Source of the DNA: Candidatus Gemmiger faecavium
GTDB taxonomy: Bacteria; Bacillota; Clostridia; Oscillospirales; Ruminococcaceae
Assembly (NCBI GenBank): GCA_019114415.1
Contig: DXFO01000003.1
Span: 29,258 to 93,257, forward strand
Reading direction: 5' to 3'
DNA length: 64,000 bases
Shown: positions 1 to 64,000 of the stretch, one piece after another
How positions within the stretch are numbered: position 1 is the stretch's first letter
How the letters are laid out: each line of letters opens with the position of its first letter
Program-made: the position numbers and the translations under genes
Notes under the pieces: generated by a model
The model's input: the letters and a program-made list of their open reading frames with translations, nothing else
What the model was told of the DNA's origin: nothing
Databases searched by the model: none

Positions 1-205
1 AAATGGGGATCACCGAGGCAAAGGCAATGTTCTGCTCAGCCAGGACGTGATCGGTCAGATACCCGATGGCCAGAGGCGTGATCTGGCTCAGTGCCGCGGA
101 TACGGCCAGAATGAGCAGGATGATGAAAAATCCCAGCTTCTGCCGCTGGGGCAGAAGGACAAAAATCTTTTTCCAGAGCTGTCTGGATTCGGCGGTGGTG
201 TTCAT
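1..205 (-). CDS. ABC exporter (permease-ATPase fusion), N-terminal part only
   Basis: Only the first 68 codons are in the window; the gene runs off the left edge. The start ATG (203-205 on the complement) follows a strong GGGAGGGG ribosome site. The visible residues MNTTAESRQLWKKIF are followed by a hydrophobic segment (GFFIILLILAVSAAL) and a TPLAIGYLTDHVL stretch. This is typical of the first membrane helix and extracellular turn of type 1 ABC exporters with fused ATPase domains. The ATPase part is not visible, so substrate and even the presence of the ATP domain are inferred. It lies 37 bp downstream of the SLC13-like permease on the same strand and could be co-transcribed with it. Confidence 0.7.
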   Translation of the reverse strand, partial: MNTTAESRQLWKKIFVLLPQRQKLGFFIILLILAVSAALSQITPLAIGYLTDHVLAEQNIAFASVIPI

Positions 206-242
206 AGGACGCCCCTCCCGGGATGTTTCGGCGGTTTTGCGG

Positions 243-1358
243 TCACAGCACAAGATCGGTCACAAGCAGCAGTGCAAGCAGCGCCACGTTGCAGACGGTG
301 AACCACAAAAAGTATTTCTGCCGCTGGGCGGGGTACTCCCGCGCCACCTGCTTATAGGAGATCAGGCTGGCCATGGAAGCGATCAGCGTGCCAAGGCCGC
401 CCAGATTGCAGCCCACGATCAGGGCGTTCCAGTCGGAGGTGAACCCGGCCAGCAGCAGGGCAGCGGGAACGTTGCTGATGACCTGGCTGGCCAGCACCGC
501 AACGCCCTCCACGTGCCCGGTGATGAGAGAGGCAAGCAGATCCCGGAAAGCAGGGATGTTGCCCACGTTGCCGATGAAGATAAAGAAGGCGATAAAGGTC
601 CCCAGCAGGGAATAGTCCACCTCGGCCAGGACCTGCCGGTCGGTGAACAGCAGGAACACCAGGACGATGGCCGCGATCCAAACAGGGGAGAGCAGCTTGA
701 AAATGCCCAGAAGGCAAAGCACAAGCCCGGCAGTGCAAAAGCCCAGATACCGGGCGCTGCCCAGACTGGCAGGGACCGAGACGGGCGGGATGTTGTCCGA
801 ACGGCAGGCGACGGCAATGACCGCAAGGCAAATGCCGGACAGAGCAACGTAAGGCAGCATCAAAAGACACAGGTCTCCGAAACTCATGCCCGACTGGGTA
901 TACAGGTAAAGGTTCTGCGGGTTGCCCATGGGGGTGAGCATGCTGCCCAGGTTGGCGGCGGCAGTCTGCAATACCACCATGGGGATCAGCAGGCGTTCCT
1001 GCCCGGCCATGCGCAGAACGGTAATGCCAAAGGGCACAAAGGTGATGAGGGAAACGTCATTGGTGATGAGCATACTGAAAAAGAAGGGCAGAAACACCAG
1101 CACCAGCAGCAGCTGGCGGGAGGTGTGGGTCCGGCGCAGCAGGCCGTTGCCCAGATAGAGAAAGACGCCGCCTTTCTGAAAGCCCTTGACCACAGCCATC
1201 AGGCTGAACAAAAGCGTCAGGGTGTGCCAGTCGATGTAGGAAAGATACCCGGCGCTGGGGGGGACAAAAAAGGCGGACACCACAGCCAGTGCGGCCGCAA
1301 TGGACAAAACAGCTTCCCGCTGCACAAAATCGCGGCAGCGTGCAAGGGTCTTTGACAT
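243..1358 (-). CDS. SLC13/ArsB-type anion permease
   Basis: A 371-residue polytopic membrane protein with about ten hydrophobic segments. The sequence TNDVSLITFVPFGITVL and the PMGNPQNLYLY stretch match the conserved loops of the CitM/ArsB/SLC13 ion-transporter superfamily, where such Asn-rich loops bind Na+ and anion. A second internal repeat with GNVGNIPAFRDLL and SNVPAALLLAGF follows, as expected for the inverted-repeat fold. The start was placed at the ATG at 1358, giving MSKTLARCR, with GGGAGA eleven bases upstream. Two ATGs further upstream lack a ribosome site. The transported anion (dicarboxylate, sulfate, arsenite) cannot be told from sequence alone. Confidence 0.8.
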   Translation of the reverse strand: MSKTLARCRDFVQREAVLSIAAALAVVSAFFVPPSAGYLSYIDWHTLTLLFSLMAVVKGFQKGGVFLYLGNGLLRRTHTSRQLLLVLVFLPFFFSMLITNDVSLITFVPFGITVLRMAGQERLLIPMVVLQTAAANLGSMLTPMGNPQNLYLYTQSGMSFGDLCLLMLPYVALSGICLAVIAVACRSDNIPPVSVPASLGSARYLGFCTAGLVLCLLGIFKLLSPVWIAAIVLVFLLFTDRQVLAEVDYSLLGTFIAFFIFIGNVGNIPAFRDLLASLITGHVEGVAVLASQVISNVPAALLLAGFTSDWNALIVGCNLGGLGTLIASMASLISYKQVAREYPAQRQKYFLWFTVCNVALLALLLVTDLVL

Positions 1359-1417
1359 AACAGATCGATCTCCCATCCGCAAAATGTAAAAACAGATACC
1401 CGCAGGCAAAACGGCGC

Positions 1418-1450
1418 AAAAAAATCCTGAACGCGTAAGCGTTCAGGATT
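1418..1450 (-). terminator. Intrinsic terminator of tRNA-Tyr
   Basis: A perfect 12-bp stem (1423-1434 with 1439-1450) closed by a four-base loop is followed, in the minus direction, by a run of T. It starts two bases beyond the CCA end of the tRNA. Confidence 0.9.
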
Positions 1451-1451
1451 T

Positions 1452-1536
1452 TGGTGGGAGCTGGTGGATTCGAACCACCGAAGCATTACGCAGCAGATTT
1501 ACAGTCTGTCCCCATTGGCCACTCGGGAAAGCTCCC
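1452..1536 (-). tRNA. tRNA-Tyr (GTA)
   Basis: An 85-nt tRNA with encoded CCA. The acceptor stem GGGAGC pairs with GCTCCC, the T arm carries GGTTCGAATCC, and the anticodon loop reads CTGTAAA, giving anticodon GTA. The long variable arm expected of bacterial tRNA-Tyr (class II) is present. Confidence 0.95.
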
Positions 1537-1698
1537 ATATTCTTTTCGCACTCACCAGCGCCGCTCGCTGAGTGCTTGATTATTATAGCAAAGGAATTTT
1601 CAAAATGCAAGCCCTTTTTTCAGATTTTTTTGATTTTTTTTGACGGCCTGTTTTCCGGCTCTTTCAGGGCGCTCGTGCTGTACTTGTTTCGGGGCGGC

Positions 1699-1707
1699 TG
1701 TTATAAT
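1699..1707 (+). promoter_or_regulatory. Extended -10 promoter for the LysR gene
   Basis: TG-T-TATAAT at 1699-1707 is a perfect extended -10 element 46 bp before the LysR start. No good -35 is seen at 16-18 bp, which is tolerated by extended -10 promoters. Confidence 0.55.
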
Positions 1708-1752
1708 GTAAGAGACAGCCGGCACAGCCCGGCGGGGAAAGGGAATACGTCC

Positions 1753-2619
1753 ATGGACATCAACAAGATTCACTATTTTTTCCGTGCGGCGGAGCAGCAG
1801 AATTTTACCCGTGCGGCGGAACTGTGCCATATTGCCCAGACGACCATGAGCAAGTACATTTCGGTTCTGGAGGCGGAGCTGGGCTGTGAGCTGTTTGTCC
1901 GTGCGGGCAGGACCGCCCGCCTGACGCCAGAGGGCCAGCGCTTTTACGACGGCATGAAAGGCATCATGCGGCAGTATAAGGATCTCTGTCGGGAGGTGGG
2001 CCGGGAGAACGCCCACGAGCTGCACATCGGCATGATCACCACCGACTATGAGGATTTCCCCATCCTGCGCACCTTTGAACTGGCGAACCCGGGCATCTCG
2101 GCCTACTTTTCCTTTGGCGACGAGTCCCGGCTTCTGGCGGATCTGCGTCATCACCGCATCGACGGAGTGATCTGTCCCAATATCCTGACCTTCAAGGAAA
2201 ACCGGGTGGAGGACATGACCCGGCTGGACCTTCTGCGCATTGAGGAATCCCTGGTCTGTTCCCGGGAACTGCTGGACCGGTGCGGATCGGTGGCCAGGGT
2301 GGTGGCGGAACAGCCCCTCATCACCAAAACAGCCGAAAGCGAGTACCGGGAATTCTGCCGGGCCAATCTGCGCCGTCTGTATGGGGTGGAATTCCCCGAT
2401 GTTCTGGTGGTCAGCAGTTATGCCCAGCAGCTTCTGATGCTCAATTTGTCCCGCGGGTTTGCCATCATTCCGGCCAAGGCAAAGAACGAATATGAAAATT
2501 TGTGCTTTATCAAAACCGACGATGCCTTGTCAGAAACCGTGCAGCTTCTGTATCATCCGTCCTTTGTGACGCCGGAATTACAGGCGCTTCTCGACCATAT
2601 CCATGAAAATAAGTGCTGA
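1753..2619 (+). CDS. LysR-family transcriptional regulator
   Basis: A 288-residue protein. Residues 1-60 form the LysR winged helix-turn-helix (MDINKIHYFFRAAEQ, then NFTRAAELCHIAQTTMSKYI), and the rest is the periplasmic-binding-like effector domain. The ATG at 1753 was chosen because the LysR domain begins exactly there and GGGGAAAGGG lies upstream; 59 upstream in-frame codons have no family similarity. It is followed 88 bp later by a MATE pump on the same strand, so the regulator may control that pump, although LysR regulators more often control divergent genes. The effector is unknown. Confidence 0.88.
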   Translation: MDINKIHYFFRAAEQQNFTRAAELCHIAQTTMSKYISVLEAELGCELFVRAGRTARLTPEGQRFYDGMKGIMRQYKDLCREVGRENAHELHIGMITTDYEDFPILRTFELANPGISAYFSFGDESRLLADLRHHRIDGVICPNILTFKENRVEDMTRLDLLRIEESLVCSRELLDRCGSVARVVAEQPLITKTAESEYREFCRANLRRLYGVEFPDVLVVSSYAQQLLMLNLSRGFAIIPAKAKNEYENLCFIKTDDALSETVQLLYHPSFVTPELQALLDHIHENKC

Positions 2620-2707
2620 ATCAACCAAAAAGATTCGTTTGTCATCTGCCGCCGGATTTGTTAGCATAGTATCGCATCATTCTTTAAATAAAGGCGGTGG
2701 GGTACAA

Positions 2708-4063
2708 ATGCAGCGGGATCTGACCAAGGGCAGTGTGCTGCACAATCTGCTCCTGTTTTCCGTGCCGTATCTGCTTTCCTGCTTTCTGCAAAGCTTTTAC
2801 GGGCTGGCGGACCTGTTTATCACAGGGCAGTTCAACGGGGCTGCGGCCATTTCAGCGGTTTCCATTGGCAGCCAGGTCACGCACATGCTCACGGTGGTCG
2901 TTGTGGGGCTGACCATGGGTACCACGGTCATGATCGGCCGTGCGGTGGGGTCGGGGGACAAGTCCCTGGCGGCCCGGGCCATCGGCGGTACGGTGGTGCT
3001 GTTTGCCGCGGTGGCGGCTATCAGCACGGCGGTGCTTTTGTTTGCGGCGAACGGCATCATTACGGTGCTGTCCACCCCGGCGGAAGCCGTGGACCAGACC
3101 CGCAGCTATCTCATGATCTGCTTCCTCGGCTGCCCGTTCATCGTTGCTTATAATGTGATCAGCAGCATTTTCCGCGGGATGGGAGATTCCAAAAGCCCCA
3201 TGTACTTCATCGCGGTGGCGGGCGTCGTCAATATCGCGCTGGACTTCCTGTTCATCGGCCCGTTTGGGATGGGCGCTGCGGGCGCGGCCCTGGGCACCGT
3301 ATTGTCCCAGGCGGTCAGCGTGGTGATCTCGCTGATCATGCTTCGCAAAAGGGGACTGGGCATTCCGCTCTCCCGGGCGGATTTCCGTTTCCGGCCCCGA
3401 ATCATGTCCGGACTGCTCAAGGGCGGGCTTCCCATCGCGGTGCAGGATGGTTTCATCCAGATCTCCTTTATTGTGATCACCATCATTGCAAACCGCCGCG
3501 GCCTGGTCACGGCTACCGGCGTAGGCATTGTGGAAAAGGTCATCAGCTTTCTGTTTCTGGTTCCGTCGGCCATGCTGTCCTCGGTGTCCGCCCTCACGGC
3601 GCAGAACATCGGCGCGGGCCGCCATGACCAGGGCCTCAAGGTGCTGCGTTACGGCATGACCATCTGTGTGGGCTTCGGCCTTGTCGCGGTTGCGGTCTGC
3701 CAGATCGTTCCCGAGCAGATCGTCGCCCTGTTCGCCAACGGCGACACCGAGGTCATCCGCATGGGCGCACAGTATCTGCGCACCTATGTGACCGACTGCG
3801 TTTTTGCGGGCGTCAATTTCTGCTTCTGTGGCTATTTCTGTGCCTACGGCAGATCCTTCGTCACGTTCTTGTGGAACTTCACCGCCACGCTGTGCATCCG
3901 CATTCCCGGGGCGTATCTCGCTTCGGTGTGCTTTCCGGATTCCCTCTATGCCATGGGCCTGGCATCGCCGGCAGGGTCGCTGTTCGCTTCCATTGTGGCG
4001 GGCGCGCTGTTTGCCCATATGATGCGCAAGCGGGGCAGGGAAGGCGCCTTTGCCGCGGTGTAA
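2708..4063 (+). CDS. MATE-family multidrug/sodium efflux protein
   Basis: A 451-residue membrane protein with twelve predicted hydrophobic segments in two related halves, the length and layout of MATE antiporters. Family-like sequence includes the N-terminal LLLFSVPYLLSCFLQSFYGLADLF and the helix GTTVMIGRAVGSGD. The start ATG at 2708 follows GGCGGTGGGG; an in-frame upstream extension from 2603 overlaps the LysR gene and is hydrophilic. The substrate is unknown (drug, metabolite or flavonoid export coupled to Na+ or H+ is typical). It follows the LysR gene and precedes a separate promoter for yceD. Confidence 0.88.
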   Translation: MQRDLTKGSVLHNLLLFSVPYLLSCFLQSFYGLADLFITGQFNGAAAISAVSIGSQVTHMLTVVVVGLTMGTTVMIGRAVGSGDKSLAARAIGGTVVLFAAVAAISTAVLLFAANGIITVLSTPAEAVDQTRSYLMICFLGCPFIVAYNVISSIFRGMGDSKSPMYFIAVAGVVNIALDFLFIGPFGMGAAGAALGTVLSQAVSVVISLIMLRKRGLGIPLSRADFRFRPRIMSGLLKGGLPIAVQDGFIQISFIVITIIANRRGLVTATGVGIVEKVISFLFLVPSAMLSSVSALTAQNIGAGRHDQGLKVLRYGMTICVGFGLVAVAVCQIVPEQIVALFANGDTEVIRMGAQYLRTYVTDCVFAGVNFCFCGYFCAYGRSFVTFLWNFTATLCIRIPGAYLASVCFPDSLYAMGLASPAGSLFASIVAGALFAHMMRKRGREGAFAAV

Positions 4064-4205
4064 AGAGCGGCGTCCGGGGATTGCTCCCATGCCGCCGGTA
4101 TGATATACTATATAAAGTATCGGCCCCGGATTCCCCAAACAGAATCTGCGGGCAGGCGGTATCCGGGCAATGTCCTGTTTGTACAAACTTTTTTTGATTT
4201 TTTTG

Positions 4206-4234
4206 TTGACAAGCCCCCCTTGCTTGTGTATACT
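4206..4234 (+). promoter_or_regulatory. Sigma-A promoter of yceD-rpmF
   Basis: TTGACA at 4206-4211 and TATACT at 4229-4234 are separated by 17 bp. It lies 26 bp before the yceD start. Confidence 0.85.
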
Positions 4235-4259
4235 AGATAAGCAACCTTTGAGGTGTACT

Positions 4260-4760
4260 ATGCGATTTCATCTGCAAAAGTTCCTGGAGACAGCGAAAAC
4301 TCCTTATACAGCGTCGTTTTCGTTTGACTTCTCTCAGGCAGATTTCCCCGGCTATCAGGTGACGGAACCTGTTGCCGGTACTTTTTCGGCCGAACGTATT
4401 CCGGAAGGGGTACACATTAGCTTGCAGGCCGTGGCAAAAGCAGATGCCGAATGTGCCCGTTGCCTTGCGCCGGTGCACGAAACTTACACCATCGCACAGG
4501 AGTACACCGTTCGCCCCCGGGATCTCACCGATGTGGATTTTGAGCTCCCGCTGGATGAAAACGGGTTGCTGGACGTAGAGGAACTGGTGTATCAGGAAGT
4601 GATCTTTGCAGTTCCGCGGGTGCTGCTGTGCAGTCCCGACTGTCTTGGCCTATGCCCCATCTGTGGTAAAAGGAAGGCGGCAGGATGTACCTGCCAACCG
4701 GCAGACGAAGCTGCCCCTGCAGATGCAAGGCTTAGCATATTAAAACAACTGCTTAGTTGA
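4260..4760 (+). CDS. yceD: YceD/DUF177 family protein
   Basis: A 166-residue soluble protein of the DUF177 family, nearly always encoded directly upstream of rpmF and implicated in 23S rRNA accumulation or L32 handling in other bacteria. The sequence has the family ECARCLAPVHETY core and a Cys-rich C-terminal motif (CSPDCLGLCPICG then GCTC) that could bind zinc. The ATG at 4260 follows GAGGTG and is the first start after the promoter at 4206-4234. The rpmF gene begins 24 bp downstream and is certainly co-transcribed. Confidence 0.9.
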   Translation: MRFHLQKFLETAKTPYTASFSFDFSQADFPGYQVTEPVAGTFSAERIPEGVHISLQAVAKADAECARCLAPVHETYTIAQEYTVRPRDLTDVDFELPLDENGLLDVEELVYQEVIFAVPRVLLCSPDCLGLCPICGKRKAAGCTCQPADEAAPADARLSILKQLLS

Positions 4761-4784
4761 ATTTCACCAAGGAGGTGCTTAGAA

Positions 4785-4973
4785 ATGGCAGTACCCAAGA
4801 GAAAACAATCCCAAGCCCGTCGCGACAAGCGTCGTTCCAATGTTTGGAAGCTGGAGGCTCCTACGCTGGTGAAATGTCCTCAGTGTGGCGAACTGAAAGT
4901 GCCCCATCAGGTGTGTGGCAAATGCGGCTACTACAAGGGCCAGGAAGTCGTCAAGGTCAACAAGGAGGCGTAA
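4785..4973 (+). CDS. rpmF: 50S ribosomal protein L32
   Basis: A 62-residue basic protein beginning MAVPKRKQSQARRDKRRS, the signature N-terminus of L32. Four cysteines (C31, C34, C44, C47) in two CxxC pairs mark the zinc-binding C+ form. A consensus AAGGAGGTG ribosome site precedes the start, and a terminator follows 11 bp after the stop. L32 sits in the large subunit near the peptidyl transferase centre. Confidence 0.98.
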   Translation: MAVPKRKQSQARRDKRRSNVWKLEAPTLVKCPQCGELKVPHQVCGKCGYYKGQEVVKVNKEA

Positions 4974-4984
4974 CAGCCTCTTGC

Positions 4985-5013
4985 AAGGGGAGGGGCTGTG
5001 CCCTCCCCTTTTT
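4985..5013 (+). terminator. Terminator after rpmF
   Basis: A perfect 10-bp GC-rich stem (4985-4994 with 5001-5010), 6-base loop, then TTTTT. Confidence 0.9.
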
Positions 5014-5075
5014 CTTTGCCCATTTGGCATTTGTTCAAAGTTTGCGGCAGCAGATGTGAAAAGGAGGGTCAGGCG

Positions 5076-6398
5076 ATGGCTTTGCGGGTGCAGAGCGTGG
5101 ACGAAGGCTCGCCCGCGCAGGCGCTGGGCATCACGCCCGGTTGCGTCCTGCTTTCGGCGGACGGCAATGAGCTTGCCGATATGCTCGACTACCAATACTA
5201 TACTGTGGCATCGCAGTTTCGCCTTGCCCTTTGCAGGGACGGCAAGCTGGAATACCTGGACGTCAAAAAAGAGGAATACGAGCCTCTGGGCTGCAGCTTC
5301 AAGACCTATCTGGGGGATGAAAAGCACAGCTGTGACAACCACTGTATGTTCTGCTTCATCGACCAGCTGCCTCCCGGCATGCGGGAAAGCCTCTATTTCA
5401 AGGACGACGACGAGCGTCTGTCCTTCCTCTTTGGCAACTATATCACCATGACCAACCTGTCCGAGCGGGAGGTCGACCGCATCATCAAGATGCACATCAG
5501 CCCGATCTTCATCTCGGTGCACACCACCAACCCCCAGCTGCGGGTGCGCATGATGGCCAACAAGCGCGCGGCGGAAACGTTGGATTATCTCGACCGCTTT
5601 GCCAAGGGCGGCATCGAGATGAACTGCCAGCTCGTTTTGTGCCGCGGCATCAACGACGGTGACGAACTGCGCCGCACCCTGGACGACCTGCTGGCGCTGC
5701 GCCCCCAGGTGGGCAGCATCGCGGCGGTCCCCGCGGGGGTGACTTCCTACCGCAAGGGCCTTTACCGCCTGACGCCCTACGATGCCCAGTCCGCCGCGGA
5801 AACGCTGGACATTCTGGAAGAGTACAGCAAAAAGTGCCGGAAAGAATATGGCCGCACCATCGTCTATCCCAGCGATGAGTGGTATCTGACCGCAGGCCGT
5901 CCGCTGCCTCAGGCGGAGTTTTACGATGACTACGCCCAGCTGGAGGACGGCGTGGGCATGTGGCGGCTCTACCACGATACCTTCCTGGAGGAACTGTCCC
6001 AGCGCCGGGGCTTTATCTGGCCCCGCAAGATGGATGTGGTCACAGGCACCCTGGCTGCGCCGCTGATCCGCCAGATGGCGGATACCCTGCACGGGCAGTA
6101 CCCCCAGGTCAAGGTGGAAGTCCACGCCATCCAGAACGACTATTTTGGCGGCAATGTGAGCGTGGCGGGCCTTGTCACCGGCACCGACATCATCCGTCAG
6201 TGCAAGGGCAAACTGAAAAGCCGCCTGCTGGGCGTGCCGGAGGTTATGCTCCGGGACGAAGGCGACCGTTTTCTCGACGACATCACGGTGACGCAGCTTG
6301 GCAAGGAACTGGGCTGCCGTGTCACCATACTGCCCGTGGACGGCGCAGGCTGCTGCCGTGCGCTGCTGGGCGAACGCAACAAAAAGGGAGGGGAGTGA
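5076..6398 (+). CDS. DUF512 radical SAM protein with N-terminal PDZ
   Basis: A 440-residue protein. Residues 1-60 resemble a PDZ domain (VDEGSPAQALGITPGCVLL). A CxxxCxxC radical SAM cluster follows (C86, C90, C93 in SCDNHCMFCFIDQ), and the C-terminal half is the DUF512 domain. The ATG at 5076 lies 7 bases after AAGGAGGG; the longer frame from 4998 starts inside the rpmF terminator and is not used. Its stop is 3 bp before der, the usual neighbour of this family in Firmicutes, so translation is probably coupled. The reaction is not known; a role with Der in ribosome assembly is only suggested by synteny. Confidence 0.88.
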   Translation: MALRVQSVDEGSPAQALGITPGCVLLSADGNELADMLDYQYYTVASQFRLALCRDGKLEYLDVKKEEYEPLGCSFKTYLGDEKHSCDNHCMFCFIDQLPPGMRESLYFKDDDERLSFLFGNYITMTNLSEREVDRIIKMHISPIFISVHTTNPQLRVRMMANKRAAETLDYLDRFAKGGIEMNCQLVLCRGINDGDELRRTLDDLLALRPQVGSIAAVPAGVTSYRKGLYRLTPYDAQSAAETLDILEEYSKKCRKEYGRTIVYPSDEWYLTAGRPLPQAEFYDDYAQLEDGVGMWRLYHDTFLEELSQRRGFIWPRKMDVVTGTLAAPLIRQMADTLHGQYPQVKVEVHAIQNDYFGGNVSVAGLVTGTDIIRQCKGKLKSRLLGVPEVMLRDEGDRFLDDITVTQLGKELGCRVTILPVDGAGCCRALLGERNKKGGE

Positions 6399-6401
6399 CC
6401 C

Positions 6402-7733
6402 ATGCCGAAACCCATTGTGGCTATCGTCGGCCGTCCCAACGTGGGCAAATCGACGATTTTCAATAAGCTGACCGGTCAGCGCCTGGCCATCGTGGAGGAT
6501 ACCCCCGGCGTCACCCGTGACCGCATTTTCTGCGACTGCGAGTGGAACGGCCACCAGTTCTTGCTGGTGGATACCGGCGGTATCGAGCCCAACATTGATG
6601 ACGGCTTGCTCATGCATATGCGCCGTCAGGCACAGATCGCCATTGACTCGGCGGACTGCGTCGTCATGGTGACCGAGCTGACCGCAGGCGTAACGCCCCA
6701 GGACATCGACATTGCCGGTATGCTCATGCGCAGCGGCAAGCCGGTGGTGCTGGCGGTCAACAAGTGCGACTCGGTAGGCGAGCCGCCGCTGGAACTGTAC
6801 GATTTCTATTCTCTCGGCATCGGGGAGATCATCCCCGTGTCGGGTGTGCACGGCCACGGCACCGGCGATTTGCTGGACGCCGTGCTGGCCCACCTGGATT
6901 TCTCCAACGAGGAGCCCGAGGATGCCGACCGTATCCCGGTTGCCGTCATCGGCCGTCCCAACGTGGGCAAATCCAGCCTGGTCAACCGTATCCTGGGCGA
7001 GGATCGTCTGATCGTCGCCAATGAGGCCGGCACCACCCGCGATGCCATCGACACTGCGGTGGACAACAAATACGGCAAGTTCATCTTCACCGATACCGCC
7101 GGCCTGCGCAAAAAGGGCAAGGTGGAAAACGGCATCGAGCGGTACAGCGTTCTGCGCAGCCTGGCCGCCGTGGAGCGCAGCCGCGTCTGCGTCATCATGA
7201 TCGACGCCACCGAGGGCTTTACCGAGCAGGATTCCAAGGTGGCGGGCTATGCCCACGAACAGGGCAAGGCCTGTGTCATTGCGGTGAACAAGTGGGATAT
7301 CGTGGAGAAAGACACCTATACCATGGATACCATGCGCAAGCAGCTGGCAGAGGACTTCAGCTTCATGTCCTACGCGCCCATCGTCTTTATCAGCGCCAAG
7401 ACGGGTCAGCGGCTGGATAAGCTGTTCGAGACCATCCGCTATGTGGATGAGCAGAACGGCACCCGCATTCCCACCGGTGCCCTCAATGAGATGCTGGCCC
7501 GTGCCACTGCCAGGGTCCAGCCGCCTTCCGACAAGGGCAAGCGCCTGAAACTGTTCTATATCACCCAGAGTTCCACCCGTCCGCCGACGTTCGTCTCCTT
7601 TGTGAACCAGAAAGCGCTGTTCCATTTCTCGTATCAGCGCTATATCGAGAATCAGATCCGGGAGACTTTCGGCCTGACCGGTACGCCCATCCGTATGCTC
7701 GTGCGGGAGCATGGCGACGGAACCACTCGCTGA
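6402..7733 (+). CDS. der: Ribosome biogenesis GTPase Der (EngA)
   Basis: A 443-residue protein with two tandem GTPase domains, the hallmark of Der. Each has a P-loop GRPNVGKS (residues 10-17 and 184-191), DTGG or DTAG switch II motifs, and NKCD or NKWD specificity motifs, followed by the KH-like C-terminal domain. It acts in 50S subunit maturation. Length and domain order are exactly those of the family. It sits between the DUF512 gene (3 bp) and plsY (21 bp) in what looks like a three-gene operon. Confidence 0.98.
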   Translation: MPKPIVAIVGRPNVGKSTIFNKLTGQRLAIVEDTPGVTRDRIFCDCEWNGHQFLLVDTGGIEPNIDDGLLMHMRRQAQIAIDSADCVVMVTELTAGVTPQDIDIAGMLMRSGKPVVLAVNKCDSVGEPPLELYDFYSLGIGEIIPVSGVHGHGTGDLLDAVLAHLDFSNEEPEDADRIPVAVIGRPNVGKSSLVNRILGEDRLIVANEAGTTRDAIDTAVDNKYGKFIFTDTAGLRKKGKVENGIERYSVLRSLAAVERSRVCVIMIDATEGFTEQDSKVAGYAHEQGKACVIAVNKWDIVEKDTYTMDTMRKQLAEDFSFMSYAPIVFISAKTGQRLDKLFETIRYVDEQNGTRIPTGALNEMLARATARVQPPSDKGKRLKLFYITQSSTRPPTFVSFVNQKALFHFSYQRYIENQIRETFGLTGTPIRMLVREHGDGTTR

Positions 7734-7754
7734 CATCCTGAGGGAGGAGTCATC

Positions 7755-8411
7755 ATGATATTGAAGTTGATCGCGGCCTGTGTGCTTGCTGCGCTGGAAG
7801 GTTATCTTCTGGGCAGCATTGTGTTCGGAATTATGATCTCCAAGCTGTTCTGCCACGACGATGTGCGGACTCACGGCAGCGGCAGCGCGGGCATGACCAA
7901 TATGCTGCGCACCTACGGTGCGGCTGCAGGCGCGGCCACGGCCATCGGCGACGTGGCAAAAGGCGCGGTGGCGGTGTTTATCGGCCAGTGGCTGTTTGAA
8001 ATGCTGGTCCCCCAGTTTGAGCCTGCCTGCGGCGCCTACCTGGCCGCCATCTTCGCGGCCATCGGCCACATGAAGCCCGCCTGGTTCGGCTTCCATGGCG
8101 GCAAGGGCGTTCTGGTGTGCGGCGGTGCCATCCTGGCGCTGCAGCCGCTGGTGTTCCTGGCACTGGTCATCATCTTCCTCATCGAGTTTGCCATCACCCG
8201 CATCGTGTCTCTGGGCAGCATCATCATTGCGGCGCTGTATCCGGTGCTCACGCTCTGCTACTGGGCATGGCAGGGGGCTGCCCCTTCCACGCTGGTCTTT
8301 ATCGGCATCTGCAGCGTCATCATGGCCGCCATGGTCATTTACATGCATCGCTCCAATATCCAGCGCCTGCGCGAGGGAACCGAGTATCGCTTCGGTGAGA
8401 AAAAGAAGTGA
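7755..8411 (+). CDS. plsY: Acyl-phosphate:glycerol-3-phosphate acyltransferase
   Basis: A 218-residue polytopic membrane enzyme that transfers the acyl group from acyl-phosphate to glycerol-3-phosphate in phospholipid synthesis. The three conserved cytoplasmic motifs are visible: SGSAGMTN (motif 1 variant), HGGKGV (motif 2) and the late SLGSI region. About five membrane helices are present. A GGGAGGAG site precedes the ATG. The spacing to der and the terminator after it place it last in the operon. Confidence 0.95.
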   Translation: MILKLIAACVLAALEGYLLGSIVFGIMISKLFCHDDVRTHGSGSAGMTNMLRTYGAAAGAATAIGDVAKGAVAVFIGQWLFEMLVPQFEPACGAYLAAIFAAIGHMKPAWFGFHGGKGVLVCGGAILALQPLVFLALVIIFLIEFAITRIVSLGSIIIAALYPVLTLCYWAWQGAAPSTLVFIGICSVIMAAMVIYMHRSNIQRLREGTEYRFGEKKK

Positions 8412-8467
8412 TCCTCGCCCGGTGAACCGCTTATGGTGCCGGAAACTATGAACCGTTCATAAAATCA

Positions 8468-8513
8468 AAATCCCGCTGCGGGGTGGCATAGCCATTCTAC
8501 GGCGGGATTTTTT
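8468..8513. terminator. Bidirectional terminator between plsY and hemW
   Basis: A 9-bp stem (8468-8476 with 8502-8510) flanked by A-rich sequence on the left and TTTTTT on the right. It can serve plsY on the plus strand and hemW on the minus strand. Confidence 0.75.
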
Positions 8514-8528
8514 ATGGATAAAGCAAGG

Positions 8529-9632
8529 TCAATCTTCCGGCAAAAGTTCGGCCAGGATGCTGTTTTGCACGATCAGTCCTTCCGGTGTCAGGCGCAGGAC
8601 TCGGCCGTCAAACTCGGCATACCCGGCGGAAACGCAGTGGCGGACAAAGGCAAACTGGGCACTGGTAAACTGTCCGCCGAACCGCTCCGCATACTGCGCC
8701 AGATCAAGCCCGTCGCGCAGGCGCAGGCGCAGCATCAGGTAGTCCTCGGCATTGCAGACGCCCTCCGCTTCTTCGGTCAGCGTCCCCGCGATAAAGGCGT
8801 CCACCGCGCCGGGGCCTGCCGGCCAGAAACGCCGCACGCCCTCCATGCAGCTGTGGGCAGCAGGGCCGATGCCAAGATAATCCTGGCAATCCCAGTATAG
8901 TAGATTGTGCCGCCCGCGGTGCTCGGGTCTGGCAAAGTTGCTGATCTCATACTGGGGATAGCCTTCCTCCTCCAGACGGCGCACAGCGTACAAATAAAAG
9001 TCCGCGGCGGCATCGGCGTCCGGCAGATCAGCGGGCGGATTTTTATAAAAAGCGGTGCCGGGCTCGATTTTCAGTAAGTAGGCGGAGATGTGTGTGCACC
9101 CGCCGTTTTTGAGCAGGGAAAGGGTGCGGTCAAACTCTCCGGTGGTGTAGCCGGGCAGAGCCAGCATAATGTCGCCGCAGATCTCCTCAAACCCGGCACG
9201 GACAGCCCATTCCAGTGCCTGTGCCGCTGCGGCTGCGGTGTGCAGCCGGCCCAACCGGTGCAGCTGTTCGTCGTCGGCACTCTGCACGCCGAAACTGATA
9301 CGGCTCACCCCGGCGGCGCGGAACCCTTTCAGCAATTCGGCATTCACCGTGTCGGGATTGGCTTCCAGGGTGATCTCTGCCCCGGGCAGAGGATTGGCGG
9401 CCTCGATCAGGGCCGAGACCTGGGCAGGGGAGAGCAGCGCAGGAGTACCGCCGCCAAAATAGAGAGTATCCGGCCGGCGGGGCAGGCCGCGCAGCTCCCG
9501 CAGCAAGGCGCCGCAGTATTCCTGGGGAACGCTGCGGCTGCCGGGCCGGGAAAAGAAATCACAGTACCGGCATTTGGCCGGGCAGTAGGGGATGTGCAGA
9601 TAAATACCAAGGGACGAATGATTGTTTGACAT
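8529..9632 (-). CDS. hemW: Radical SAM heme chaperone HemW
   Basis: A 367-residue member of the HemW/HemN-like radical SAM family. The cluster is C17xxxC21xxC24 (CPAKCRYC) followed by DFFSR. The YFGGGTPALL and LEANPDT motifs, NLLYWDCQDYLGIGPAAHS, and the C-terminal HemN_C domain are all present. The CRYC tetrad rather than the HemN-type cluster extension fits HemW, which delivers heme instead of oxidising coproporphyrinogen. The start has CGGAG six bases upstream. It stands alone and is convergent with plsY. Confidence 0.93.
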   Translation of the reverse strand: MSNNHSSLGIYLHIPYCPAKCRYCDFFSRPGSRSVPQEYCGALLRELRGLPRRPDTLYFGGGTPALLSPAQVSALIEAANPLPGAEITLEANPDTVNAELLKGFRAAGVSRISFGVQSADDEQLHRLGRLHTAAAAAQALEWAVRAGFEEICGDIMLALPGYTTGEFDRTLSLLKNGGCTHISAYLLKIEPGTAFYKNPPADLPDADAAADFYLYAVRRLEEEGYPQYEISNFARPEHRGRHNLLYWDCQDYLGIGPAAHSCMEGVRRFWPAGPGAVDAFIAGTLTEEAEGVCNAEDYLMLRLRLRDGLDLAQYAERFGGQFTSAQFAFVRHCVSAGYAEFDGRVLRLTPEGLIVQNSILAELLPED

Positions 9633-9756
9633 GGTGATCTCCGGATAAGTAGCGATAAATAATGAAGAAATAAAAAACTATTCACACATATTTTACACAT
9701 GAGACAGAGTAAAAGGTATATAATAAGGATACCCAAAAGGAAAGGGGATTTCAACT

Positions 9757-10557
9757 ATGGCTCCGAATTATGATTATCGGGATCAAAACCAGTCCAATTC
9801 TCAAGACCGCTACGATCAGGCGTATCAGCAGTACCAGCAGTCCCGCAGCTATACCCAGTCTCAGGACGCTGCCTACGTGGAAAGCCCGTTCGTTTCTCTC
9901 AGCCAATATATGTCCAGGACCTTCGGCTGGATGTTCGCCGGCCTGCTTGTGACTTTTGGTGTGTCGCTGGCCACCGTCATGTCCGGTGCGTTCATTCCGC
10001 TGTACACCAGCGGCCTGGTGTTCATGCTCTCCATCGCGGAACTTGTTCTGGTGGCAGTGCTGTCCATGAGCATCGGCAAGATCCGTCCCGGCACGGCCAC
10101 GGCCATGTTCTTTGCCTATGCGGTGCTGACCGGTCTGAACCTCAGCGTTTACTTTGTTGTGTATGACCTGGCCACGCTGATCCTTGCCTTCCTGGTCGGT
10201 GCGCTGTACTTCGGCATTATGGCCGTTTACGGCATGCGCACCCAGCGTGACCTGACCGGCTGGGGCCCCAAGCTCTTCGGCGGTTTGATCGCTCTGCTGG
10301 TGGTTTCTCTGTTTGGTCTGCTGTTTGTCGGCAACTTTGGTATGTTTGACATCATCCTGTGCGGTGTCGGCCTGCTGATCTTCATGGGCTTCACTGCCTA
10401 CGATACCCAGAAACTCCGCGCCATGTATGCCTACTACGGCGGCGACGCCGAGATGCTGCACAAGAGCTCCATCATCGGTGCTCTGCAGCTGTACCTGGAT
10501 TATATCAACATCTTCCTGTACGTTCTGCGCCTGCTGGGCCGCAGCCGCCGCAACTGA
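9757..10557 (+). CDS. Bax inhibitor-1/YccA family membrane protein
   Basis: A 266-residue protein with a hydrophilic, Gln/Tyr/Ser-rich N-terminal tail of about 45 residues, then seven hydrophobic segments. The final part TAYDTQKLRAMY followed by the ALQLYLDYINIFLYVLRLLG tail is the classical UPF0005/BI-1 signature. Such proteins are pH-sensitive calcium leak channels or FtsH-associated factors; the bacterial role is not settled. AAGGAAAGGGG precedes the ATG. A -10-like TATAAT lies at 9719-9724. It is monocistronic, ending in a strong terminator. Confidence 0.93.
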   Translation: MAPNYDYRDQNQSNSQDRYDQAYQQYQQSRSYTQSQDAAYVESPFVSLSQYMSRTFGWMFAGLLVTFGVSLATVMSGAFIPLYTSGLVFMLSIAELVLVAVLSMSIGKIRPGTATAMFFAYAVLTGLNLSVYFVVYDLATLILAFLVGALYFGIMAVYGMRTQRDLTGWGPKLFGGLIALLVVSLFGLLFVGNFGMFDIILCGVGLLIFMGFTAYDTQKLRAMYAYYGGDAEMLHKSSIIGALQLYLDYINIFLYVLRLLGRSRRN

Positions 10558-10581
10558 TCGCACAGCCAGATAAAACGACCG

Positions 10582-10647
10582 GCCGTGTCCCGTGCCCGTC
10601 CTGCTGCCTTGCAAAAGGCTTGGACGGAGCCGGGACACGGCTTTTTT
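10582..10647 (+). terminator. Terminator after the BI-1 family gene
   Basis: An 11-bp GC-rich perfect stem (10582-10592 with 10631-10641), an inner short hairpin, and TTTTTT. Confidence 0.88.
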
Positions 10648-10714
10648 GTTGGCCCAAATCCGGGCAGGGAACAGCGGAGCCCGTTGAGCAGCCGTGCAAT
10701 TTTGCAAAAACCAC

Positions 10715-10743
10715 TTGACGAAATGCGTGGGCTGTCCTAAAAT
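10715..10743 (+). promoter_or_regulatory. Promoter of the pheS T-box transcript
   Basis: TTGACG at 10715-10720 and TAAAAT at 10738-10743 with a 17-bp spacer, just upstream of the T-box leader. Confidence 0.8.
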
Positions 10744-10749
10744 AAATAA

Positions 10750-11033
10750 CAGTCTATGGAGAAACACCGTGACGGAGAGAGTAGGTCCAGCGGCCCGGCC
10801 GCAAGAGAGGGGATTCACCGGCTGAAAGGTCCCCCGAAAGGCGCTGTACCGAAGTTCGCTCCCGAGTGGCCCGTGCGAACGGCTTTCAGGCCCTGTAACG
10901 CGGGACGGCGCTGCACCGTTACAGGCAGGCACAAGCGCCGCCGCGCACTGCGGCGGAATACGGGTGGTACCGCGGAGTTTGGATACAAGGCTTCGTCCCA
11001 ATGCCGGGAACGGCAGGGGACGGAGCCTTTTTA
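10750..11033 (+). promoter_or_regulatory. T-box leader (tRNA-Phe sensing) with terminator
   Basis: The leader before pheS carries the 14-nt T-box sequence GGGTGGTACCGCGG at 10962-10975, which pairs with the free acceptor end of uncharged tRNA. It is followed by a terminator hairpin (about 10987-10999 with 11017-11029) and a T-run. An AGTA-type stem I element is seen near 10787. The Phe specifier UUC is best placed at 10855-10857 in the context GTTCG, but UUC at 10814-10816 is an alternative. Uncharged tRNA-Phe is expected to switch to the antiterminator and raise pheST expression. Confidence 0.92.
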
Positions 11034-11063
11034 CTTGCTTCGATGACGAAAATGAGGTGTAGT

Positions 11064-12086
11064 ATGGAAGAAAAAATCAATGCCCTGAAACAGCAGCTGG
11101 AGGCCGAAGCGGCCCAGGTCCGCAGCAATGAGGAACTGTCCGCATTCTGGCAGAAATATCTGGGCAAAAACGGCAGCATTCCCGCGCTGATGAAAGGCCT
11201 GCGCGACGTTCCCAAGGAGGAGCGTCCCGCCGCCGGCAAGACCATCAACGAGTTCAAAGTCTGGGCGGAGTCCCGCTATCAGCAGCTCAGCGCCGAGATC
11301 GAGCGCATCGAGCTGGAAGCCCGCAACAAGAGCGAGCAGGTGGACATCACCATGCCCGGCACCGTGCGTCCCATGGGGTCTCTGCATCCCATCACGCTGG
11401 TCAAGAACCAGATCATCGACGTGTTCTCCGGCATGGGCTTTGAAATCTATGAGGGCCCCGAGATCGAGGACGACGACCACAACTTTACCCGCCTGAACGT
11501 GCCCAAGAATCATCCGGCACGGGATATGCAGGATACTTTCTATGTGGCGGAGGACATCGTCCTGCGCACCCAGACCAGCGGCGGCCAGATCCGTGTCATG
11601 GACCGGGAAAAGCCCCCCATCAAGGTGCTGGTCCCCGGCCGTGTTTTCCGCTCTGACTCCGACGCCACCCATTCTCCCATGTTCCATCAGATGGAAGGCC
11701 TGGTCGTTGACAAGGGCATCACTCTGTGTGACCTGCAAGGCATGCTGGACAAGTTTGTCCAGGCTCTGTTCGGTTCCGAGGTCAAGACCCGCCTGCGCCC
11801 GTCCTACTTCCCGTTCACCGAGCCCAGCGTCGAGGTGGATGTCAGCTGCTTTGAATGCGGCGGCAAGGGCTGCCCCCTGTGCAAGCATACCGGCTGGATC
11901 GAGGTCCTGGGCGCCGGCGTGGTGCACCACAGCGTGCTGGAAAACTGCGGCATCGACCCGAAGGAGTATTCCGGCTTTGCCTTTGGCATTGGCATCGAGC
12001 GTATCGCCATGCTGAAATACGGCATCAACAACATTGGTCTGATGTTTGAGAACGATCTGCGTTTCCTCAAACAGTTCAATGACTGA
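11064..12086 (+). CDS. pheS: Phenylalanyl-tRNA synthetase alpha subunit
   Basis: A 340-residue class II synthetase subunit. It has an N-terminal coiled-coil tRNA-binding arm (about 1-90), then the catalytic core with motif 2 ([22 protein letters not shown]) and motif 3 ([17 protein letters not shown]). [18 protein letters not shown] zinc-knuckle-like insert, common in this subunit, is present. The start ATG at 11064 follows GAGGTG after the T-box terminator; the upstream in-frame extension lies within the terminator. It forms the (alpha-beta)2 enzyme with the adjacent pheT. Confidence 0.98.
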
Positions 12087-12100
12087 GGAGGAAAACAACA

Positions 12101-14515
12101 ATGAAAGTACCATTCAGTTGGCTGAAAGAATATGTGGACATCGATGTGTCTGCCCAGGAACTGGAGGAACGCCTGTTTTCCTGCGGTTTTGAGGTGGAGG
12201 AACTCATCGACCTGGGCGCCGAGATCGACCGCGTGGTCGTCGGCGTGGTGACCGAGGCGGTCCCCCAGGAAGGCACCCATCTGCACGTCTGCAAGGTGGA
12301 CTGCGGCGAGTACGGCCATGATATCCAGATCAGCACCGGCGCCCCCAATGTCTATGTCGGCATGCACACCCCCGCGGCCCTGGACGGCGCCACGCTGCCC
12401 GGCGGCATCCACATCAAGGCAAAGCCCCTGATGGGCATTGAGTCCAACGGCATGCTCTGCTCCGGCGAGGAACTGGGCCTCAACGACGACCTGTTCCCCG
12501 GTTCCGAGGTCTACGGCCTGCTGGACCTGCCCAAGGATACCGTTCCCGGCACCGACATTCGTTCCGTTGTCGGCCTGGACGAGGTGATTTTTGATATTTC
12601 CATCACCGCTAACCGCGCCGACTGCCAGTCGGTCCTGGGCATCGCCCGGGAGGTTGCCGCCGTGCTGGGCAAGCCCCTCAAGATGCCCGCCACCGACTAC
12701 ACCGTTTCCGATTACACCGACCCCCGCCTGTCTATCGCGGTGGAAGCGCCGGACCTCTGCCCGCGCTACCTGGGCCACTATGTGCGCAACATTACGCCGG
12801 GCGAGTCTCCCCGCTGGATGAAGCGCCATCTGGCCCTGTGCGGCCTGCGCAGCATCTCCAACGTGGTGGATATCACCAACTACGTCATGCTGGAGATCGG
12901 CCAGCCCATGCACGCCTTTGATATGTCCACCCTGGAAAGCTGCCAGATCATCGTCCGCCGCGCCCGTCCCGGTGAGAAGATCGTCACCCTGGACGGCAAG
13001 GAGTTTGATCTGAGCGAGAATAACCTGGTCATCTGCGACGGCTCCAAGCCAGTGGCTCTGGCCGGCGTTATGGGCGGCCTGAACAGCGAGATCACCGAGA
13101 ACACCACCCAGCTGCTCTTTGAGTCTGCCAAGTTTGCCCGTGACAACATTCGCAAGACCTCCCGCAGCCTGGGCCAGTCCACCGATGCCTCCAGCCATTA
13201 TGAGAAGGGCATCTCCGAGTACACCACCGAGCTGGGCATGGCCCGCGCCCTGCACCTGATCCAGGAGCTGGGCTGCGGCGAAGTCACCGCCAGTGCCTTC
13301 GATGTCAGCGCAGGCGCTCCCCGTGAGGGCAAGCACTTTACGGCGTCGGTCAGCGGCATCAACGCTATCCTGGGCATCGAGGTCCCCGCGGATACCATCG
13401 TGGATATCCTCACCCGACTGGACTTCCAGATCACCCGTGACGGTGACGAGCTGGATGTTATCGCCCCCCGCTACCGCGAGGACATCGAGGTGGGTGAGCC
13501 CGACCTGGCGGAGGAAGTCATCCGCGAGTACGGCTACGAGCATATCGTGCCCACCTTCCTGCAGGCGGCGGAGGTCACCAGCGGCGGCCTGACGCCGGAC
13601 CAGAAGAACCAGGCCAAGGTCAAGCGCACCATGTGCGCCCAGGGCTTCTACGAGGCTGAGACGCTGGCTTTCTATGCCGATGCCGACCTGGATGACCTGC
13701 ACATTGCCGCCGATGCCCCGGAGCGCAATGTCATCCGCATCCTCAACCCCATCAGCTCCAACCTGACCATCATGCGCCCGCTGCTGGCGCCCTCCCTGCT
13801 CAATGTGGCGGTGGAAAACCTCAAGCGCGGCAACCACGAGGGCCGTCTGTTCGAGCTGTCCAACATTTATATTCCCCGTCAGATTCCTGTTACTGAGCTG
13901 CCGGAAGAGCGTCCCCATCTGGGCTTTACGGCCTTCGGCGATGGCGAGGACTTCTTCAGCATCAAGGGCGCCATGGAGGTGCTGGGCCGTGCCTTCGGCC
14001 TGACCTTCGATTATGAGCGCGCCACCGATGTGCCCTGGCTGCACCCCGGCATCTCGGCCCACATCCTGTGCAATGGCAAGCGCATCGGCTGCTTCGGTAA
14101 GCTGGCAAACGATGTGACTGCCGAGCTCAAGCTGCCCAAGGACAGCAAGAACAACCAGAAGATTTTCCTGGGCGAGATCGACTACCTGTCCATGATGGAA
14201 CAGGTCAACCCCCACTTCCGCTACCAGCCCATCCCCGAGTTCGACACCGTCCAGCGTGACCTGGCTCTCGTGGCCAACGAGGAAGTCACCTGCGGCGATA
14301 TTGTCAAGGAAATGCGCAAGGCCTGCCCGCGGGTAGGGGAGATCGAACTCTTCGACGTCTACCGCGGCGACCAGCTGGGCGAGGGCAAAAAGAGCATGGC
14401 CTTCACCCTGCACTTTGTCCCGGAGGACAAGCCTCTCTCTGCGGAGGAAGTGGACCGCTTCGTCAAGAAGATCCTCGGCAACCTCAAATACCGTCTGGCT
14501 GTGGAGATCCGCTGA
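12101..14515 (+). CDS. pheT: Phenylalanyl-tRNA synthetase beta subunit
   Basis: An 804-residue subunit of usual length. It contains an N-terminal EMAP/OB-like tRNA-binding domain (about 40-150), the B3/B4 editing region (about 200-380), B5 (about 400-470, EDIEVGEPDLAEEVIREYGY), the inactive class II-like core, and the C-terminal FDX-ACB anticodon-binding domain ending LKYRLAVEIR. AGGAGG precedes the ATG, which lies 14 bp after pheS, so the two are co-transcribed and regulated by the T-box. Confidence 0.98.
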   Translation: MKVPFSWLKEYVDIDVSAQELEERLFSCGFEVEELIDLGAEIDRVVVGVVTEAVPQEGTHLHVCKVDCGEYGHDIQISTGAPNVYVGMHTPAALDGATLPGGIHIKAKPLMGIESNGMLCSGEELGLNDDLFPGSEVYGLLDLPKDTVPGTDIRSVVGLDEVIFDISITANRADCQSVLGIAREVAAVLGKPLKMPATDYTVSDYTDPRLSIAVEAPDLCPRYLGHYVRNITPGESPRWMKRHLALCGLRSISNVVDITNYVMLEIGQPMHAFDMSTLESCQIIVRRARPGEKIVTLDGKEFDLSENNLVICDGSKPVALAGVMGGLNSEITENTTQLLFESAKFARDNIRKTSRSLGQSTDASSHYEKGISEYTTELGMARALHLIQELGCGEVTASAFDVSAGAPREGKHFTASVSGINAILGIEVPADTIVDILTRLDFQITRDGDELDVIAPRYREDIEVGEPDLAEEVIREYGYEHIVPTFLQAAEVTSGGLTPDQKNQAKVKRTMCAQGFYEAETLAFYADADLDDLHIAADAPERNVIRILNPISSNLTIMRPLLAPSLLNVAVENLKRGNHEGRLFELSNIYIPRQIPVTELPEERPHLGFTAFGDGEDFFSIKGAMEVLGRAFGLTFDYERATDVPWLHPGISAHILCNGKRIGCFGKLANDVTAELKLPKDSKNNQKIFLGEIDYLSMMEQVNPHFRYQPIPEFDTVQRDLALVANEEVTCGDIVKEMRKACPRVGEIELFDVYRGDQLGEGKKSMAFTLHFVPEDKPLSAEEVDRFVKKILGNLKYRLAVEIR

Positions 14516-14541
14516 ACCTGACTCACACCCGCAATATCAAT

Positions 14542-14586
14542 AAAAACCCCGCCCGAAAGCCTGTCTGGCTCCCGGGCGGGGCTTTT
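14542..14586. terminator. Terminator after pheT, usable from both strands
   Basis: A 9-bp all-GC stem (14547-14555 with 14573-14581) flanked by AAAAA and CTTTTT; serves pheT and the convergent SCP2 gene. Confidence 0.85.
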
Positions 14587-14608
14587 TGCATAATCTAGCT
14601 GTGGTGAA

Positions 14609-14935
14609 TCAGCCTTTGGGCAGCAGCAGCTTCAGTTTAAGGGCCTTGTCGATGTTGCCCTCCACCTTCAGCTTGCCCAGCATGACGGCGGGGACGGGAT
14701 CGGTCTTGCCCGACGCAATTTTGAACAGCGTATCCGCCGAACAGGTAAACAGCACATCACGGTCGTAGTATTCGTAAGGTTCCACGTTTACATGGCCGTC
14801 CTTGACTTCCAGGTAAAACGCACCTGCCGCATCGCCGGTCACGTTGAACTGATAGGTCAGGTGTTCCTGGATGCCGCTGGCGTCCGCCTTCTTCAGCAAT
14901 TCCTTTACCTGGGCAAACATTTCTGCGTAGGTCAT
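14609..14935 (-). CDS. SCP2 sterol-binding domain protein
   Basis: A 108-residue small protein that is essentially one SCP2 domain. The sequence TYQFNVTGDAAGAFYLEVKDGHVNV and the late LFKIASGKTDPVPAVMLGKLKVEGN segment match the conserved strands and amphipathic helix that shape the lipid-binding tunnel. Bacterial stand-alone SCP2 proteins have no settled function; lipid binding is inferred. GAAAGGAG precedes the start. Confidence 0.85.
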   Translation of the reverse strand: MTYAEMFAQVKELLKKADASGIQEHLTYQFNVTGDAAGAFYLEVKDGHVNVEPYEYYDRDVLFTCSADTLFKIASGKTDPVPAVMLGKLKVEGNIDKALKLKLLLPKG

Positions 14936-15319
14936 GACAAAAACTCCTTTCGGCAGGGCGATTTGTTTTTCTTTATTATACCCCGTACAGGGAAGCAGAA
15001 CAAGATATCAGTATCAGAAGGGGAGGAAAATGCCTGCAACGCAAACCGGGCCTTTCGGATGCCTGCGTTATAGTGCGGGAGCGCATCCCGGCAGCCGGAA
15101 AAACGCCGTCTGAACCGTCCTGTATTCCGCCAGGCTCAGTGGATAAAATGATCGATAAAAGCTCTTTGCAGCGTCAAAAATTTGTTTGACGGCAGAGCTT
15201 TGGTCTGTTATGATGAAGATAACGAGAAACCGCTCTCAAAGGAGGCAAAAACAAAGAAAAATGTCGGTTCTGCACAAAAACAATAGTGCGGAATTGACGG
15301 AAATGCGAGGTAAAAGGAT
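14936..15319. other. Intergenic region carrying the glnA promoter and leader
   Basis: The 384 bp between the divergent SCP2 and glnA genes hold the glnA promoter at 15186-15214 and an untranslated leader of about 100 nt rich in A. I see no recognisable riboswitch or inverted-repeat operator of the TnrA/GlnR type in it. Confidence 0.6.
15186..15214 (+). promoter_or_regulatory. Promoter of glnA
   Basis: TTGACG at 15186-15191 and TATGAT at 15209-15214 with a 17-bp spacer. Confidence 0.75.
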
Positions 15320-16744
15320 ATGGCAATCACGGCAAAAGACATCATCCGGCGTATTCAGGAGAAAGGCATCCGGATGGTCGACTTCAAGATGGTCGACATC
15401 AACGGACAGTTCCGCCACGTGACCATCCCCGCACAGCATTTTACCGAGTCCACCATGACCGAGGGCATCGGCTTTGATGCCTCCAACTATGGTTATGCCG
15501 TGGTGGAAAAGAGCGATATGGTCTTTATCCCTGATCCGGAGACCGCTCAGATCGACCCGTTCTGCAGCGTGCCGACCCTTTCCATGACCGGCAACGCCAT
15601 GATCATCGACTATCCCCATAACCGGCCCTTGGCCCAGTACCCCCGCAATATTGTCCACGCGGCGGAGGAGTATATGCGCAGCACCGGCGTGGCGGATACC
15701 ATGATGATCCTGCCGGAGTTTGAATTTTATCTCTTTGACAGCGTGACCTGGCAGGTGGAACCCAACGCCATCGGCATGACGCTGGACGCCCAGCAGGCGC
15801 ACTGGAACAGCGCCGTCAACGGCAGCGGCAACGTGGTGCCCAAACAGGGGCATTACCATATTGCCAAGCCGCTGGACTATACCTACGACTGCCGCAGCGA
15901 GATGTGCATGCAGATCGAGGCCGCGGGCATTCCGGTCAAATATCACCACCCGGAGGTGGGCGGTGCAGGTCAGTTCGAGATCGAGCCCATGCTGGGAGAG
16001 ATGTCCAAAATGGCCGACGCCACCATGACCATCAAGTATATCATCCATAACGTTGCGGAAAAATACGGCCTGAGCGCCACCCTCATGCCCAAGCCTGTCT
16101 GCGGGGAAGCAGGCAACGGTATGCATGTGCATATGCTGCTGCTCAAAGACGGCCTGCCGGTCTTTTCGGACGACGCCGGGTACGCCCATCTCAGCAGGGA
16201 AGCCCACTATTTTATGGGCGGCCTGCTCAAGCATATCCGGTCGCTGTGCGCCATCACCAATCCCAGCACCAACTCGTTCAAGCGCCTGGTCCCCGGGTTT
16301 GAAGCACCCGTCACGGTGGGCTACGCCACCAGCAACCGCAGCGCGGTCATCCGGATCCCGGCCTATGCCAAAACGCCGGCCATGCGCCGCTTTGAGCTGC
16401 GCAATCCCGATGCCACCTGCAACCCCTATTTCTGCTATGCGGCCATGCTGATGGCAGGACTGGACGGCATTGAAAACAAGATTGACCCCCACGAGAACGG
16501 CTGGGGACCCTACGACGTAAACCTGTATCATCTCTCCGAAGAGGAGAAGGCCAAGCTGCAAAGCCTGCCCACCTCGCTGGAAGAAGCCCTGGACGCACTG
16601 GAACAGGATCATGACTACCTGACCAAGGCCGGCGTGTTCCCGGAGGAACTTCTGCGCAACTTCATTGCGGCCAAGCGCCGGGAATGTGCCGAGATTGCCC
16701 AGATCCCGCATCCGGCAGAGTTCGCCCGGTATTATAATCTGTAA
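15320..16744 (+). CDS. glnA: Glutamine synthetase, type I
   Basis: A 474-residue enzyme making glutamine from glutamate, ammonia and ATP. The beta-grasp N-terminus (VDFKMVDINGQFRHVTIP) and catalytic motifs are present: EFEFYLFD (metal-binding Glu), VGGAGQFEIEP, MPKPVCGEAGNGMHVHM, and the Asn-Pro-containing ITNPSTNSFKRLVPGFEAP loop. The conserved NRSAVIRIP and RRFELRNPDATCNPY segments follow. GGTAAAAGGAT lies before the ATG. The gene is monocistronic with its own promoter and a strong terminator. Confidence 0.97.
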   Translation: MAITAKDIIRRIQEKGIRMVDFKMVDINGQFRHVTIPAQHFTESTMTEGIGFDASNYGYAVVEKSDMVFIPDPETAQIDPFCSVPTLSMTGNAMIIDYPHNRPLAQYPRNIVHAAEEYMRSTGVADTMMILPEFEFYLFDSVTWQVEPNAIGMTLDAQQAHWNSAVNGSGNVVPKQGHYHIAKPLDYTYDCRSEMCMQIEAAGIPVKYHHPEVGGAGQFEIEPMLGEMSKMADATMTIKYIIHNVAEKYGLSATLMPKPVCGEAGNGMHVHMLLLKDGLPVFSDDAGYAHLSREAHYFMGGLLKHIRSLCAITNPSTNSFKRLVPGFEAPVTVGYATSNRSAVIRIPAYAKTPAMRRFELRNPDATCNPYFCYAAMLMAGLDGIENKIDPHENGWGPYDVNLYHLSEEEKAKLQSLPTSLEEALDALEQDHDYLTKAGVFPEELLRNFIAAKRRECAEIAQIPHPAEFARYYNL

Positions 16745-16751
16745 CATCAAT

Positions 16752-16792
16752 AAAAACAGCGGCGTTCCCGGAAGGGGAGCGCCGCTGTTTTT
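16752..16792. terminator. Bidirectional terminator between glnA and the GNAT gene
   Basis: A perfect 13-bp stem (16752-16764 with 16780-16792) with A5 and T5 at its ends. It overlaps the stop codon of the convergent GNAT gene. Confidence 0.92.
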
Positions 16793-17318
16793 ATTGCCAT
16801 TCCTGGCTGAGGATCCGCATCATGATAAAATCACTGTATTCGTTGTTGTAATAATAGGCTTCTTCCAGAATGCCCTCCTGTTTGAATCCGATTTTCTTGT
16901 AAAACTCCAGGGCATCGGTATTCAGCCCGACAACTCCGATGGAGACCCGGTGCATTTTATATGTATGGAAAGCCAGATCCAGCATGATGCGGATGGCTTC
17001 GGTGCCGTAACCTTTATGCTGCATCTCTGGATCAGGGATGATGATGGTCAGATCGGTCTGATGCCATGCGGGAAACATCCGGAGCAGACCGGTCTCACCT
17101 ATAATATTGCCGTCCAGATCTGTGATGGTAAACCAGACCGAATCTTTCGATTTGTGATTGACGGTGATGCAGGTTTTTACCTCTTCTTCGGTGGTGGGCT
17201 TCTCAAAGCCGCACTGAAACATAACTTTCGGCTGATTGAACCAGTAGGCAAAAAACGGTACGTCATCTTCCCGCTGCTCGCGCAGAATGATCCTGCTTCC
17301 TTTGATTTCTTGATTCAT
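16791..17318 (-). CDS. GNAT-family N-acetyltransferase (RimJ/RimL-like)
   Basis: A 175-residue acetyltransferase. The N-terminal GSRIILREQREDD and the acetyl-CoA-binding loop HKGYGTEAIRIML (Q/RxxGxG/A type) followed by VGLNTDALEFYKKIGFKQEG match the RimJ/RimL/SpeG branch. The substrate could be a protein N-terminus, an antibiotic or a polyamine; nothing here decides. The gene stands alone, convergent with glnA and upstream of nothing on its strand except tRNA-Pro 5' of it. Confidence 0.88.
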   Translation of the reverse strand: MNQEIKGSRIILREQREDDVPFFAYWFNQPKVMFQCGFEKPTTEEEVKTCITVNHKSKDSVWFTITDLDGNIIGETGLLRMFPAWHQTDLTIIIPDPEMQHKGYGTEAIRIMLDLAFHTYKMHRVSIGVVGLNTDALEFYKKIGFKQEGILEEAYYYNNEYSDFIMMRILSQEWQ

Positions 17319-17440
17319 ACGCTTTCGTAGGCCTTTCTGTTAACAGGGAACATCGCGTTCTTTTTCGTCTGACTGAAACAGTATAGCACAGATGGGGGAG
17401 GGAGGCGACCATTTTGACCCGAGAATGTGGCCGGAGCACG

Positions 17441-17475
17441 AAAAAAGGACCGTAACCTTTCGGTTACGGTCCTTT
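17441..17475 (-). terminator. Terminator of tRNA-Pro
   Basis: A perfect 14-bp stem (17444-17457 with 17462-17475), TTTC loop, then T-rich sequence in the minus direction. The design is like the tRNA-Tyr terminator at 1418-1450. Confidence 0.9.
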
Positions 17476-17551
17476 GGTCCGAGTGGCGAGAGTCGAACTC
17501 ACGGCCTCTTGAACCCCATTCAAGCGCGCTACCAAACTGCGCTACACCCGG
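17475..17551 (-). tRNA. tRNA-Pro (GGG)
   Basis: A 77-nt tRNA with encoded CCA. Acceptor CCGGGTG pairs with CACTCGG (one G-U), the T arm reads GAGTTCGACTC, and the anticodon stem CTTGA/TCAAG encloses ATGGGGT, giving anticodon GGG. Confidence 0.95.
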
Positions 17552-17915
17552 ATACGCTGCGCTCTCGCGGTCAGCAAGATATATTATAGCGGCAGGTTGG
17601 GCAGTTGTCAAGAGAATTTTGACAAAAAATATGGATTTTTTTCATTGTCCCAAAGGGGAAACAGCCAATGGCGTATCTTCGTCATTTTTTGAGCCTTGAA
17701 GAGATACGGCGGGGAAGCAAACAGGGAAATTTAACATAAAATAAACACAATACACAAAAAAACGAAACAAAATGATCGAAACACACAAAAATTGATACAA
17801 AATGTTAATCTTGTTTGACAAACGTCTAAAAGATGTTACACTGTATTAGGCCGAAATACACTGCTTGCCGGGCAGGGGATTCCGGCTTCAATATGCACGC
17901 AAGGAGAAGCCAATT
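17552..17915 (+). other. AT-rich leader region upstream of the GH3 gene
   Basis: This stretch is markedly more AT-rich than its surroundings. Around 17740-17810 it has repeated A-rich motifs, including two copies of ACAAAATG (near 17767 and 17797) within imperfect repeats starting GAAACA or GATACA. It holds the promoter at 17815-17842 and the ribosome site AAGGAGAAG before the GH3 start. The repeats may be an operator, but that is inference. Confidence 0.5.
17815..17842 (+). promoter_or_regulatory. Promoter of the GH3 gene
   Basis: TTGACA at 17815-17820 and TACACT at 17837-17842 with a 16-bp spacer; TG one base before the -10 makes it an extended -10. Confidence 0.7.
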
Positions 17916-20906
17916 ATGGATGAAACAAGAGAGAAGAAAAGACAATTCAAGCGCGCTTACAAAAAGGCAAAACGCAAGGCACTGGGTCCCTGGAAAGTGC
18001 TGTGCATCCTCTGCCTGGTAGTATCGCTTGTGGCAACGCCGCTGTATGCGGTTTTGCATGTATTCGACAACACGGTCGCGGCCTTTGTGGGCGGCACCTT
18101 CTGGCAGCTGGAGAACGAGGACCCCGGCGCCCAGTATTTTACCTCGGACTTTGATACGGCAGAGGAAATGGTCGACTACGGCCTGGAACTCTGCGAGCAG
18201 GTGGAGGCCGAAGGCGCGGCCCTGCTGCTGAACAATAACAGCGCTCTGCCTTTGGCCTAGGGCGCTGCGGTCAGCTGCTTTTCCACCTCCTCCGTCAACC
18301 TGGTCTACGGCGGCACCGGTTCCGGCAACATCGATGCATCCAGCGCCGACACCCTGAAGGACGCGCTGGAAAAGGCTGGATTCTCGGTCAATGAGACGCT
18401 TTGGAACTTCTACACCGAAGGCCCCGGCAGCGAGTACCTGCGCGTGGGCGGCACCGGCGTCCTGTCCACCGGTGCAGAGATCAACGAGGCTCCCTGGAGC
18501 GTCTACACCGAGGACGTGATCTCTTCCGTTTCGGAGTACGGCGATGCAGCCATCGTGGTCCTGTCCCGCGTCGGCGGCGAAGGCGCGGACCTGAGCTATC
18601 AGGGCACCAACTACCTGGCTCTCAGCGACGTGGAAAAGGAAATGATGCAGAACGTCATGTCCCTCAAGGAACAGGGCGCTGTGGATAAGATCATCGTTCT
18701 CATCAACTCGGCCAACCCCCTGCAGGTCGATTTCCTCAAGAACAATGATTATAATGTAGACGCCTGCCTGTGGATCGGCGACGTGGGCATTTCCGGCATC
18801 AATGCCGTGGCCGAGATCCTTTCCGGCGACGTCAACCCGTCCGGCAGCCTGGTGGATACCTACTGCTACGACAACCATTCTTCGCCCGCCATGCAGAACT
18901 TCACCCCCATCACCTACGAGGGCTACACGGAGGGCATCGTCCCCGCAAATGCCAGCACCTATATGATCTATCAGGAAGGCATTTACGTCGGATACAAATA
19001 TTATGAGACCCGCTACGAAGATGTGGTTATGGGCACCGGCAACGCCGGCGACTATGCCTATGCCGACACCGTGGCGTTCCCCTTTGGCTACGGCCTGAGC
19101 TACACCGACTTTGCTTACAGCAACATGCAGGTGACTTATGACGCAGTGGCCGACCAGTTCCACGTGGCAGTCACCGTCACCAACACCGGCGATACCTACG
19201 CGGGCAAGGAAACGGTGCAGATCTACGCCCAGAGCCCCTACACCGACTACGACAAGGAAAACGGCGTTGAGAAAGCCTCCGTCACCCTGGTAGGCTTCGG
19301 CAAGACTGCGGAACTGGCTCCCGGTGCATCGGAGACGCTGGACATTGTGGTCGGGCGCCGCGACATTGCTTCCTTTGATACTTACGGCATCGGAACCTAT
19401 ATCATCGAGGCAGGGGACTACTACCTGACTGCCGCAACGGATGCCCACAATGCGGTCAATAACATTCTGGCGGCCAAGGGCTATACCGTCGCCAACGGCA
19501 TGACCGAGGACGGCGACCCCGCCCTGACCTACACCTGGAACGAGGCTGTTCTGGATGCGGCTTCCTACGCTACCAGCGAGAACGGCACCCCCATCACCAA
19601 TCAGCTGTCCGATGCAGACCCCAACCTGTACGCGGGTCTCGATACTCAGGTTACCTGGCTGAGCCGCAGCGACTGGACCGGCACCTTCCCCAGCCAGCCG
19701 GTGCAGCTTGCTTTGACGGAGCAGCTGACCGCAGACCTGCAGGACGTCCAGTATGATCCTGCCGACTACGAAACTGCCACCATGCCCCGTATGGGTGCGG
19801 ACAACGGCCTGCGTCTGTATGACATGATCGGCCTGGAGTACGACGATCCCCAGTGGGAGACCCTGCTGGATCAGCTGACCTTTGACGAGATGGTCTCCCT
19901 GATCGGCGACTCCTTCCACTGGAGAATGCCCGCCAAGTCCATCGAAGCTCCCGGCACCCGCGATGAGAACGGCCCCCAGGGCCTGACGGCTTCGCTGCTG
20001 GGCTCCGGTGCAACGCAGCTTACCGCCACCGCTTTCACTTCCGAGGACGTCATGGCGGCGACCTTCAACACCGACCTGATGTACCAGATCGGCAACGTCA
20101 TCGGCAACAACTGCCTGCAGGCGGACATTGTATGCCTGTACGGCCCCGGCAACAACATCCACCGCACGCCCTACGGCGGCCGTAACTTCGAGTACTACTC
20201 CGAAGATGGCTTCCTGTCCGGCAAGATGTCGGCCTACGAGGTCAAGGGCATCCAGGATAAGGGCGTCGATGTGGTCATGAAGCACTTCGCCCTCAACGAC
20301 AGTGAGCAGGACCGTATCGGTCTGGGCGTCTGGCTCAACGAGCAGGCCGCCCGTGAGGTCTACCTGAAAGCCTTCCAGGCTCCCTTTGAGGAGGGCAACG
20401 CCAACGGCGTCATGACCGCCTACACCCGTTGGGGCGCCACCTGGTCCGGCGGCAACAAGGGCCTGATGACCAACATCATGCGCGGAGAATGGGGCAGCGA
20501 CGGCATGTCCATCACCGACAACGTCCTGACCACTTATGTCAACGGCGTGGACGGCATCATGGCCGGCGGCGTTACCACCTTTGACGCCATGCTGCCTTAT
20601 GTCACCGACCAGCTTCCCAAGTACAAGGATGACGCGGTCATCGTCAACGCCATGCGTGAGGCCTGCCACCGCAACCTGTATGCGCTGGCCAATTCTTCCG
20701 GCATGAACGGCGTCGGTCCCAACACCACCGTCAAGCTGACCCGTCCCACCGTGGTCACCATGGCACAGATCATTTCCTGCGCAGCGATCTTCTTCATGCT
20801 GCTCTCCGCGGTGCTGTGGGTGCTGGGCGTCCGCAAATTCCGCAAGACGGAAGAGTATAAAGCGTTCAAGGCTTTCAAGGCACAGCGCAAGGCTTCCAAA
20901 GGCTGA
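17916..20906 (+). pseudogene. Membrane-anchored GH3 beta-glycosidase interrupted by an in-frame TAG
   Basis: One open frame of 996 codons is broken only by TAG at 18258-18260 (codon 115); 61 sense codons link it to the next in-frame start at 18444. The domain order is permuted. The GH3 C-terminal domain comes first (about 80-390, containing the stop), then an Fn3-like domain (about 390-510), and the GH3 catalytic domain last (about 630-940) with likely nucleophile Asp868 in GMSITDN. Such permutation is known in Ruminococcus albus and Butyrivibrio beta-glucosidases. A membrane helix near residues 26-50 and another at the C-terminus (IISCAAIFFMLLSAVLWVLG) suggest anchoring at both ends. Without readthrough, the product would be a 114-residue fragment plus possibly an N-terminally shortened enzyme from 18444. 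Assembly error or strain-level pseudogene are both possible. Confidence 0.85.
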
Positions 20907-20972
20907 ACGTTCCGCTTTTGAAGAGAAAACACAGCGTCGTCAGACGGAAATGAACTCATAAATCAGAGTCCG

Positions 20973-21017
20973 GCAACCGCCCGGCAGGTCAAAAGCCTGC
21001 CGGGCGGTTGCTTTTTG
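20973..21017 (+). terminator. Terminator after the GH3 gene
   Basis: A perfect 16-bp stem (20973-20988 with 20996-21011) followed by TTTTT. Confidence 0.93.
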
Positions 21018-21326
21018 CTTGGAATAAGACAAAATATCGATTTTGAAAAATGCCAGGATAAGGGATTTTACCCGACACAGGTGACAAATAAGGCAGGGAA
21101 GAGGGGAGTGCGACATCGGAAACCGGAAATCCGTGGTTTGTTGTGCTCCCATTATAATAGGTAGGGAAGAATCCAAAAAAATTGACGATTCACCGGACCG
21201 GTGTCTAAAGATTGCGAAAGACACTGTCTATTGTTATAAAAAAGTGTGGTAATCTTGTGAAAAACTACCAAAGTGCTGAAAATGGAAACGATATGCAATT
21301 TTTCTATAAAAGTATGACTTTTACTA

Positions 21327-21355
21327 TTGATTTCCTACTGTTTTTATAGTAAAAT
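21327..21355 (+). promoter_or_regulatory. Promoter of the M60 peptidase operon
   Basis: TTGATT at 21327-21332 and TAAAAT at 21350-21355 with a 17-bp spacer, about 115 bp before the GTG start. Confidence 0.7.
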
Positions 21356-21469
21356 GCCTGTGCACTCAATGAGGAAATAATCTTAAAAAAGCAGCCCCGA
21401 TCTTAGCCAGGAGTGATGCCGTTTTGACACGGCAGCTTTTGGGGCGGATACAGAAAGGATGAAATCCAA

Positions 21470-24400
21470 GTGAAAAGAGCCATCGCCACATTGCTGAGCT
21501 TTTGCATGATGCTTTCCATCATGGCACAGGTCTCGGTTGCGCGCGCGGAGGAAATGCCCGTGTCCGATCTTGCGGTACAGCAGACGGAAGTTTCCGAACA
21601 GGAAGCAGGGCAGAGCGAGGATGCGGTGTCGGAAGACACCGAGCCCCGTGCGGCTACTTCGGAGACTGCTGCTGAAGAAGAACTTGCAGAAGCGACCCCC
21701 TCCCAGGAGGATGAACTTTCCGTCAGTCTGATGGCGGAAGAGGAACCGGAGGAGGAACCCGCCGCGGAGGAGCTGGGGGATATCTCCGGTGTCGAAGTTT
21801 CCCTCCTGTCGGCCCTGACCCTCTACCGGGATGTCGACTTCAACGTCGCCATCTACCGCGGAAAGGAACTGGTCGATGAAAAAACGGCAACTCTTTCCGC
21901 CAACACCCAGGGGAGCGCCCCTGCTTCTCAGTCGGTCCGCTTTTCCGACCTGGCCAACGGCACCTACACCCTGGCCGTCAGCGGAAGCGGGTTCGAGACC
22001 TATAAACAGGAGCTGACCGTTCAGGATAACGTGGCTTCGGTCCAGGTATACACTTCCTTCCTGGCCGGCTTTACATACAGCGACGATCAGCTCCATCCCG
22101 GTACTCTCATCATCGGTGACGCCACCGATGACGGCTCTGTGGATCAGGAGGACGTCGACACCATTGTCGATCAGATCCAGGCGGGCAAAAATGAGGCCGG
22201 CGACCTGAACGGCGACGGCGTCGTCGATCTGGTGGACCTGCAGCTGCTTGCTGCGGTCTATCAGGATGGCCGGGACAATCTTTCCTCGGTAACCGCCCGC
22301 GTTTCCGAGAAGATGGCCCAGACCGGCACTGCCGAAGGCACCTCGGTAACCGGCGGCAGCCTGGAAGAGGTCATCGCCGGTACCGGCACCGTCTCGCTGC
22401 AGAACAGCAGCAGCGAGGCGATCTCCGAGGCAAACCCCGTCGAGGTCAGCTTCGACTTCACCTCCAAGCAGGAGACCGTCCAGATGGGCGGCATGGTCAT
22501 CCAGACCCCGGCTGACAGCGGCAACGCCATCAGCAGCGCGGAGGTGACGGTGGAATATGTGGACCTGGAAACCGGTGAGACCGGGACCCTGCCCCTGACC
22601 ATCGGCGGTGTGGCAGTGGCCCGCGCACGGGGCGCCAGCGCTCAGGTGGGCGCCGACGGTTCCATCGTGCTGGACTTCGGCAGACAGATCGCCGTCAAGA
22701 AAGTTACCATCAAGGTGACGGCCACGGCGGACAACACCAACCTTGCCGAGATCAGCAAGGTGGAGTTCGTCAACAATATGGAAAACCACATCCCGGCCCC
22801 CGAGATGAACATTCCCTCCGACCTCTCGGCGGAGACCGGCAACAAGTCCTTTACTCTGACCTGGAGCAAGGAGACCAACGTCACCGGCTACGAAGTCAAG
22901 ATCGCCCAGGGTGGCAAGGAAGAGGTTATCCGTACCTCGGTCAACAGCCTGTCGGTCACCACCTTCGGCGGTGCCAAGCTGGAAAACGGCACTCAGTACA
23001 CCGTCAGCGTCCAGTCCGTCAATGGCGAGTGGCGCAGCGGTTACAGCGAGTCCATCACCGTCACCCCCAAGGCGGACAAGATCCCCGCAGCTCCGGACGG
23101 CCTGACCCTGACTGGCCGCTTCCAGCGCATCGATGCTTCCTGGCTCTCTTCCAAGGATGCCGACAGCTATAATGTTTACTACCGCAAGCAGGGGGACGAG
23201 GCTTTTGCCAGCACCACGGGTGTTACCGGCACCAGCCTGACCATCCGCAACCTGGAAAACAACGCCAAGTATGAAGTTTATGTCACGGCCGTCAATGAAC
23301 TGGGTGAGAGCCCGGCTTCGCTGACTTCCGTTGTCAGCACCGCCAATGTCACCCCGGTGAACATGCCTTCCTATAAGCTCATCAACACTCCGGAGTCGGC
23401 TGGTGTTCCCAGCAGCCGTGTTGTCAAGGCGACCCATTCGTCCGGCTACATGAAGGACAGCCCGCTGGATTCCGGCAACAGCGCCTGGGGCATTGTGGAC
23501 GGTGACTTTACTTCCTGGTACGCCCTGGACGACTGGGATGACGGCGCGATGTACCCCGACGAGGGCGGTGTCCGTGTGACCTTCGACCAGAAGTATCACA
23601 TCGGCAGCATTTCCCTGACCCAGATCGAAGACTACGGCTATTATCAGAACGTCCGCGTCTTTGCCCATAACGCCGAGGGAAAAGAGTATCAGGTTCCCGG
23701 CGTCAGCATTACCAAGCACGGCGACGGCAACGGCCGCTACTACTACACCATCAAGATCGCAGGCGGTGTTGAGACCGATTATCTCCGCGTCTGCGTGGGC
23801 CACCAGTATAACTACCGGAGCATCACCATTTCCGAGATGCGCTTCTATGCCTACGACTCTCTGGAGGCGGACATTCTGGCGCTGTACGGCGACGACCTCC
23901 ATGTCACTCTGGCGGAGGGTGTCGACGAGGAAACCATCAATGCACTGGAAGAGCGCCTGAACACCCGGGACAATGGCGAACTCCATCCCGACTACAACAA
24001 GCTCAAGACCGAGCTGGACAATGCCCGCGGTCTGCTGCTGGAGTCTCTCAATGATGTGGTTTCCATCCACACCTCCATCACCGCACAGAGCGACGGTCAC
24101 CTGGGCATCAACGGCCTGAACGCATGGCAGCCCCTGGGCGTGACCGCCCATGCAGGGGAGGAGCTGGTCATCTACGTGGGCAGCAGCACCGGCACCACCG
24201 GCAGCAACGCGGCTCTGCAGCTGATCGCTTCCCAGTACAATGCCGAGTACGGCCAGGTCGTTTCCAAGCCCATCCAGCTCAAGGTCGGCCGCAACGAGAT
24301 CATGGTCCCCGACCTGGTCAGCTTTGACGCGGAGCACGGCGGTGCGCTGTATGTGCAGTACACCGGCGCCAGCAACGCGGCACAGTATTCCGTCCGTGTC

Positions 24401-26746
24401 AGCGGCGGCGTCAAGATCCCCACCCTGGACCTGTACGGCATCGACGATGCCGGCCAGCGCCTGGAACTGGTCACCGCCTACATGGAGGAACTGGAGACCT
24501 ACACCGCACAGCTGGAGGAACAGCACAACAGCACCCATAAGGATTCCGGCATTGCCGCGGTGGATCACGATTACAATGCACAGGAGTGCATCCTGAACAC
24601 CACCGACATCGTTCTGGATCAGATGATGCTTTCCGTCCCGGCATCTCAGATCCTGGCAGGCCTCAGCAGTGACAACACCGCGGCCCGTGCCCAGGAACTG
24701 CTGAACTCTCTGGATGCCATGGATCAGATGATGATCCTCTTCTACCAGCATAAGGGCCTGACCAATCTGGCGGACGCTGGCGCCAAGAACCGTCTGCCCG
24801 CCCAGCATCTGAACATCCGTTACATGCGTATGTTTGCAGGCGCCTTCATGTATGCCGCCGGCAACCACATCGGCATCGGCTGGGATTCCGTCACCGGTCT
24901 GTCCCAGGGCAATCCCGTTGTCCTCAACGAGGACGGCACCTACGCCAGCGGCAACTTCTTCGGCTGGGGCATTGCCCACGAGATCGGCCACAACATCAAC
25001 AACAACAAGTACACGGTGGTCGAGGTCACCAACAACTTCTTCTCCCAGATCTCCCAGATTTCGGAAGGCGTACGCTTCAGCTACGATGACGTCTACAAGA
25101 AGGTCACCAGCGGCACCAAGGGCCATTCCGACAACGTCTTTACCCAGCTGGCTCTCTACTGGCAGCTTCACCTTGCCTACGACACCAGCTACGAGTACGA
25201 GATCTACGACAACTACAAGGATCTGTTCAACGGACGCTTCTTTGCCCGTGTGGACACCTATGCCCGCAACCCGGCGGCTGCGCCCAACAACGGCACGGCC
25301 CTGACCCTGGGCGGAGATGCGGACCAGAACCTGATGCGCCTTGCCTGCGCGGCGGCGGAGAAGGATCTGACCGATTTCTTCCAGCGCTGGGGCATGACTC
25401 CCGACCAGACCACGGCTGCTTATGCCGCACAGTTTGAGAAGGAGACCCGCGCCATCTACTACGTCAACGACGATGCCCGTGACTACGCCTTCACCCATGA
25501 CGCCTCCGCAAGCATTGCCGGCCAGTCCGTCATGAGCGGGGAGACCACGGCAGTCGTGGACGAAAAGACCCCCAACCAGGTCAACCTGACCCTCCAGAGT
25601 ACGGTGGACAGCGGCCTGCTGCTGGGTTACGAGATTTCCCGCGTCACCTATGAAAACGGCAAGGCCCAGACCGAGGTCGTCGGCTTTACCACCGGCGACA
25701 GCTACACCGACACCATCACCACGGTGAACAACCGCACCGTGACCTATGTGGTCACTGCGGTGGATAAGTTCCTCAACCGTTCCGAGAGCCTGACCCTGCC
25801 CACCGTCAAAATCAGCCATGACGGCAGCCATGACAAGTCTCTGTGGACCGCTGCCACCAACATGGTTTCGGAGCAGGATCACACCCACGACGCCACCGAG
25901 AGCGATCCCTGCGAGCCGGAGACGGAATCCGCCATCCGCTATGTCATCGACAACAGCAAGTCCACTACCTTTGTGGGCAAGGCGGAATCCGGCCAGGCCA
26001 TTGTCACGCTGGACTTCCACAAGAGTCTGGCTGTGACCGGCTTCAAGTACACCGTTACCTCCGGTACGCCCATCGAAAACTACGAGATTCAGATCACCAC
26101 CAACGGCAGCCAGTGGACCACGGTTGCCAGCGGCACCTTCACCGACGATTCCGTCAACGTGGTCTACTTCCGCAACCAGAACAACGATCCGTGGGTCGCT
26201 ACCTATGATGCAACGCAGATTCGCCTGATCGTCAAGACTCCTGCCAACACCGAGATCTCCATCAGCGAGCTGGATGTCCTGGGTCCCACCGGCGACAACG
26301 TCGAGCTGCTGGCCAATGGCATCGGCTACCTGGAGAGTGAATACCGCTTTGCCGAAGGTGACGGCAACGTCATCCCCGCAGGCTCGCTGATCTTTACCGG
26401 CGAGTACAAGGGCAACCCGGCTTACAACGTGGTGCTTCTCTACGACCAGGACGGCAGCCTTGTGGGCGGTGTGGACAGCGACGGCGACCTGCGTGCCCAG
26501 CAGATCATCCTGGCGCCCGATCCGGGCAACGGGGAACTGGGTGAGGTCAGCGACGGCATCTGGGTCTACTGGATCGAACCCGGTGACCTGGAAGGCTTCA
26601 CGCTGCCCGACTCGGTGCGCGCCGAGCTGTACCGCGTGGACAACGCCATCACCAACGAAGGCCAGCGTCTGACCGCGGACACGCTTCTGGTGGAACTGCC
26701 GGAAGAGCTTCCCACCATCACCATTGCGTCTGACAATGCAGACTGA
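21470..26746 (+). CDS. Secreted multi-domain M60-family peptidase with dockerin (mucinase-like)
   Basis: A 1758-residue secreted protein with a GTG start after AAAGG. Order: signal peptide (1-26), Glu/Ala-rich acidic linker (27-105), beta-sandwich resembling an X-module (106-200), dockerin-like pair of Ca-binding repeats (216-265; GDATDDGSVDQED and GDLNGDGVVDLVD), a further beta-rich domain (about 290-435), two Fn3 domains (about 440-630), an F5/8 C (CBM32-like) domain (about 650-800), the M60 region (about 865-1330), and another F5/8-like domain (about 1470-1610). The zinc motif is HEIGH (1170-1174) with the third ligand Glu1185, matching the M60 rule HExxH(8-28)E. M60 peptidases with CBM32 modules cleave mucin-type O-glycoproteins in gut commensals and pathogens. 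No membrane or LPxTG anchor is seen, so retention may use the dockerin. Confidence 0.88.
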   Translation: MKRAIATLLSFCMMLSIMAQVSVARAEEMPVSDLAVQQTEVSEQEAGQSEDAVSEDTEPRAATSETAAEEELAEATPSQEDELSVSLMAEEEPEEEPAAEELGDISGVEVSLLSALTLYRDVDFNVAIYRGKELVDEKTATLSANTQGSAPASQSVRFSDLANGTYTLAVSGSGFETYKQELTVQDNVASVQVYTSFLAGFTYSDDQLHPGTLIIGDATDDGSVDQEDVDTIVDQIQAGKNEAGDLNGDGVVDLVDLQLLAAVYQDGRDNLSSVTARVSEKMAQTGTAEGTSVTGGSLEEVIAGTGTVSLQNSSSEAISEANPVEVSFDFTSKQETVQMGGMVIQTPADSGNAISSAEVTVEYVDLETGETGTLPLTIGGVAVARARGASAQVGADGSIVLDFGRQIAVKKVTIKVTATADNTNLAEISKVEFVNNMENHIPAPEMNIPSDLSAETGNKSFTLTWSKETNVTGYEVKIAQGGKEEVIRTSVNSLSVTTFGGAKLENGTQYTVSVQSVNGEWRSGYSESITVTPKADKIPAAPDGLTLTGRFQRIDASWLSSKDADSYNVYYRKQGDEAFASTTGVTGTSLTIRNLENNAKYEVYVTAVNELGESPASLTSVVSTANVTPVNMPSYKLINTPESAGVPSSRVVKATHSSGYMKDSPLDSGNSAWGIVDGDFTSWYALDDWDDGAMYPDEGGVRVTFDQKYHIGSISLTQIEDYGYYQNVRVFAHNAEGKEYQVPGVSITKHGDGNGRYYYTIKIAGGVETDYLRVCVGHQYNYRSITISEMRFYAYDSLEADILALYGDDLHVTLAEGVDEETINALEERLNTRDNGELHPDYNKLKTELDNARGLLLESLNDVVSIHTSITAQSDGHLGINGLNAWQPLGVTAHAGEELVIYVGSSTGTTGSNAALQLIASQYNAEYGQVVSKPIQLKVGRNEIMVPDLVSFDAEHGGALYVQYTGASNAAQYSVRVSGGVKIPTLDLYGIDDAGQRLELVTAYMEELETYTAQLEEQHNSTHKDSGIAAVDHDYNAQECILNTTDIVLDQMMLSVPASQILAGLSSDNTAARAQELLNSLDAMDQMMILFYQHKGLTNLADAGAKNRLPAQHLNIRYMRMFAGAFMYAAGNHIGIGWDSVTGLSQGNPVVLNEDGTYASGNFFGWGIAHEIGHNINNNKYTVVEVTNNFFSQISQISEGVRFSYDDVYKKVTSGTKGHSDNVFTQLALYWQLHLAYDTSYEYEIYDNYKDLFNGRFFARVDTYARNPAAAPNNGTALTLGGDADQNLMRLACAAAEKDLTDFFQRWGMTPDQTTAAYAAQFEKETRAIYYVNDDARDYAFTHDASASIAGQSVMSGETTAVVDEKTPNQVNLTLQSTVDSGLLLGYEISRVTYENGKAQTEVVGFTTGDSYTDTITTVNNRTVTYVVTAVDKFLNRSESLTLPTVKISHDGSHDKSLWTAATNMVSEQDHTHDATESDPCEPETESAIRYVIDNSKSTTFVGKAESGQAIVTLDFHKSLAVTGFKYTVTSGTPIENYEIQITTNGSQWTTVASGTFTDDSVNVVYFRNQNNDPWVATYDATQIRLIVKTPANTEISISELDVLGPTGDNVELLANGIGYLESEYRFAEGDGNVIPAGSLIFTGEYKGNPAYNVVLLYDQDGSLVGGVDSDGDLRAQQIILAPDPGNGELGEVSDGIWVYWIEPGDLEGFTLPDSVRAELYRVDNAITNEGQRLTADTLLVELPEELPTITIASDNAD

Positions 26747-26764
26747 TTGAAAAAGGAGAACGAC

Positions 26765-27709
26765 ATGAAAAAAATGTTTGCCACCCTGCTGTTTGGCAGT
26801 GTGCTTGCGGTCACGGCTCTTGCCGTGCCGGCACAGGGCAGCGGCGAGGTGACGCTCAGCGCCAGCTCCGGCGGCGCACAGGTCAGCCTGGAAATGCCTG
26901 CGGACACGGTGCAGGATGTTACCACCATGCACATGAGCTTTGTGATAAGTTCCGACGCAGACATCAGTGCAAACTTTGATTTTAACGATGCGCTGAAGAG
27001 CAGCGTGCAGGAATCCCGTTATGAAAACGGCCGCCTGGACGTTTTCATCTCGGGCAGCCAGAATATCTTCACCGACGGTACCCTCAATCTGGGTGAGGTC
27101 CTTCTCACCACCGCCGACGGTACGGCGGCGCAGGCAACGGTCAGCGTGGATGGGGATTCCATCGAGCTTCTCAACGCGGCGTACGGCAGCCCTGAGATGC
27201 CGGAGATCGCCCCTGTGGAGGCAGAAGTGAGTGTCAGCGGAACGAACTCCGGTTCCGGCGGCGACAACGGGAACAACTCCGGCAACGGCGGCTCGGGGAA
27301 CCAATCCGGCTCCGGAAACAGCTCCAATTCGGGCAATGGTTCCAACGGCTCCCAGAGCACCACGGCACAGAGCGAAACCTCCGGCGTTACGGGCGGCACT
27401 TCGGTGACCACGCCCGCGACCCAGAACGGCGGTTCTTCTTCCGGCCAGAGCGGTAGCTCCAATAAGGGCAACTCCGCCACGGCCACGCCCGACCCGGAAA
27501 GCACTTCCTCTCCCGAGGAAGAGACTTCCCGGCCGGACAACGCGGAGAACACCAAGCCGGAAGGCCAGACAGAGGCAGCTTCCACCCCGGAGCAGGCCAC
27601 GGACGAACAGCAGCAGAGCAGCGGCTTCCCGCTGATGCTCATCGTTGCGGTGATCGCTGTACTTGCCATTGCGGCAGGAGTCGTCATCTTCATCCGCCGC
27701 CGCAGCTAA
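26765..27709 (+). CDS. Tail-anchored surface protein with cohesin-like domain
   Basis: A 314-residue protein starting at the ATG at 26765 behind AAAGGAG, only 18 bp after the M60 stop, so the two are an operon. A signal peptide (about 1-23) leads into a beta-rich domain of about 125 residues. Its strands and late DGTLNLGEVLLTTADG region recall the cohesin/CBM3 jelly-roll. Next come about 130 residues of Gly/Ser/Asn/Thr-rich and Pro/Glu-rich linker, one C-terminal membrane helix (PLMLIVAVIAVLAIAAGVVIF) and RRRS as stop-transfer. The layout is that of a cell-surface scaffold: folded domain, long stalk, membrane anchor. The cohesin assignment is by eye and uncertain; a carbohydrate-binding domain of the same fold is the main alternative. 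Confidence 0.7.
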   Translation: MKKMFATLLFGSVLAVTALAVPAQGSGEVTLSASSGGAQVSLEMPADTVQDVTTMHMSFVISSDADISANFDFNDALKSSVQESRYENGRLDVFISGSQNIFTDGTLNLGEVLLTTADGTAAQATVSVDGDSIELLNAAYGSPEMPEIAPVEAEVSVSGTNSGSGGDNGNNSGNGGSGNQSGSGNSSNSGNGSNGSQSTTAQSETSGVTGGTSVTTPATQNGGSSSGQSGSSNKGNSATATPDPESTSSPEEETSRPDNAENTKPEGQTEAASTPEQATDEQQQSSGFPLMLIVAVIAVLAIAAGVVIFIRRRS

Positions 27710-27747
27710 CCTGCAAAAGCCCGCACTCGTGAGTGCGGCAGCCCAAT

Positions 27748-27798
27748 AAAAAAGCAACACCGGTCAGACGAAACCGTCCGGCCGGTGTTGCTTTTTTT
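27748..27798. terminator. Bidirectional terminator after the M60 operon
   Basis: A 16-bp stem (27748-27763 with 27782-27797) with A6 and T7 at its ends. A separate perfect palindrome, CCGCACTC/GAGTGCGG, precedes it at 27721-27738. Confidence 0.9.
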
Positions 27799-27806
27799 AT
27801 TTTGGT

Positions 27807-28610
27807 TTATGCCCGGGACATATTGTGGCGTACAAAACCGCCCAGTTCGCTTTCATCGCTGTAACCATAGGCAAGGGCCTTGGTGCGCAGCGCAGCGTAA
27901 AGCTCGGCATAGGTGGCCTCCAGATAAGCGACCAGGAAGATCTGACCGAAACCGAAGGTGACCAGACAGAGCAGCTCCCAGCCCAGGAAGGAGAGATCCA
28001 GCAGGAACGAATGGAACTTTTCACCGTCCATCATCTGACGGCTGAGTTCCATGGCGCGGGTGGTGGTAAGGTAGGGGTTTTCCGCCAGAAGATAGGGAAC
28101 CATGCGATAGGTGAAGGACCAGTAGATTCCCGGCACAATGAGCAGGCTGCCCAGGGCAATTTTCAGGTTGGTCAGAAACAGGACCTTCACCACATTGAGA
28201 TACGGGGAACGGAAGATGCCGAACATCGTCCCGAACGGCGCGCCGCCCTGACGGCTTTCCATCATGTAGCGGCAAAGGCCGACGGAAAGGGGCCCCGAGA
28301 CAAAAGCACCGTAAACGGTTCCGATGATCAGTCCGATGATCAGCCCGACGAAAATGGCGAACACAATGCCGCTTTGCACCAGAAATTCCCAGATCCCGTA
28401 CAGGGAATAGCCGTCATTGTTTCCGGTCCACACATCCGGCGTCATAAAATCCTGCACGAGGGACTGCGTATACTGGAACTGACCGGATAAGTCGGAGAAA
28501 ACGCTGCTCGCGCCGAACAACCCGGCGATCAGACAGACGGCGGTACACATCCAGTACCGTCCGGAAAGCGCCTGTTTGGCGTTGTGTTTTAACAGACCGC
28601 ATGTCCACAT
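27807..28610 (-). CDS. DUF975 family integral membrane protein
   Basis: A 267-residue membrane protein with about five hydrophobic stretches, including AIFVGLIIGLIIGTVYGAFV, and the family-type cytoplasmic motif YLLAENPYLTTTRAMELSRQMMDGEK. These features are characteristic of DUF975, widespread in Firmicutes and without known function. The second of two close ATGs was chosen because AGGAGG then lies eight bases away instead of two. It is monocistronic and convergent with the M60 operon. Confidence 0.82.
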   Translation of the reverse strand: MWTCGLLKHNAKQALSGRYWMCTAVCLIAGLFGASSVFSDLSGQFQYTQSLVQDFMTPDVWTGNNDGYSLYGIWEFLVQSGIVFAIFVGLIIGLIIGTVYGAFVSGPLSVGLCRYMMESRQGGAPFGTMFGIFRSPYLNVVKVLFLTNLKIALGSLLIVPGIYWSFTYRMVPYLLAENPYLTTTRAMELSRQMMDGEKFHSFLLDLSFLGWELLCLVTFGFGQIFLVAYLEATYAELYAALRTKALAYGYSDESELGGFVRHNMSRA

Positions 28611-28721
28611 AATCATAACCTCCTGCGGACCGGCGTTTAAGTTGCCGGATTGTTTGATGATCGTTCCATTATATCATGAACGTCATAAAATTAAAACCGT
28701 GGAAATGCTCGGCCCGGCAAT

Positions 28722-28764
28722 ATAAAAAAACACAGGCCCCGCAGCTGCGGAGCCTGTATTTTTA
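28722..28764 (-). terminator. Terminator after the desulfoferrodoxin gene
   Basis: A stem ACAGGC-CCGCAG with CTGCGG-GCCTGT (28733-28756, one mismatch) followed in the minus direction by T-rich sequence; A-rich/T-rich flanks on both sides. Confidence 0.75.
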
Positions 28765-28801
28765 TGATGGGAAATAATGGAGAAGGTAAGGAAATATCAG
28801 A

Positions 28802-29176
28802 TTACAGATCGGTACGCCACAGACCGTGCAGGTTGCAGTAGGCGTAAACCGCGACGGGATGCTCGCCCTCGGCCAGCAGGAAGTCGGCCTCGGGAGCGTC
28901 GCCGGCCTTGAGCCACTTGACGCTGACACCGCGGTCGGTCTCAACGGCGATCCACTCGATATAGTGCTCCTCGACCATGGGATGGACCACGGAGCCGACC
29001 TGGACATGGACGCTGTTGCCGTTGAGGGTGACAGCGGGAACGTGCTTTTCGGTAGCGGCATCAACGGAGCCGGCCTGCAGCAGGACCATCTTTTCGCCGC
29101 AGCAGAAAACAGGGACACCCGCATCGTGGAGGTGGAAGATGATGTTGCCGCAATGGGCGCAGCGATAGATTTTCAT
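28802..29176 (-). CDS. dfx: Desulfoferrodoxin (class I superoxide reductase)
   Basis: A 124-residue two-iron protein. The N-terminal desulforedoxin-type centre has C6xxC9 and the C25-C26 pair. The superoxide reductase centre is complete: the E43-K44-H45 motif with VP, H65, H71, C114 and H117 (YCNLHGLW). It reduces superoxide to peroxide without making oxygen, fitting an obligate anaerobe. AAAGGAG precedes the start. The gene is monocistronic with its own terminator. Confidence 0.96.
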   Translation of the reverse strand: MKIYRCAHCGNIIFHLHDAGVPVFCCGEKMVLLQAGSVDAATEKHVPAVTLNGNSVHVQVGSVVHPMVEEHYIEWIAVETDRGVSVKWLKAGDAPEADFLLAEGEHPVAVYAYCNLHGLWRTDL

Positions 29177-29309
29177 AAGATTTATCTCCTTTCAAAAGTC
29201 TGACAGCAAATCAGAATTTCGGTTACATAGCATATCACAGCATTGGCTGTGAGCATAGAATAGCATATAACGGATACGGTTGGATGTTGCTATGGCAACG
29301 AACAAAAAA

Positions 29310-29537
29310 TTAAATCAGCATGGCGGCAAAAGCCCGTGCCAGATGGAGCAACGTGACCCGGTCCTCCAGGCTGGGATCGGCGTCCGAAGCGCGCTGCAGC
29401 TCCAGCATGACACGGGGAATCTTTCGTGCGGGAATTCCCATACGGGCAAGATCCAGCCGGGAAACAGGAAGTTTTCGCACAGGCTTGGAAGGGTCCTTTA
29501 AGGCGGACATTCCAAACCTGGCAATTACTTTTTTCAT
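29310..29537 (-). CDS. Small basic hypothetical protein
   Basis: A 75-residue frame beginning MKKVIARFGMSALKDPSKPV. The start was set at the ATG with AAAGG nine bases upstream; the longer frame starts inside that site. It is Lys/Arg-rich in its first half and has Ala/Leu-rich helical character at its end (LLHLARAFAAMLI). I recognise no family. The Lys/Arg-rich N-terminus and amphipathic C-terminus could fit a nucleic-acid or membrane-surface protein, but nothing proves it is translated beyond the ribosome site and a clean TAA stop. Confidence 0.5.
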   Translation of the reverse strand: MKKVIARFGMSALKDPSKPVRKLPVSRLDLARMGIPARKIPRVMLELQRASDADPSLEDRVTLLHLARAFAAMLI

Positions 29538-29640
29538 GATTCGCATCCTTTCTCCAAGAAAAATGCTGAAGTGAACAGGTCTTTTTCTGTAATTATACCA
29601 AAATTTTAGAAAAAGTGTTTATTTTGCAACCAAAAAAATA

Positions 29641-29646
29641 TATAAT
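29641..29646 (+). promoter_or_regulatory. Probable -10 element of murC
   Basis: TATAAT at 29641-29646 in an AT-rich stretch, 78 bp before the murC start; only a weak TTTATT is found 17 bp upstream. Confidence 0.4.
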
Positions 29647-29723
29647 GCATATTAGACTAGTTTTTTCGGCTGCTATTGCGGCGCTGGCCCCGTGTGGCCA
29701 ATACGTTTTTGAGGTGACGATGC

Positions 29724-31097
29724 ATGGCGTACTATAACAGTTACAATCCCAAACTGCTGGAAGGGGTGACCCACATCCATTTTATTGGCTGCGGCGGTTC
29801 CGGTATGTATCCGCTCATCCAGATCCTGCACGCAAAGGGTTATACCATGTCCGGCAGTGATGTGGAAGAGACCAAGATCACCCAGGCGGAGCGTGCCATG
29901 GGGATGAAGGTCACGCTGGGCCACGATGCGGCCAATGTTCTCGGCGCACAGCTGATCGTGTACAGCGCCGCTATCCATGAGGACAATCCCGAACTGCAGG
30001 AAGCTCACGCCCGCGGCATTGCCACGGTGGAGCGCAGTGTGCTGCTGGGATATGTCAGCCGCCTGTATCCGCACAGCATTGGTGTGGCAGGCACCCACGG
30101 CAAGACCACGACGACCAGCATGATCGTCACCATGCTGGAACTGGCCGGCAAGGACCCCGCAGCGGTCATCGGCGGCAAGCTGCCCCTGATCGATGGCTAC
30201 GGCAAGGCGGGCGAGGGCAACAGCATCGTCATCGAAGCCTGTGAGTACAGCGAGACCTTCCTGCACCTGACCCCGTACATCGGCGTGATCCTCAACATCG
30301 ATAACGATCATCTGGAATATTACGGCACCATGGGCCGCCTCAAGATGGCGTTCCAGAAGTTTGCACTGCTGTCCCGTACCGTGGTGTTCAACCTGGATGA
30401 CCCCAACACCCTGGCGGTGGTCAACTCCATCGACCGTCCGGTCCTCTCCTTCGGCATCGAGCAGGAAGCCCGCTTCCGCGCCGTGAATATCAAGGAGTAT
30501 CGTCCCGGCTTCTACGAGTTTGACGTTGAGGAACTGGAAGCCCACTTTGCCCATCTGAAGCTGAATGTGCCCGGTTACCATAACATTTATAACGCTCTGG
30601 CCATGTGCTGCTGCGTCCGTCCTCTGGGCCTTCAGCCGGAGGACGCCGAGCGTGCGGCGGAAAGCTATAAGGGTTCCGGCCGCCGGTTTGAGATCAAGGG
30701 AGAGTGCAACGGCGCCGTCATTGTGGACGATTACGCCCACCATCCCACGGAACTGGCTGCGACCCTCAAGACGGCTCACGAGATGGGCTACCAGCGTGTC
30801 ATCGCGGTGCATCAGCCCTTTACCTATTCCCGCACCAAGGCTTTGATGCAGGACTTTGCCGATGTCCTCAAGACCACTGACCAGGTGGTCCTCCTGCCCA
30901 TCATGGGCAGCCGCGAGGTGGACGACGGCAGCGTCCGCAGTGAGGATCTTGCCGCCCGTATCCCGGGCAGCGTAGTGGTCGGCGGCCTGGAAGAAGCCGC
31001 CGCCTGGGTCAAGGCCAACGCCAAACAGGGCGACCTGGTGGTCTGCATGAGCTGCGGCGACCTGTACAAGGCTGCGGACATGATGGTGGAGAAATAA
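29724..31097 (+). CDS. murC: UDP-N-acetylmuramate--L-alanine ligase
   Basis: A 457-residue Mur ligase that adds L-Ala to UDP-MurNAc in the cytoplasm. The N-terminal nucleotide site is HFIGCGGSGM, the ATP P-loop is GVAGTHGKTTTTS, and the central NIDNDHLEYYGT and the C-terminal VDDYAHHPTEL motif (MurC-specific HHP) are all present. GAGGTGACG precedes the ATG. Here the gene stands alone with its own terminator, away from the dcw cluster. Confidence 0.96.
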   Translation: MAYYNSYNPKLLEGVTHIHFIGCGGSGMYPLIQILHAKGYTMSGSDVEETKITQAERAMGMKVTLGHDAANVLGAQLIVYSAAIHEDNPELQEAHARGIATVERSVLLGYVSRLYPHSIGVAGTHGKTTTTSMIVTMLELAGKDPAAVIGGKLPLIDGYGKAGEGNSIVIEACEYSETFLHLTPYIGVILNIDNDHLEYYGTMGRLKMAFQKFALLSRTVVFNLDDPNTLAVVNSIDRPVLSFGIEQEARFRAVNIKEYRPGFYEFDVEELEAHFAHLKLNVPGYHNIYNALAMCCCVRPLGLQPEDAERAAESYKGSGRRFEIKGECNGAVIVDDYAHHPTELAATLKTAHEMGYQRVIAVHQPFTYSRTKALMQDFADVLKTTDQVVLLPIMGSREVDDGSVRSEDLAARIPGSVVVGGLEEAAAWVKANAKQGDLVVCMSCGDLYKAADMMVEK

Positions 31098-31114
31098 ACA
31101 GATCCTGCTTGCTG

Positions 31115-31152
31115 ACAGGCGGACAGTCTAAATGGCTGCCCGCCTGTTTTTT
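31115..31152 (+). terminator. Terminator after murC
   Basis: An 8-bp stem (31115-31122 with 31140-31147), extended by partial inner pairing, then TTTTTT. Confidence 0.85.
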
Positions 31153-31302
31153 GCTGTAAAATGCCGGACGCCGTGCCGGGAAAGACCTAGGTAAATATCA
31201 TCATACCTGCGGGGTGCTTGTACTGCTGCGGGGAAAAATAACTGCCGCTATGCAACCAAACCAGCCGCTGCCGACACATACCGGGTGAAAGAGGTGAATC
31301 TG

Positions 31303-31866
31303 TTGAACGTTCAGGATGTGACCCCTTTTTTTGAAAAACTGTACGATGCGACCTATGACTCGACGCTGCTGTATCTCACCCGGCGCTGCGCTGACCCGAC
31401 CCAGATCCCCGACCTGCTGCAGGAAGTCTATGCCGAGGTGTACTCGGTCCTGCTGCAAAAGGGGCCGCAGTATGTCAACCGCCCCGAAGCCTTTGTCCGT
31501 CATGTGGCAAAGTCCAAGCTGTGCAGATATTATTCCCTGCGCAAACGCCTTTCCTGCCTGATCCCGCTGGAACATTTTGGAGCGGAGGAAGTCGATGGCG
31601 ATGAAGGAAGGATTCGGGAGATCCCGGTGCACGAGCTGCCCGAACAACAGGCGGAGGATAAGCTCCTTGCCGCGGAGCTTTCTGCAAAGATCAAGACCCT
31701 GCCCGCGGATGTGCAGCGGATTCTGATCTGCCATTTCTGGCTGGATCTGTCACTGGCAAAGACGGCAAAGGTGCTGGGCATGAAAGAGGCTACGGTCAAG
31801 TCAAAGATGTATCGTACGCTGGCCAAATTGCGAGAACTGTATGAAAAGGACGGTGCCGAAGAATGA
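31303..31866 (+). CDS. ECF-type RNA polymerase sigma factor
   Basis: A 187-residue sigma-70 family protein with region 2 (about 10-75, YDSTLLYLTRRCADPTQIPDLLQEVYAEVY) and region 4 (about 125-180, LPADVQRILICHFWLDLSLAKTAKVLGMKEATVKSKMYRTLAKLRELY). The TTG at 31303 was taken as start because GAGGTG lies six bases upstream. An in-frame GTG at 31285 lacks any ribosome site. Its stop overlaps the next gene by four bases (ATGA), the usual layout of a sigma and its anti-sigma factor. The inducing signal is not visible. Confidence 0.87.
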   Translation: MNVQDVTPFFEKLYDATYDSTLLYLTRRCADPTQIPDLLQEVYAEVYSVLLQKGPQYVNRPEAFVRHVAKSKLCRYYSLRKRLSCLIPLEHFGAEEVDGDEGRIREIPVHELPEQQAEDKLLAAELSAKIKTLPADVQRILICHFWLDLSLAKTAKVLGMKEATVKSKMYRTLAKLRELYEKDGAEE

Positions 31867-33041
31867 ACGAATATGACCTGATGCGCAATGCACTTTCCCG
31901 GTATGGCCTTGACCGCGGGGCCGTGTACCGTGCGGCGCGGCAGGCGGGCGCCGTGGCCGCGGCGAAAGGAGCACCAACAATGAAAAAAAGCAGAGTGACC
32001 GGTTTTGCAGCCGTTCTTGCGGCGGTCTGCCTGGGAGCAAGCGTCTGTGCCGCAGGGTATTACCTTACTGCCGGGCAGGCGGCGAGAGAGATGGGGGAGA
32101 GCGCCGTGGCGCAGCTTCTGGAAAGCCCCGACGCTGTCACCATCAACGAGACACAGACTGACGCAGGCTATGATGTGACCCTTTTGGGCATGGTCACGGG
32201 GAAGCATCTGACCGATGCCTGGAGCAGCTACTGGAATGGAGATGAGCCCCAAAACGGCACCACCTATGCCGTGCTTTCGGTCAGCCGCAGCGACGGTCAG
32301 CCCATGCCCGCCCGGGATGAGGATGAGACTTTCGGTCTGATGAACAGCTTTGCGCAGGCGCGGCTGGCCAGACCGGAGCTTTCCCCGGCAGAGTACTGGC
32401 TGGACCCGGAACGCCAGGACGTGGTGGTGGACGGCATCCGTTACCTGCTCGTGGCGTGCGACAATGTGGAGATTTTCGCAGACCAGAGCGTTGTGCTGTG
32501 CGTCTCCAGCGGAAGCCCCTTCTATTCCACCGAAGCGTTCTCCTATGACCCGGCCACCGGCGCCATCACAGCCAATGAGGAATATGAAGGCGTCAATCTT
32601 GTCTTTACGCTGCCGCTGGATGCGTCGAAAGCTGACCCTGAGGCCGCGCAGGAATTTTTGAACGCCTGGAAAACCGGCGAGGTGGAGAGCACCCTGCCGG
32701 AGGATGACGCAGCCGGTGACGCCGCCGGACTGGCGGATGCCGTCGCGGACATGGCGGATACGGCATCGGATTATCCCACGCCGGAATCTGTCCGTTCCGA
32801 GGGAGAACTTCTGACGACAGAGACGGTTCCCTTTGCACAGGACGTCCGCATGGAGGACGGTACTCCCATGGGTGACGGCTGGCGGATCGGAGATGGCGCC
32901 TTCTTTGGAGACGGCTTTGCACCGCAGCAGGGAACGTGCAGTGTGCTTGCCGTCAGCGATATGGACGGGCAGACGCTTGCCTACCTGGGAACCCTCAACG
33001 CCGATAACACCATGACGGTGGAAACCTGGAAAATCGGCTGA
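31863..33041 (+). CDS. Membrane-anchored probable anti-sigma factor
   Basis: A 392-residue protein translated through an ATGA overlap with the sigma gene. It has a short cytoplasmic N-terminus (1-43), one membrane helix (about 45-67, TGFAAVLAAVCLGASVCAAGYYL) and a large extracytoplasmic domain with an acidic insert near 275-300. The architecture and position fit a DUF4179-like anti-sigma factor, but no zinc-binding HxxxCxxC motif is seen in the cytoplasmic part. How the N-terminus would hold the sigma factor is therefore unclear. The function is inferred from context. Confidence 0.65.
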   Translation: MNEYDLMRNALSRYGLDRGAVYRAARQAGAVAAAKGAPTMKKSRVTGFAAVLAAVCLGASVCAAGYYLTAGQAAREMGESAVAQLLESPDAVTINETQTDAGYDVTLLGMVTGKHLTDAWSSYWNGDEPQNGTTYAVLSVSRSDGQPMPARDEDETFGLMNSFAQARLARPELSPAEYWLDPERQDVVVDGIRYLLVACDNVEIFADQSVVLCVSSGSPFYSTEAFSYDPATGAITANEEYEGVNLVFTLPLDASKADPEAAQEFLNAWKTGEVESTLPEDDAAGDAAGLADAVADMADTASDYPTPESVRSEGELLTTETVPFAQDVRMEDGTPMGDGWRIGDGAFFGDGFAPQQGTCSVLAVSDMDGQTLAYLGTLNADNTMTVETWKIG

Positions 33042-33093
33042 TCGCTTCCCGGTACAGGAAGCAAAACACAGGGATCCGCCGCCAATAAACAGA

Positions 33094-33130
33094 GCCCCCG
33101 CAACGCAGTACAAACCTGCGGTGCGGGGGC
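33094..33130. terminator. Hairpin between convergent genes, probable terminator
   Basis: A 9-bp stem GCCCCCGCA/TGCGGGGGC (33094-33102 with 33122-33130) between the stops of two convergent genes. The T-run is poor. Confidence 0.5.
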
Positions 33131-33140
33131 ATTGTAATTG

Positions 33141-33392
33141 TCAGGATTTTGTTTTGTCGTCGGAGGGCGGAATGTCCCTCCTGCGGCGGGAGATCAGCCA
33201 TTCGTAAATCAGCTGAACGATAAAGAAGCAGGCAAAATAAATCAGAAAATTTCTGGCCAGCTGCAACCATACCGGCGGAAAAACCGTTTCGTCGGTAGAA
33301 TAGAGAACGCCGCCGTTAAAAAAGGAGATAGAGGACAAAACAAGAGAAAATACAGTGGCTTTCGCGGCGATGGACCCAAAGGGGAGTTTCAT
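33141..33392 (-). CDS. Small two-helix membrane protein, unknown
   Basis: An 83-residue protein with two hydrophobic segments (about 9-29 and 45-66) and a basic, charged C-terminus (SRRRRDIPPSDDKTKS). GGGAGGG precedes the ATG. It lies 45 bp downstream of degV on the same strand and may be co-transcribed. I recognise no family and infer no function. Confidence 0.6.
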   Translation of the reverse strand: MKLPFGSIAAKATVFSLVLSSISFFNGGVLYSTDETVFPPVWLQLARNFLIYFACFFIVQLIYEWLISRRRRDIPPSDDKTKS

Positions 33393-33437
33393 GGCCGGTT
33401 CCCTCCCAAGTACTGCTTTTGGGAAAAGCAGCCTGCC

Positions 33438-34277
33438 TCAGTACGTCAGGATCAATCCCTGGTCCTGGGCATAGAAGCTGCAAAGTCCGGCGCAGGGCGT
33501 CACAACGATCTTGGCGTCCGGCCATTTGGCGTGGATACCGTGTTCCAGTAGGGCAGTGGCCTTTTCGTTGTCGCAATGGCTGATGCGCACGGTGTGGCTG
33601 CAATCAAAGCCGTCCTGGTCCATCTGTTCCAGAATGCGGGCCAGAACACGGGTCTCGCCCCGGGTCTTGTAGAAGAAGTCGATCTTGCCATCCTGCGTGC
33701 GGCGGCCCAGCACCCGCATGTTGAGAGCGCCGGCAATAAATCCGACCACTCGGCTCACACGTCCGGCCTTGGCCAGATTGTCAAAGCTGGCCAGCGCAAA
33801 CAGGATATGCCCGGAATCGTTGTGCTCGGTCAGGGCGCGGCAGACTTCCTCAAAGTTCTTGCCCTCGCCGATCAGACGGTTGGCCAGATAAGCGGCTTCC
33901 GCCAGTGCACCGGCGCAGCTCAGGGTGTCCAGGATAAAGATGTTTTTGTCGGGGTACTCGTCCAGCACCATCTCCCGGGCGCTCTGGGCGGCGTTGTAGC
34001 TGCCGGAAAGATTGTGGCTGATGGTCAGGGCGATCACGTTGTCCGCCTGCAAAAACAGCTCTGCCCATTCTTCCGGGCTGGGGCAGGCGGTGGAACTGCC
34101 GCCGTTGTAATCGGTCATGGCCTGAAGCATCTGCGGTACGTTCAGGGTGGGCAGATCCACGAATTCCCGTTCGCCCACACGGATCTTAAAGGGGACAAGC
34201 CCAAACTGTACCCCCGGAGCAAGGTCCTCCATGTGACGGATCTCACAGGAAGTGTCGGATACGATCATCCAGGACAT
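33438..34277 (-). CDS. DegV family fatty-acid-binding protein
   Basis: A 279-residue protein of normal DegV length. Family motifs include the opening SWMIVSDTSCEI, SSTACPSPEEW and ALTISHNLSGSYNAAQSA, with the lipid head-group-binding Ser/Thr residues. DegV (FakB-type) proteins bind a fatty acid and present it to FakA for phosphorylation; whether this one does so is inferred, as no fakA is in the window. The start ATG at 34277 has GGAGG eight bases upstream; 56 upstream in-frame codons lie over the leader hairpin. Confidence 0.9.
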   Translation of the reverse strand: MSWMIVSDTSCEIRHMEDLAPGVQFGLVPFKIRVGEREFVDLPTLNVPQMLQAMTDYNGGSSTACPSPEEWAELFLQADNVIALTISHNLSGSYNAAQSAREMVLDEYPDKNIFILDTLSCAGALAEAAYLANRLIGEGKNFEEVCRALTEHNDSGHILFALASFDNLAKAGRVSRVVGFIAGALNMRVLGRRTQDGKIDFFYKTRGETRVLARILEQMDQDGFDCSHTVRISHCDNEKATALLEHGIHAKWPDAKIVVTPCAGLCSFYAQDQGLILTY

Positions 34278-34368
34278 AGCATATGCCTCCATTCTGTGCG
34301 GTGGGGTCAAGGCGAATGCCGGTCCCGGAAATACGCTGATTTTTCCAAAGATACGCGATGTAAAGTTG

Positions 34369-34436
34369 AAAAAAAATCTGCCCCGGGCGGTTTGGCTTTC
34401 CTCGAAATATCCCTCTTCGAGGAGAAAACCGGCAGC
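34369..34436 (-). terminator. Hairpin with U-run in the degV leader (possible attenuator)
   Basis: On the minus strand a three-part stem forms: CTGCC with GGCAG (34431-34435 with 34378-34382), GGTTT with AAACC, and the inner CCTCGAA with TTCGAGG. It is followed by eight T (34369-34376). It lies inside the transcript, about 20 nt after the expected start and 90 nt before the degV ATG. A competing small hairpin CGGCA/TGCCG near 34431-34444 overlaps the outer stem. Confidence 0.6.
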
Positions 34437-34462
34437 CTGCCGCACACATATCTATTTTAATC

Positions 34463-34491
34463 ATTATATTCCCGGCAGGGTACTCCGTCAA
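34463..34491 (-). promoter_or_regulatory. Promoter of degV
   Basis: On the minus strand TTGACG (34486-34491) and TATAAT (34463-34468) with a 17-bp spacer. Confidence 0.8.
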
Positions 34492-34576
34492 GCCGGAGCA
34501 CTTGCCAAAAAGACGGCCCCGGCAACTATAATTCATAGAATAAAATGCGGTTTTTTATGATATTTTATGACTTCTC

Positions 34577-34605
34577 TTGCAATCGGGCGGGGCAGCGGCT
34601 ACAAT
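34577..34605 (+). promoter_or_regulatory. Promoter of metY-metA
   Basis: TTGCAA at 34577-34582 and TACAAT at 34600-34605 with a 17-bp spacer. Confidence 0.7.
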
Positions 34606-34689
34606 AAAACTATATGCCTGCCATTTTTGCAGCCTGCCCTCGCGGCGGCGCTGCGGCAGTGCAACAACATAGAAGGGAAGTACCGAATC

Positions 34690-35979
34690 ATGGCAAATCA
34701 ACCGATGTCTCTCGGCACCGCCTGCGTGCAGGGCGGCTATACCCCCGCCAACGGCGAACCGCGCCAGATCCCCATTATCCAAAGCACTACGTTCAAATAT
34801 GACAGCTCCGACGATATGGGCAAGCTGTTTGACCTGGAAGCTTCCGGCTATTTCTATTCCCGCCTGCAGAACCCCACCTGCGACCATGTGGCGGCCAAGC
34901 TGGCCCAGCTGGAAGGCGGCACCGCTGCTATGCTGACCTCCAGCGGCCAGGCGGCGAATTTCTTCGCGCTGTTCAATATCTGCAATGCGGGCGACCACAT
35001 TGTTTCCTCCAGTTCCATCTACGGCGGCACCTTCAACCTGATCGCGGTCACCATGGCCAAGATGGGCATTACCGCTACCTTTGTCTCTCCCGATGCCACC
35101 GACGAGGAACTGGATGCGGCTTTCCAGCCCAACACCAAGGCTGTGTTCGGCGAGACCATCGCCAACCCGGCCCTGACGGTTCTGGACATTGAGCGCTTTG
35201 CCGCGGCTGCCCACCGCCACGGCGTCCCCCTCATTGTGGACAACACCTTTGCAACGCCGATCAACTGCCGTCCCATCGAGTGGGGCGCAGACATCGTGAC
35301 CCACTCCACCACCAAGTACATGGACGGCCACGGCGGCACTGTGGGCGGCGCCATCATTGACGGCGGCAAGTTCGACTGGATGGCCCATGCGGACAAATTC
35401 CCCGGCCTGACCACGCCCGACGAGAGCTACCACGGCATCACCTATGCCGAGCGCTTCGGCAAGGAGGGCGCCTTCATCACCAAGGCCACCGCACAGCTCA
35501 TGCGTGACTTCGGCTGCACCCAGAGCCCCATCAACGCTTACATGATCAACCTCGGTCTTGAGAGTCTCCACGTCCGCATGGCCCGCCACTGCGAGAACGG
35601 TCAGGCGGTCGCCGAGTTCCTGGCCTCCCATCCCAAGATTGCTTACGTGGACTACTGTGGCCTGCCCGGCAACGCTTACCACGCCCTGGCCCAGAAGTAC
35701 CTGCCCAACGGCAGCTGCGGTGTGGTCAGCTTTGGCGTCAAGGGCGGCCGCGATGCCGCCAAAGCGTTCATGGGCTACCTCAAGACGGCGGCCATCGAGA
35801 CCCATGTGGCCGATGCCCGTACCTGCTGCCTGCATCCCGCCAGCTCCACCCATCGCCAGATGAACGACGAACAGCTGGCAGCTGCCGGCGTCAAGCCCGA
35901 CCTCGTCCGCATGAGCTGCGGCCTGGAGGACAAGGCTGACCTGATCGCTGACATCGCCCAGGCTCTGGACAAGATCTGA
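34690..35979 (+). CDS. metY: O-acetylhomoserine sulfhydrylase (aminocarboxypropyltransferase)
   Basis: A 429-residue PLP enzyme of the Cys/Met metabolism family that makes homocysteine from O-acetylhomoserine and sulfide. The PLP lysine lies in VTHSTTKYMDGHG, and ENPAL-type and IVDNTFATP motifs are present. The insert near residues 225-260 (WMAHADKFPGLTTPDESYHGI) distinguishes the OAH sulfhydrylase branch from shorter cystathionine enzymes. GGGAAG precedes the ATG at 34690. metA follows 43 bp downstream and makes its substrate. Confidence 0.93.
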   Translation: MANQPMSLGTACVQGGYTPANGEPRQIPIIQSTTFKYDSSDDMGKLFDLEASGYFYSRLQNPTCDHVAAKLAQLEGGTAAMLTSSGQAANFFALFNICNAGDHIVSSSSIYGGTFNLIAVTMAKMGITATFVSPDATDEELDAAFQPNTKAVFGETIANPALTVLDIERFAAAAHRHGVPLIVDNTFATPINCRPIEWGADIVTHSTTKYMDGHGGTVGGAIIDGGKFDWMAHADKFPGLTTPDESYHGITYAERFGKEGAFITKATAQLMRDFGCTQSPINAYMINLGLESLHVRMARHCENGQAVAEFLASHPKIAYVDYCGLPGNAYHALAQKYLPNGSCGVVSFGVKGGRDAAKAFMGYLKTAAIETHVADARTCCLHPASSTHRQMNDEQLAAAGVKPDLVRMSCGLEDKADLIADIAQALDKI

Positions 35980-36022
35980 ACAATACCGCCCGGCGCGGCC
36001 GCCGCGCCGAAAGGAGAACCGT

Positions 36023-36973
36023 ATGCCGCTCATCATTCCCCGGGAGCTGCCCGCCTATGAGGCATTGGCAGGAGAGAACGTCTTTGTCATGCGCAAGGAG
36101 CGCGCCCAAAGCCAGGAGATCCGCCCGCTGCGTATCCTGATCCTCAACCTGATGCCCACCAAGATCGTGACCGAGACCCAGCTGGCCCGCCTGCTGGCCA
36201 ACAGCCCGCTGCAGGTTCAGGTGACCTTTTTGCAGACGGCTACCCATCCTGCGACCCACACCCCCCAGGAGCACATGAAGGCCTTCTACAAGACCTTCGA
36301 CGAAATCAAGGACGAGCGTTTTGACGGCATGATCATCACCGGTGCGCCGCTGGAGGACATGGACTACGAGCAGGTGGATTATTGGGAAGAACTCTGCCGT
36401 ATCATGGATTACACCAAGACCAACGTCTACTCCACCATTCATTTGTGCTGGGGTGCGCTGGCAGGGCTGTATTACCATTTCGGCGTGCGCAAGGTGCATC
36501 TGCCCAAAAAGATGTTCGGCGTCTTTGAGCACCGGGTCACCCGGCCGTCCAACCCTCTGGTGCGCGGCTTTGACGAGGTGTTCTACGCGCCGCACAGCCG
36601 CTGGGCCGGGCTCAATGAGCAGGATATTGCCGACTGCGGGGAACTGCGCGTGCTGACCCGCAGCGACATTGCCGGGCCGATGCTGCTCTCCACCGACTCG
36701 GGCCGCCAGATCTTTGTCATCGGCCATCCCGAGTACGACAAGTACACCCTGGATACCGAGTACCGCCGTGACGTGGCCCTGGGCAAGGAGATCAACGTTC
36801 CCATTCACTACTATCCCGACGACGACCCCGACAGGGAGCCGCTGTTCCGCTGGCGTGCGCACGGACATCTTTTGTACACCAACTGGCTGAACTACTACGT
36901 TTACCAGAACACCCCCTACGACCTGGCGGAACTTCAGGCCCTCAAGGATTTCCGCAAGGCAAACCGGGAGTAA
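36023..36973 (+). CDS. metA: Homoserine O-acetyltransferase (MetA type)
   Basis: A 316-residue MetA-family enzyme (not MetX). Catalytic Cys142 lies in STIHLCWGA; His235 and Glu237 lie in VIGHPEYD. Residue 111, which sets acyl-CoA choice in this family, is Glu in ITGAPLED. Published work on Bacillus MetA links Glu111 to acetyl-CoA and Gly to succinyl-CoA, so an acetyltransferase is called. That agrees with the OAH sulfhydrylase upstream. AAAGGAGAACC precedes the ATG. Confidence 0.95.
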   Translation: MPLIIPRELPAYEALAGENVFVMRKERAQSQEIRPLRILILNLMPTKIVTETQLARLLANSPLQVQVTFLQTATHPATHTPQEHMKAFYKTFDEIKDERFDGMIITGAPLEDMDYEQVDYWEELCRIMDYTKTNVYSTIHLCWGALAGLYYHFGVRKVHLPKKMFGVFEHRVTRPSNPLVRGFDEVFYAPHSRWAGLNEQDIADCGELRVLTRSDIAGPMLLSTDSGRQIFVIGHPEYDKYTLDTEYRRDVALGKEINVPIHYYPDDDPDREPLFRWRAHGHLLYTNWLNYYVYQNTPYDLAELQALKDFRKANRE

Positions 36974-36997
36974 AGAACTGAAACCAAAAGCAAATAC

Positions 36998-37045
36998 AAA
37001 CGGCAGAGCCGCCGGTCCTGATGGACCGGCGGCTCTGCCGTTTTT
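36998..37045. terminator. Terminator after metA
   Basis: A perfect 18-bp GC-rich stem (37001-37018 with 37023-37040) followed by TTTTT, preceded by AAA. Very strong. Confidence 0.95.
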
Positions 37046-37130
37046 CTATGTCCCGCACACAATGGCACGGGAATTTGTCAGGAGAGAATTGCCGGACACC
37101 GGCCCGGCGGGGGAGAGGGGGCAGAAGCGA

Positions 37131-39779
37131 TCAGGCTTCGCGGCGCTTGGCCCAGGCGCGCTGGCAGGCCTTGACGATCTCAACGATGGGCAGGACCAGA
37201 ACAGCAAGGCCGAGGGCAATCAGGTATTCGGACAGGCCGACGGGGGTGAAGCCGAAGGCGTTGGCCACGAAGGGAACTTCCAGCACGATGGTGGTCAGAG
37301 CCAGGCTGCCGATCATGGCGCCCCACAGGACCATGTTGTGACTGTGCAGGGTGAACACGCTCTTGCGCTGGCTGCGCATATTGAAGCTGTGGACGATCTC
37401 ACACATGCTCATGGTCAGGAAGGCCATGGTCATGCCGTCGGGAGAAATGCCCTTGGGCATTTCAAAGTAACCGACTTCCATGCAGTGACCGATGATATAG
37501 GAGAGCAGGGTGATGACGGTGATCAGCACGCCCTGATACGCAACGTCGGTGCCCAGGCCGCCGGCAAAGATACCGTCGCTGGTCTTGCGGGGCGGGCGGG
37601 ACATAACGTCAGGCTCGGCCTTTTCCATGCCCAGAGCCAGAGCGGGGAAGCAGTCGGTAATCAGGTTGATGAACAGCAGGTGCACAGGCTGCAGCAGGGT
37701 GAAGCCCATCAGGGTGGCAAAGAAGACGCCCAGGACCTCGCTCATGTTGGAAGCCAGCAGGAACTGGATGGCTTTGCGGATGTTGTCGTAAATGCGGCGG
37801 CCTTCGCCCACAGCATTGACGATGGTGGCAAAGTTGTCGTCGGCCAGGACCATGTCGGCCACGTTCTTGGTGACGTCGGTGCCGGTGATGCCCATGCCGA
37901 TGCCGATGTCGGCAGACTTGATGGAGGGCGCATCATTGACGCCGTCGCCGGTCATGGCGGTGACGCAGCCGGCCTTCTTCCATGCGGTGACGATGCGGAC
38001 CTTGTGCTCAGGCTGCACGCGGGCGTAGACGCCGTAGTTCTGGATGGTCTTGTCCAGCTCTTCGTCGGAGATCTCGTCCAGAGCCGCACCGGTGATGGCC
38101 TGGTCAGGGCTGGAGATGATGCCCAGCTCGGTAGCAATGGCAACGGCGGTGTCCTTGTGGTCGCCGGTGATCATGACGGGACGGATGCCCGCGCTGCGGC
38201 ACTCCACAATGGCAGCCTTGACTTCGGGACGGACGGGGTCGATCATGCCGGTCAGGCCGATGAAGCAGAGATCTTGCTCCAGGTAGGCGGGATCATTCTG
38301 GGCCGGACGCTCGCTCCATTCGCGGCGGGCAGCTGCCAGAACACGCAGAGCGCGGTCGGCCAGAGCCTTGTTGTCCGCCAGGATGGCGGCGCGCTTTTCC
38401 TCGGTCATGGGGACGACCTTGCCGTCCTCCAGGCAGGTGGTGCAGCGGCGCAGGATCTCGTCGGGAGCACCCTTGGTGTACTGCACAAAACCGTTGGCGG
38501 TCTTGTGGATGGTGGACATCATCTTGCGGCCGGAATCAAAGGGAGCTTCGTCCACACGGGGCTCGGCAGCTTCCAGCTCGGGCTTGGGCAGGCCGACGGT
38601 CGCAGCGTAGGCGACCAGAGCGGCCTCGGTGGGCTCGCCTTCCGCTTCGCCGGCGTCGTTGAGCTTGGCGTCGTTGCACAGAGCCATGGCGGTGGCAAGA
38701 GCCTTCTCGTCGCTGCCGGTGTGTTCCACAACGGTCATTTTGTTCTGGGTCAGGGTGCCGGTCTTGTCGGAGCAGATGACCTGCGCACAGCCCAGCGTCT
38801 CAACAGCAGTCAGCTTGCGGATGACGGCGTTGCGCTTGGACATGTTGGTGACGCCGATGGAAAGAACGACGGTAACAACGGTGGCAAGGCCTTCGGGGAT
38901 GGCGGCAACGGCCAGAGAGACGGCGACCATGAAGGTGGACAGCACGGTGTCCAGGTCAAACCGGCCGGCGGAGATCAGGTTGAACACAAAGATGAACACG
39001 CAGATGCCCAGCACCAGCTTGGACAAGGTCTTGCCCAGCTGGTCCAGCTTTTTCTGCAGCGGGGTCTGCTCGTCCTCGGTGGCAGCCAGGGCACCGGCGA
39101 TCTTGCCCATTTCGGTGTCCATGCCGGTGCGGGTGATCAGGGCGCGGCCGCGGCCGTAGACCACGGTGGAGCCCATATAGCACATGTTTTTGCGGTCACC
39201 CAGGGGAACGTCCTTGCCGTTGGCCAGGCCAAGGGCCTCGGTGATCTTGTTGACGGGGACGCTCTCACCGGTCAGGGCGGCTTCCTCAATCTTCAGGCTG
39301 GCGCTTTCCAGCAGGCGGCCGTCAGCGGGAACGGCATCGCCGGCTTCCAGAACCACCACATCGCCGGGAACCAGCTCATCGGAGTGCAGCAATATCTGTT
39401 TGCCGTCGCGCAGGACCTTGCTGGTGGCGGCGGTCATGCTCTGCAGGGCCTCAATGGCGGCTTCCGCCTTGCTTTCCTGGTAGACGCCCAGGATCGCGTT
39501 GAGCAGAACAACGATCAGAATGATAAAGACTTCGGCCAGACCTTCGCCCTCAAACACGCTGGTCACGGCCGACACGGCGGCCGCCACCATCAGGATGATG
39601 AGCATCGGGTCTTTCAGCTGTTCCAGGAAACGCTGGAACAAGGTGGGTTTGGCGGCTTCCTTCAGACGGTTGGGGCCGTGCTCTTCCAGGCGTTTTGCCG
39701 CCTCGGCAGAGGACAGACCGTTTTCCGTGCTCTTTGTCTGAGCAAGGATCTCCTCAACGGATTGGGTATACTCGTTCAT
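37131..39779 (-). CDS. P-type cation-transporting ATPase (P2A, Ca2+ or Mn2+)
   Basis: An 882-residue P-type ATPase. It has the phosphorylation site CSDKTGTLTQNKM, LTGESVPV actuator loop, TGDGVNDAPSIKSADIGIGMG hinge, and the M4 AAIPEGL motif of P2A pumps. The start ATG at 39779 has GGAGGAG seven bases upstream. Sequence places it with bacterial SERCA-like Ca pumps (YloB/LMCA1 type). Because it lies 116 bp downstream of mntP, behind a Mn riboswitch, manganese export is a serious alternative; P2A pumps that move Mn are known. Confidence 0.9.
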   Translation of the reverse strand: MNEYTQSVEEILAQTKSTENGLSSAEAAKRLEEHGPNRLKEAAKPTLFQRFLEQLKDPMLIILMVAAAVSAVTSVFEGEGLAEVFIILIVVLLNAILGVYQESKAEAAIEALQSMTAATSKVLRDGKQILLHSDELVPGDVVVLEAGDAVPADGRLLESASLKIEEAALTGESVPVNKITEALGLANGKDVPLGDRKNMCYMGSTVVYGRGRALITRTGMDTEMGKIAGALAATEDEQTPLQKKLDQLGKTLSKLVLGICVFIFVFNLISAGRFDLDTVLSTFMVAVSLAVAAIPEGLATVVTVVLSIGVTNMSKRNAVIRKLTAVETLGCAQVICSDKTGTLTQNKMTVVEHTGSDEKALATAMALCNDAKLNDAGEAEGEPTEAALVAYAATVGLPKPELEAAEPRVDEAPFDSGRKMMSTIHKTANGFVQYTKGAPDEILRRCTTCLEDGKVVPMTEEKRAAILADNKALADRALRVLAAARREWSERPAQNDPAYLEQDLCFIGLTGMIDPVRPEVKAAIVECRSAGIRPVMITGDHKDTAVAIATELGIISSPDQAITGAALDEISDEELDKTIQNYGVYARVQPEHKVRIVTAWKKAGCVTAMTGDGVNDAPSIKSADIGIGMGITGTDVTKNVADMVLADDNFATIVNAVGEGRRIYDNIRKAIQFLLASNMSEVLGVFFATLMGFTLLQPVHLLFINLITDCFPALALGMEKAEPDVMSRPPRKTSDGIFAGGLGTDVAYQGVLITVITLLSYIIGHCMEVGYFEMPKGISPDGMTMAFLTMSMCEIVHSFNMRSQRKSVFTLHSHNMVLWGAMIGSLALTTIVLEVPFVANAFGFTPVGLSEYLIALGLAVLVLPIVEIVKACQRAWAKRREA

Positions 39780-39895
39780 GCAAAATCTCCTCCTGATGAA
39801 CATGGGTATTTATGTGTAAATTTGCGGAACCAAAAATAGGGGACAAAACCCGATATAATAATAGTATAGAAAAGAACGGCCTGTAAACCGGTCTT

Positions 39896-40453
39896 TTACA
39901 GTATGCCCAGACCGGACAAGAGCGTCTTGATGCCGATCAGGATCAGTACTGCACCGCCGGCACGTTCTGCTGCGGCTCGGAACTTGGCGCCGAACACTGC
40001 GCCGATCTTGACGCCCAGGGCAGAACAGACAAAGGTCGTGACGCCGATCAGGCAGGCAGCGGGCAGGATGGCGACTTCCAGCGCGGCGAAAGAAACACCC
40101 ACCGCCAATGCGTCGATGGAAGTGGCGACGGCCAGGGGCAGCAGTGTGCAAGGGCCGAAATCATCGTCCAGAGCTTCGGTCTCACCAAAACTTTCCCGGA
40201 TCATGTTGAAACCGATCAGAGCCAGCAGGATAAAGGCGACCCAGTATCCCACCTGGGAGATCAGCGACGAGAAAGTGCTGCCCAGAAAATATCCCAGCGT
40301 AGGCATCAATGCCTGGAACCCGCCGAAATAGATACCGCATAAAAGCGCGTGGGACAGCTTCAGCTTGCGCACCGAAAGGCCCTTGCAGATGGACACTGCG
40401 AAAGCATCCATGGAAAGCCCGATGCCGATGAGGAACAGGTCGAGATACGTCAT
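39896..40453 (-). CDS. mntP: Manganese efflux pump MntP
   Basis: A 185-residue membrane protein with six helices in two homologous halves. The signature Asp-containing helices GIGLSMDAFAVSICKGL and AVATSIDALAVGVSFA are both present, which carry the metal-binding Asp residues in MntP. The start is set at MTYLDLF, after the riboswitch terminator; 52 upstream in-frame codons lie over that terminator. A yybP-ykoY Mn riboswitch precedes it, which independently supports manganese export. Confidence 0.95.
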   Translation of the reverse strand: MTYLDLFLIGIGLSMDAFAVSICKGLSVRKLKLSHALLCGIYFGGFQALMPTLGYFLGSTFSSLISQVGYWVAFILLALIGFNMIRESFGETEALDDDFGPCTLLPLAVATSIDALAVGVSFAALEVAILPAACLIGVTTFVCSALGVKIGAVFGAKFRAAAERAGGAVLILIGIKTLLSGLGIL

Positions 40454-40516
40454 TACAGCAAAACCTCGCTTTGTATCAAATCTCCCGATGCCCGGCAGAA
40501 GGGAACTGCGGTGCAA

Positions 40517-40564
40517 TAAAAAAGCGAGACTTATCTGCGCCGAAACGTACAGATAAGTCTCGCT
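40517..40564 (-). terminator. Riboswitch expression-platform terminator
   Basis: On the minus strand a perfect 15-bp stem (40550-40564 with 40523-40537) and TTTTTT, between the aptamer and mntP. Confidence 0.9.
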
Positions 40565-40571
40565 GATTAAA

Positions 40572-40648
40572 ACAAAGCCAGGACGCTGAAACATCCAAGA
40601 TGTTGGCAATGTTGCGTGGGGGAACCACGCCAGCTACTCCCTTATGTC
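40572..40648 (-). promoter_or_regulatory. yybP-ykoY manganese riboswitch aptamer
   Basis: On the minus strand the transcript begins with AAGGGAGTAGC (complement of about 40634-40643), then a GC stem, AACATTGCCAACATC, and ends CCTGGCTTTG (complement of 40573-40582). The GGGAGTAG and the paired GGC/CAAC loops are hallmarks of yybP-ykoY. A terminator follows and mntP is the first gene, the textbook arrangement in which Mn2+ binding allows read-through. Confidence 0.88.
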
Positions 40649-40655
40649 AACGAAA

Positions 40656-40684
40656 AGTATAGCACGCGAAAGGGCGAAAGTCAA
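40656..40684 (-). promoter_or_regulatory. Promoter of the Mn riboswitch-mntP transcript
   Basis: On the minus strand TTGACT (40679-40684) and TATACT (40656-40661), 17-bp spacer. Confidence 0.85.
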
Positions 40685-40775
40685 CACAATTTGGGCCCGG
40701 GATTGCACATTGTGGCATTTTGCAGTAGAATATACCCGGATTCTACAATACATGGGGATTGGGATGTGATGGATC

Positions 40776-41600
40776 ATGCAGTATAAAGTTCTGGCACTGG
40801 ACCTGGACGGGACCCTGACCAACAGCCAAAAGCAGATCACGCCGCGCACCGAGGCGGCGCTGCGCAAGGCTGCGGCGCTGGGCGTCCGGATCGTGTTGGC
40901 CAGCGGGCGCCCCACGGTAGGGGTGCAGCCTTTGGCCGACCAGCTGGGACTGGCCCAAAACGGCGGCTGCATCCTGAGCTATAACGGCGGCAAGATCGTG
41001 GACTGTGCCACGGGGCAGACCCTGGTGCAGCATGCTTTCCCGGCGGAACTGGTGGCACCGGTGTGCGACTTTGCCCACGAAGCGGGCATTGTGGCCCTGA
41101 CCTATGATGCAGGCGGCATCCTGACCGAGGAACCGGACAATCCTTATGTGCAGGAGGAAGCACGCATCAACGGCATTCCGGCCCGTAAAGTGAATGACCT
41201 TGCCAGCGCTGTGAACTTTCCCATCAATAAGCTTTTGCTTGTGGGCGACCCTGAAAAAATGCCCCATGCCGAGGAACTGATGCAGCAGCGTTTTGCGGGC
41301 AGACTGTCCATTTACCGGTCGCAGCCTTTCTTTATTGAGACCATGCCTCTGGGGGTGGAGAAGGCGGCCTCGCTGGATCTTTTGCTCCGAACCATGGGGT
41401 TGTTTGACAAAAACCTCATGGCTTGCGGCGACGGCTGGAACGACCTGCCGATGATCCGGTTCGCCGGGCTGGGCGTTGCCATGGGCAACGCGGTCCCGCA
41501 GGTCAAGTCGGCTGCCGATTACATCACGGCAGATAACGACCACGACGGCGTCGGCCTGGCCGTGGAGAAATTCATTTTGGAACAGGAGGAACCGGGTTGA
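40776..41600 (+). CDS. Cof-type HAD-superfamily phosphatase
   Basis: A 274-residue haloacid-dehalogenase hydrolase of the Cof/HAD-IIB class. Motif I is LDLDGTL (D9, D11), motif II is LASGRP, and motifs III/IV are the conserved Lys region and GDGWNDLPMIRFAG. The cap domain between about 85 and 190 is the C2 type of sugar-phosphatases. The substrate is not defined. Its stop overlaps the start of the next gene by four bases, so the two are coupled. Confidence 0.9.
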   Translation: MQYKVLALDLDGTLTNSQKQITPRTEAALRKAAALGVRIVLASGRPTVGVQPLADQLGLAQNGGCILSYNGGKIVDCATGQTLVQHAFPAELVAPVCDFAHEAGIVALTYDAGGILTEEPDNPYVQEEARINGIPARKVNDLASAVNFPINKLLLVGDPEKMPHAEELMQQRFAGRLSIYRSQPFFIETMPLGVEKAASLDLLLRTMGLFDKNLMACGDGWNDLPMIRFAGLGVAMGNAVPQVKSAADYITADNDHDGVGLAVEKFILEQEEPG

Positions 41601-42571
41601 ACCTGATCGTTTTTGACCTGGAATGGAATATCGGGTATCAGCCCAAGACCTTCCGGTATCACGGCACCGAGCTGACCCTCCGGGGCGAGATCATCCAGAT
41701 CGGCGCGGTCCGCATTGATGAAGCGGGAGACATTCTGGATACGTTTGACATGACCCTGCGGCCCCGCATTTTCCGCAAGCTGCAGCATCATATTGCCAAG
41801 GTGACGGGCCTTTCCCAGGGGGAGATCGACGCCGGTGTTCCCATTGCCGACGGCCTGGCGGAGTTCATGCGCTGGGCCGGGCCGGACGCAGCCTTTGCCG
41901 AGTGGGGCCTGGACGATGTGCCGGTCCTCAAGCAGAATCTGTTCCTCTGTGGTCTGGATGAAAGCTGGCCGACTCGCTGGTATGACCTGCAAAGGATCTT
42001 CCTCCAGAGCTATCCCCGCAAAGAAGGCGAAGGCATGACGCTGGAGAGTGTTGTGGACCGCATGGGCATCGAGAAGGACCAGCCGTTCCATAATGCGCTG
42101 GTGGATGCGCTGTATACCGTCAAGGTTGCCCGCCTGCTGCCGCTGGCCGAGTCTCTGCGGGCCTACCCCACGGAGGATCAGCTGCTGCAGGAAGCGCTTC
42201 TGACCGATCCGGCTGCCAGTTATTACGATGTGCAGATTTTCCGGGACCGTCTGGAGCATGACGACTACAAAAACGATCCGGAACTCTGCTCGGTCAACTG
42301 CCCGCTGTGCGGTATGGCGCTGTCGGTGGGAGAAATCTGGCTCAAACGGGGCAACACTGGTTACTATACCGAGGCCGACTGCCCGAAGCACGGCCCCTGG
42401 TTTTTGCGTTTCAAGCTGTCCAGGCGGGATGGCCTGCACTGGAGCTTTGCCCGCTGCCTGGAAGCGGTGCGCCCGGAAACGCTGGAAAAATGGGAGCACC
42501 AGAAAGCCCGCATGGAGGCCCGCCTGCGCCGCAAGGAGGAAAAACAGGGGACCGCACCCGAGAACCGCTGA
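41597..42571 (+). CDS. DEDD 3'-5' exonuclease with C-terminal zinc-ribbon-like domain
   Basis: A 324-residue protein starting at TTG 41597 (AGGAGGA upstream, TTGA overlap with the HAD gene). Residues 1-185 form a DnaQ/ERI-like exonuclease with FDLEW (acidic pair), the central AEWGLDDVPVLK, and HNALVDALYTVK (His and Asp). From about 220 a separate segment carries CSVNCPLCG and then YTEADCPKHGPWFLRF, a CxxC...CxxH-like zinc-binding pattern I do not recognise from this family. It may bind nucleic acid. The exonuclease call is firm; the tail is descriptive. Confidence 0.85.
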   Translation: MNLIVFDLEWNIGYQPKTFRYHGTELTLRGEIIQIGAVRIDEAGDILDTFDMTLRPRIFRKLQHHIAKVTGLSQGEIDAGVPIADGLAEFMRWAGPDAAFAEWGLDDVPVLKQNLFLCGLDESWPTRWYDLQRIFLQSYPRKEGEGMTLESVVDRMGIEKDQPFHNALVDALYTVKVARLLPLAESLRAYPTEDQLLQEALLTDPAASYYDVQIFRDRLEHDDYKNDPELCSVNCPLCGMALSVGEIWLKRGNTGYYTEADCPKHGPWFLRFKLSRRDGLHWSFARCLEAVRPETLEKWEHQKARMEARLRRKEEKQGTAPENR

Positions 42572-42591
42572 CGGCGGAATCGTTATGTATG

Positions 42592-42642
42592 AAAACACAC
42601 GCTTTTCCCCCAAGGGATTCCGACGGGGAAGAGCGTGTTTTG
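42592..42642 (+). terminator. Terminator after the exonuclease gene
   Basis: Long stem AAAACAC.. with GTGTTTT (about 42592-42610 with 42625-42641, one bulge each side), T-rich after it. Confidence 0.75.
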
Positions 42643-42895
42643 TGTTTTCTGCCTCAGTCGAGATCATGGAAATCAGGATAGAAAAAAGTAACGGCCTGTA
42701 TCTCTGAAAACGCAAGAAAATACAGATTTTTTGTGGAAATATATTATGTGTTGAGAGAGAAAGGAATAAATATTGCTCGGAAATCCGGCATAAAACTGAA
42801 AAAAGACAAAAAACAGGACATATTTTGCGCCCGGCGGCAAAAATCATCCAACGAAAAAGCATTGCTTTTCAGATAATCGGAAGGTATATTTGTGA

Positions 42896-42924
42896 TTGAT
42901 TTTATGGCGCAGCAATGCTAAAAA
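42896..42924 (+). promoter_or_regulatory. Candidate promoter of the Spo0A-like cluster
   Basis: TTGATT, 17 bp, TAAAAG with TG at -15. Moderate match. Confidence 0.45.
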
Positions 42925-42964
42925 GCAAAACTGCGCGCCGAAATTGAATACGGGGTGATCGTGC

Positions 42965-43258
42965 GTGAAGGAGAACGACAGGTGTGTATATGTCCGCGAG
43001 TATTCCGAGCTTCCCGGCCTGCAAAAGGCGGCAAGCGTCCGGTATGAACTCCTGGAAGAGGAGGGCATATACCGCTTTCATGTAATGCGGCAGCCAGACG
43101 GAAAATCTGCGGCTTTTCGTCTGGCCGGGCTGTCCCGCGATGCGGCGCGGGATCTTCTGCAATTTTTGTACGAAAACTCCGTGGGGCCTGAGAGCGCTTA
43201 TGCGGTGGCCCGGGACTGTGTGCAGCCGCCGGTGATGGCTGCACCGGATAAGGAATGA
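42965..43258 (+). CDS. Small DUF6514-like protein
   Basis: A 97-residue soluble protein starting GTG with GGGGTG upstream. It reads as a single small alpha/beta domain: VRYELLEEEGIYRFHVMRQP then AFRLAGLSRDAARDLLQFLYENSVGPESA. The pattern (strand pair, then helix with ARDLLQFLYENSV and CVQPP) resembles the DUF6514 family that occurs in Ruminococcaceae, often near spo0A, but I place it there by recollection of pattern only. It is 48 bp before the Spo0A-like gene and probably in one operon. Confidence 0.6.
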   Translation: MKENDRCVYVREYSELPGLQKAASVRYELLEEEGIYRFHVMRQPDGKSAAFRLAGLSRDAARDLLQFLYENSVGPESAYAVARDCVQPPVMAAPDKE

Positions 43259-43306
43259 AGAACTGACAGGAAGCCAAAACGTCGACAGTGGGGGCAAGAT
43301 AGGACT

Positions 43307-44065
43307 ATGACAAAACCGTCCGGTCAAAAAGCAAAAATTACGGCTGTCTTTGCGGATGCGGATCGCGGCCAGCGCGAAGCGATCAAACTGTATGCGTCGA
43401 TGCAGACTGAACTGGATGTTTTTGCTGTCGTTTCCGGGGGCAATGCCGTGATCGAACTGTTCCGGCGGGGACTTCAGCCGGATGTCCTGGTGGTGGATGC
43501 TCTGCTGCCGGATACCAGTATTTTTGAACTGCTTTCCGGTATCAGCCGCCTGTGCCTCAAGGACCCGCCGGCTATTGTTGTGACGCTGTGTACATCCAGT
43601 GATACCCTCCGCACCAAGCTCTTGACATCCGGGGCGGATTTCTTTATCCTAAAGCCATATCGTCTGCCCGCTGTATTTGAAGCTGCGGCCTATGTGGCCT
43701 GTGATGCGCCTTCGATGCTGGAACGGCGGGCGAGATCGCACATCAACTGGTATCTGGAAGTCCTGCGCGCTCCTGCCGATGCCGCGGGGACGGCCTATCT
43801 GCGGCGGATGCTGTTTGAACTCGTGGTACACGATGAGCTGGCCACCGCCGATGAGCTCTGCCGCATCATGGCGGAGGAAAGCCGGACCACGCCCAACACC
43901 ATCAGCAAATCCATCGGTCGGGCCATCCGGGAGATCTGGCGTCAGTCCACACCGGAATACCGTTCCTTGTGCGAATGTTTTGGAGAGACTACTGACAAGC
44001 CGTTGTCCAACATGAAACTGATCAAAGGACTGGCAGGGCGGATCCGCTGGGAACTGGATCTGTAA
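43307..44065 (+). CDS. Spo0A-like response regulator
   Basis: A 252-residue regulator. The receiver domain (about 10-130) has the acidic pair D17/D19, phospho-acceptor Asp64 in VLVVDALLPDTS and Lys116 in FILKPY, so it looks competent. The C-terminal domain (about 145-252) follows the Spo0A effector pattern: RRMLFELVVHDELATADELCRIMAEE, then TTPNTISKSIGRAIREIW as recognition helices. Relative to true Spo0A the linker is short and the recognition segment diverges. It may be a degenerate Spo0A in a non-sporulating lineage or a paralog. A kinase-like gene follows 41 bp downstream. Confidence 0.78.
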   Translation: MTKPSGQKAKITAVFADADRGQREAIKLYASMQTELDVFAVVSGGNAVIELFRRGLQPDVLVVDALLPDTSIFELLSGISRLCLKDPPAIVVTLCTSSDTLRTKLLTSGADFFILKPYRLPAVFEAAAYVACDAPSMLERRARSHINWYLEVLRAPADAAGTAYLRRMLFELVVHDELATADELCRIMAEESRTTPNTISKSIGRAIREIWRQSTPEYRSLCECFGETTDKPLSNMKLIKGLAGRIRWELDL

Positions 44066-44106
44066 CCCGGCGCGGCGGTCTGCTTTCCGGAAAGGAGCGG
44101 GAAAAT

Positions 44107-44949
44107 ATGTCGACGGAAAACAAAAGTCTGGCAAGTGAGCGCGAAAACGCGCTGCTTCACGGCGGTCTGCGCGGCCGCATGGCCGGGGCGTTCTGCACGC
44201 TGCAAAGTTCCGTCGACGCATTGCAGCGCTACCTGGCAAACAGCGCCACCCCGGATGTCTACGACACCGCCCGGGCCATGTTGGAGGAAATGACCGACCG
44301 CATCGCCGCCCTGGAACGCCTTTCCGGCAATGCCGCGGAGCTTGCCTGCGGTGTGCTGACCCGCGGTGCGGAGGAGCTTTCCCCCCTGGAACTGACCGGC
44401 TACCTGGACGAGACGGCGGCCTGCGTTAACGAAGAACTGGCCATCCGCGGATTTGCAACCCGGCTGATCGTTGAGAAAAACGCTGAGCCGCTCTGGGTGC
44501 TGGCGACGACGGGCCTGGTAGACGGCATTGTCGTCAATCTGCTGTCCAATCTGCTCCAGGCACAGCCCGGAAGCAAAATGTATCTGACTCCTGGTCCCGA
44601 ACGGACTTTGCTGTACCGGGATGAAGGCCCCGGTCTGCAAAAAGAAACGGCGGTGGCCTTGCTGGAACAGGGAAAAGCGCCGCTCCGTCTGCGGGACAAC
44701 GGCTCCATTGGCTTGCTGCTGGTGCGGGAGTATGCCCAGGCAATGGGCTGGACGGTCCGTGTGGAGCCGGGGGAGGGCCTTTGCATCCGGTTTGCGTTCC
44801 CGGATTTTGAGATGCCTGCTGCCCGGCGGGCACTCTGGGATGCGGCAGCGGAAAACCGCACGCGGACGGGCTTGCTTGCTTCCCGGCTGAACCGGGAACT
44901 GGACGGGGTGTTCGGCGTTTGTGCGGGGAAGGCCCCGGAACAGGAGTGA
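44107..44949 (+). CDS. Orphan cytoplasmic histidine-kinase-like ATPase
   Basis: A 280-residue soluble protein with no membrane helix. Residues about 15-75 look like a dimerisation helix pair (LLHGGLRGRMAGAFCTLQSSVDALQRYL). About 140-235 form a HATPase_c domain with N-box DGIVVNLLSNLLQ, G1 box YRDEGPGLQ and G2-like NGSIGLLLVREYAQAMG. The ATP-binding motifs are recognisable but the phospho-acceptor His is uncertain. AAAGGAG precedes the ATG. Placement directly after a Spo0A-like regulator suggests partnership. Confidence 0.72.
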   Translation: MSTENKSLASERENALLHGGLRGRMAGAFCTLQSSVDALQRYLANSATPDVYDTARAMLEEMTDRIAALERLSGNAAELACGVLTRGAEELSPLELTGYLDETAACVNEELAIRGFATRLIVEKNAEPLWVLATTGLVDGIVVNLLSNLLQAQPGSKMYLTPGPERTLLYRDEGPGLQKETAVALLEQGKAPLRLRDNGSIGLLLVREYAQAMGWTVRVEPGEGLCIRFAFPDFEMPAARRALWDAAAENRTRTGLLASRLNRELDGVFGVCAGKAPEQE

Positions 44950-45294
44950 CCTTCCCCGCAAGTACCCTAACAGAACAAACGAAAACAGTGCACGGACCGG
45001 GAGTCCGGCGCCGCACGACCTTGGAGCTGTCGGCGCTGCCTTTCCGGCCCGTGTACTTTTGTGTTTTGTCTGCGGCGCGTCAAAGAAGGCTTTTTTTACC
45101 CGGTAAAGGCGGCACCGGCCATGCCCGCGGGATTTTTCAGGACAAACGGCGCAAAAAAGTATGTGAACGCGGTGAAAAGAGGGGGATGGGCGGACTTTTT
45201 TATCCACATTTGTTTACTTTGCGGACAAACTATTGTAAAATATCTCTGATATAATCCATTTGATCAGAATTTTACAGAAATGGTGGTATTGAAC
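44950..45294 (+). other. Intergenic region upstream of pyrH
   Basis: 345 bp without a gene. It contains a T-rich stretch at about 45090-45100 and an extended -10 element TGA-TATAAT at 45247-45255 that is the likely pyrH promoter; the -35 region is poor. I see no terminator with a good stem after the kinase-like gene. Confidence 0.5.
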
Positions 45295-46002
45295 ATGTCA
45301 GTCGTATACAAGCGTGTTCTGCTTAAAGTCAGCGGCGAAGCCCTTGCAGGGGAAAAAGGCGCCGGTTTTGATGAAAATGTCATTGCGTCGATCTGCTCCG
45401 GCATTGCCAAGGCCTATCATGCCGGCACGCAGATCGGCATCGTCGTGGGCGGCGGCAACTTCTGGCGCGGTCGTTCCAGCGGCAAGATGGATCGTATGGA
45501 TGCGGATAAGATCGGCATGCTCGCCACGGTCATGAACGCCCTGGCCCTCAAGGATGCCCTGCGCCAGGCCGGTGTTCCCGCCGTGGTCATGACCAGCGCC
45601 GTCATGCCCCAGGTGGCAGAGACCTTCACCAGCGATAAGGCCATCGCCGCGCTGGAGTCCGGCAAGGTCGTCGTGTTCGGCGGCGGCACCGGCAACCCCA
45701 TCTTCTCCACCGATACGGCTTCCGCACTGCGCGCGCTGGAGATCAGCGCCGACATCATGCTCAAGGCGACCATGGTGGACGGCGTCTATGACAAGGACCC
45801 CCACCGCTATCCCGATGCGGTGCGCTATGACACCCTGACCTTCACCCGCGTTCTGGATGAGCGTCTGGCCGTGATGGACTCCACCGCGGCGACCCTCTGC
45901 CGTGATAACGGTCTGCCCATCCTGGTGTTTGACCTGGCCGACCCCGAGAACATTGCCCGTGCCGTGGCAGGGGAGAGCGTCGGCACGCTGGTCAAGGAAT
46001 AA
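45295..46002 (+). CDS. pyrH: Uridylate kinase
   Basis: A 235-residue UMP kinase of the amino-acid-kinase fold. Motifs KRVLLKVSGEALAG, GIVVGGGNFWRG, and TDTASALRALEISADIMLKATMVDGVYDKDP are all present. The ATG at 45295 was preferred over one at 45280, which has no ribosome site. It begins the conserved block that runs to polC. Confidence 0.97.
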   Translation: MSVVYKRVLLKVSGEALAGEKGAGFDENVIASICSGIAKAYHAGTQIGIVVGGGNFWRGRSSGKMDRMDADKIGMLATVMNALALKDALRQAGVPAVVMTSAVMPQVAETFTSDKAIAALESGKVVVFGGGTGNPIFSTDTASALRALEISADIMLKATMVDGVYDKDPHRYPDAVRYDTLTFTRVLDERLAVMDSTAATLCRDNGLPILVFDLADPENIARAVAGESVGTLVKE

Positions 46003-46061
46003 GAATCCAAGGCGCTGCGACGCCTGCAATAATAAAAGAAACAGAGGTAAGGAGTAACGCT

Positions 46062-46616
46062 ATGAGCAGCACCACGAAGATTTACGAAGAGAAAATGAAC
46101 AACTGTGTGTCCCATCTTTCCCGTGAGCTGGGCGCCATTCGCGCCGGCCGCGCCAACCCCGCCGTGCTGGACAAGGTGGCTGTGGACTACTACGGTTCTC
46201 CCACACCGGTCAACCAGATCGCCGCGGTGGCAGTGGCCGAGGCCCGCATCCTGACCATCACTCCCTGGGACGGCAAGATGGTCAAGGCCATCTCCAAGGC
46301 CATCCAGACCAGCGACATCGGCATCAACCCCATTGATGACGGTCACACCATCCGTCTGGTTTTCCCGGCTCCCACCGAGGAGCGCCGCAAGCAGCTGGCC
46401 AAGGACGTGCAGAAGCTGGGCGAGGAAGCCAAGATCGCAGTCCGCAATGTCCGCCGCGACGCCATGGATAAGTTCAAGGCCATGAAGAAGGCCGGCGAAC
46501 TGACCGAGGACGACCAGAAGAATCTCGAGGAAGAGACTCAGAAGATGACCGATAAGTTCGTCAAGAAGATCGACTCCATCTGCGAGGACAAGAACAAGGA
46601 GATCATGGAAGTCTGA
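46062..46616 (+). CDS. frr: Ribosome recycling factor
   Basis: A 184-residue protein of standard length. The conserved LGAIRAGRANPAVLDKV, YYGSPTPVNQIA, and NVRRDAMDKFKAMKK segments are present. With EF-G it splits post-termination ribosomes. AAGGAG precedes the ATG, and it lies 59 bp after pyrH. Confidence 0.98.
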   Translation: MSSTTKIYEEKMNNCVSHLSRELGAIRAGRANPAVLDKVAVDYYGSPTPVNQIAAVAVAEARILTITPWDGKMVKAISKAIQTSDIGINPIDDGHTIRLVFPAPTEERRKQLAKDVQKLGEEAKIAVRNVRRDAMDKFKAMKKAGELTEDDQKNLEEETQKMTDKFVKKIDSICEDKNKEIMEV

Positions 46617-46879
46617 TCTCAGGCTCTTTGACGCCGGTCCGCTGCACAACGTGCGCGGGAAAGTGAAGGATGCCGGATGCTGTCCCTGCCTGCCCTGAGG
46701 CGGAAAGGACAGCACAGCATCCAGTACGGGATCTGCCGTTTCCGGGCAGATGCCCGTTCCTTTCCCGGGTGCTTGCCGTGTTGCGGCCGGCGGTTGCCAT
46801 ATCTGGCAAGAACGCGCCCCCGGGCGCATAAGGTATCTGTGAGGGCGGCCCATGCCGCCCGCGAAAGGAATTCCTGCTT
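46617..46879 (+). other. frr-cdsA spacer with a long hairpin; uppS absent
   Basis: In most Firmicutes uppS lies here. This 263-bp spacer has no uppS-like frame on either strand. It contains a 14-bp stem with an internal loop (46668-46685 with 46707-46722, enclosing about 21 nt) without a T-run. AGGAATT-type sequence precedes the cdsA start. Confidence 0.6.
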
Positions 46880-47743
46880 ATGAAAACCCGTATCCTGACC
46901 GCTGCGGTCGGCCTTGTGATTCTGGCCATCGTGCTGCTGTTCTTCAACACGGTCCTGTTCGATCTGGTTCTGTCGGCGGTCTGCCTGATCGGTATCCATG
47001 AAGTGTTCGCGGCCATGGGCTTCGGTAAAAAACAGTGGTATCTGTATGCCGTTGCCATTCCGTACACGCTGCTTGTCATGCTCTCCAACAGCGAGCCCTT
47101 CCGCGCGCTCATCCTGCCCGCCAGCTTCCTGCTTTTGCTGGTGCTCAACTGCTGCCTGATCGCGCATACCAAAACGCTGGACTTCGGCAAGCTCTGCGGT
47201 TATCTGTATTTCAGCGCAGTCATCGTCATGTGCTTCTACTCGCTGATCTACCTCAAGCGCTGCCTGCCCATCGAGACCTATTACTATGATGCGGTCTATT
47301 TTATCCTGCTCACCCTCTGCTTTGCCTGGGGCGGGGACAGCGCGGCATATTTTGCCGGGCGTTTCCTCGGCAAGCATAAGCTGGCGCCGGTGGTCAGCCC
47401 CCACAAGACGGTGGAAGGCGCCATTGGCGGCGTCATCGGCAGTGTTCTGCTGGGCGTTCTGGCAACGGCCATTTACAGCAGCATTTCGGGCCGCTTTGTG
47501 TTCCTGACCGTTGAAGTCACGGTCCGCCATTACCTGCTCGTCGCTCTGATGGGCGTTGTGGCGTCGGTGCTGGGCATTCTGGGCGACCTGTTTGCCTCGG
47601 CTGTCAAACGCCAGGTGGGCATTAAGGATTACGGGACCATATTCCCCGGCCATGGCGGCATTCTTGACCGGTTCGACAGCGTCATGTTCGTCGCACCTTT
47701 TGTGGCCATTGCCGTGCGGTATTTCTTTTATTTCGTGCGCTGA
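46880..47743 (+). CDS. cdsA: Phosphatidate cytidylyltransferase
   Basis: A 287-residue polytopic membrane enzyme making CDP-diacylglycerol. The C-terminal CDP-DAG synthase signature is complete: SAVKRQVGIKDYGTIFPGHGGILDRFDS. About eight hydrophobic segments precede it. CGAAAGGAATTC lies before the ATG. Confidence 0.97.
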   Translation: MKTRILTAAVGLVILAIVLLFFNTVLFDLVLSAVCLIGIHEVFAAMGFGKKQWYLYAVAIPYTLLVMLSNSEPFRALILPASFLLLLVLNCCLIAHTKTLDFGKLCGYLYFSAVIVMCFYSLIYLKRCLPIETYYYDAVYFILLTLCFAWGGDSAAYFAGRFLGKHKLAPVVSPHKTVEGAIGGVIGSVLLGVLATAIYSSISGRFVFLTVEVTVRHYLLVALMGVVASVLGILGDLFASAVKRQVGIKDYGTIFPGHGGILDRFDSVMFVAPFVAIAVRYFFYFVR

Positions 47744-47777
47744 TTTTTCCTTTTCAGGATAAGTGAGGGATTGTACC

Positions 47778-48941
47778 ATGCAACAAAACCCGACAAAAAC
47801 GATCACGCTGCTGGGCTCCACCGGTTCCATCGGTACCCAGAGCCTGGATGTGGCCCGGATGCACGGATACCGGGTGTTTGGTCTGGCTGCAAATTCCCGG
47901 GTGGAACTTCTTGCCCGCCAGATCGAGGAATTCCACCCCGCCTATGTGGCGGTAGTCGACCCTAACGCCTATGAACGTCTGGACGCCATGCTGGCCGGTC
48001 AGCCCGATGCGCCCAAGCTGCTCAAAGGCCCGGAAGGCCTGCGTCAGCTTGCGGCCATGGACGGCCCCGATGTGGTCCTCAATGCCGTTGTGGGCATTGC
48101 GGGCCTTGCCGCGTCCCTGGCTGCCATCGAGAGCGGCCATGACCTTGCTCTGGCCAACAAAGAGAGCCTGGTCACCGGCGGCCACCTGGTCACCGATGCG
48201 GTGCGCCGGGCAGGGGTCAAGCTGCTGCCGGTGGACAGCGAACACTCCGCTATTTTCCAGTGCCTGCAGGATGCCCACTCGGCCAAGCGGCTGGAAAAGA
48301 TCTTGCTCACGGCGTCGGGCGGTCCCTTCTATGGCATGACCACCGAACAGCTGCGGGGCAAGACCAAGGCAGACGCTCTCAAACATCCCAACTGGGATAT
48401 GGGCGCCAAGATCACCATCGACTCGGCGTCCTTGATGAACAAGGGCCTGGAACTGATCGAAGCCGTCTGGCTGTTTGGTTTGCCTGAGGATAAGATCCAG
48501 ATCGTTGTCCAGCGGGAGAGCATCATCCATTCCGCGGTACAGTTCGACGATCATTCGGTCATTGCTCAGATGGGCGTGCCGGATATGCGCATTCCCATCC
48601 AGTATGCGCTGACCTGGCCCGACCGTCTGCCCAGCCCGGTGCCGGAACTGGATTTCGCGGCGCTGACCTCCCTGAGCTTCGGCACGGCGGACGAGGAGAC
48701 CTTCCGCTGCCTGGCCGCCTGCAAAAAGGCCATCCGCAAAGGGGGATTGGGCCCCTGCGCCGCCAACGGCGCCAACGAGGAAGCCGTCCGCCTGTTTTTG
48801 GAGGATAAGATTGGCTTTTTGGACATCGGCCGCTTGGTGGAAGGCGTTGTGGACAGTGACAGCTTTGGCGGTGACTACACGCTGGCTGATGTGTATGAAT
48901 GCGACAAGATGGCCCGCAGCTATGTGCTGAGCCATATCTGA
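47778..48941 (+). CDS. dxr: 1-deoxy-D-xylulose 5-phosphate reductoisomerase
   Basis: A 387-residue enzyme, second step of the MEP isoprenoid pathway. The NADPH motif is GSTGSIGTQSLDV; LANKESLVTGG, PVDSEHSAIFQCL, and HPNWDMGAKITIDSASLMNKGLE are the catalytic regions. The ATG at 47778 follows GAGGG by eight bases; an in-frame GTG at 47763 has no site. ispG, another MEP gene, lies two genes downstream. Confidence 0.98.
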   Translation: MQQNPTKTITLLGSTGSIGTQSLDVARMHGYRVFGLAANSRVELLARQIEEFHPAYVAVVDPNAYERLDAMLAGQPDAPKLLKGPEGLRQLAAMDGPDVVLNAVVGIAGLAASLAAIESGHDLALANKESLVTGGHLVTDAVRRAGVKLLPVDSEHSAIFQCLQDAHSAKRLEKILLTASGGPFYGMTTEQLRGKTKADALKHPNWDMGAKITIDSASLMNKGLELIEAVWLFGLPEDKIQIVVQRESIIHSAVQFDDHSVIAQMGVPDMRIPIQYALTWPDRLPSPVPELDFAALTSLSFGTADEETFRCLAACKKAIRKGGLGPCAANGANEEAVRLFLEDKIGFLDIGRLVEGVVDSDSFGGDYTLADVYECDKMARSYVLSHI

Positions 48942-48997
48942 AACGATTCTGAGGATTCTGTGTCCGCGTAAGCAGCGCGGAGATCAAGAGGTGCTTA

Positions 48998-50086
48998 ATG
49001 ACGACTGTGCTTACCCTGGTCGTATCGGTTCTGGTGTTTGGTATTGTGGTACTCGTGCATGAGTGGGGACATTTCATGGCAGCCCGGCGCAGCGGTGTTC
49101 ACGTCGAGGAATTCGCCATCGGTTTTGGCCCTGCTCTCTGGCAGAAAACCAAGAACGGCACGGTGTACAGTGTGCGGCTGTTCCCGTTGGGCGGCTATAA
49201 CGCCATGTCAGGCTATTCGGAGGACTCCGACGCCGAGACCCAGACGCCCGTCAAGCCGCCCAAAGGAGCACCGCTGCTGCCTGCCACGGTGGACGGCAAG
49301 ACCTACCCGGAAGCAACCGCGGGTCAGCGCTTCTTCATTATTGCCAGCGGAGCTCTGATGAACTTTGTGCTGGGCTTTGTGCTGCTGATCGCCCTGGTCT
49401 GTACGCAGGATGCCATCACCAGCAAGATCATTTATGATTTCACCGACGGCGCCCTCTGTGCCCAGACCGGCCTGCAGGCCGAGGATGAGATCCTCTCGGT
49501 CAACGGGCATTACTGCTTTACCGCCAACGATATCATCTATGAGCTCCAGCGCGCCGAAAACTACACCGCCGATTTTACCGTTCTGCGGAACGGTGAGGTC
49601 GTGCATCTGGAGGATGTGCAGTTCAGCACCACCACCGACGAGAACGGCAAGACCTCCATGGTGCTGGAATTCTCGGTCTACGGCATTGCCAAGACACCCA
49701 AGACGGTGGTGCGCGCGGCATTCAATAATTTCATGTATTATGCGCGGGTGATCCTGCGCAGCTTTGTGGATATGGCCATGGGCCGTGTCAGCCTGCATGA
49801 TATGTCGGGTCCGGTGGGCATCGTCAGCGCCATCGGGGAAGCAGTGCAGTATGGTCTGGCCGATGTGCTCAGCCTGGCTGCTCTCATTACCGTCAACCTG
49901 GGCATCTTCAACCTGCTGCCCATTCCGGGACTGGACGGCTGCAAACTGATCTTCATCGCCATCGAGGGCGTTACCGGCAAAGTTGTGCCGGAAAAGGTCC
50001 AGGCCGCCATCAACGGTGCCGGCATCATTCTGCTGCTCATGCTCATGCTGCTTGCCACATTCCAGGACATCACCCGTATTTTCTGA
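48998..50086 (+). CDS. rseP: RIP metalloprotease RseP (site-2 protease)
   Basis: A 362-residue intramembrane zinc protease. HEWGH at 21-25 in the first helix and the NLLPIPGLDG motif in the third helix supply the zinc ligands. One PDZ domain lies near 165-235 (AQTGLQAEDEILSVNG). It cleaves membrane-anchored anti-sigma factors and signal peptide remnants; the anti-sigma-like protein at 31863-33041 is a possible substrate by inference. GAGGTG precedes the ATG. Confidence 0.96.
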   Translation: MTTVLTLVVSVLVFGIVVLVHEWGHFMAARRSGVHVEEFAIGFGPALWQKTKNGTVYSVRLFPLGGYNAMSGYSEDSDAETQTPVKPPKGAPLLPATVDGKTYPEATAGQRFFIIASGALMNFVLGFVLLIALVCTQDAITSKIIYDFTDGALCAQTGLQAEDEILSVNGHYCFTANDIIYELQRAENYTADFTVLRNGEVVHLEDVQFSTTTDENGKTSMVLEFSVYGIAKTPKTVVRAAFNNFMYYARVILRSFVDMAMGRVSLHDMSGPVGIVSAIGEAVQYGLADVLSLAALITVNLGIFNLLPIPGLDGCKLIFIAIEGVTGKVVPEKVQAAINGAGIILLLMLMLLATFQDITRIF

Positions 50087-50105
50087 CCGGTGAAAGGAGA
50101 AAACG

Positions 50106-51164
50106 ATGCGGAAACTGAAAAAGGTCGTCAAGATCGGAAACATTGCCATCGGCGCCAGCAATCCCATCGCCGTACAGACCATGCTCAACGTCCCCGTCAA
50201 GGACATTGCAGGCAACGTGGCCCAGGCAAAGCGGGTGGCCGACGCCGGCTGCCAGATCGTCCGCGTGACGGTCCCTTCGCCGGAGGATGCGGCAGTGGTC
50301 GCAGCCATCAAGGAAGCGGTGGATATCCCCGTGGTGGCGGACATCCATTTCAACTATAAGGCGGCTCTGGCAGCGCTGGATGCCGGCGCGGACAAGATCC
50401 GCATCAACCCTGGCAACATCGGCGCGGATGAAAACGTCAAGGCAGTGGCGGATGCCTGCAACGCCAAAAACGTGCCCATTCGCATCGGCGTCAACGGCGG
50501 CAGCCTGGAAAAGCACATCCTGGCCAAGTACGGCGCTCCGGTGCCCGAAGCTATGGTGGAAAGCGCCATGTACCATATCCGCCTGCTGGAAAAGCACGAC
50601 TTCAATAACATTGTTGTCTCCATCAAGTCCTCCAACGTTCCCCGCATGATGGCGGCCTACCGTCTTTTGAGCGAGCAGTGCGACTATCCGCTGCACGTGG
50701 GCGTGACTGAGGCCGGCACCTCCCGTATGGGACTCATCAAATCGGGCATGGGCATCGGCGGCCTTTTGATGGAAGGCATCGGCGATACCCTGCGTGTCTC
50801 CCTGACCGACGAGCCGGAAGCAGAGGTCGTGGCCGGGTATGACATTCTGCGGGCGGCGGGCTTTGCGGTGGCAGGCCCTGAGATCATCAGCTGCCCTACC
50901 TGCGGCCGTACCCAGTACCCCATGACCGATATTGCCAAAAAGGTGGAAGCCCGCCTGCAGGCGGATCACTTCAAAAAGCCGCTGAAAATTGCCATTATGG
51001 GCTGCATCGTCAACGGCCCGGGCGAAGCCTCCGACGCTGACATCGGCATTGCCGGCGGCAAAGATGAGGCACTGCTCTTCATCCGCGGCGAGAAAGTCCG
51101 TATGCTCAAGGGCGATGCCGACGCCATCGTCAACCAGCTTGTGGAGGAGATCTATAAGCTGTAA
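50106..51164 (+). CDS. ispG: (E)-4-hydroxy-3-methylbut-2-enyl-diphosphate synthase
   Basis: A 352-residue Fe-S enzyme of the MEP pathway. The TIM-barrel start has VKIGNIAIGASNPIAVQTM. Cysteines in ISCPTCGRTQYPM and GCIVNGPGEASDADIGIAGG bind the 4Fe-4S cluster. AAAGGAG precedes the ATG, 19 bp after rseP. It uses reduced ferredoxin or flavodoxin. Confidence 0.97.
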   Translation: MRKLKKVVKIGNIAIGASNPIAVQTMLNVPVKDIAGNVAQAKRVADAGCQIVRVTVPSPEDAAVVAAIKEAVDIPVVADIHFNYKAALAALDAGADKIRINPGNIGADENVKAVADACNAKNVPIRIGVNGGSLEKHILAKYGAPVPEAMVESAMYHIRLLEKHDFNNIVVSIKSSNVPRMMAAYRLLSEQCDYPLHVGVTEAGTSRMGLIKSGMGIGGLLMEGIGDTLRVSLTDEPEAEVVAGYDILRAAGFAVAGPEIISCPTCGRTQYPMTDIAKKVEARLQADHFKKPLKIAIMGCIVNGPGEASDADIGIAGGKDEALLFIRGEKVRMLKGDADAIVNQLVEEIYKL

Positions 51165-51197
51165 CGCCCTGTACCCGACGCCGGAAAGGACCCAGTC

Positions 51198-51440
51198 ATG
51201 GAACTCTTTCAGATCCTGTTTGACCTGCTCATGGCCGTCAGCCCGCAGTTTGCCGCAGCGGTCCTGCTGCTGTCAACGCTGCTGTTCGGCTTTTGCAGCT
51301 ATGTCTTTTTTGCGGCGTCCAATCCGGCTGGCGGCATCGTCTTTCTCGTTATGGCGCTGGTGACCCTTTTCCTGCTGGTGCAGGGGATCCGCCAGCACCG
51401 TTTTGATCGCCGGAAAAAGGACGGGCGCAAAAAGCAGTAA
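51198..51440 (+). CDS. Small membrane protein, unknown
   Basis: An 80-residue protein with two hydrophobic helices (about 12-36 and 40-63) and a strongly basic C-terminal tail (HRFDRRKKDGRKKQ). GGAAAGGACC precedes the ATG. It lies between ispG and polC and is probably read with them. No family is recognised. Confidence 0.65.
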   Translation: MELFQILFDLLMAVSPQFAAAVLLLSTLLFGFCSYVFFAASNPAGGIVFLVMALVTLFLLVQGIRQHRFDRRKKDGRKKQ

Positions 51441-51614
51441 AGCTGGAGAGTCTTCACCGGGACAGGCTCACGACTTTCCGGGCCGAGGATCCGCAGCACA
51501 CATACATATCGCCAAATCCCTCCCTTTGCGTCTGGATGACGCCAGGGGAGGGCATGGCGTTTTTGGGACAAGCAACAAACCGGATGCACCAAATCCCCAG
51601 AAAAAGGAGACACC

Positions 51615-54600
51615 TTGAAACCCTTTGTCACACAGGTCTGGCCGCAGTTTACGGCCGATGCCCAATTCAACGCCTGTTTCGGGCAGGTACTGGTCGACCG
51701 GGTCGAACTGTACCGCACCGCCCGCAAGGTCATCATCTGCCTGCGCAGCTCGGAGCCGCTGGACGGCGCCATGTGCGGGCGGCTTTTTGCGTCTCTGGAA
51801 CCGGTGTTCGAGGGCTATGAGCTGACCCTCAGAAACTATTTCAATTACGGCAATATCACCCCGGAGGCCGCCCGCACCCTCATTGAGGAACTCAAAAGCG
51901 AAGGACTGCCGGTCAACGGCTTCCTGGATAAGTCGCCCATCAGCATCGAGCCGGACGGCATCACGGTGCATGTGGCGGCAGGCATGAACATTCTGGAAAG
52001 CATCGACTTTCCCCGCCGCCTTGCCGAGCGCATCCAGGAACGCACCGGCACTCTCCCCATCGTCCGCATGGTGGCCAGCGGCAAGACCGTCTCGGCGGAA
52101 GAATTTGAAAAGTACGTCCAGAACAAGACCCCGGCCGTCAAGTTCGAGGCCAAAAAGGACCTGCCGCCCATTCAGGTACAGGGGCTGGACCTCACCGACA
52201 AACCGGTTAAGGTGTTCCATGGCAAATACTTCAAGCCTGCCGACCTGCGCCCCCTCAACGACCTGGGCGACGGCGGCAAGATCACTGTCTGGGGCGACGT
52301 CTTTGCCTCCGAAGTCAAGGGCAACCGCCGCAAGATTTATTTCACCTCCATCACCGACTATACCGGCTCCGTCAGCGTCAAGATGCTGGGGGACGACGGC
52401 GAGGACATGAGCAAGTGGGAGTCCATCAAGCCGGGGACTACTTTCATCATCCGCGGCGATTACAGCTACGATAAATACGAGCATGACTATGTGCTCTATC
52501 CCTATGACATTCTGCAGGTGGAGCGCCGCCAGCGCCAGGATGAGGCCCCTGACGGGGAAAAGCGCGTCGAGCTGCACCTGCATACCAAGTCCAGCTCCAT
52601 GGACGGCTTCTGTGACCCCGGCAAGATCGTGCGCCTGGCCCACAGCATGGGCCACCGCGCCATTGCCATCACCGACCACGGCGTCTGCCAGGGCTACCCC
52701 GAGGCCATGCTGGCCACCGACGACATCCATAAAAAAGATCCGGACTTCAAGCTGATCTACGGCTGCGAGGCCTACTTTGTGGACGACATGATCCCTGCCG
52801 TCTACGGACCCGCCGACCAGCCGCTGACCGGCAGCTTTGTGGTGTTCGATACCGAGACCACCGGCCTCAATGCCAACACCGAAGCCCTGACTGAGATCGG
52901 CGCCGTCTACGTGGAAAACGGACGCATCACCGATAAGACCTTCTGCACCTTTGTCAATCCCGGCAAGCCCATCCCGGCCCGTGTGGTGGAGCTGACCGGC
53001 ATCAACGACTCCATGGTGGCTGACGCCCCCACACCGGAGGAGGCCATCCGCCAGTTCAAGGAATTCTGCGGCGAGTCCATCCTGGTGGCCCACAACGCCA
53101 ACGGCTTTGATATGCTGTTTATCCGCAAGGCAGGGGAGAAGGCAGGCATTCGCTTTGACAACACCTATCTGGATACCCTGCCCATGGCCCAGGCCTTGTT
53201 CCCGGGACTTCACAACTATAAGCTGGATACCATCAACAAGCACCTGGAGATCCCTCCCTTCAATCATCACCGCGCTGTGGACGACGCCATGGCTCTGGCT
53301 CGCATCTTTGAAAAGATGCTGGAGGACCTGGACGAGAAGGATATCCACAGCGTTGCCGCCGTCAACACCGGTCTTGGTGGCAACAAAGAGGTTCTGAAAA
53401 AGAAATACTACCACCTTATCATTCTGGTCAAAAACCAGATCGGCTTGAAAAACCTGTACCGCATCGTCAGTGCGGCACATACCCAGTATTTCTTCAAAAA
53501 GCCCCGTGTGCCCCGTAGCCTGCTCAATAAATACCGGGAAGGCCTGCTGCTCAGCTCTGCCTGTGAAGCGGGTGAGCTTTACAGAGCGGTAGTGGCCGGC
53601 AAAAGCCATGAGGAACTTCTCAAAATCGCCGACTACTACGATTTCCTGGAGGTTCAGCCTCTGGGCAATAACGAATTCATGGTCCGCAACGGCCAGGTGG
53701 ATTCCATTGAAAAGGTGATGGAGTTCAACCGCACTATCATCCAGCTGGGCGAGGAACTGCACAAACCCGTGGTAGCCACGGGCGACGTGCACTTCCAGGA
53801 ACCGGAGGACGCCATCTACCGTGCGGTTTTGCAGGCAGGCAACGGCTTCAAGGACGCCGACCATCAGGCGCCGCTGTACTACCGCACCACCCCCGATATG
53901 CTGGATGCCTTCGGTTACCTGCCCAAGGAAAAAGCCTACGAGATCGTGGTCAAAAACCCCAACAAGATCGCAGCCACCATCGACGGCAATCTCCGCGCCA
54001 TTCCCAAGGGGACTTATCCGCCTTCCATCGAGGGCGCCGAGGACCAGCTGCGTGAAGCTACCTGGAAACACGCTACCCGGGATTACGGCACACCCGTCCC
54101 CGAGATCATGCGCCTGCGCCTGAAAAAGGAACTGGATTCCATCTGCGGCCACGGTTACGCGGTTCTGTACGTCATTGCGGTCAAGCTGGTGGCCTTCTCC
54201 AACGCGGGCGGCTACCAGGTGGGCAGCCGTGGTTCCGTCGGTTCGTCGGCTGTTGCGCACTTCTCCGGCATTTCGGAAGTCAACAGTATGCCGCCCCATT
54301 ACCTCTGTCCCGAGTGCAAACACAGTGAATGGATCACCGACGGCAGTATTGCGGACGGCTTTGACCTGCCCGACAAGACCTGCCCGGTCTGCGGGCATCC
54401 CATGATCGTGGACGGCCACGACATCCCCTTCGAAACCTTCCTGGGCTTCTACGGCGACAAGGAGCCGGATATCGACCTGAACTTCTCGGGTGAATATCAG
54501 TCCAACGTCCACCGCTATACCGAGGAACTGTTCGGCAAGGAAAACGTCTTTAAGGCGGGTACCGTTTCCGGTCTGCAGGACAAGACCGCTTACGGCTATG

Positions 54601-55910
54601 TCAAGAAGTATCTGGAGGAGCGCGGCCGCACCGTCAACCGTGCCGAGGAAAACCGCCTGTGCATCGGCTGTACCGGTGTCAAGCGCACCACCGGCCAGCA
54701 CCCCGGCGGCATGGTCGTCGTCCCGGACACCTTCGATATTTATGACTTCTGTGCCATCCAGCACCCTGCCGACGACGTCAAGGGCGGCCTGCTGACCACC
54801 CACTTCGAATTTAAGTACCTGCACGACACCCTGCTCAAACTGGACGAGCTGGGCCACGATGTTCCCACTTTCTACAAATACTTTGAGGAGTATTCCGGCA
54901 TCCCCATTGATTCGGTGCCCATGAACGACCCCAAGGTCATCAGCCTGCTGACTTCCACCGAGGCGCTGGGCGTTAAGCCGGAGCAGATCGGCAGTCAGAC
55001 GGGTACCTTTGGTATCCCGGAAATGGGTACCAACTTCGTTCGCGGCATGCTGCTGGAAGCTCAGCCCAAGAGCTTCTCCGACCTGATCCAGATTTCGGGC
55101 CTGTCCCACGGCACCGACGTCTGGACCAACAACGCCGACGAGCTCATCCGCAACAAGACCTGCACCATTTCGGAGGTTATCGGCTGCCGTGACAGCATCA
55201 TGCTGTACCTGCTGCGCAAGGGCCTGGAGCCCAAGATGGCCTTTGACATCATGGAGGCCGTGCGTAAGGGCAAGGTGGCAAAGGGCGGCTTCCAGCCCGG
55301 CTGGGAGGAAGCCATGCGCGAGCATGACGTCCCTGACTGGTATATCGAGTCCTGCCGCAAGATCAAGTATATGTTCCCCAAGGCCCACGCCGTCGCCTAC
55401 CTGATGGCGGCCATCCGTCTGATGTGGTTCAAGGTGTACCATCCGCCGGTGTTCTATGCGGTGTACTTTACTGTCCGCGGCGAGGACATCGACTACGAGG
55501 CTGCCATCGGCGGCATCCGTGTGGCCCAGGATCACATCCGCGAGATCAACCAGCGCCTGAAAGAGGAAAAGAACGCCAAGGACGAGGACATGCTGGTCAG
55601 CCTGCAGCTGGTCAACGAGATGCTCCAGCGCGGCTATCGTTTCCTGCCCATTGAGCTGGGCAAGAGCTATGCCAGCAAGTATATCGTCGAGAATGATATG
55701 GTGCGTCTGCCGTTCACCGCGCTGAAAGGCGTGGGCGAGACCGCTGCCATCGCCCTGGAAAAGGCGACGATCAACGGCCAGCAGTATATCTCCATCGAGG
55801 AACTGCAGCAGGCCAGCGGCGTGTCCGGCTCCATCATGGAAAAGCTGCGCGATGTAGGCGCACTGGGCGACCTGCCCGATACCAGTCAGGTCAGTTTCTT
55901 CAATATGTGA
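51615..55910 (+). CDS. polC: DNA polymerase III, PolC-type alpha subunit
   Basis: A 1431-residue Gram-positive replicative polymerase starting at TTG (AAAAAGGAGACACC upstream). Order: N-terminal domain (1-200), OB fold (about 215-310), PHP first part (about 315-400, VELHLHTKSSSMDGF), DEDD exonuclease (about 415-580, VVFDTETTGL and HHRAVDDAMAL), PHP second part, a zinc site (CPECKH and CPVCGHP, about 898-930), then the palm with PDIDLNFSGEYQ. Fingers and helix-hairpin-helix follow. All catalytic motifs look intact. Confidence 0.98.
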   Translation: MKPFVTQVWPQFTADAQFNACFGQVLVDRVELYRTARKVIICLRSSEPLDGAMCGRLFASLEPVFEGYELTLRNYFNYGNITPEAARTLIEELKSEGLPVNGFLDKSPISIEPDGITVHVAAGMNILESIDFPRRLAERIQERTGTLPIVRMVASGKTVSAEEFEKYVQNKTPAVKFEAKKDLPPIQVQGLDLTDKPVKVFHGKYFKPADLRPLNDLGDGGKITVWGDVFASEVKGNRRKIYFTSITDYTGSVSVKMLGDDGEDMSKWESIKPGTTFIIRGDYSYDKYEHDYVLYPYDILQVERRQRQDEAPDGEKRVELHLHTKSSSMDGFCDPGKIVRLAHSMGHRAIAITDHGVCQGYPEAMLATDDIHKKDPDFKLIYGCEAYFVDDMIPAVYGPADQPLTGSFVVFDTETTGLNANTEALTEIGAVYVENGRITDKTFCTFVNPGKPIPARVVELTGINDSMVADAPTPEEAIRQFKEFCGESILVAHNANGFDMLFIRKAGEKAGIRFDNTYLDTLPMAQALFPGLHNYKLDTINKHLEIPPFNHHRAVDDAMALARIFEKMLEDLDEKDIHSVAAVNTGLGGNKEVLKKKYYHLIILVKNQIGLKNLYRIVSAAHTQYFFKKPRVPRSLLNKYREGLLLSSACEAGELYRAVVAGKSHEELLKIADYYDFLEVQPLGNNEFMVRNGQVDSIEKVMEFNRTIIQLGEELHKPVVATGDVHFQEPEDAIYRAVLQAGNGFKDADHQAPLYYRTTPDMLDAFGYLPKEKAYEIVVKNPNKIAATIDGNLRAIPKGTYPPSIEGAEDQLREATWKHATRDYGTPVPEIMRLRLKKELDSICGHGYAVLYVIAVKLVAFSNAGGYQVGSRGSVGSSAVAHFSGISEVNSMPPHYLCPECKHSEWITDGSIADGFDLPDKTCPVCGHPMIVDGHDIPFETFLGFYGDKEPDIDLNFSGEYQSNVHRYTEELFGKENVFKAGTVSGLQDKTAYGYVKKYLEERGRTVNRAEENRLCIGCTGVKRTTGQHPGGMVVVPDTFDIYDFCAIQHPADDVKGGLLTTHFEFKYLHDTLLKLDELGHDVPTFYKYFEEYSGIPIDSVPMNDPKVISLLTSTEALGVKPEQIGSQTGTFGIPEMGTNFVRGMLLEAQPKSFSDLIQISGLSHGTDVWTNNADELIRNKTCTISEVIGCRDSIMLYLLRKGLEPKMAFDIMEAVRKGKVAKGGFQPGWEEAMREHDVPDWYIESCRKIKYMFPKAHAVAYLMAAIRLMWFKVYHPPVFYAVYFTVRGEDIDYEAAIGGIRVAQDHIREINQRLKEEKNAKDEDMLVSLQLVNEMLQRGYRFLPIELGKSYASKYIVENDMVRLPFTALKGVGETAAIALEKATINGQQYISIEELQQASGVSGSIMEKLRDVGALGDLPDTSQVSFFNM

Positions 55911-55928
55911 CACAGCAAAGGAGACTGC

Positions 55929-56456
55929 ATGATCCGATCCAAGTGGCTTTTTTACTGTCTGATGGCGTCGCCTTATCTGTTTGTGGCGGCGTCGGTCGTG
56001 GTGTATCTGGCAGCCGGCGGCCTGTCGGGCGATGGCCTGGCAGGCGTCTGCCTGGTTGTCGTTCTGCTTCTGGCGGGGGTCTGCGTGCCGTGTACAGCCC
56101 ACGCCCTGCGCCTGTCCGCAGGGGAGGGGGACGGCCGGGAACTGCTGCGCTGGGTGCGCCGAGTCAAGTTCAGTATGATCCCGTTTTATCTGCTGCTTTT
56201 TTTGAGCACGATCCTGCTGGCCGTCACGCTGGTGGGACTGGTTTTGGTACCGGTGCTGCTGGCGGTGGGATATGTGGTGATGTTTCCGTCCTCCATGTAT
56301 GCGCTGGCGGCAGTCAAACTGATGCGCCGTCAGGGCTTGCTGGACACCCACAGCTACCGCACCCATGCGATAATGCAATTTGTTTTGGCGGCAGATGTGA
56401 TCAGTACGGCGGACCTGCATGAATTTCTGAAAAATTCCCAAAATAATTTGCAGTGA
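55929..56456 (+). CDS. Integral membrane protein, unknown
   Basis: A 175-residue protein with four hydrophobic segments (about 8-28, 35-58, 84-104, 106-128) and a soluble C-terminus (about 130-175). AAAGGAG precedes the ATG 18 bp after polC. No family is recognised; it may be the last gene of the polC operon. Confidence 0.65.
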   Translation: MIRSKWLFYCLMASPYLFVAASVVVYLAAGGLSGDGLAGVCLVVVLLLAGVCVPCTAHALRLSAGEGDGRELLRWVRRVKFSMIPFYLLLFLSTILLAVTLVGLVLVPVLLAVGYVVMFPSSMYALAAVKLMRRQGLLDTHSYRTHAIMQFVLAADVISTADLHEFLKNSQNNLQ

Positions 56457-56575
56457 CAAGAGAGAAAAAACGCAGGAAAAAGCCTTTTGTCATGCGATTT
56501 TTCAAACAAAAAGAGACGTGTTTTCGACGCTTTTTTCAAACCTCAAAAAAACTTCAAAAAAAACAGAAAAAAGGG

Positions 56576-56604
56576 TTGACATTTCCAGGTAAATGCGATA
56601 AAAT
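56576..56604 (+). promoter_or_regulatory. Promoter of the tRNA array
   Basis: TTGACA (56576-56581), 17 bp, TAAAAT (56599-56604), 48 bp before the first tRNA, in an A-rich upstream tract that could act as an UP element. Confidence 0.85.
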
Positions 56605-56651
56605 AACACACGTCGCCCGGAGAGAGCTGACAACGCTAAACTCTCCATCAT

Positions 56652-56727
56652 GCGGCCGTAGCTCATCTGGTAGAGCGCCACCTTGCCAAGGTGGAGGTAG
56701 CGAGTTCGAGCCTCGTCGGCCGCTCCA
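56652..56727 (+). tRNA. tRNA-Gly (GCC), copy 1
   Basis: 76 nt with CCA; acceptor GCGGCCG/CGGCCGC, anticodon loop TTGCCAA in stem CCACC/GGTGG. Confidence 0.97.
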
Positions 56728-56730
56728 TTT

Positions 56731-56806
56731 GGGAGTTTAGCTCAGCTGGGAGAGCATCTGCCTTACAAGCAGAGGGTCAGCGGTTCGAGCCCGTTAACTC
56801 CCACCA
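56731..56806 (+). tRNA. tRNA-Val (TAC)
   Basis: 76 nt with CCA; acceptor GGGAGTT/AACTCCC, anticodon loop CTTACAA. Confidence 0.97.
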
Positions 56807-56810
56807 ATGT

Positions 56811-56887
56811 GGCCCGGTAGTTCAGTTGGTTAGAACGCTAGCCTGTCACGCTAGAGGTCGTCAGTTCGAGCCTGATTCGGGTCGCCA
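56811..56887 (+). tRNA. tRNA-Asp (GTC)
   Basis: 77 nt with CCA; acceptor GGCCCGG/TCGGGTC with G-U pairs, anticodon loop CTGTCAC. Confidence 0.96.
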
Positions 56888-56890
56888 TTT

Positions 56891-56966
56891 GCCTCTGTAG
56901 CTCAGTTGGTAGAGCAGGGGACTGAAAATCCCCGTGTCATTGGTTCGATTCCGATCGGAGGCACCA
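56891..56966 (+). tRNA. tRNA-Phe (GAA)
   Basis: 76 nt with CCA; acceptor GCCTCTG/CGGAGGC, anticodon loop CTGAAAA. It is the tRNA sensed by the pheS T-box. Confidence 0.97.
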
Positions 56967-57000
56967 AACCCACGTACCCTTGGGTCAAAGGGTACAATAT

Positions 57001-57076
57001 GCGGCCGTAGCTCATCTGGTAGAGCGCCACCTTGCCAAGGTGGAGGTAGCGAGTTCGAGCCTCGTCGGCCGCTCCA
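57001..57076 (+). tRNA. tRNA-Gly (GCC), copy 2
   Basis: Identical to copy 1 over all 76 nt. Confidence 0.97.
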
Positions 57077-57092
57077 GAACAAACAGTGAAAT

Positions 57093-57114
57093 ACCGGCTT
57101 CCAAGCCGGTTTTT
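57093..57114 (+). terminator. Short hairpin and T-run inside the tRNA array
   Basis: ACCGGCTT/AAGCCGGT (57093-57100 with 57103-57110) followed by TTTT, between tRNA-Gly copy 2 and tRNA-Cys. Confidence 0.65.
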
Positions 57115-57124
57115 CACTAATTAT

Positions 57125-57199
57125 GGTGACGTGGCCAAGTGGTAAGGCAAGGGTCTGCAAAACCCTCATTCACCAGTTCAAATCTGGTCGTCACCTCCA
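57125..57199 (+). tRNA. tRNA-Cys (GCA)
   Basis: 75 nt with CCA; acceptor GGTGACG/CGTCACC, anticodon loop CTGCAAA. It lies just 14 bp after an internal terminator-like hairpin, with no room for its own promoter. Confidence 0.96.
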
Positions 57200-57203
57200 A
57201 AAG

Positions 57204-57233
57204 TCGGTTGACACTTTGTCAGCCGATTTTTTT
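57204..57233 (+). terminator. Terminator of the tRNA array
   Basis: Ten-bp stem with one G-U pair (TCGGTTGACA with TGTCAGCCGA) followed by seven T. Confidence 0.88.
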
Positions 57234-57410
57234 GTTGTATCTGTTGTATCGCTGCGGTCACAGAACCTAAGGCCCGCCATACACCATGCGCGTTTTTTTC
57301 CCGTGCCGGAATTTTGGAAATTGGCGAAAGGTTCCGACGCCTTGAAAGTCGTCGGGAAAATTTGATCCGGAATCTGCAGGGAACCCAAACAGCCTGAAAC
57401 CATTGCAACA

Positions 57411-57448
57411 GAAAAAGCGCCCGGCGAAACCTTGCCGGGCGCTTTTTC
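57411..57448. terminator. Terminator downstream of the ABC exporter pair
   Basis: Perfect 14-bp stem (57412-57425 with 57434-57447), A5/T5 flanks, directly after the stop of the second ABC gene. Confidence 0.92.
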
Positions 57449-59350
57449 TTATGATTCTTTTGTATAATACTGCGCCTGAGCCTGCCACAGCTGATGATAT
57501 AGCCCTGTCTCGTCGGCGACCAGGGTCTCATGGCCCCCGGTCTGGACGATGGCGCCATGGTCAAACACCGCAATCTCATCACAGAATTTGCAGGAGGAAA
57601 GCCGGTGACTGATGTAGATAGCCGTCTTGTCCCCGGCAATGGAATCAAATTTGGAGTAGATATCCGCCTCCGCAATGGGGTCAAGGGCGGCGGTGGGTTC
57701 ATCCAGCACAATGAAGGGGGCGTCCTTGTAAAGCGCCCGGGCAATGGCGATTTTCTGGGCCTCACCGCCGGAAATCTCCACGCCGTCCTTGTCCAGCTTC
57801 TTGTACAGGAAGGTATCCAGTCCCTTTGGCATGGTTTTCAGCCGTGGGCCGAACCCGGCATCCTGCAGGCATCGTTCCACCAGGTCACGGTCGCAGGCGG
57901 CGGAGCCTGCCACGTTTTCGCCCAAAGGCAGGGAAAGCAGGCGGAAGTCCTGGAACACCACAGAGAACAGGGCGATATAGTCCTGATAGCGGTACTTGCG
58001 GATGTCGATGCCGTTGAGGAGGATGGTCCCCTCGGTGGGGTCATACAGGCGGCAGAGCAGCTTGATAAAGGTGGTCTTGCCGCTGCCGTTGGGGCCTACC
58101 ACAGCCAGGCGGCTGCCAATACGGAACTTGACGTTGACATGGCGCAGCGCCCAGGAATCGCTGCCGGGATAGCGGAAGGATACGTCCCGGAACTCCACCT
58201 GGTAATTGCGGTCGGCGCGTTTTTCGGTGGTCAGGCTGCCCTGATACATGTGATTGGGCAGATCGAGAAATTGAAAGGTAAGTTCCAGAAACTCTCCGTT
58301 GGCGCGGATGTTCCCCAAAGTTTTCAGCAACAGGGTCATGCCGCCGAACAGCTGGGTGGCAGAGCCTACATATCGGGTGACGGAACCCACATCAAAGGCT
58401 CCGCCCCAGGATTTCAGACAGACAAACAGATATACAAAGCAGGTGAGCAGGGCGGAGATGGCCTGGGACAACCCGGCCAGCAGCCCCATTTTTCCGCGCG
58501 GCAGCCGGGCCAGAGGACCGAACCTTGTATAATGGGCTTCAAACTCATCCATATAATGCCGGCAGACCTTTTCCTGCTGACAATAGATCCTCAAATCTGC
58601 CGCCCGTTTGTCGTCCAGCGCCATGACACCGTAAAAGTTGGCGTAGCGGTTGGCTTCCCGGCACATGGCGGCGCGCTGGATCATCATCATGGCGGATTTG
58701 CTGCTGCACATCGAGGAGATCAGGACTGCCGCCACCATGGCTCCCAGCACCAACAGCATGGACAGGGGATTGTTCAGGAAGGCCATGGGGCTGTCTGCCG
58801 GTACGTCGGTGAGAAACAAGGTCAGCGTAAATCCGATACCTCCCAAAATCTGCACCACAGCCTTGCATAGGTCCGGAAAATAGCGGAGAGATTCGGAAAA
58901 TCCAAGCCCCCGCCAGGTGTCGTTCTGGCGGATCTGGGCATACAGGTCGTAAAGCTCCTGACGATCGATCTCGGCATAATCCAAAGTGGTGATCTTGTCG
59001 GCCAGGGGCTTGAACCGTTCCGTGGCCACACGTCCCTGCTCAAAGCCGTTCCATTGACGGAGCGCACCGCCCAACAGCGCCAGCAGCGCCGTGACAACGA
59101 CGGTCAGGACGGCCCAGAACAAAAGCCGCTGCGGGTCACGGCCGCCGGCCAGCTCACTGATGATCTGTGCCGAGAGAATCAGGGTCACATAGGGCGTCAG
59201 CGCGGTGCAGACCGAGCTGAACAGGGAAGAGACAAAATAACCGGGGACTTGTTCCATCCACAACTTCCAGCAGCGCAGATTCAGCTGCCAGGCACGGACG
59301 AACCCGCAGGTGATTTTCTCGTCTCCGGCATTAGAAGTCCTGCTTGCCAT
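57449..59350 (-). CDS. ABC exporter subunit (permease-ATPase), second of pair
   Basis: A 633-residue fused ABC exporter half. Six membrane helices occupy about 1-340. The ATPase domain (about 375-615) has Walker A GPNGSGKTT, Q-loop SVVFQDF, signature EISGGEAQK and Walker B FIVLDEPTAALD. The start ATG at 59350 has AAGGAGG eight bases upstream and overlaps the end of the upstream ABC gene by 20 bp, so a heterodimer is likely. The catalytic Glu after Walker B is present. Peptide or lipid export is typical; the substrate is unknown. Confidence 0.92.
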   Translation of the reverse strand: MASRTSNAGDEKITCGFVRAWQLNLRCWKLWMEQVPGYFVSSLFSSVCTALTPYVTLILSAQIISELAGGRDPQRLLFWAVLTVVVTALLALLGGALRQWNGFEQGRVATERFKPLADKITTLDYAEIDRQELYDLYAQIRQNDTWRGLGFSESLRYFPDLCKAVVQILGGIGFTLTLFLTDVPADSPMAFLNNPLSMLLVLGAMVAAVLISSMCSSKSAMMMIQRAAMCREANRYANFYGVMALDDKRAADLRIYCQQEKVCRHYMDEFEAHYTRFGPLARLPRGKMGLLAGLSQAISALLTCFVYLFVCLKSWGGAFDVGSVTRYVGSATQLFGGMTLLLKTLGNIRANGEFLELTFQFLDLPNHMYQGSLTTEKRADRNYQVEFRDVSFRYPGSDSWALRHVNVKFRIGSRLAVVGPNGSGKTTFIKLLCRLYDPTEGTILLNGIDIRKYRYQDYIALFSVVFQDFRLLSLPLGENVAGSAACDRDLVERCLQDAGFGPRLKTMPKGLDTFLYKKLDKDGVEISGGEAQKIAIARALYKDAPFIVLDEPTAALDPIAEADIYSKFDSIAGDKTAIYISHRLSSCKFCDEIAVFDHGAIVQTGGHETLVADETGLYHQLWQAQAQYYTKES

Positions 59351-61163
59351 TTTCACTGCCTCCTTCCTGATAGTATTTGCTCTGTACCGCAAACAGATGA
59401 GCATATCCGCCGCCTGCAGCCATCAGGCTGTCGTGAGTGCCCTGCTCGGTGATGCGTCCCTGCTCCATGAACAGGATGCGGTCACAAAAGCGGGTAGATG
59501 CCAGCCGGTGACTGATAAACAGGGCGGTGCGCCCGGCGGTCATCTGATTGTATTTTTGATAGATGTCGTCCTCGGCAATGGGGTCCAGGGCGGCGGTAGG
59601 CTCGTCCAGCGCCAGAATGGGGCCGTTTTTATACAGGGCTCTTGCCAGCATCAGACGCTGGGTCTGCCCGCCGGAAAGCTCTATGCCGTCCTCGTAGACC
59701 TCGCGCCCCAGCCGGGTGTCCAGCCCCTGAGGCAGGGCCCGCACTGCTTCGGAAAGCCCCGCCTGATCCAAACACTGCCACACCCGCCCGGTATCGATGC
59801 CCTCCACCCGCTGCGCCACATTTTCGGCAACGCTGGCTTCCAACAGGGAAAAGTCCTGAAATACCGCCGAGAACAGCGCATAGTAATCCCGCCGGTCGTA
59901 CTGGCGGATGTCCTGCCCATTCAAAAGCACCCGGCCTTCGGTTGGGTCAAGAAAACCGCAGGCCAGCCGCACCAGTGTCGTCTTGCCGGCGCCGTTCAGC
60001 CCTACAATGGCCAGCTTTTCTCCGGCATGGATGGTCAGGCAGATGTCATGTAAAGTGTCCTTTTTCGCTTCCGGGTAGCGGTAGCAGACATGTTCAAAGC
60101 AAAGCTCACAGGCCATGTCCGGCGTGCAGGCAAGCGGTTTGCCGTCTTCAAAGCGGAACGGCTCCGGCCAGTCCAACATCTCCCGCAAAATGGAAATTTC
60201 CAGCGAATGCCGGTGCAATTCGCTCCCTTTGGTCAGAATATCCGACACCCATTGGGTAAAGCCGCTGACGGCGGAAAAGTAGAGCAGAAACTGGGAGGCC
60301 GGCAGCCCTTCCGACAGTGCCAGCCAGATCAGGTAGGCATAGGCAATACCGTCCCGGGCAAAGGTCAGAAACAGATCGGCCACATCGATCCAGAGGTAAT
60401 GCAGCTGCCGCTGGCGGAGATAATCCTGATACAGCCGCAGTACCCTTGCCCACACCTCGTCCAGCCAGGGTTTGAGACCGAAAATGCGGATGTCCTTGGC
60501 GTAGGAGCGGTCAGCGGAAATCTGCTGCAGATACCATAGCTGCCCCTGGTATTTTTCCTCTTCGCTGCGATGGTCATAGACCCACCGGTTGACCCGGCGG
60601 CTGAAAAGGTATCCCGCCACGGTGGTAACTACCACCACGACCAGAAGCAGGGGATGCAGCCCGGATAAAAGGGCCAGATAAACGGCAAAACCGATCAGGC
60701 TGGTAAGCAGGTCAGAAAGGGTATTCCAGATTGCCTCAGTCGCGGAGGCGGGGCTCTGGCAGGTCATGAGGGACCGTTCCACGCGGTTGTTGAATTCGGT
60801 GTCCAGAACATTGACAAAGGAGGTCCCGGCCATCTTATCGGAAATTTTGGTGATCAGGATCAGGCGGAGATCCTCGCGGCCGATGCTGACATTTTCCGCC
60901 AGATAGGCTTTCAGCCCGTACAGGACGAACAACACGGCGCCGAAGAACAGGATCATAGTCACCAGTGCGGGCAGGGAGGAATGGAGCTCCACCTGATGGA
61001 GCACGGCAGGGACAATGAGCATCTGTGCCACGGTGCTGCCTGCCGTGACCACTGCCGTGGCAATGCAGAGAAGCGGCACGCTTTTGTAATAGCGCCGGGC
61101 CACACTCAGCATATAGCCCACGTTTTGCAGCGTGCTGTATTTTTGCGTTTGGGTTTGCTTCAT
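59331..61163 (-). CDS. ABC exporter subunit (permease-ATPase), first of pair
   Basis: A 610-residue fused exporter half, homologous to its partner. Walker A GLNGAGKTT, Q-loop SAVFQDF, signature ELSGGQTQR, Walker B LALDEPTAALD and the H-loop FISHRLAS are intact. The ATG at 61163 (GAGG upstream) was chosen; a GTG at 61175 lies inside the ribosome site. Its promoter region carries a LytTR-type direct repeat (61221-61253), which ties it to the adjacent regulator. Confidence 0.92.
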   Translation of the reverse strand: MKQTQTQKYSTLQNVGYMLSVARRYYKSVPLLCIATAVVTAGSTVAQMLIVPAVLHQVELHSSLPALVTMILFFGAVLFVLYGLKAYLAENVSIGREDLRLILITKISDKMAGTSFVNVLDTEFNNRVERSLMTCQSPASATEAIWNTLSDLLTSLIGFAVYLALLSGLHPLLLVVVVVTTVAGYLFSRRVNRWVYDHRSEEEKYQGQLWYLQQISADRSYAKDIRIFGLKPWLDEVWARVLRLYQDYLRQRQLHYLWIDVADLFLTFARDGIAYAYLIWLALSEGLPASQFLLYFSAVSGFTQWVSDILTKGSELHRHSLEISILREMLDWPEPFRFEDGKPLACTPDMACELCFEHVCYRYPEAKKDTLHDICLTIHAGEKLAIVGLNGAGKTTLVRLACGFLDPTEGRVLLNGQDIRQYDRRDYYALFSAVFQDFSLLEASVAENVAQRVEGIDTGRVWQCLDQAGLSEAVRALPQGLDTRLGREVYEDGIELSGGQTQRLMLARALYKNGPILALDEPTAALDPIAEDDIYQKYNQMTAGRTALFISHRLASTRFCDRILFMEQGRITEQGTHDSLMAAGGGYAHLFAVQSKYYQEGGSENGKQDF

Positions 61164-61191
61164 GGTTGTGTTCACCTCTTGTCCCTACCAT

Positions 61192-61253
61192 ACCATAACA
61201 AAAAATCCCCGGCATATTCCGGGGACGAATTGTTGGATCCAGGGGACGAACTG
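61192..61253 (-). promoter_or_regulatory. LytTR-type operator and extended -10 promoter of the ABC pair
   Basis: On the minus strand CAGTTCGTCCCC and CAATTCGTCCCC (61242-61253 and 61221-61232; one difference in 12) repeat with a 21-bp period. They are followed 23 bp later by TGT-TATGGT (61192-61200), an extended -10 without a -35. The geometry matches direct-repeat sites of LytTR regulators, placed to replace the -35. Confidence 0.65.
61199..61224 (-). terminator. Terminator after the kinase gene, overlapping the ABC promoter
   Basis: CCCCGG/CCGGGG (61219-61224 with 61207-61212) and six T on the minus strand. It ends the regulator-kinase transcript and overlaps the operator and spacer of the next promoter. 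Confidence 0.75.
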
Positions 61254-61260
61254 CAAAAAA

Positions 61261-61923
61261 TCATACCTGAGGGATCAGGATCTCGGTGGTAAAGGCGCCG
61301 TCCTCGCTGTTGCGGCTGAGGTAGCCGTCCAGACGGTCGATGATGTTGTCGATGCGCACCAGCCCGAACCCGTGCCCGGCACCCTTTGTGGTGGCAAACC
61401 GCCGCCCAATCTTGTGCTGCTTGGCTGCGGCAGTGAAATTGGTAAAGCTGATGTACAGCTGAGTGCCTTTCATGTCCATGTAGACGCGGATCATCCGTTG
61501 CTCCTCCGGCAGGGCAAGGCTGGCCTCGATAGCATTGTCAAACAGGTTTCCCAGTATGACGCACAGATCAAGTTCCGACATGCGCAGCTTGACAGGGATG
61601 TGAGCGTCCGCCTGCACGGCAATGTGCCGGGATTTCGCCAGAGAAATCTTGCTGTTCAGGATAGCGTCCGCCATGGCGTTGCCGGTCTTGATAACGGTGT
61701 CTACCGTGTTCAGGTCGGTGTCCAGCTCATCCAGGTAGGCTTGGATGCCGGCCAGGTCACCGCTGGCAGCCAGAGCTTTCATGACCTGGATGTGATTGCG
61801 GTAATCGTGCCGCCAGCCGCGGATCTGCCGGTACATGTTCTCCACTTCCTGGTAGTGGGTGTCAATGAGTTCCCGCTGGTAGGCGGCCAGTTCCCGGTCG
61901 ATGCGCCTTGAAAAGAATCCCAT
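61261..61923 (-). CDS. GHKL-domain histidine kinase without sensor domain
   Basis: A 220-residue cytoplasmic kinase of the AgrC/VirS-like GHKL class. The H-box is RGWRHDYRNHIQV. The ATPase has N-box ILGNLFDNAIEAS and the G-box KGAGHGFGLVRIDNIIDRLDG. No membrane helix or input domain precedes the H-box; the gene is bounded by the regulator stop five bases upstream, so nothing is missing from the frame. The ATG at 61923 follows GGGGG. The input must come from another protein, possibly the ABC exporter. Confidence 0.85.
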   Translation of the reverse strand: MGFFSRRIDRELAAYQRELIDTHYQEVENMYRQIRGWRHDYRNHIQVMKALAASGDLAGIQAYLDELDTDLNTVDTVIKTGNAMADAILNSKISLAKSRHIAVQADAHIPVKLRMSELDLCVILGNLFDNAIEASLALPEEQRMIRVYMDMKGTQLYISFTNFTAAAKQHKIGRRFATTKGAGHGFGLVRIDNIIDRLDGYLSRNSEDGAFTTEILIPQV

Positions 61924-61928
61924 TCCGT

Positions 61929-62627
61929 TCACCCCCTGTTGATGATGGCGCGGTTGATACGGTCGTAGGCGCCCCGGGGCAGGGGGAGCACGCTGCCGTC
62001 ATTCAAGGTGACCGCTGTTTTGGTCACCCTTGCCACATATCCCAGATTGACCAGCGCCGAACGCCCTAAACGGAAAAAACTGTCATCCAGGCGGGTCTCC
62101 AACTCGCTCAGTGTCATTTTTGCGGTGCAGTCGGATTTTGCATGGACGGTCACATAATTGCCCTGGACCTCGGCATATCGGATCTGATAGACCGGCAGGC
62201 GCACCGTCTCACCGGACAGCTCCAGCGTCAGGACTTGCTCGTTGCGGCACAGCTTGTCGGCGGCGCGGTCCAGTACGCTGAACAGTTTGTCTTCGTCCAC
62301 CGGCTTCATCAGATAATGCAGGGCCTCCACCTCATAGCCGTCGGCAATGTAGTCAGAGTACCCGGTGATAAAGACGATCTGCACCCCGTCATTGTCTTTT
62401 CGCAGCGTGCGAGCCATGGTGACGCCGTCCATTTGTCCCATCTCTATGTCCAGCAAAAGGATCTGCACCGTCTTGTCCTCGGCGTAGGCGAACAGAAAGC
62501 TTTCGGCAGACGGATACAGCGCCAGCTGCACCGTATGCAGACGCTGCCCGGCCCAGCGGCGGGCCAGCCCGGCCAGGTAGTCCCGGTCGGCAGCCGAATC
62601 ATCACAAATGGCAATACGGAGATTCAT
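61929..62627 (-). CDS. LytTR-family response regulator
   Basis: A 232-residue regulator. The receiver (1-125) has ICDDS (acidic pair), phospho-Asp in ILLLDIEMGQMDG, and Lys in YLMKPVDED. The LytTR domain (about 140-232) carries IRYAEVQGNYVTVHAK and FFRLGRSALVNLGYVARV. AAAGG precedes the ATG at 62627. It is probably phosphorylated by the adjacent kinase and binds the direct repeat at 61221-61253. Confidence 0.93.
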   Translation of the reverse strand: MNLRIAICDDSAADRDYLAGLARRWAGQRLHTVQLALYPSAESFLFAYAEDKTVQILLLDIEMGQMDGVTMARTLRKDNDGVQIVFITGYSDYIADGYEVEALHYLMKPVDEDKLFSVLDRAADKLCRNEQVLTLELSGETVRLPVYQIRYAEVQGNYVTVHAKSDCTAKMTLSELETRLDDSFFRLGRSALVNLGYVARVTKTAVTLNDGSVLPLPRGAYDRINRAIINRG

Positions 62628-62688
62628 ACAGATTCCTTTCAAGGCGGGATGTTTTGCAAATCAAACGGCGGATGCGCATTTGTGCCTT

Positions 62689-62717
62689 ATTATACGCCCA
62701 CGGGGCGGGAGCATCAA
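62689..62717 (-). promoter_or_regulatory. Promoter of the regulator-kinase operon
   Basis: On the minus strand TTGATG (62712-62717), 17 bp, TATAAT (62689-62694). It lacks the TTCGTCCCC repeats, suggesting constitutive expression. Confidence 0.8.
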
Positions 62718-62762
62718 GGGCAAGGGGAGCAGATGAGCGCTGACGGCGGGAAATGGAGGATT

Positions 62763-63422
62763 TCAACCCTGCAACAGATCCTCCGGGATTCCGATGTCGG
62801 CGATGGTCAGCTGCCCGGCGTACAGCTTGCCCTGGCCGGTGAGCAGTCCGGGCTTGGCGCAGCTGAAGGTCACGGTCTCGTCTGCCTGTACCGCAATGCC
62901 CAAAACATCCCCCGTATCGCCGTGGATGCCCGAGGGAATGTCACAGGCCACCACCGGGACCCCGGCGGCATGGGCGGCGTTCATGGCTGCGATGGCCTGG
63001 GCAAAGGCTCCGCCCACGGGACGGTCCAGCCCCACACCGAACAGTGCATCCACGATGCAGGCAGTTCCGGGATCAATGGAACTGCCGTCGTAAGGCGTTA
63101 CAGTGCCGCCCAAGGCCAGCAGCTTTTCCTGCTCTGCGCGGGCATCGGCGGTCATTTTTTCGGGATTGCCCACAAAGCACACCCGGGCCTGTACGCCCCT
63201 TTCCAGCAGCTGCCAGGCACAGGCAAAACCGTCGCCGCCATTATTGCCCGGACCGCAGAAAACCAGGACAGGGCCGCTGCGCCCGGCTTCGGCCCGGCGG
63301 GAGAGCACTGCCTTGGTCACATGCCCTGCGGCGGTCTCCATCAGCTGCAGGGAGGGAATGCCCCGCTCCTGAATGGCAATACGGTCCATCTCTTTCATTT
63401 CCCGTGTGGTTTTGACGATCAT
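62763..63422 (-). CDS. nnrE: NAD(P)H-hydrate epimerase
   Basis: A 219-residue YjeF_N domain protein that interconverts R and S forms of hydrated NAD(P)H. The signature VFCGPGNNGGDGFACA, the GIPSLQLMETA opening, and DIPSGIHGDTGDV are present. The dehydratase (NnrD/YjeF_C) domain often fused in bacteria is absent, so a separate dehydratase must exist. The ATG at 63422 was chosen because the domain starts there; 47 upstream in-frame codons show no similarity. Confidence 0.92.
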   Translation of the reverse strand: MIVKTTREMKEMDRIAIQERGIPSLQLMETAAGHVTKAVLSRRAEAGRSGPVLVFCGPGNNGGDGFACAWQLLERGVQARVCFVGNPEKMTADARAEQEKLLALGGTVTPYDGSSIDPGTACIVDALFGVGLDRPVGGAFAQAIAAMNAAHAAGVPVVACDIPSGIHGDTGDVLGIAVQADETVTFSCAKPGLLTGQGKLYAGQLTIADIGIPEDLLQG

Positions 63423-63810
63423 AAGGAACCTTCTTTCTGTGCGGTTTTGGCAAACCTTGCTTTTGTGCTCCGTGCGCTTTCTGTGGGGTGACATAGGAAA
63501 ACAAAGGCGCAAAGCTATAATTATAAGACGGCGTCTGCCGCGTGATGGGGCTTTGCGTTCCACAAAGTGGCGTTTCGGCCCTCCGCCTTACATCTGCCGC
63601 CTTGCAGCGGCTTTGCGATGCTTTGCAGGTCTTTGCAGATTTATATCACTTGCGATTTGGCAATGTTCTTGCCATTACGGCTGCGCGGCGGTACGGCCAA
63701 TCTTTTCTCCAGTATAACACAACCGGCCCCGGCTGTCCCCGGTTTCCGTCCGGACACAAGAAAACCGGGACATCAGCCTGATGCAGCCGATGTCCCGGTT
63801 GTTGTATAAC
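63423..63810. other. Intergenic region between nnrE and the IS element
   Basis: 388 bp without a convincing gene. It has four copies of CTTTGC within about 95 bp (63552-63640), a TATAAT-like element near 63520, and a perfect 12-bp hairpin AACCGGGACATC/GATGTCCCGGTT (63763-63774 with 63789-63800). Read on the minus strand the hairpin is followed by TTTTCTT, so it may terminate a minus-strand gene beyond the window. Confidence 0.5.
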
Positions 63811-64000
63811 GAAAACCACTCGCTAGGCGAGTGGTTCAAAAGAAGACTATAGTCGATGCTGCAGAAAGAAAAAACTCCCTTTGCTATAATGGAAATGCGG
63901 TCTGCCAACTGCACAAGCCAAGCAAAGGGAGGTCATTCGGAGTGAACGACGTAAATAGTTTATCGCACACAAGCTGGAATTGCAAATATCATATAGTATT
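63811..64000 (+). mobile_element. IS200/IS605-type element, left part
   Basis: A subterminal 10-bp hairpin (63814-63823 with 63827-63836, loop TAG), a promoter-like TATAAT near 63885, a leader stem covering the ribosome site, and the tnpA start are in the order of IS200 elements. The exact left boundary and the right end are not visible. Confidence 0.8.
63942..64000 (+). CDS. tnpA: IS200-family transposase TnpA, N-terminus
   Basis: A GTG start nine bases after GGGAGG opens MNDVNSLSHTSWNCKYHIVF, the characteristic start of Y1 HUH transposases (LSHTxWNCKYHIVF). The gene leaves the window after 19 codons, so catalytic HUH and Tyr are not seen. An 11-bp stem (63875-63885 with 63921-63931) covers the ribosome site, a known device that keeps IS200 transposase translation low. 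Confidence 0.88.
   Translation, partial: MNDVNSLSHTSWNCKYHIV

Follow-up and report, generated by a model that had tools for sequence, protein, structure and literature searches.

Genes and features of the locus

The window, which is the whole 64,000-nucleotide stretch of the Candidatus Gemmiger faecavium genome that was analysed, encodes a putative M60 peptidase of 1758 amino acids (21470..26746, GTG start; Peptidase_M60 E 2.8e-12; features lie on the + strand unless stated otherwise). It is followed by a gene for a predicted cohesin-bearing anchor protein of 314 amino acids (26765..27709, ATG start), for which 54 homologous proteins were found at E<=1e-3. The Peptidase_M60 domain (residues 1084-1308; 24719..25393) exceeds the curated cut-off of PF13402 (47.2 versus 25.8 bits) and contains the zinc motif HEIGH (residues 1170-1174; 24977..24991) as well as Glu1185 (25022-25024). 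An HExxH motif and a downstream Glu are defining features of the clan to which M60 belongs. His1170, Glu1171, Gly1173, His1174 and Glu1185 are invariant in 10/10 aligned M60 sequences (alignment A3, window included), and the motif that a previous sequence-only reading had called intact is indeed present and conserved. The peptidase furthermore contains a fibronectin type III domain (residues 449-531; 22814..23062, counting two fn3 stretches) and an F5/8 type C (CBM32-like) domain (residues 1484-1568; 25919..26173; 29.4 bits versus a cut-off of 28.2). The CBM32-like and Fn3 modules proposed earlier are thus found by Pfam for fn3 and one F5/8 type C domain, a second CBM32-like module at residues ~640-800 being recognised by eye only, without Pfam support. 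The protein starts with an apparent Sec-type signal peptide (by eye), and hydropathy revealed no membrane helix at its C terminus (best 19-residue mean 0.74), in agreement with the claim that the enzyme has no anchor of its own. Judging from family membership, mucin is the probable substrate.

The 18 bases between the M60 stop codon and ATG 26765 (26747..26764) contain the ribosome-binding site AGGAG, confirming the spacing reported previously; the program-called reading frame of the small protein starts earlier, at TTG 26747. No terminator-like site was found between the two genes in the scan. A promoter-like site (TTGATT-17-TAAAAT, 21327..21355) was identified by a consensus scan with 9/12 matches, which is weak evidence alone, and a likely terminator consisting of an inverted repeat and a T run was read from the sequence at 27750..27799, where the terminator scan lists only a minus-strand site. 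The small protein has the layout attributed to it, with a signal peptide (by eye), a single beta-domain as the putative cohesin (residues 24-158; 26834..27238), a Ser/Gly/Asn/Pro-rich stalk (residues ~159-287; 27239..27625) and a C-terminal membrane helix (residues ~288-310; 27626..27694; hydropathy mean 3.29 over 19 residues) with the cationic tail RRRS. A minus-strand frame of 2125 amino acids running antisense through both genes (21383-27760) was taken to be a spurious by-product of coding composition.

Just upstream of the M60 gene lies a GH3-type glycosidase frame (17916-20906), in which GH3_C precedes GH3_N and hydrophobic segments were seen by eye at both ends. It is interrupted in the assembly by one in-frame stop (18258-18260), which is either an assembly error or a real break. 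The window also contains a cluster of six tRNA genes (56652-57199; Gly, Val, Asp, Phe, Gly, Cys), and tRNAs were the only matches in an Rfam scan of the window.

A predicted X-dockerin near the N terminus of the peptidase

The M60 protein carries a putative X module (residues ~104-205; 21779..22084), a beta-sandwich of the carboxypeptidase-regulatory/PEGA type assigned from Pfam matches in members, AlphaFold2 modelling and fold alignment, with CarboxypepD_reg matching 32/32 members and PEGA 31/32 (E<=1). The adjoining dockerin (residues ~214-266; 22109..22267) was assigned from the alignment, Pfam matches in members and the AlphaFold2 model. It consists of two Ca-loop/helix repeats, in which Asp217/228 and Asp245/256 are invariant in 32/32 aligned members and the model contains two helices. 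Within the whole window protein, Dockerin_1 scores below the Pfam cut-off (12.8 bits, E 0.14, versus 22.9), and the dockerin assignment therefore rests on relatives: Dockerin_1 matches all 32 aligned members including the window at E<=1 (best 3.2e-9), and the M60 dockerin is above the cut-off in 9/13 genomes of the window's family. When the predicted X-dockerin fold was searched with Foldseek, all of the top ten PDB matches were type II X-dockerins, and structure comparison of the model aligned the X module with the X part of such proteins, so that both parts of the predicted model have the expected fold. The dockerin-like repeat pair described earlier (residues 216-265) is present, but the tag is predicted to be larger, namely an X-dockerin dyad at residues ~104-266.

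A putative cohesin in the small protein

An AlphaFold2 model of the small protein's domain, calculated from 33 aligned domains (A4), has ten strands (pLDDT 94.6) and the jelly-roll fold of solved cohesins. The first 16 PDB matches in Foldseek were cohesins (E 6e-6 to 1.7e-4, TM 0.54-0.67), as were 34 of the 36 matches at E<=1e-3, the other two being other proteins. Similarly, 49 of 50 rows in a VIA structure comparison were cohesins (Z up to 12.0), including PDB 2o4e, which we take to be one.

By sequence, the domain had no match in Pfam, NCBIfam or PDB (phmmer), and a PDB hmmsearch with A4 returned two matches to unrelated proteins (best 0.47). The Pfam Cohesin family PF00963 had no match in the window's genome at E<=10 and was not among the families listed for the 33 small-protein members at E<=1, where no family was recurrent. 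Comparison of A4 with 30 PF00963 cohesins by hhalign scored 23.2 and 27.5 in the two directions, as opposed to <=18.0 for nine control domains, a likeness to Pfam cohesins that is suggestive only. The divergent partner groups from other genomes (see below) scored <=17.6 against the PF00963 set, and all 15 of their sequences together 13.7, which is no match. As a group, these 15 partners matched A4 with an hhalign probability of 94.6, and two of the groups taken singly matched it weakly (6-7%). The earlier guess of a cohesin, pursued here by comparing a predicted structure with cohesins, is largely supported at the level of the predicted fold.

Co-occurrence of the partner gene with dockerin-bearing M60 genes

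PF13402 searches, conducted blind to the partner, covered 120 relatives and then 393 genomes of the class. Among the relatives, 17 of 19 matches were dockerin-bearing, and in 17/17 the next gene encoded a cohesin-like protein. These include an M60 gene cut by the contig (G001), which was counted as dockerin-bearing with its N-terminal half taken to be contig C92 (X-dockerin match); the M60 gene of G065 is split into two ORFs, which were searched separately. The two M60 genes of G095 have neither a dockerin nor a cohesin-like neighbour. They form a tandem pair (L070).

The class-wide set yielded 37 matches, of which four had already been counted (the window's own, G084 and two of G095) and four were below the cut-off. 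In the 29 further matches that were read, a dockerin was present in 12 and a partner in 12/12 of these, encoded by the next gene in 11 cases (gap -4 to 207 bases) and fused to the M60 C terminus in one. None of the 17 class-wide M60 frames without a dockerin at E<=1 had a partner. Combined, a cohesin-like partner accompanies 29/29 dockerin-bearing M60 genes (28 as the next gene, one fused) versus 0/19 dockerin-lacking ones, counts of genes that are related by descent and hence not independent trials.

Since the partners include several divergent sequences, the profiles were rebuilt leaving out each partner group in turn. Every partner was still found (E 5e-23 to 0.039), the weakest class-wide one being that of L083 (E 0.039). 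In a search of 1842 ORFs from 34 loci, the best ORF of the dockerin-lacking loci reached E 1.2 against the full profile. Two weak partner matches were rejected, one antisense to a TpiA-like ORF (L013) and one among pilin-like genes (L014/L026; E 0.04 and 1 with two profiles). At L026, a minus-strand frame (11534-12100) in a genome without an M60 match (G009) ends in a partner-like stalk and membrane tail and is possibly a remnant.

A named collection added 33 loci, of which nine were contigs already counted (2000-base probe identity 9/9). Of the 24 left, two end before the partner position (L055, L056), and the partner was recognised in the remaining 22, by profile in 21 and in L061 by resemblance to L054 only; that of L037 is partial, at a contig end. 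Three loci were excluded since their dockerin was not scorable (L036, where the contig starts inside the gene; L057, a broken gene; L059, unreadable there), which left 19 additional dockerin-bearing M60 loci that could be read downstream of the gene, and all 19 have a partner. Carriers in this collection include Gordonibacter (Actinomycetota), Blautia schinkii, Enterococcus lemanii, Anaerofilum, a Faecalibacterium MAG and a Lachnospiraceae bacterium. The gene pair is also present in the cultured strain Gemmiger gallinarum DSM 109015 (L034).

In the synteny search suggested by the sequence-only reading, the partner was present in every relative in which the sequence downstream of a dockerin-bearing M60 gene could be read (in L061 by resemblance only). 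The two-gene receptor/enzyme system, which that reading expected to be less usual in a gut commensal, proved not to be peculiar to one organism but to recur as a conserved module, in Bacillota as well as in Gordonibacter. Distance-matrix (mirror-tree) correlation was rejected as support for the pairing, as it was not specific to the dockerin (partial r given the catalytic domain: cohesin-dockerin 0.21, cohesin-X module 0.44).

Surface anchors and a natural fusion

A recognised surface anchor was present in 42 of 49 partners, comprising a C-terminal membrane helix in 37 by hydropathy (10 of these with an LPxTG-like motif by a loose pattern), SLH domains in four and CWB2 in one. Among the other seven, fn3-like repeats were seen by eye at the C terminus of four, and nothing was recognised in the remaining three, two of which were covered by the Pfam scan. 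The M60 enzymes themselves have a C-terminal helix in 4/19 dockerin-lacking cases and, among dockerin-bearing ones, in 0/17 from L066-L089 and 0/34 further M60 proteins of the branch. Locus L087 encodes an X-dockerin, the M60 domain and a cohesin-like domain fused in a single 2093-amino-acid frame (5873-12154, +), which supports a functional link between the X-dockerin and the cohesin-like domain.

The fusion, in which no anchor was seen by eye, is also the best argument that the pair binds in order to form a stable enzyme complex, as a latch, chaperone-like or multimerising link, with anchoring secondary in some lineages, and the seven partners without a recognised anchor point the same way. 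We consider this explanation unlikely, however, given the membrane helix, SLH or CWB2 anchor of the other 42 partners and the fact that lineages differ in the type of anchor but retain the cohesin-like domain.

Exclusivity of the pair within genomes

Docking of the peptidase on a receptor of its own fits the content of the window's genome, a 2.5-Mb draft that is 92% complete. The X-dockerin profile (A5) has one strong match (E 2e-56; next 0.18), the cohesin profile (A4) has one match, and PF00404 has one weak match, inside the M60 protein. One X-dockerin and one cohesin were thus found, both at the window locus, and several cohesins or several dockerin enzymes, as in a mucinolysome or cellulosome, were not found in this genome. 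In each of 13 genomes of the window's family, A4 and A5 have one strong match apiece (E<=1e-23), with weaker A5 matches in several of them.

It is very unlikely that the cohesin serves other dockerins, or the dockerin other cohesins, within a larger mucinolysome-like complex. The multi-scaffoldin mucinolysomes described for Limousia (PMC12997984) provide a precedent, and three relatives encode one further dockerin protein each above the Pfam cut-off (G004:C1:2009298-2009465, G026:C1:2249793-2249960 and G034:C6:83229-83396, in frames of 2955, 344 and 320 amino acids), with weaker candidates in G022 (C34), G008 and G032. Furthermore, 9/12 class-wide genomes with a dockerin-bearing M60 gene contain other, PF00963-type cohesin matches (G144, G172, G249, G282, G339, G348, G364, G443 and G484), and pairing in those genomes may therefore not be one-to-one. 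Against such a complex stand the 92%-complete genome of the window, which yielded no second dockerin or cohesin, and the single strong match per profile in all 13 family genomes.

A proposed docking system dedicated to M60 peptidases

We therefore read the window pair, with good confidence, as a predicted X-dockerin M60 mucin glycopeptidase that is likely docked at the cell surface on its own dedicated, predicted cohesin receptor. This reading is based on the gene arrangement, the sequence families, the predicted folds, the joint occurrence of dockerin and partner, and the detection of a single such X-dockerin and a single such cohesin in the window's genome, from which we infer cohesin-dockerin binding, its calcium dependence and the surface display of the pair. 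Both proteins would be exported via Sec-type signal peptides, and the C-terminal helix would retain the small protein in the membrane, the Ser/Gly/Pro-rich stalk raising its cohesin across the wall. There the cohesin would bind the X-dockerin, whose two loops (Asp217/228 and Asp245/256) would probably coordinate calcium, and the docked enzyme would display its M60 catalytic domain together with the Fn3 and CBM32-like modules towards the mucin outside. The main points of the initial proposal of an enzyme on its own receptor are upheld, while its scope was too narrow for what appears to be a conserved two-gene module.

That the small protein is instead an unrelated jelly-roll surface protein sharing the operon, and the dockerin-like repeats a calcium-binding spacer, is highly improbable: jelly-rolls are common, the domain lacks a sequence-level family match and the 36 best fold matches include two proteins other than cohesins, but cohesins dominate the fold matches and the partner tracks the dockerin in M60 loci (29/29 versus 0/19).

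The docking module is widespread, with the gene pair occurring in dozens of other genomes, and is not an oddity of Gemmiger. Somewhat less firmly than for the window pair itself, we propose that the putative new cohesin family and the N-terminal X-dockerin probably constitute a dedicated docking system of the dockerin-bearing M60 branch across Bacillota and Actinomycetota, which keeps anchorless M60 enzymes cell-bound. M60 peptidases target mucin-type glycoproteins, and in some of them no anchor is apparent. A conserved docking partner would answer how these enzymes stay on the cell and could serve as a genetic marker for a class of surface mucinases. Furthermore, binding studies could draw on the gene pairs as naturally occurring candidate combinations of cohesin and X-dockerin.

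Comparison with known systems

Cellulosomal X-dockerins are part of a scaffoldin that bears many enzymes, whereas the predicted X-dockerin of the window is located close to the N terminus of the M60 enzyme and is accompanied by a single cohesin. The type II cohesin/X-dockerin pairs of Clostridium thermocellum CipA (PDB 5g5d, 2b59) and A. cellulolyticus ScaA (4wi0) share the same X-dockerin dyad, as judged from predicted fold matches, and likewise join a payload to a cell-side cohesin. The X82 cohesin/dockerin glycoside hydrolases of Clostridium perfringens (PDB 2jh2, 2vo8, 2w1n) resemble the window pair in the cohesin fold, being among the fold matches, and in bearing dockerins on secreted glycan-active enzymes. 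All five cohesin proteins of C. perfringens also bear a glycoside hydrolase domain (PMC12997984); in the window, a non-catalytic anchor protein instead carries the predicted cohesin, and the enzyme belongs to peptidase family M60. The Limousia mucinolysome is likewise a cohesin-dockerin assembly for mucin breakdown by a gut bacterium and includes a wall-anchored scaffoldin (cSca5), but it is a multi-scaffoldin, multi-enzyme system, and neither 'M60' nor 'Gemmiger' occurs in the main text of its description (PMC12997984).

In M60-like/PF13402 proteins, this peptidase domain likewise occurs together with CBM32 and Fn3, according to an early survey of the family (Nakjang 2012, PMC3267712). A dockerin is listed there for 2/415 of them, Clostridium and Bacillus examples are marked '?-anchor' in a figure, the word 'Cohesin' does not occur in the main text and the partner gene is absent from the M60 passages. 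An enzyme assigned to M60 is reported to cleave glycosylated MUC1 and MUC2, and Gemmiger is named among the sources of an M60 mucinase, in a paper that contains neither 'cohesin' nor 'dockerin' (PMC13188911). Among the matches listed from the open-licence PMC literature, judged mostly by title and the start of the abstract, none was recognised as describing an M60/cohesin gene pair. The separate parts of the system are thus known in kind, and the dedicated module of one enzyme and one receptor, with a cohesin family missed by Pfam, appears to be novel.
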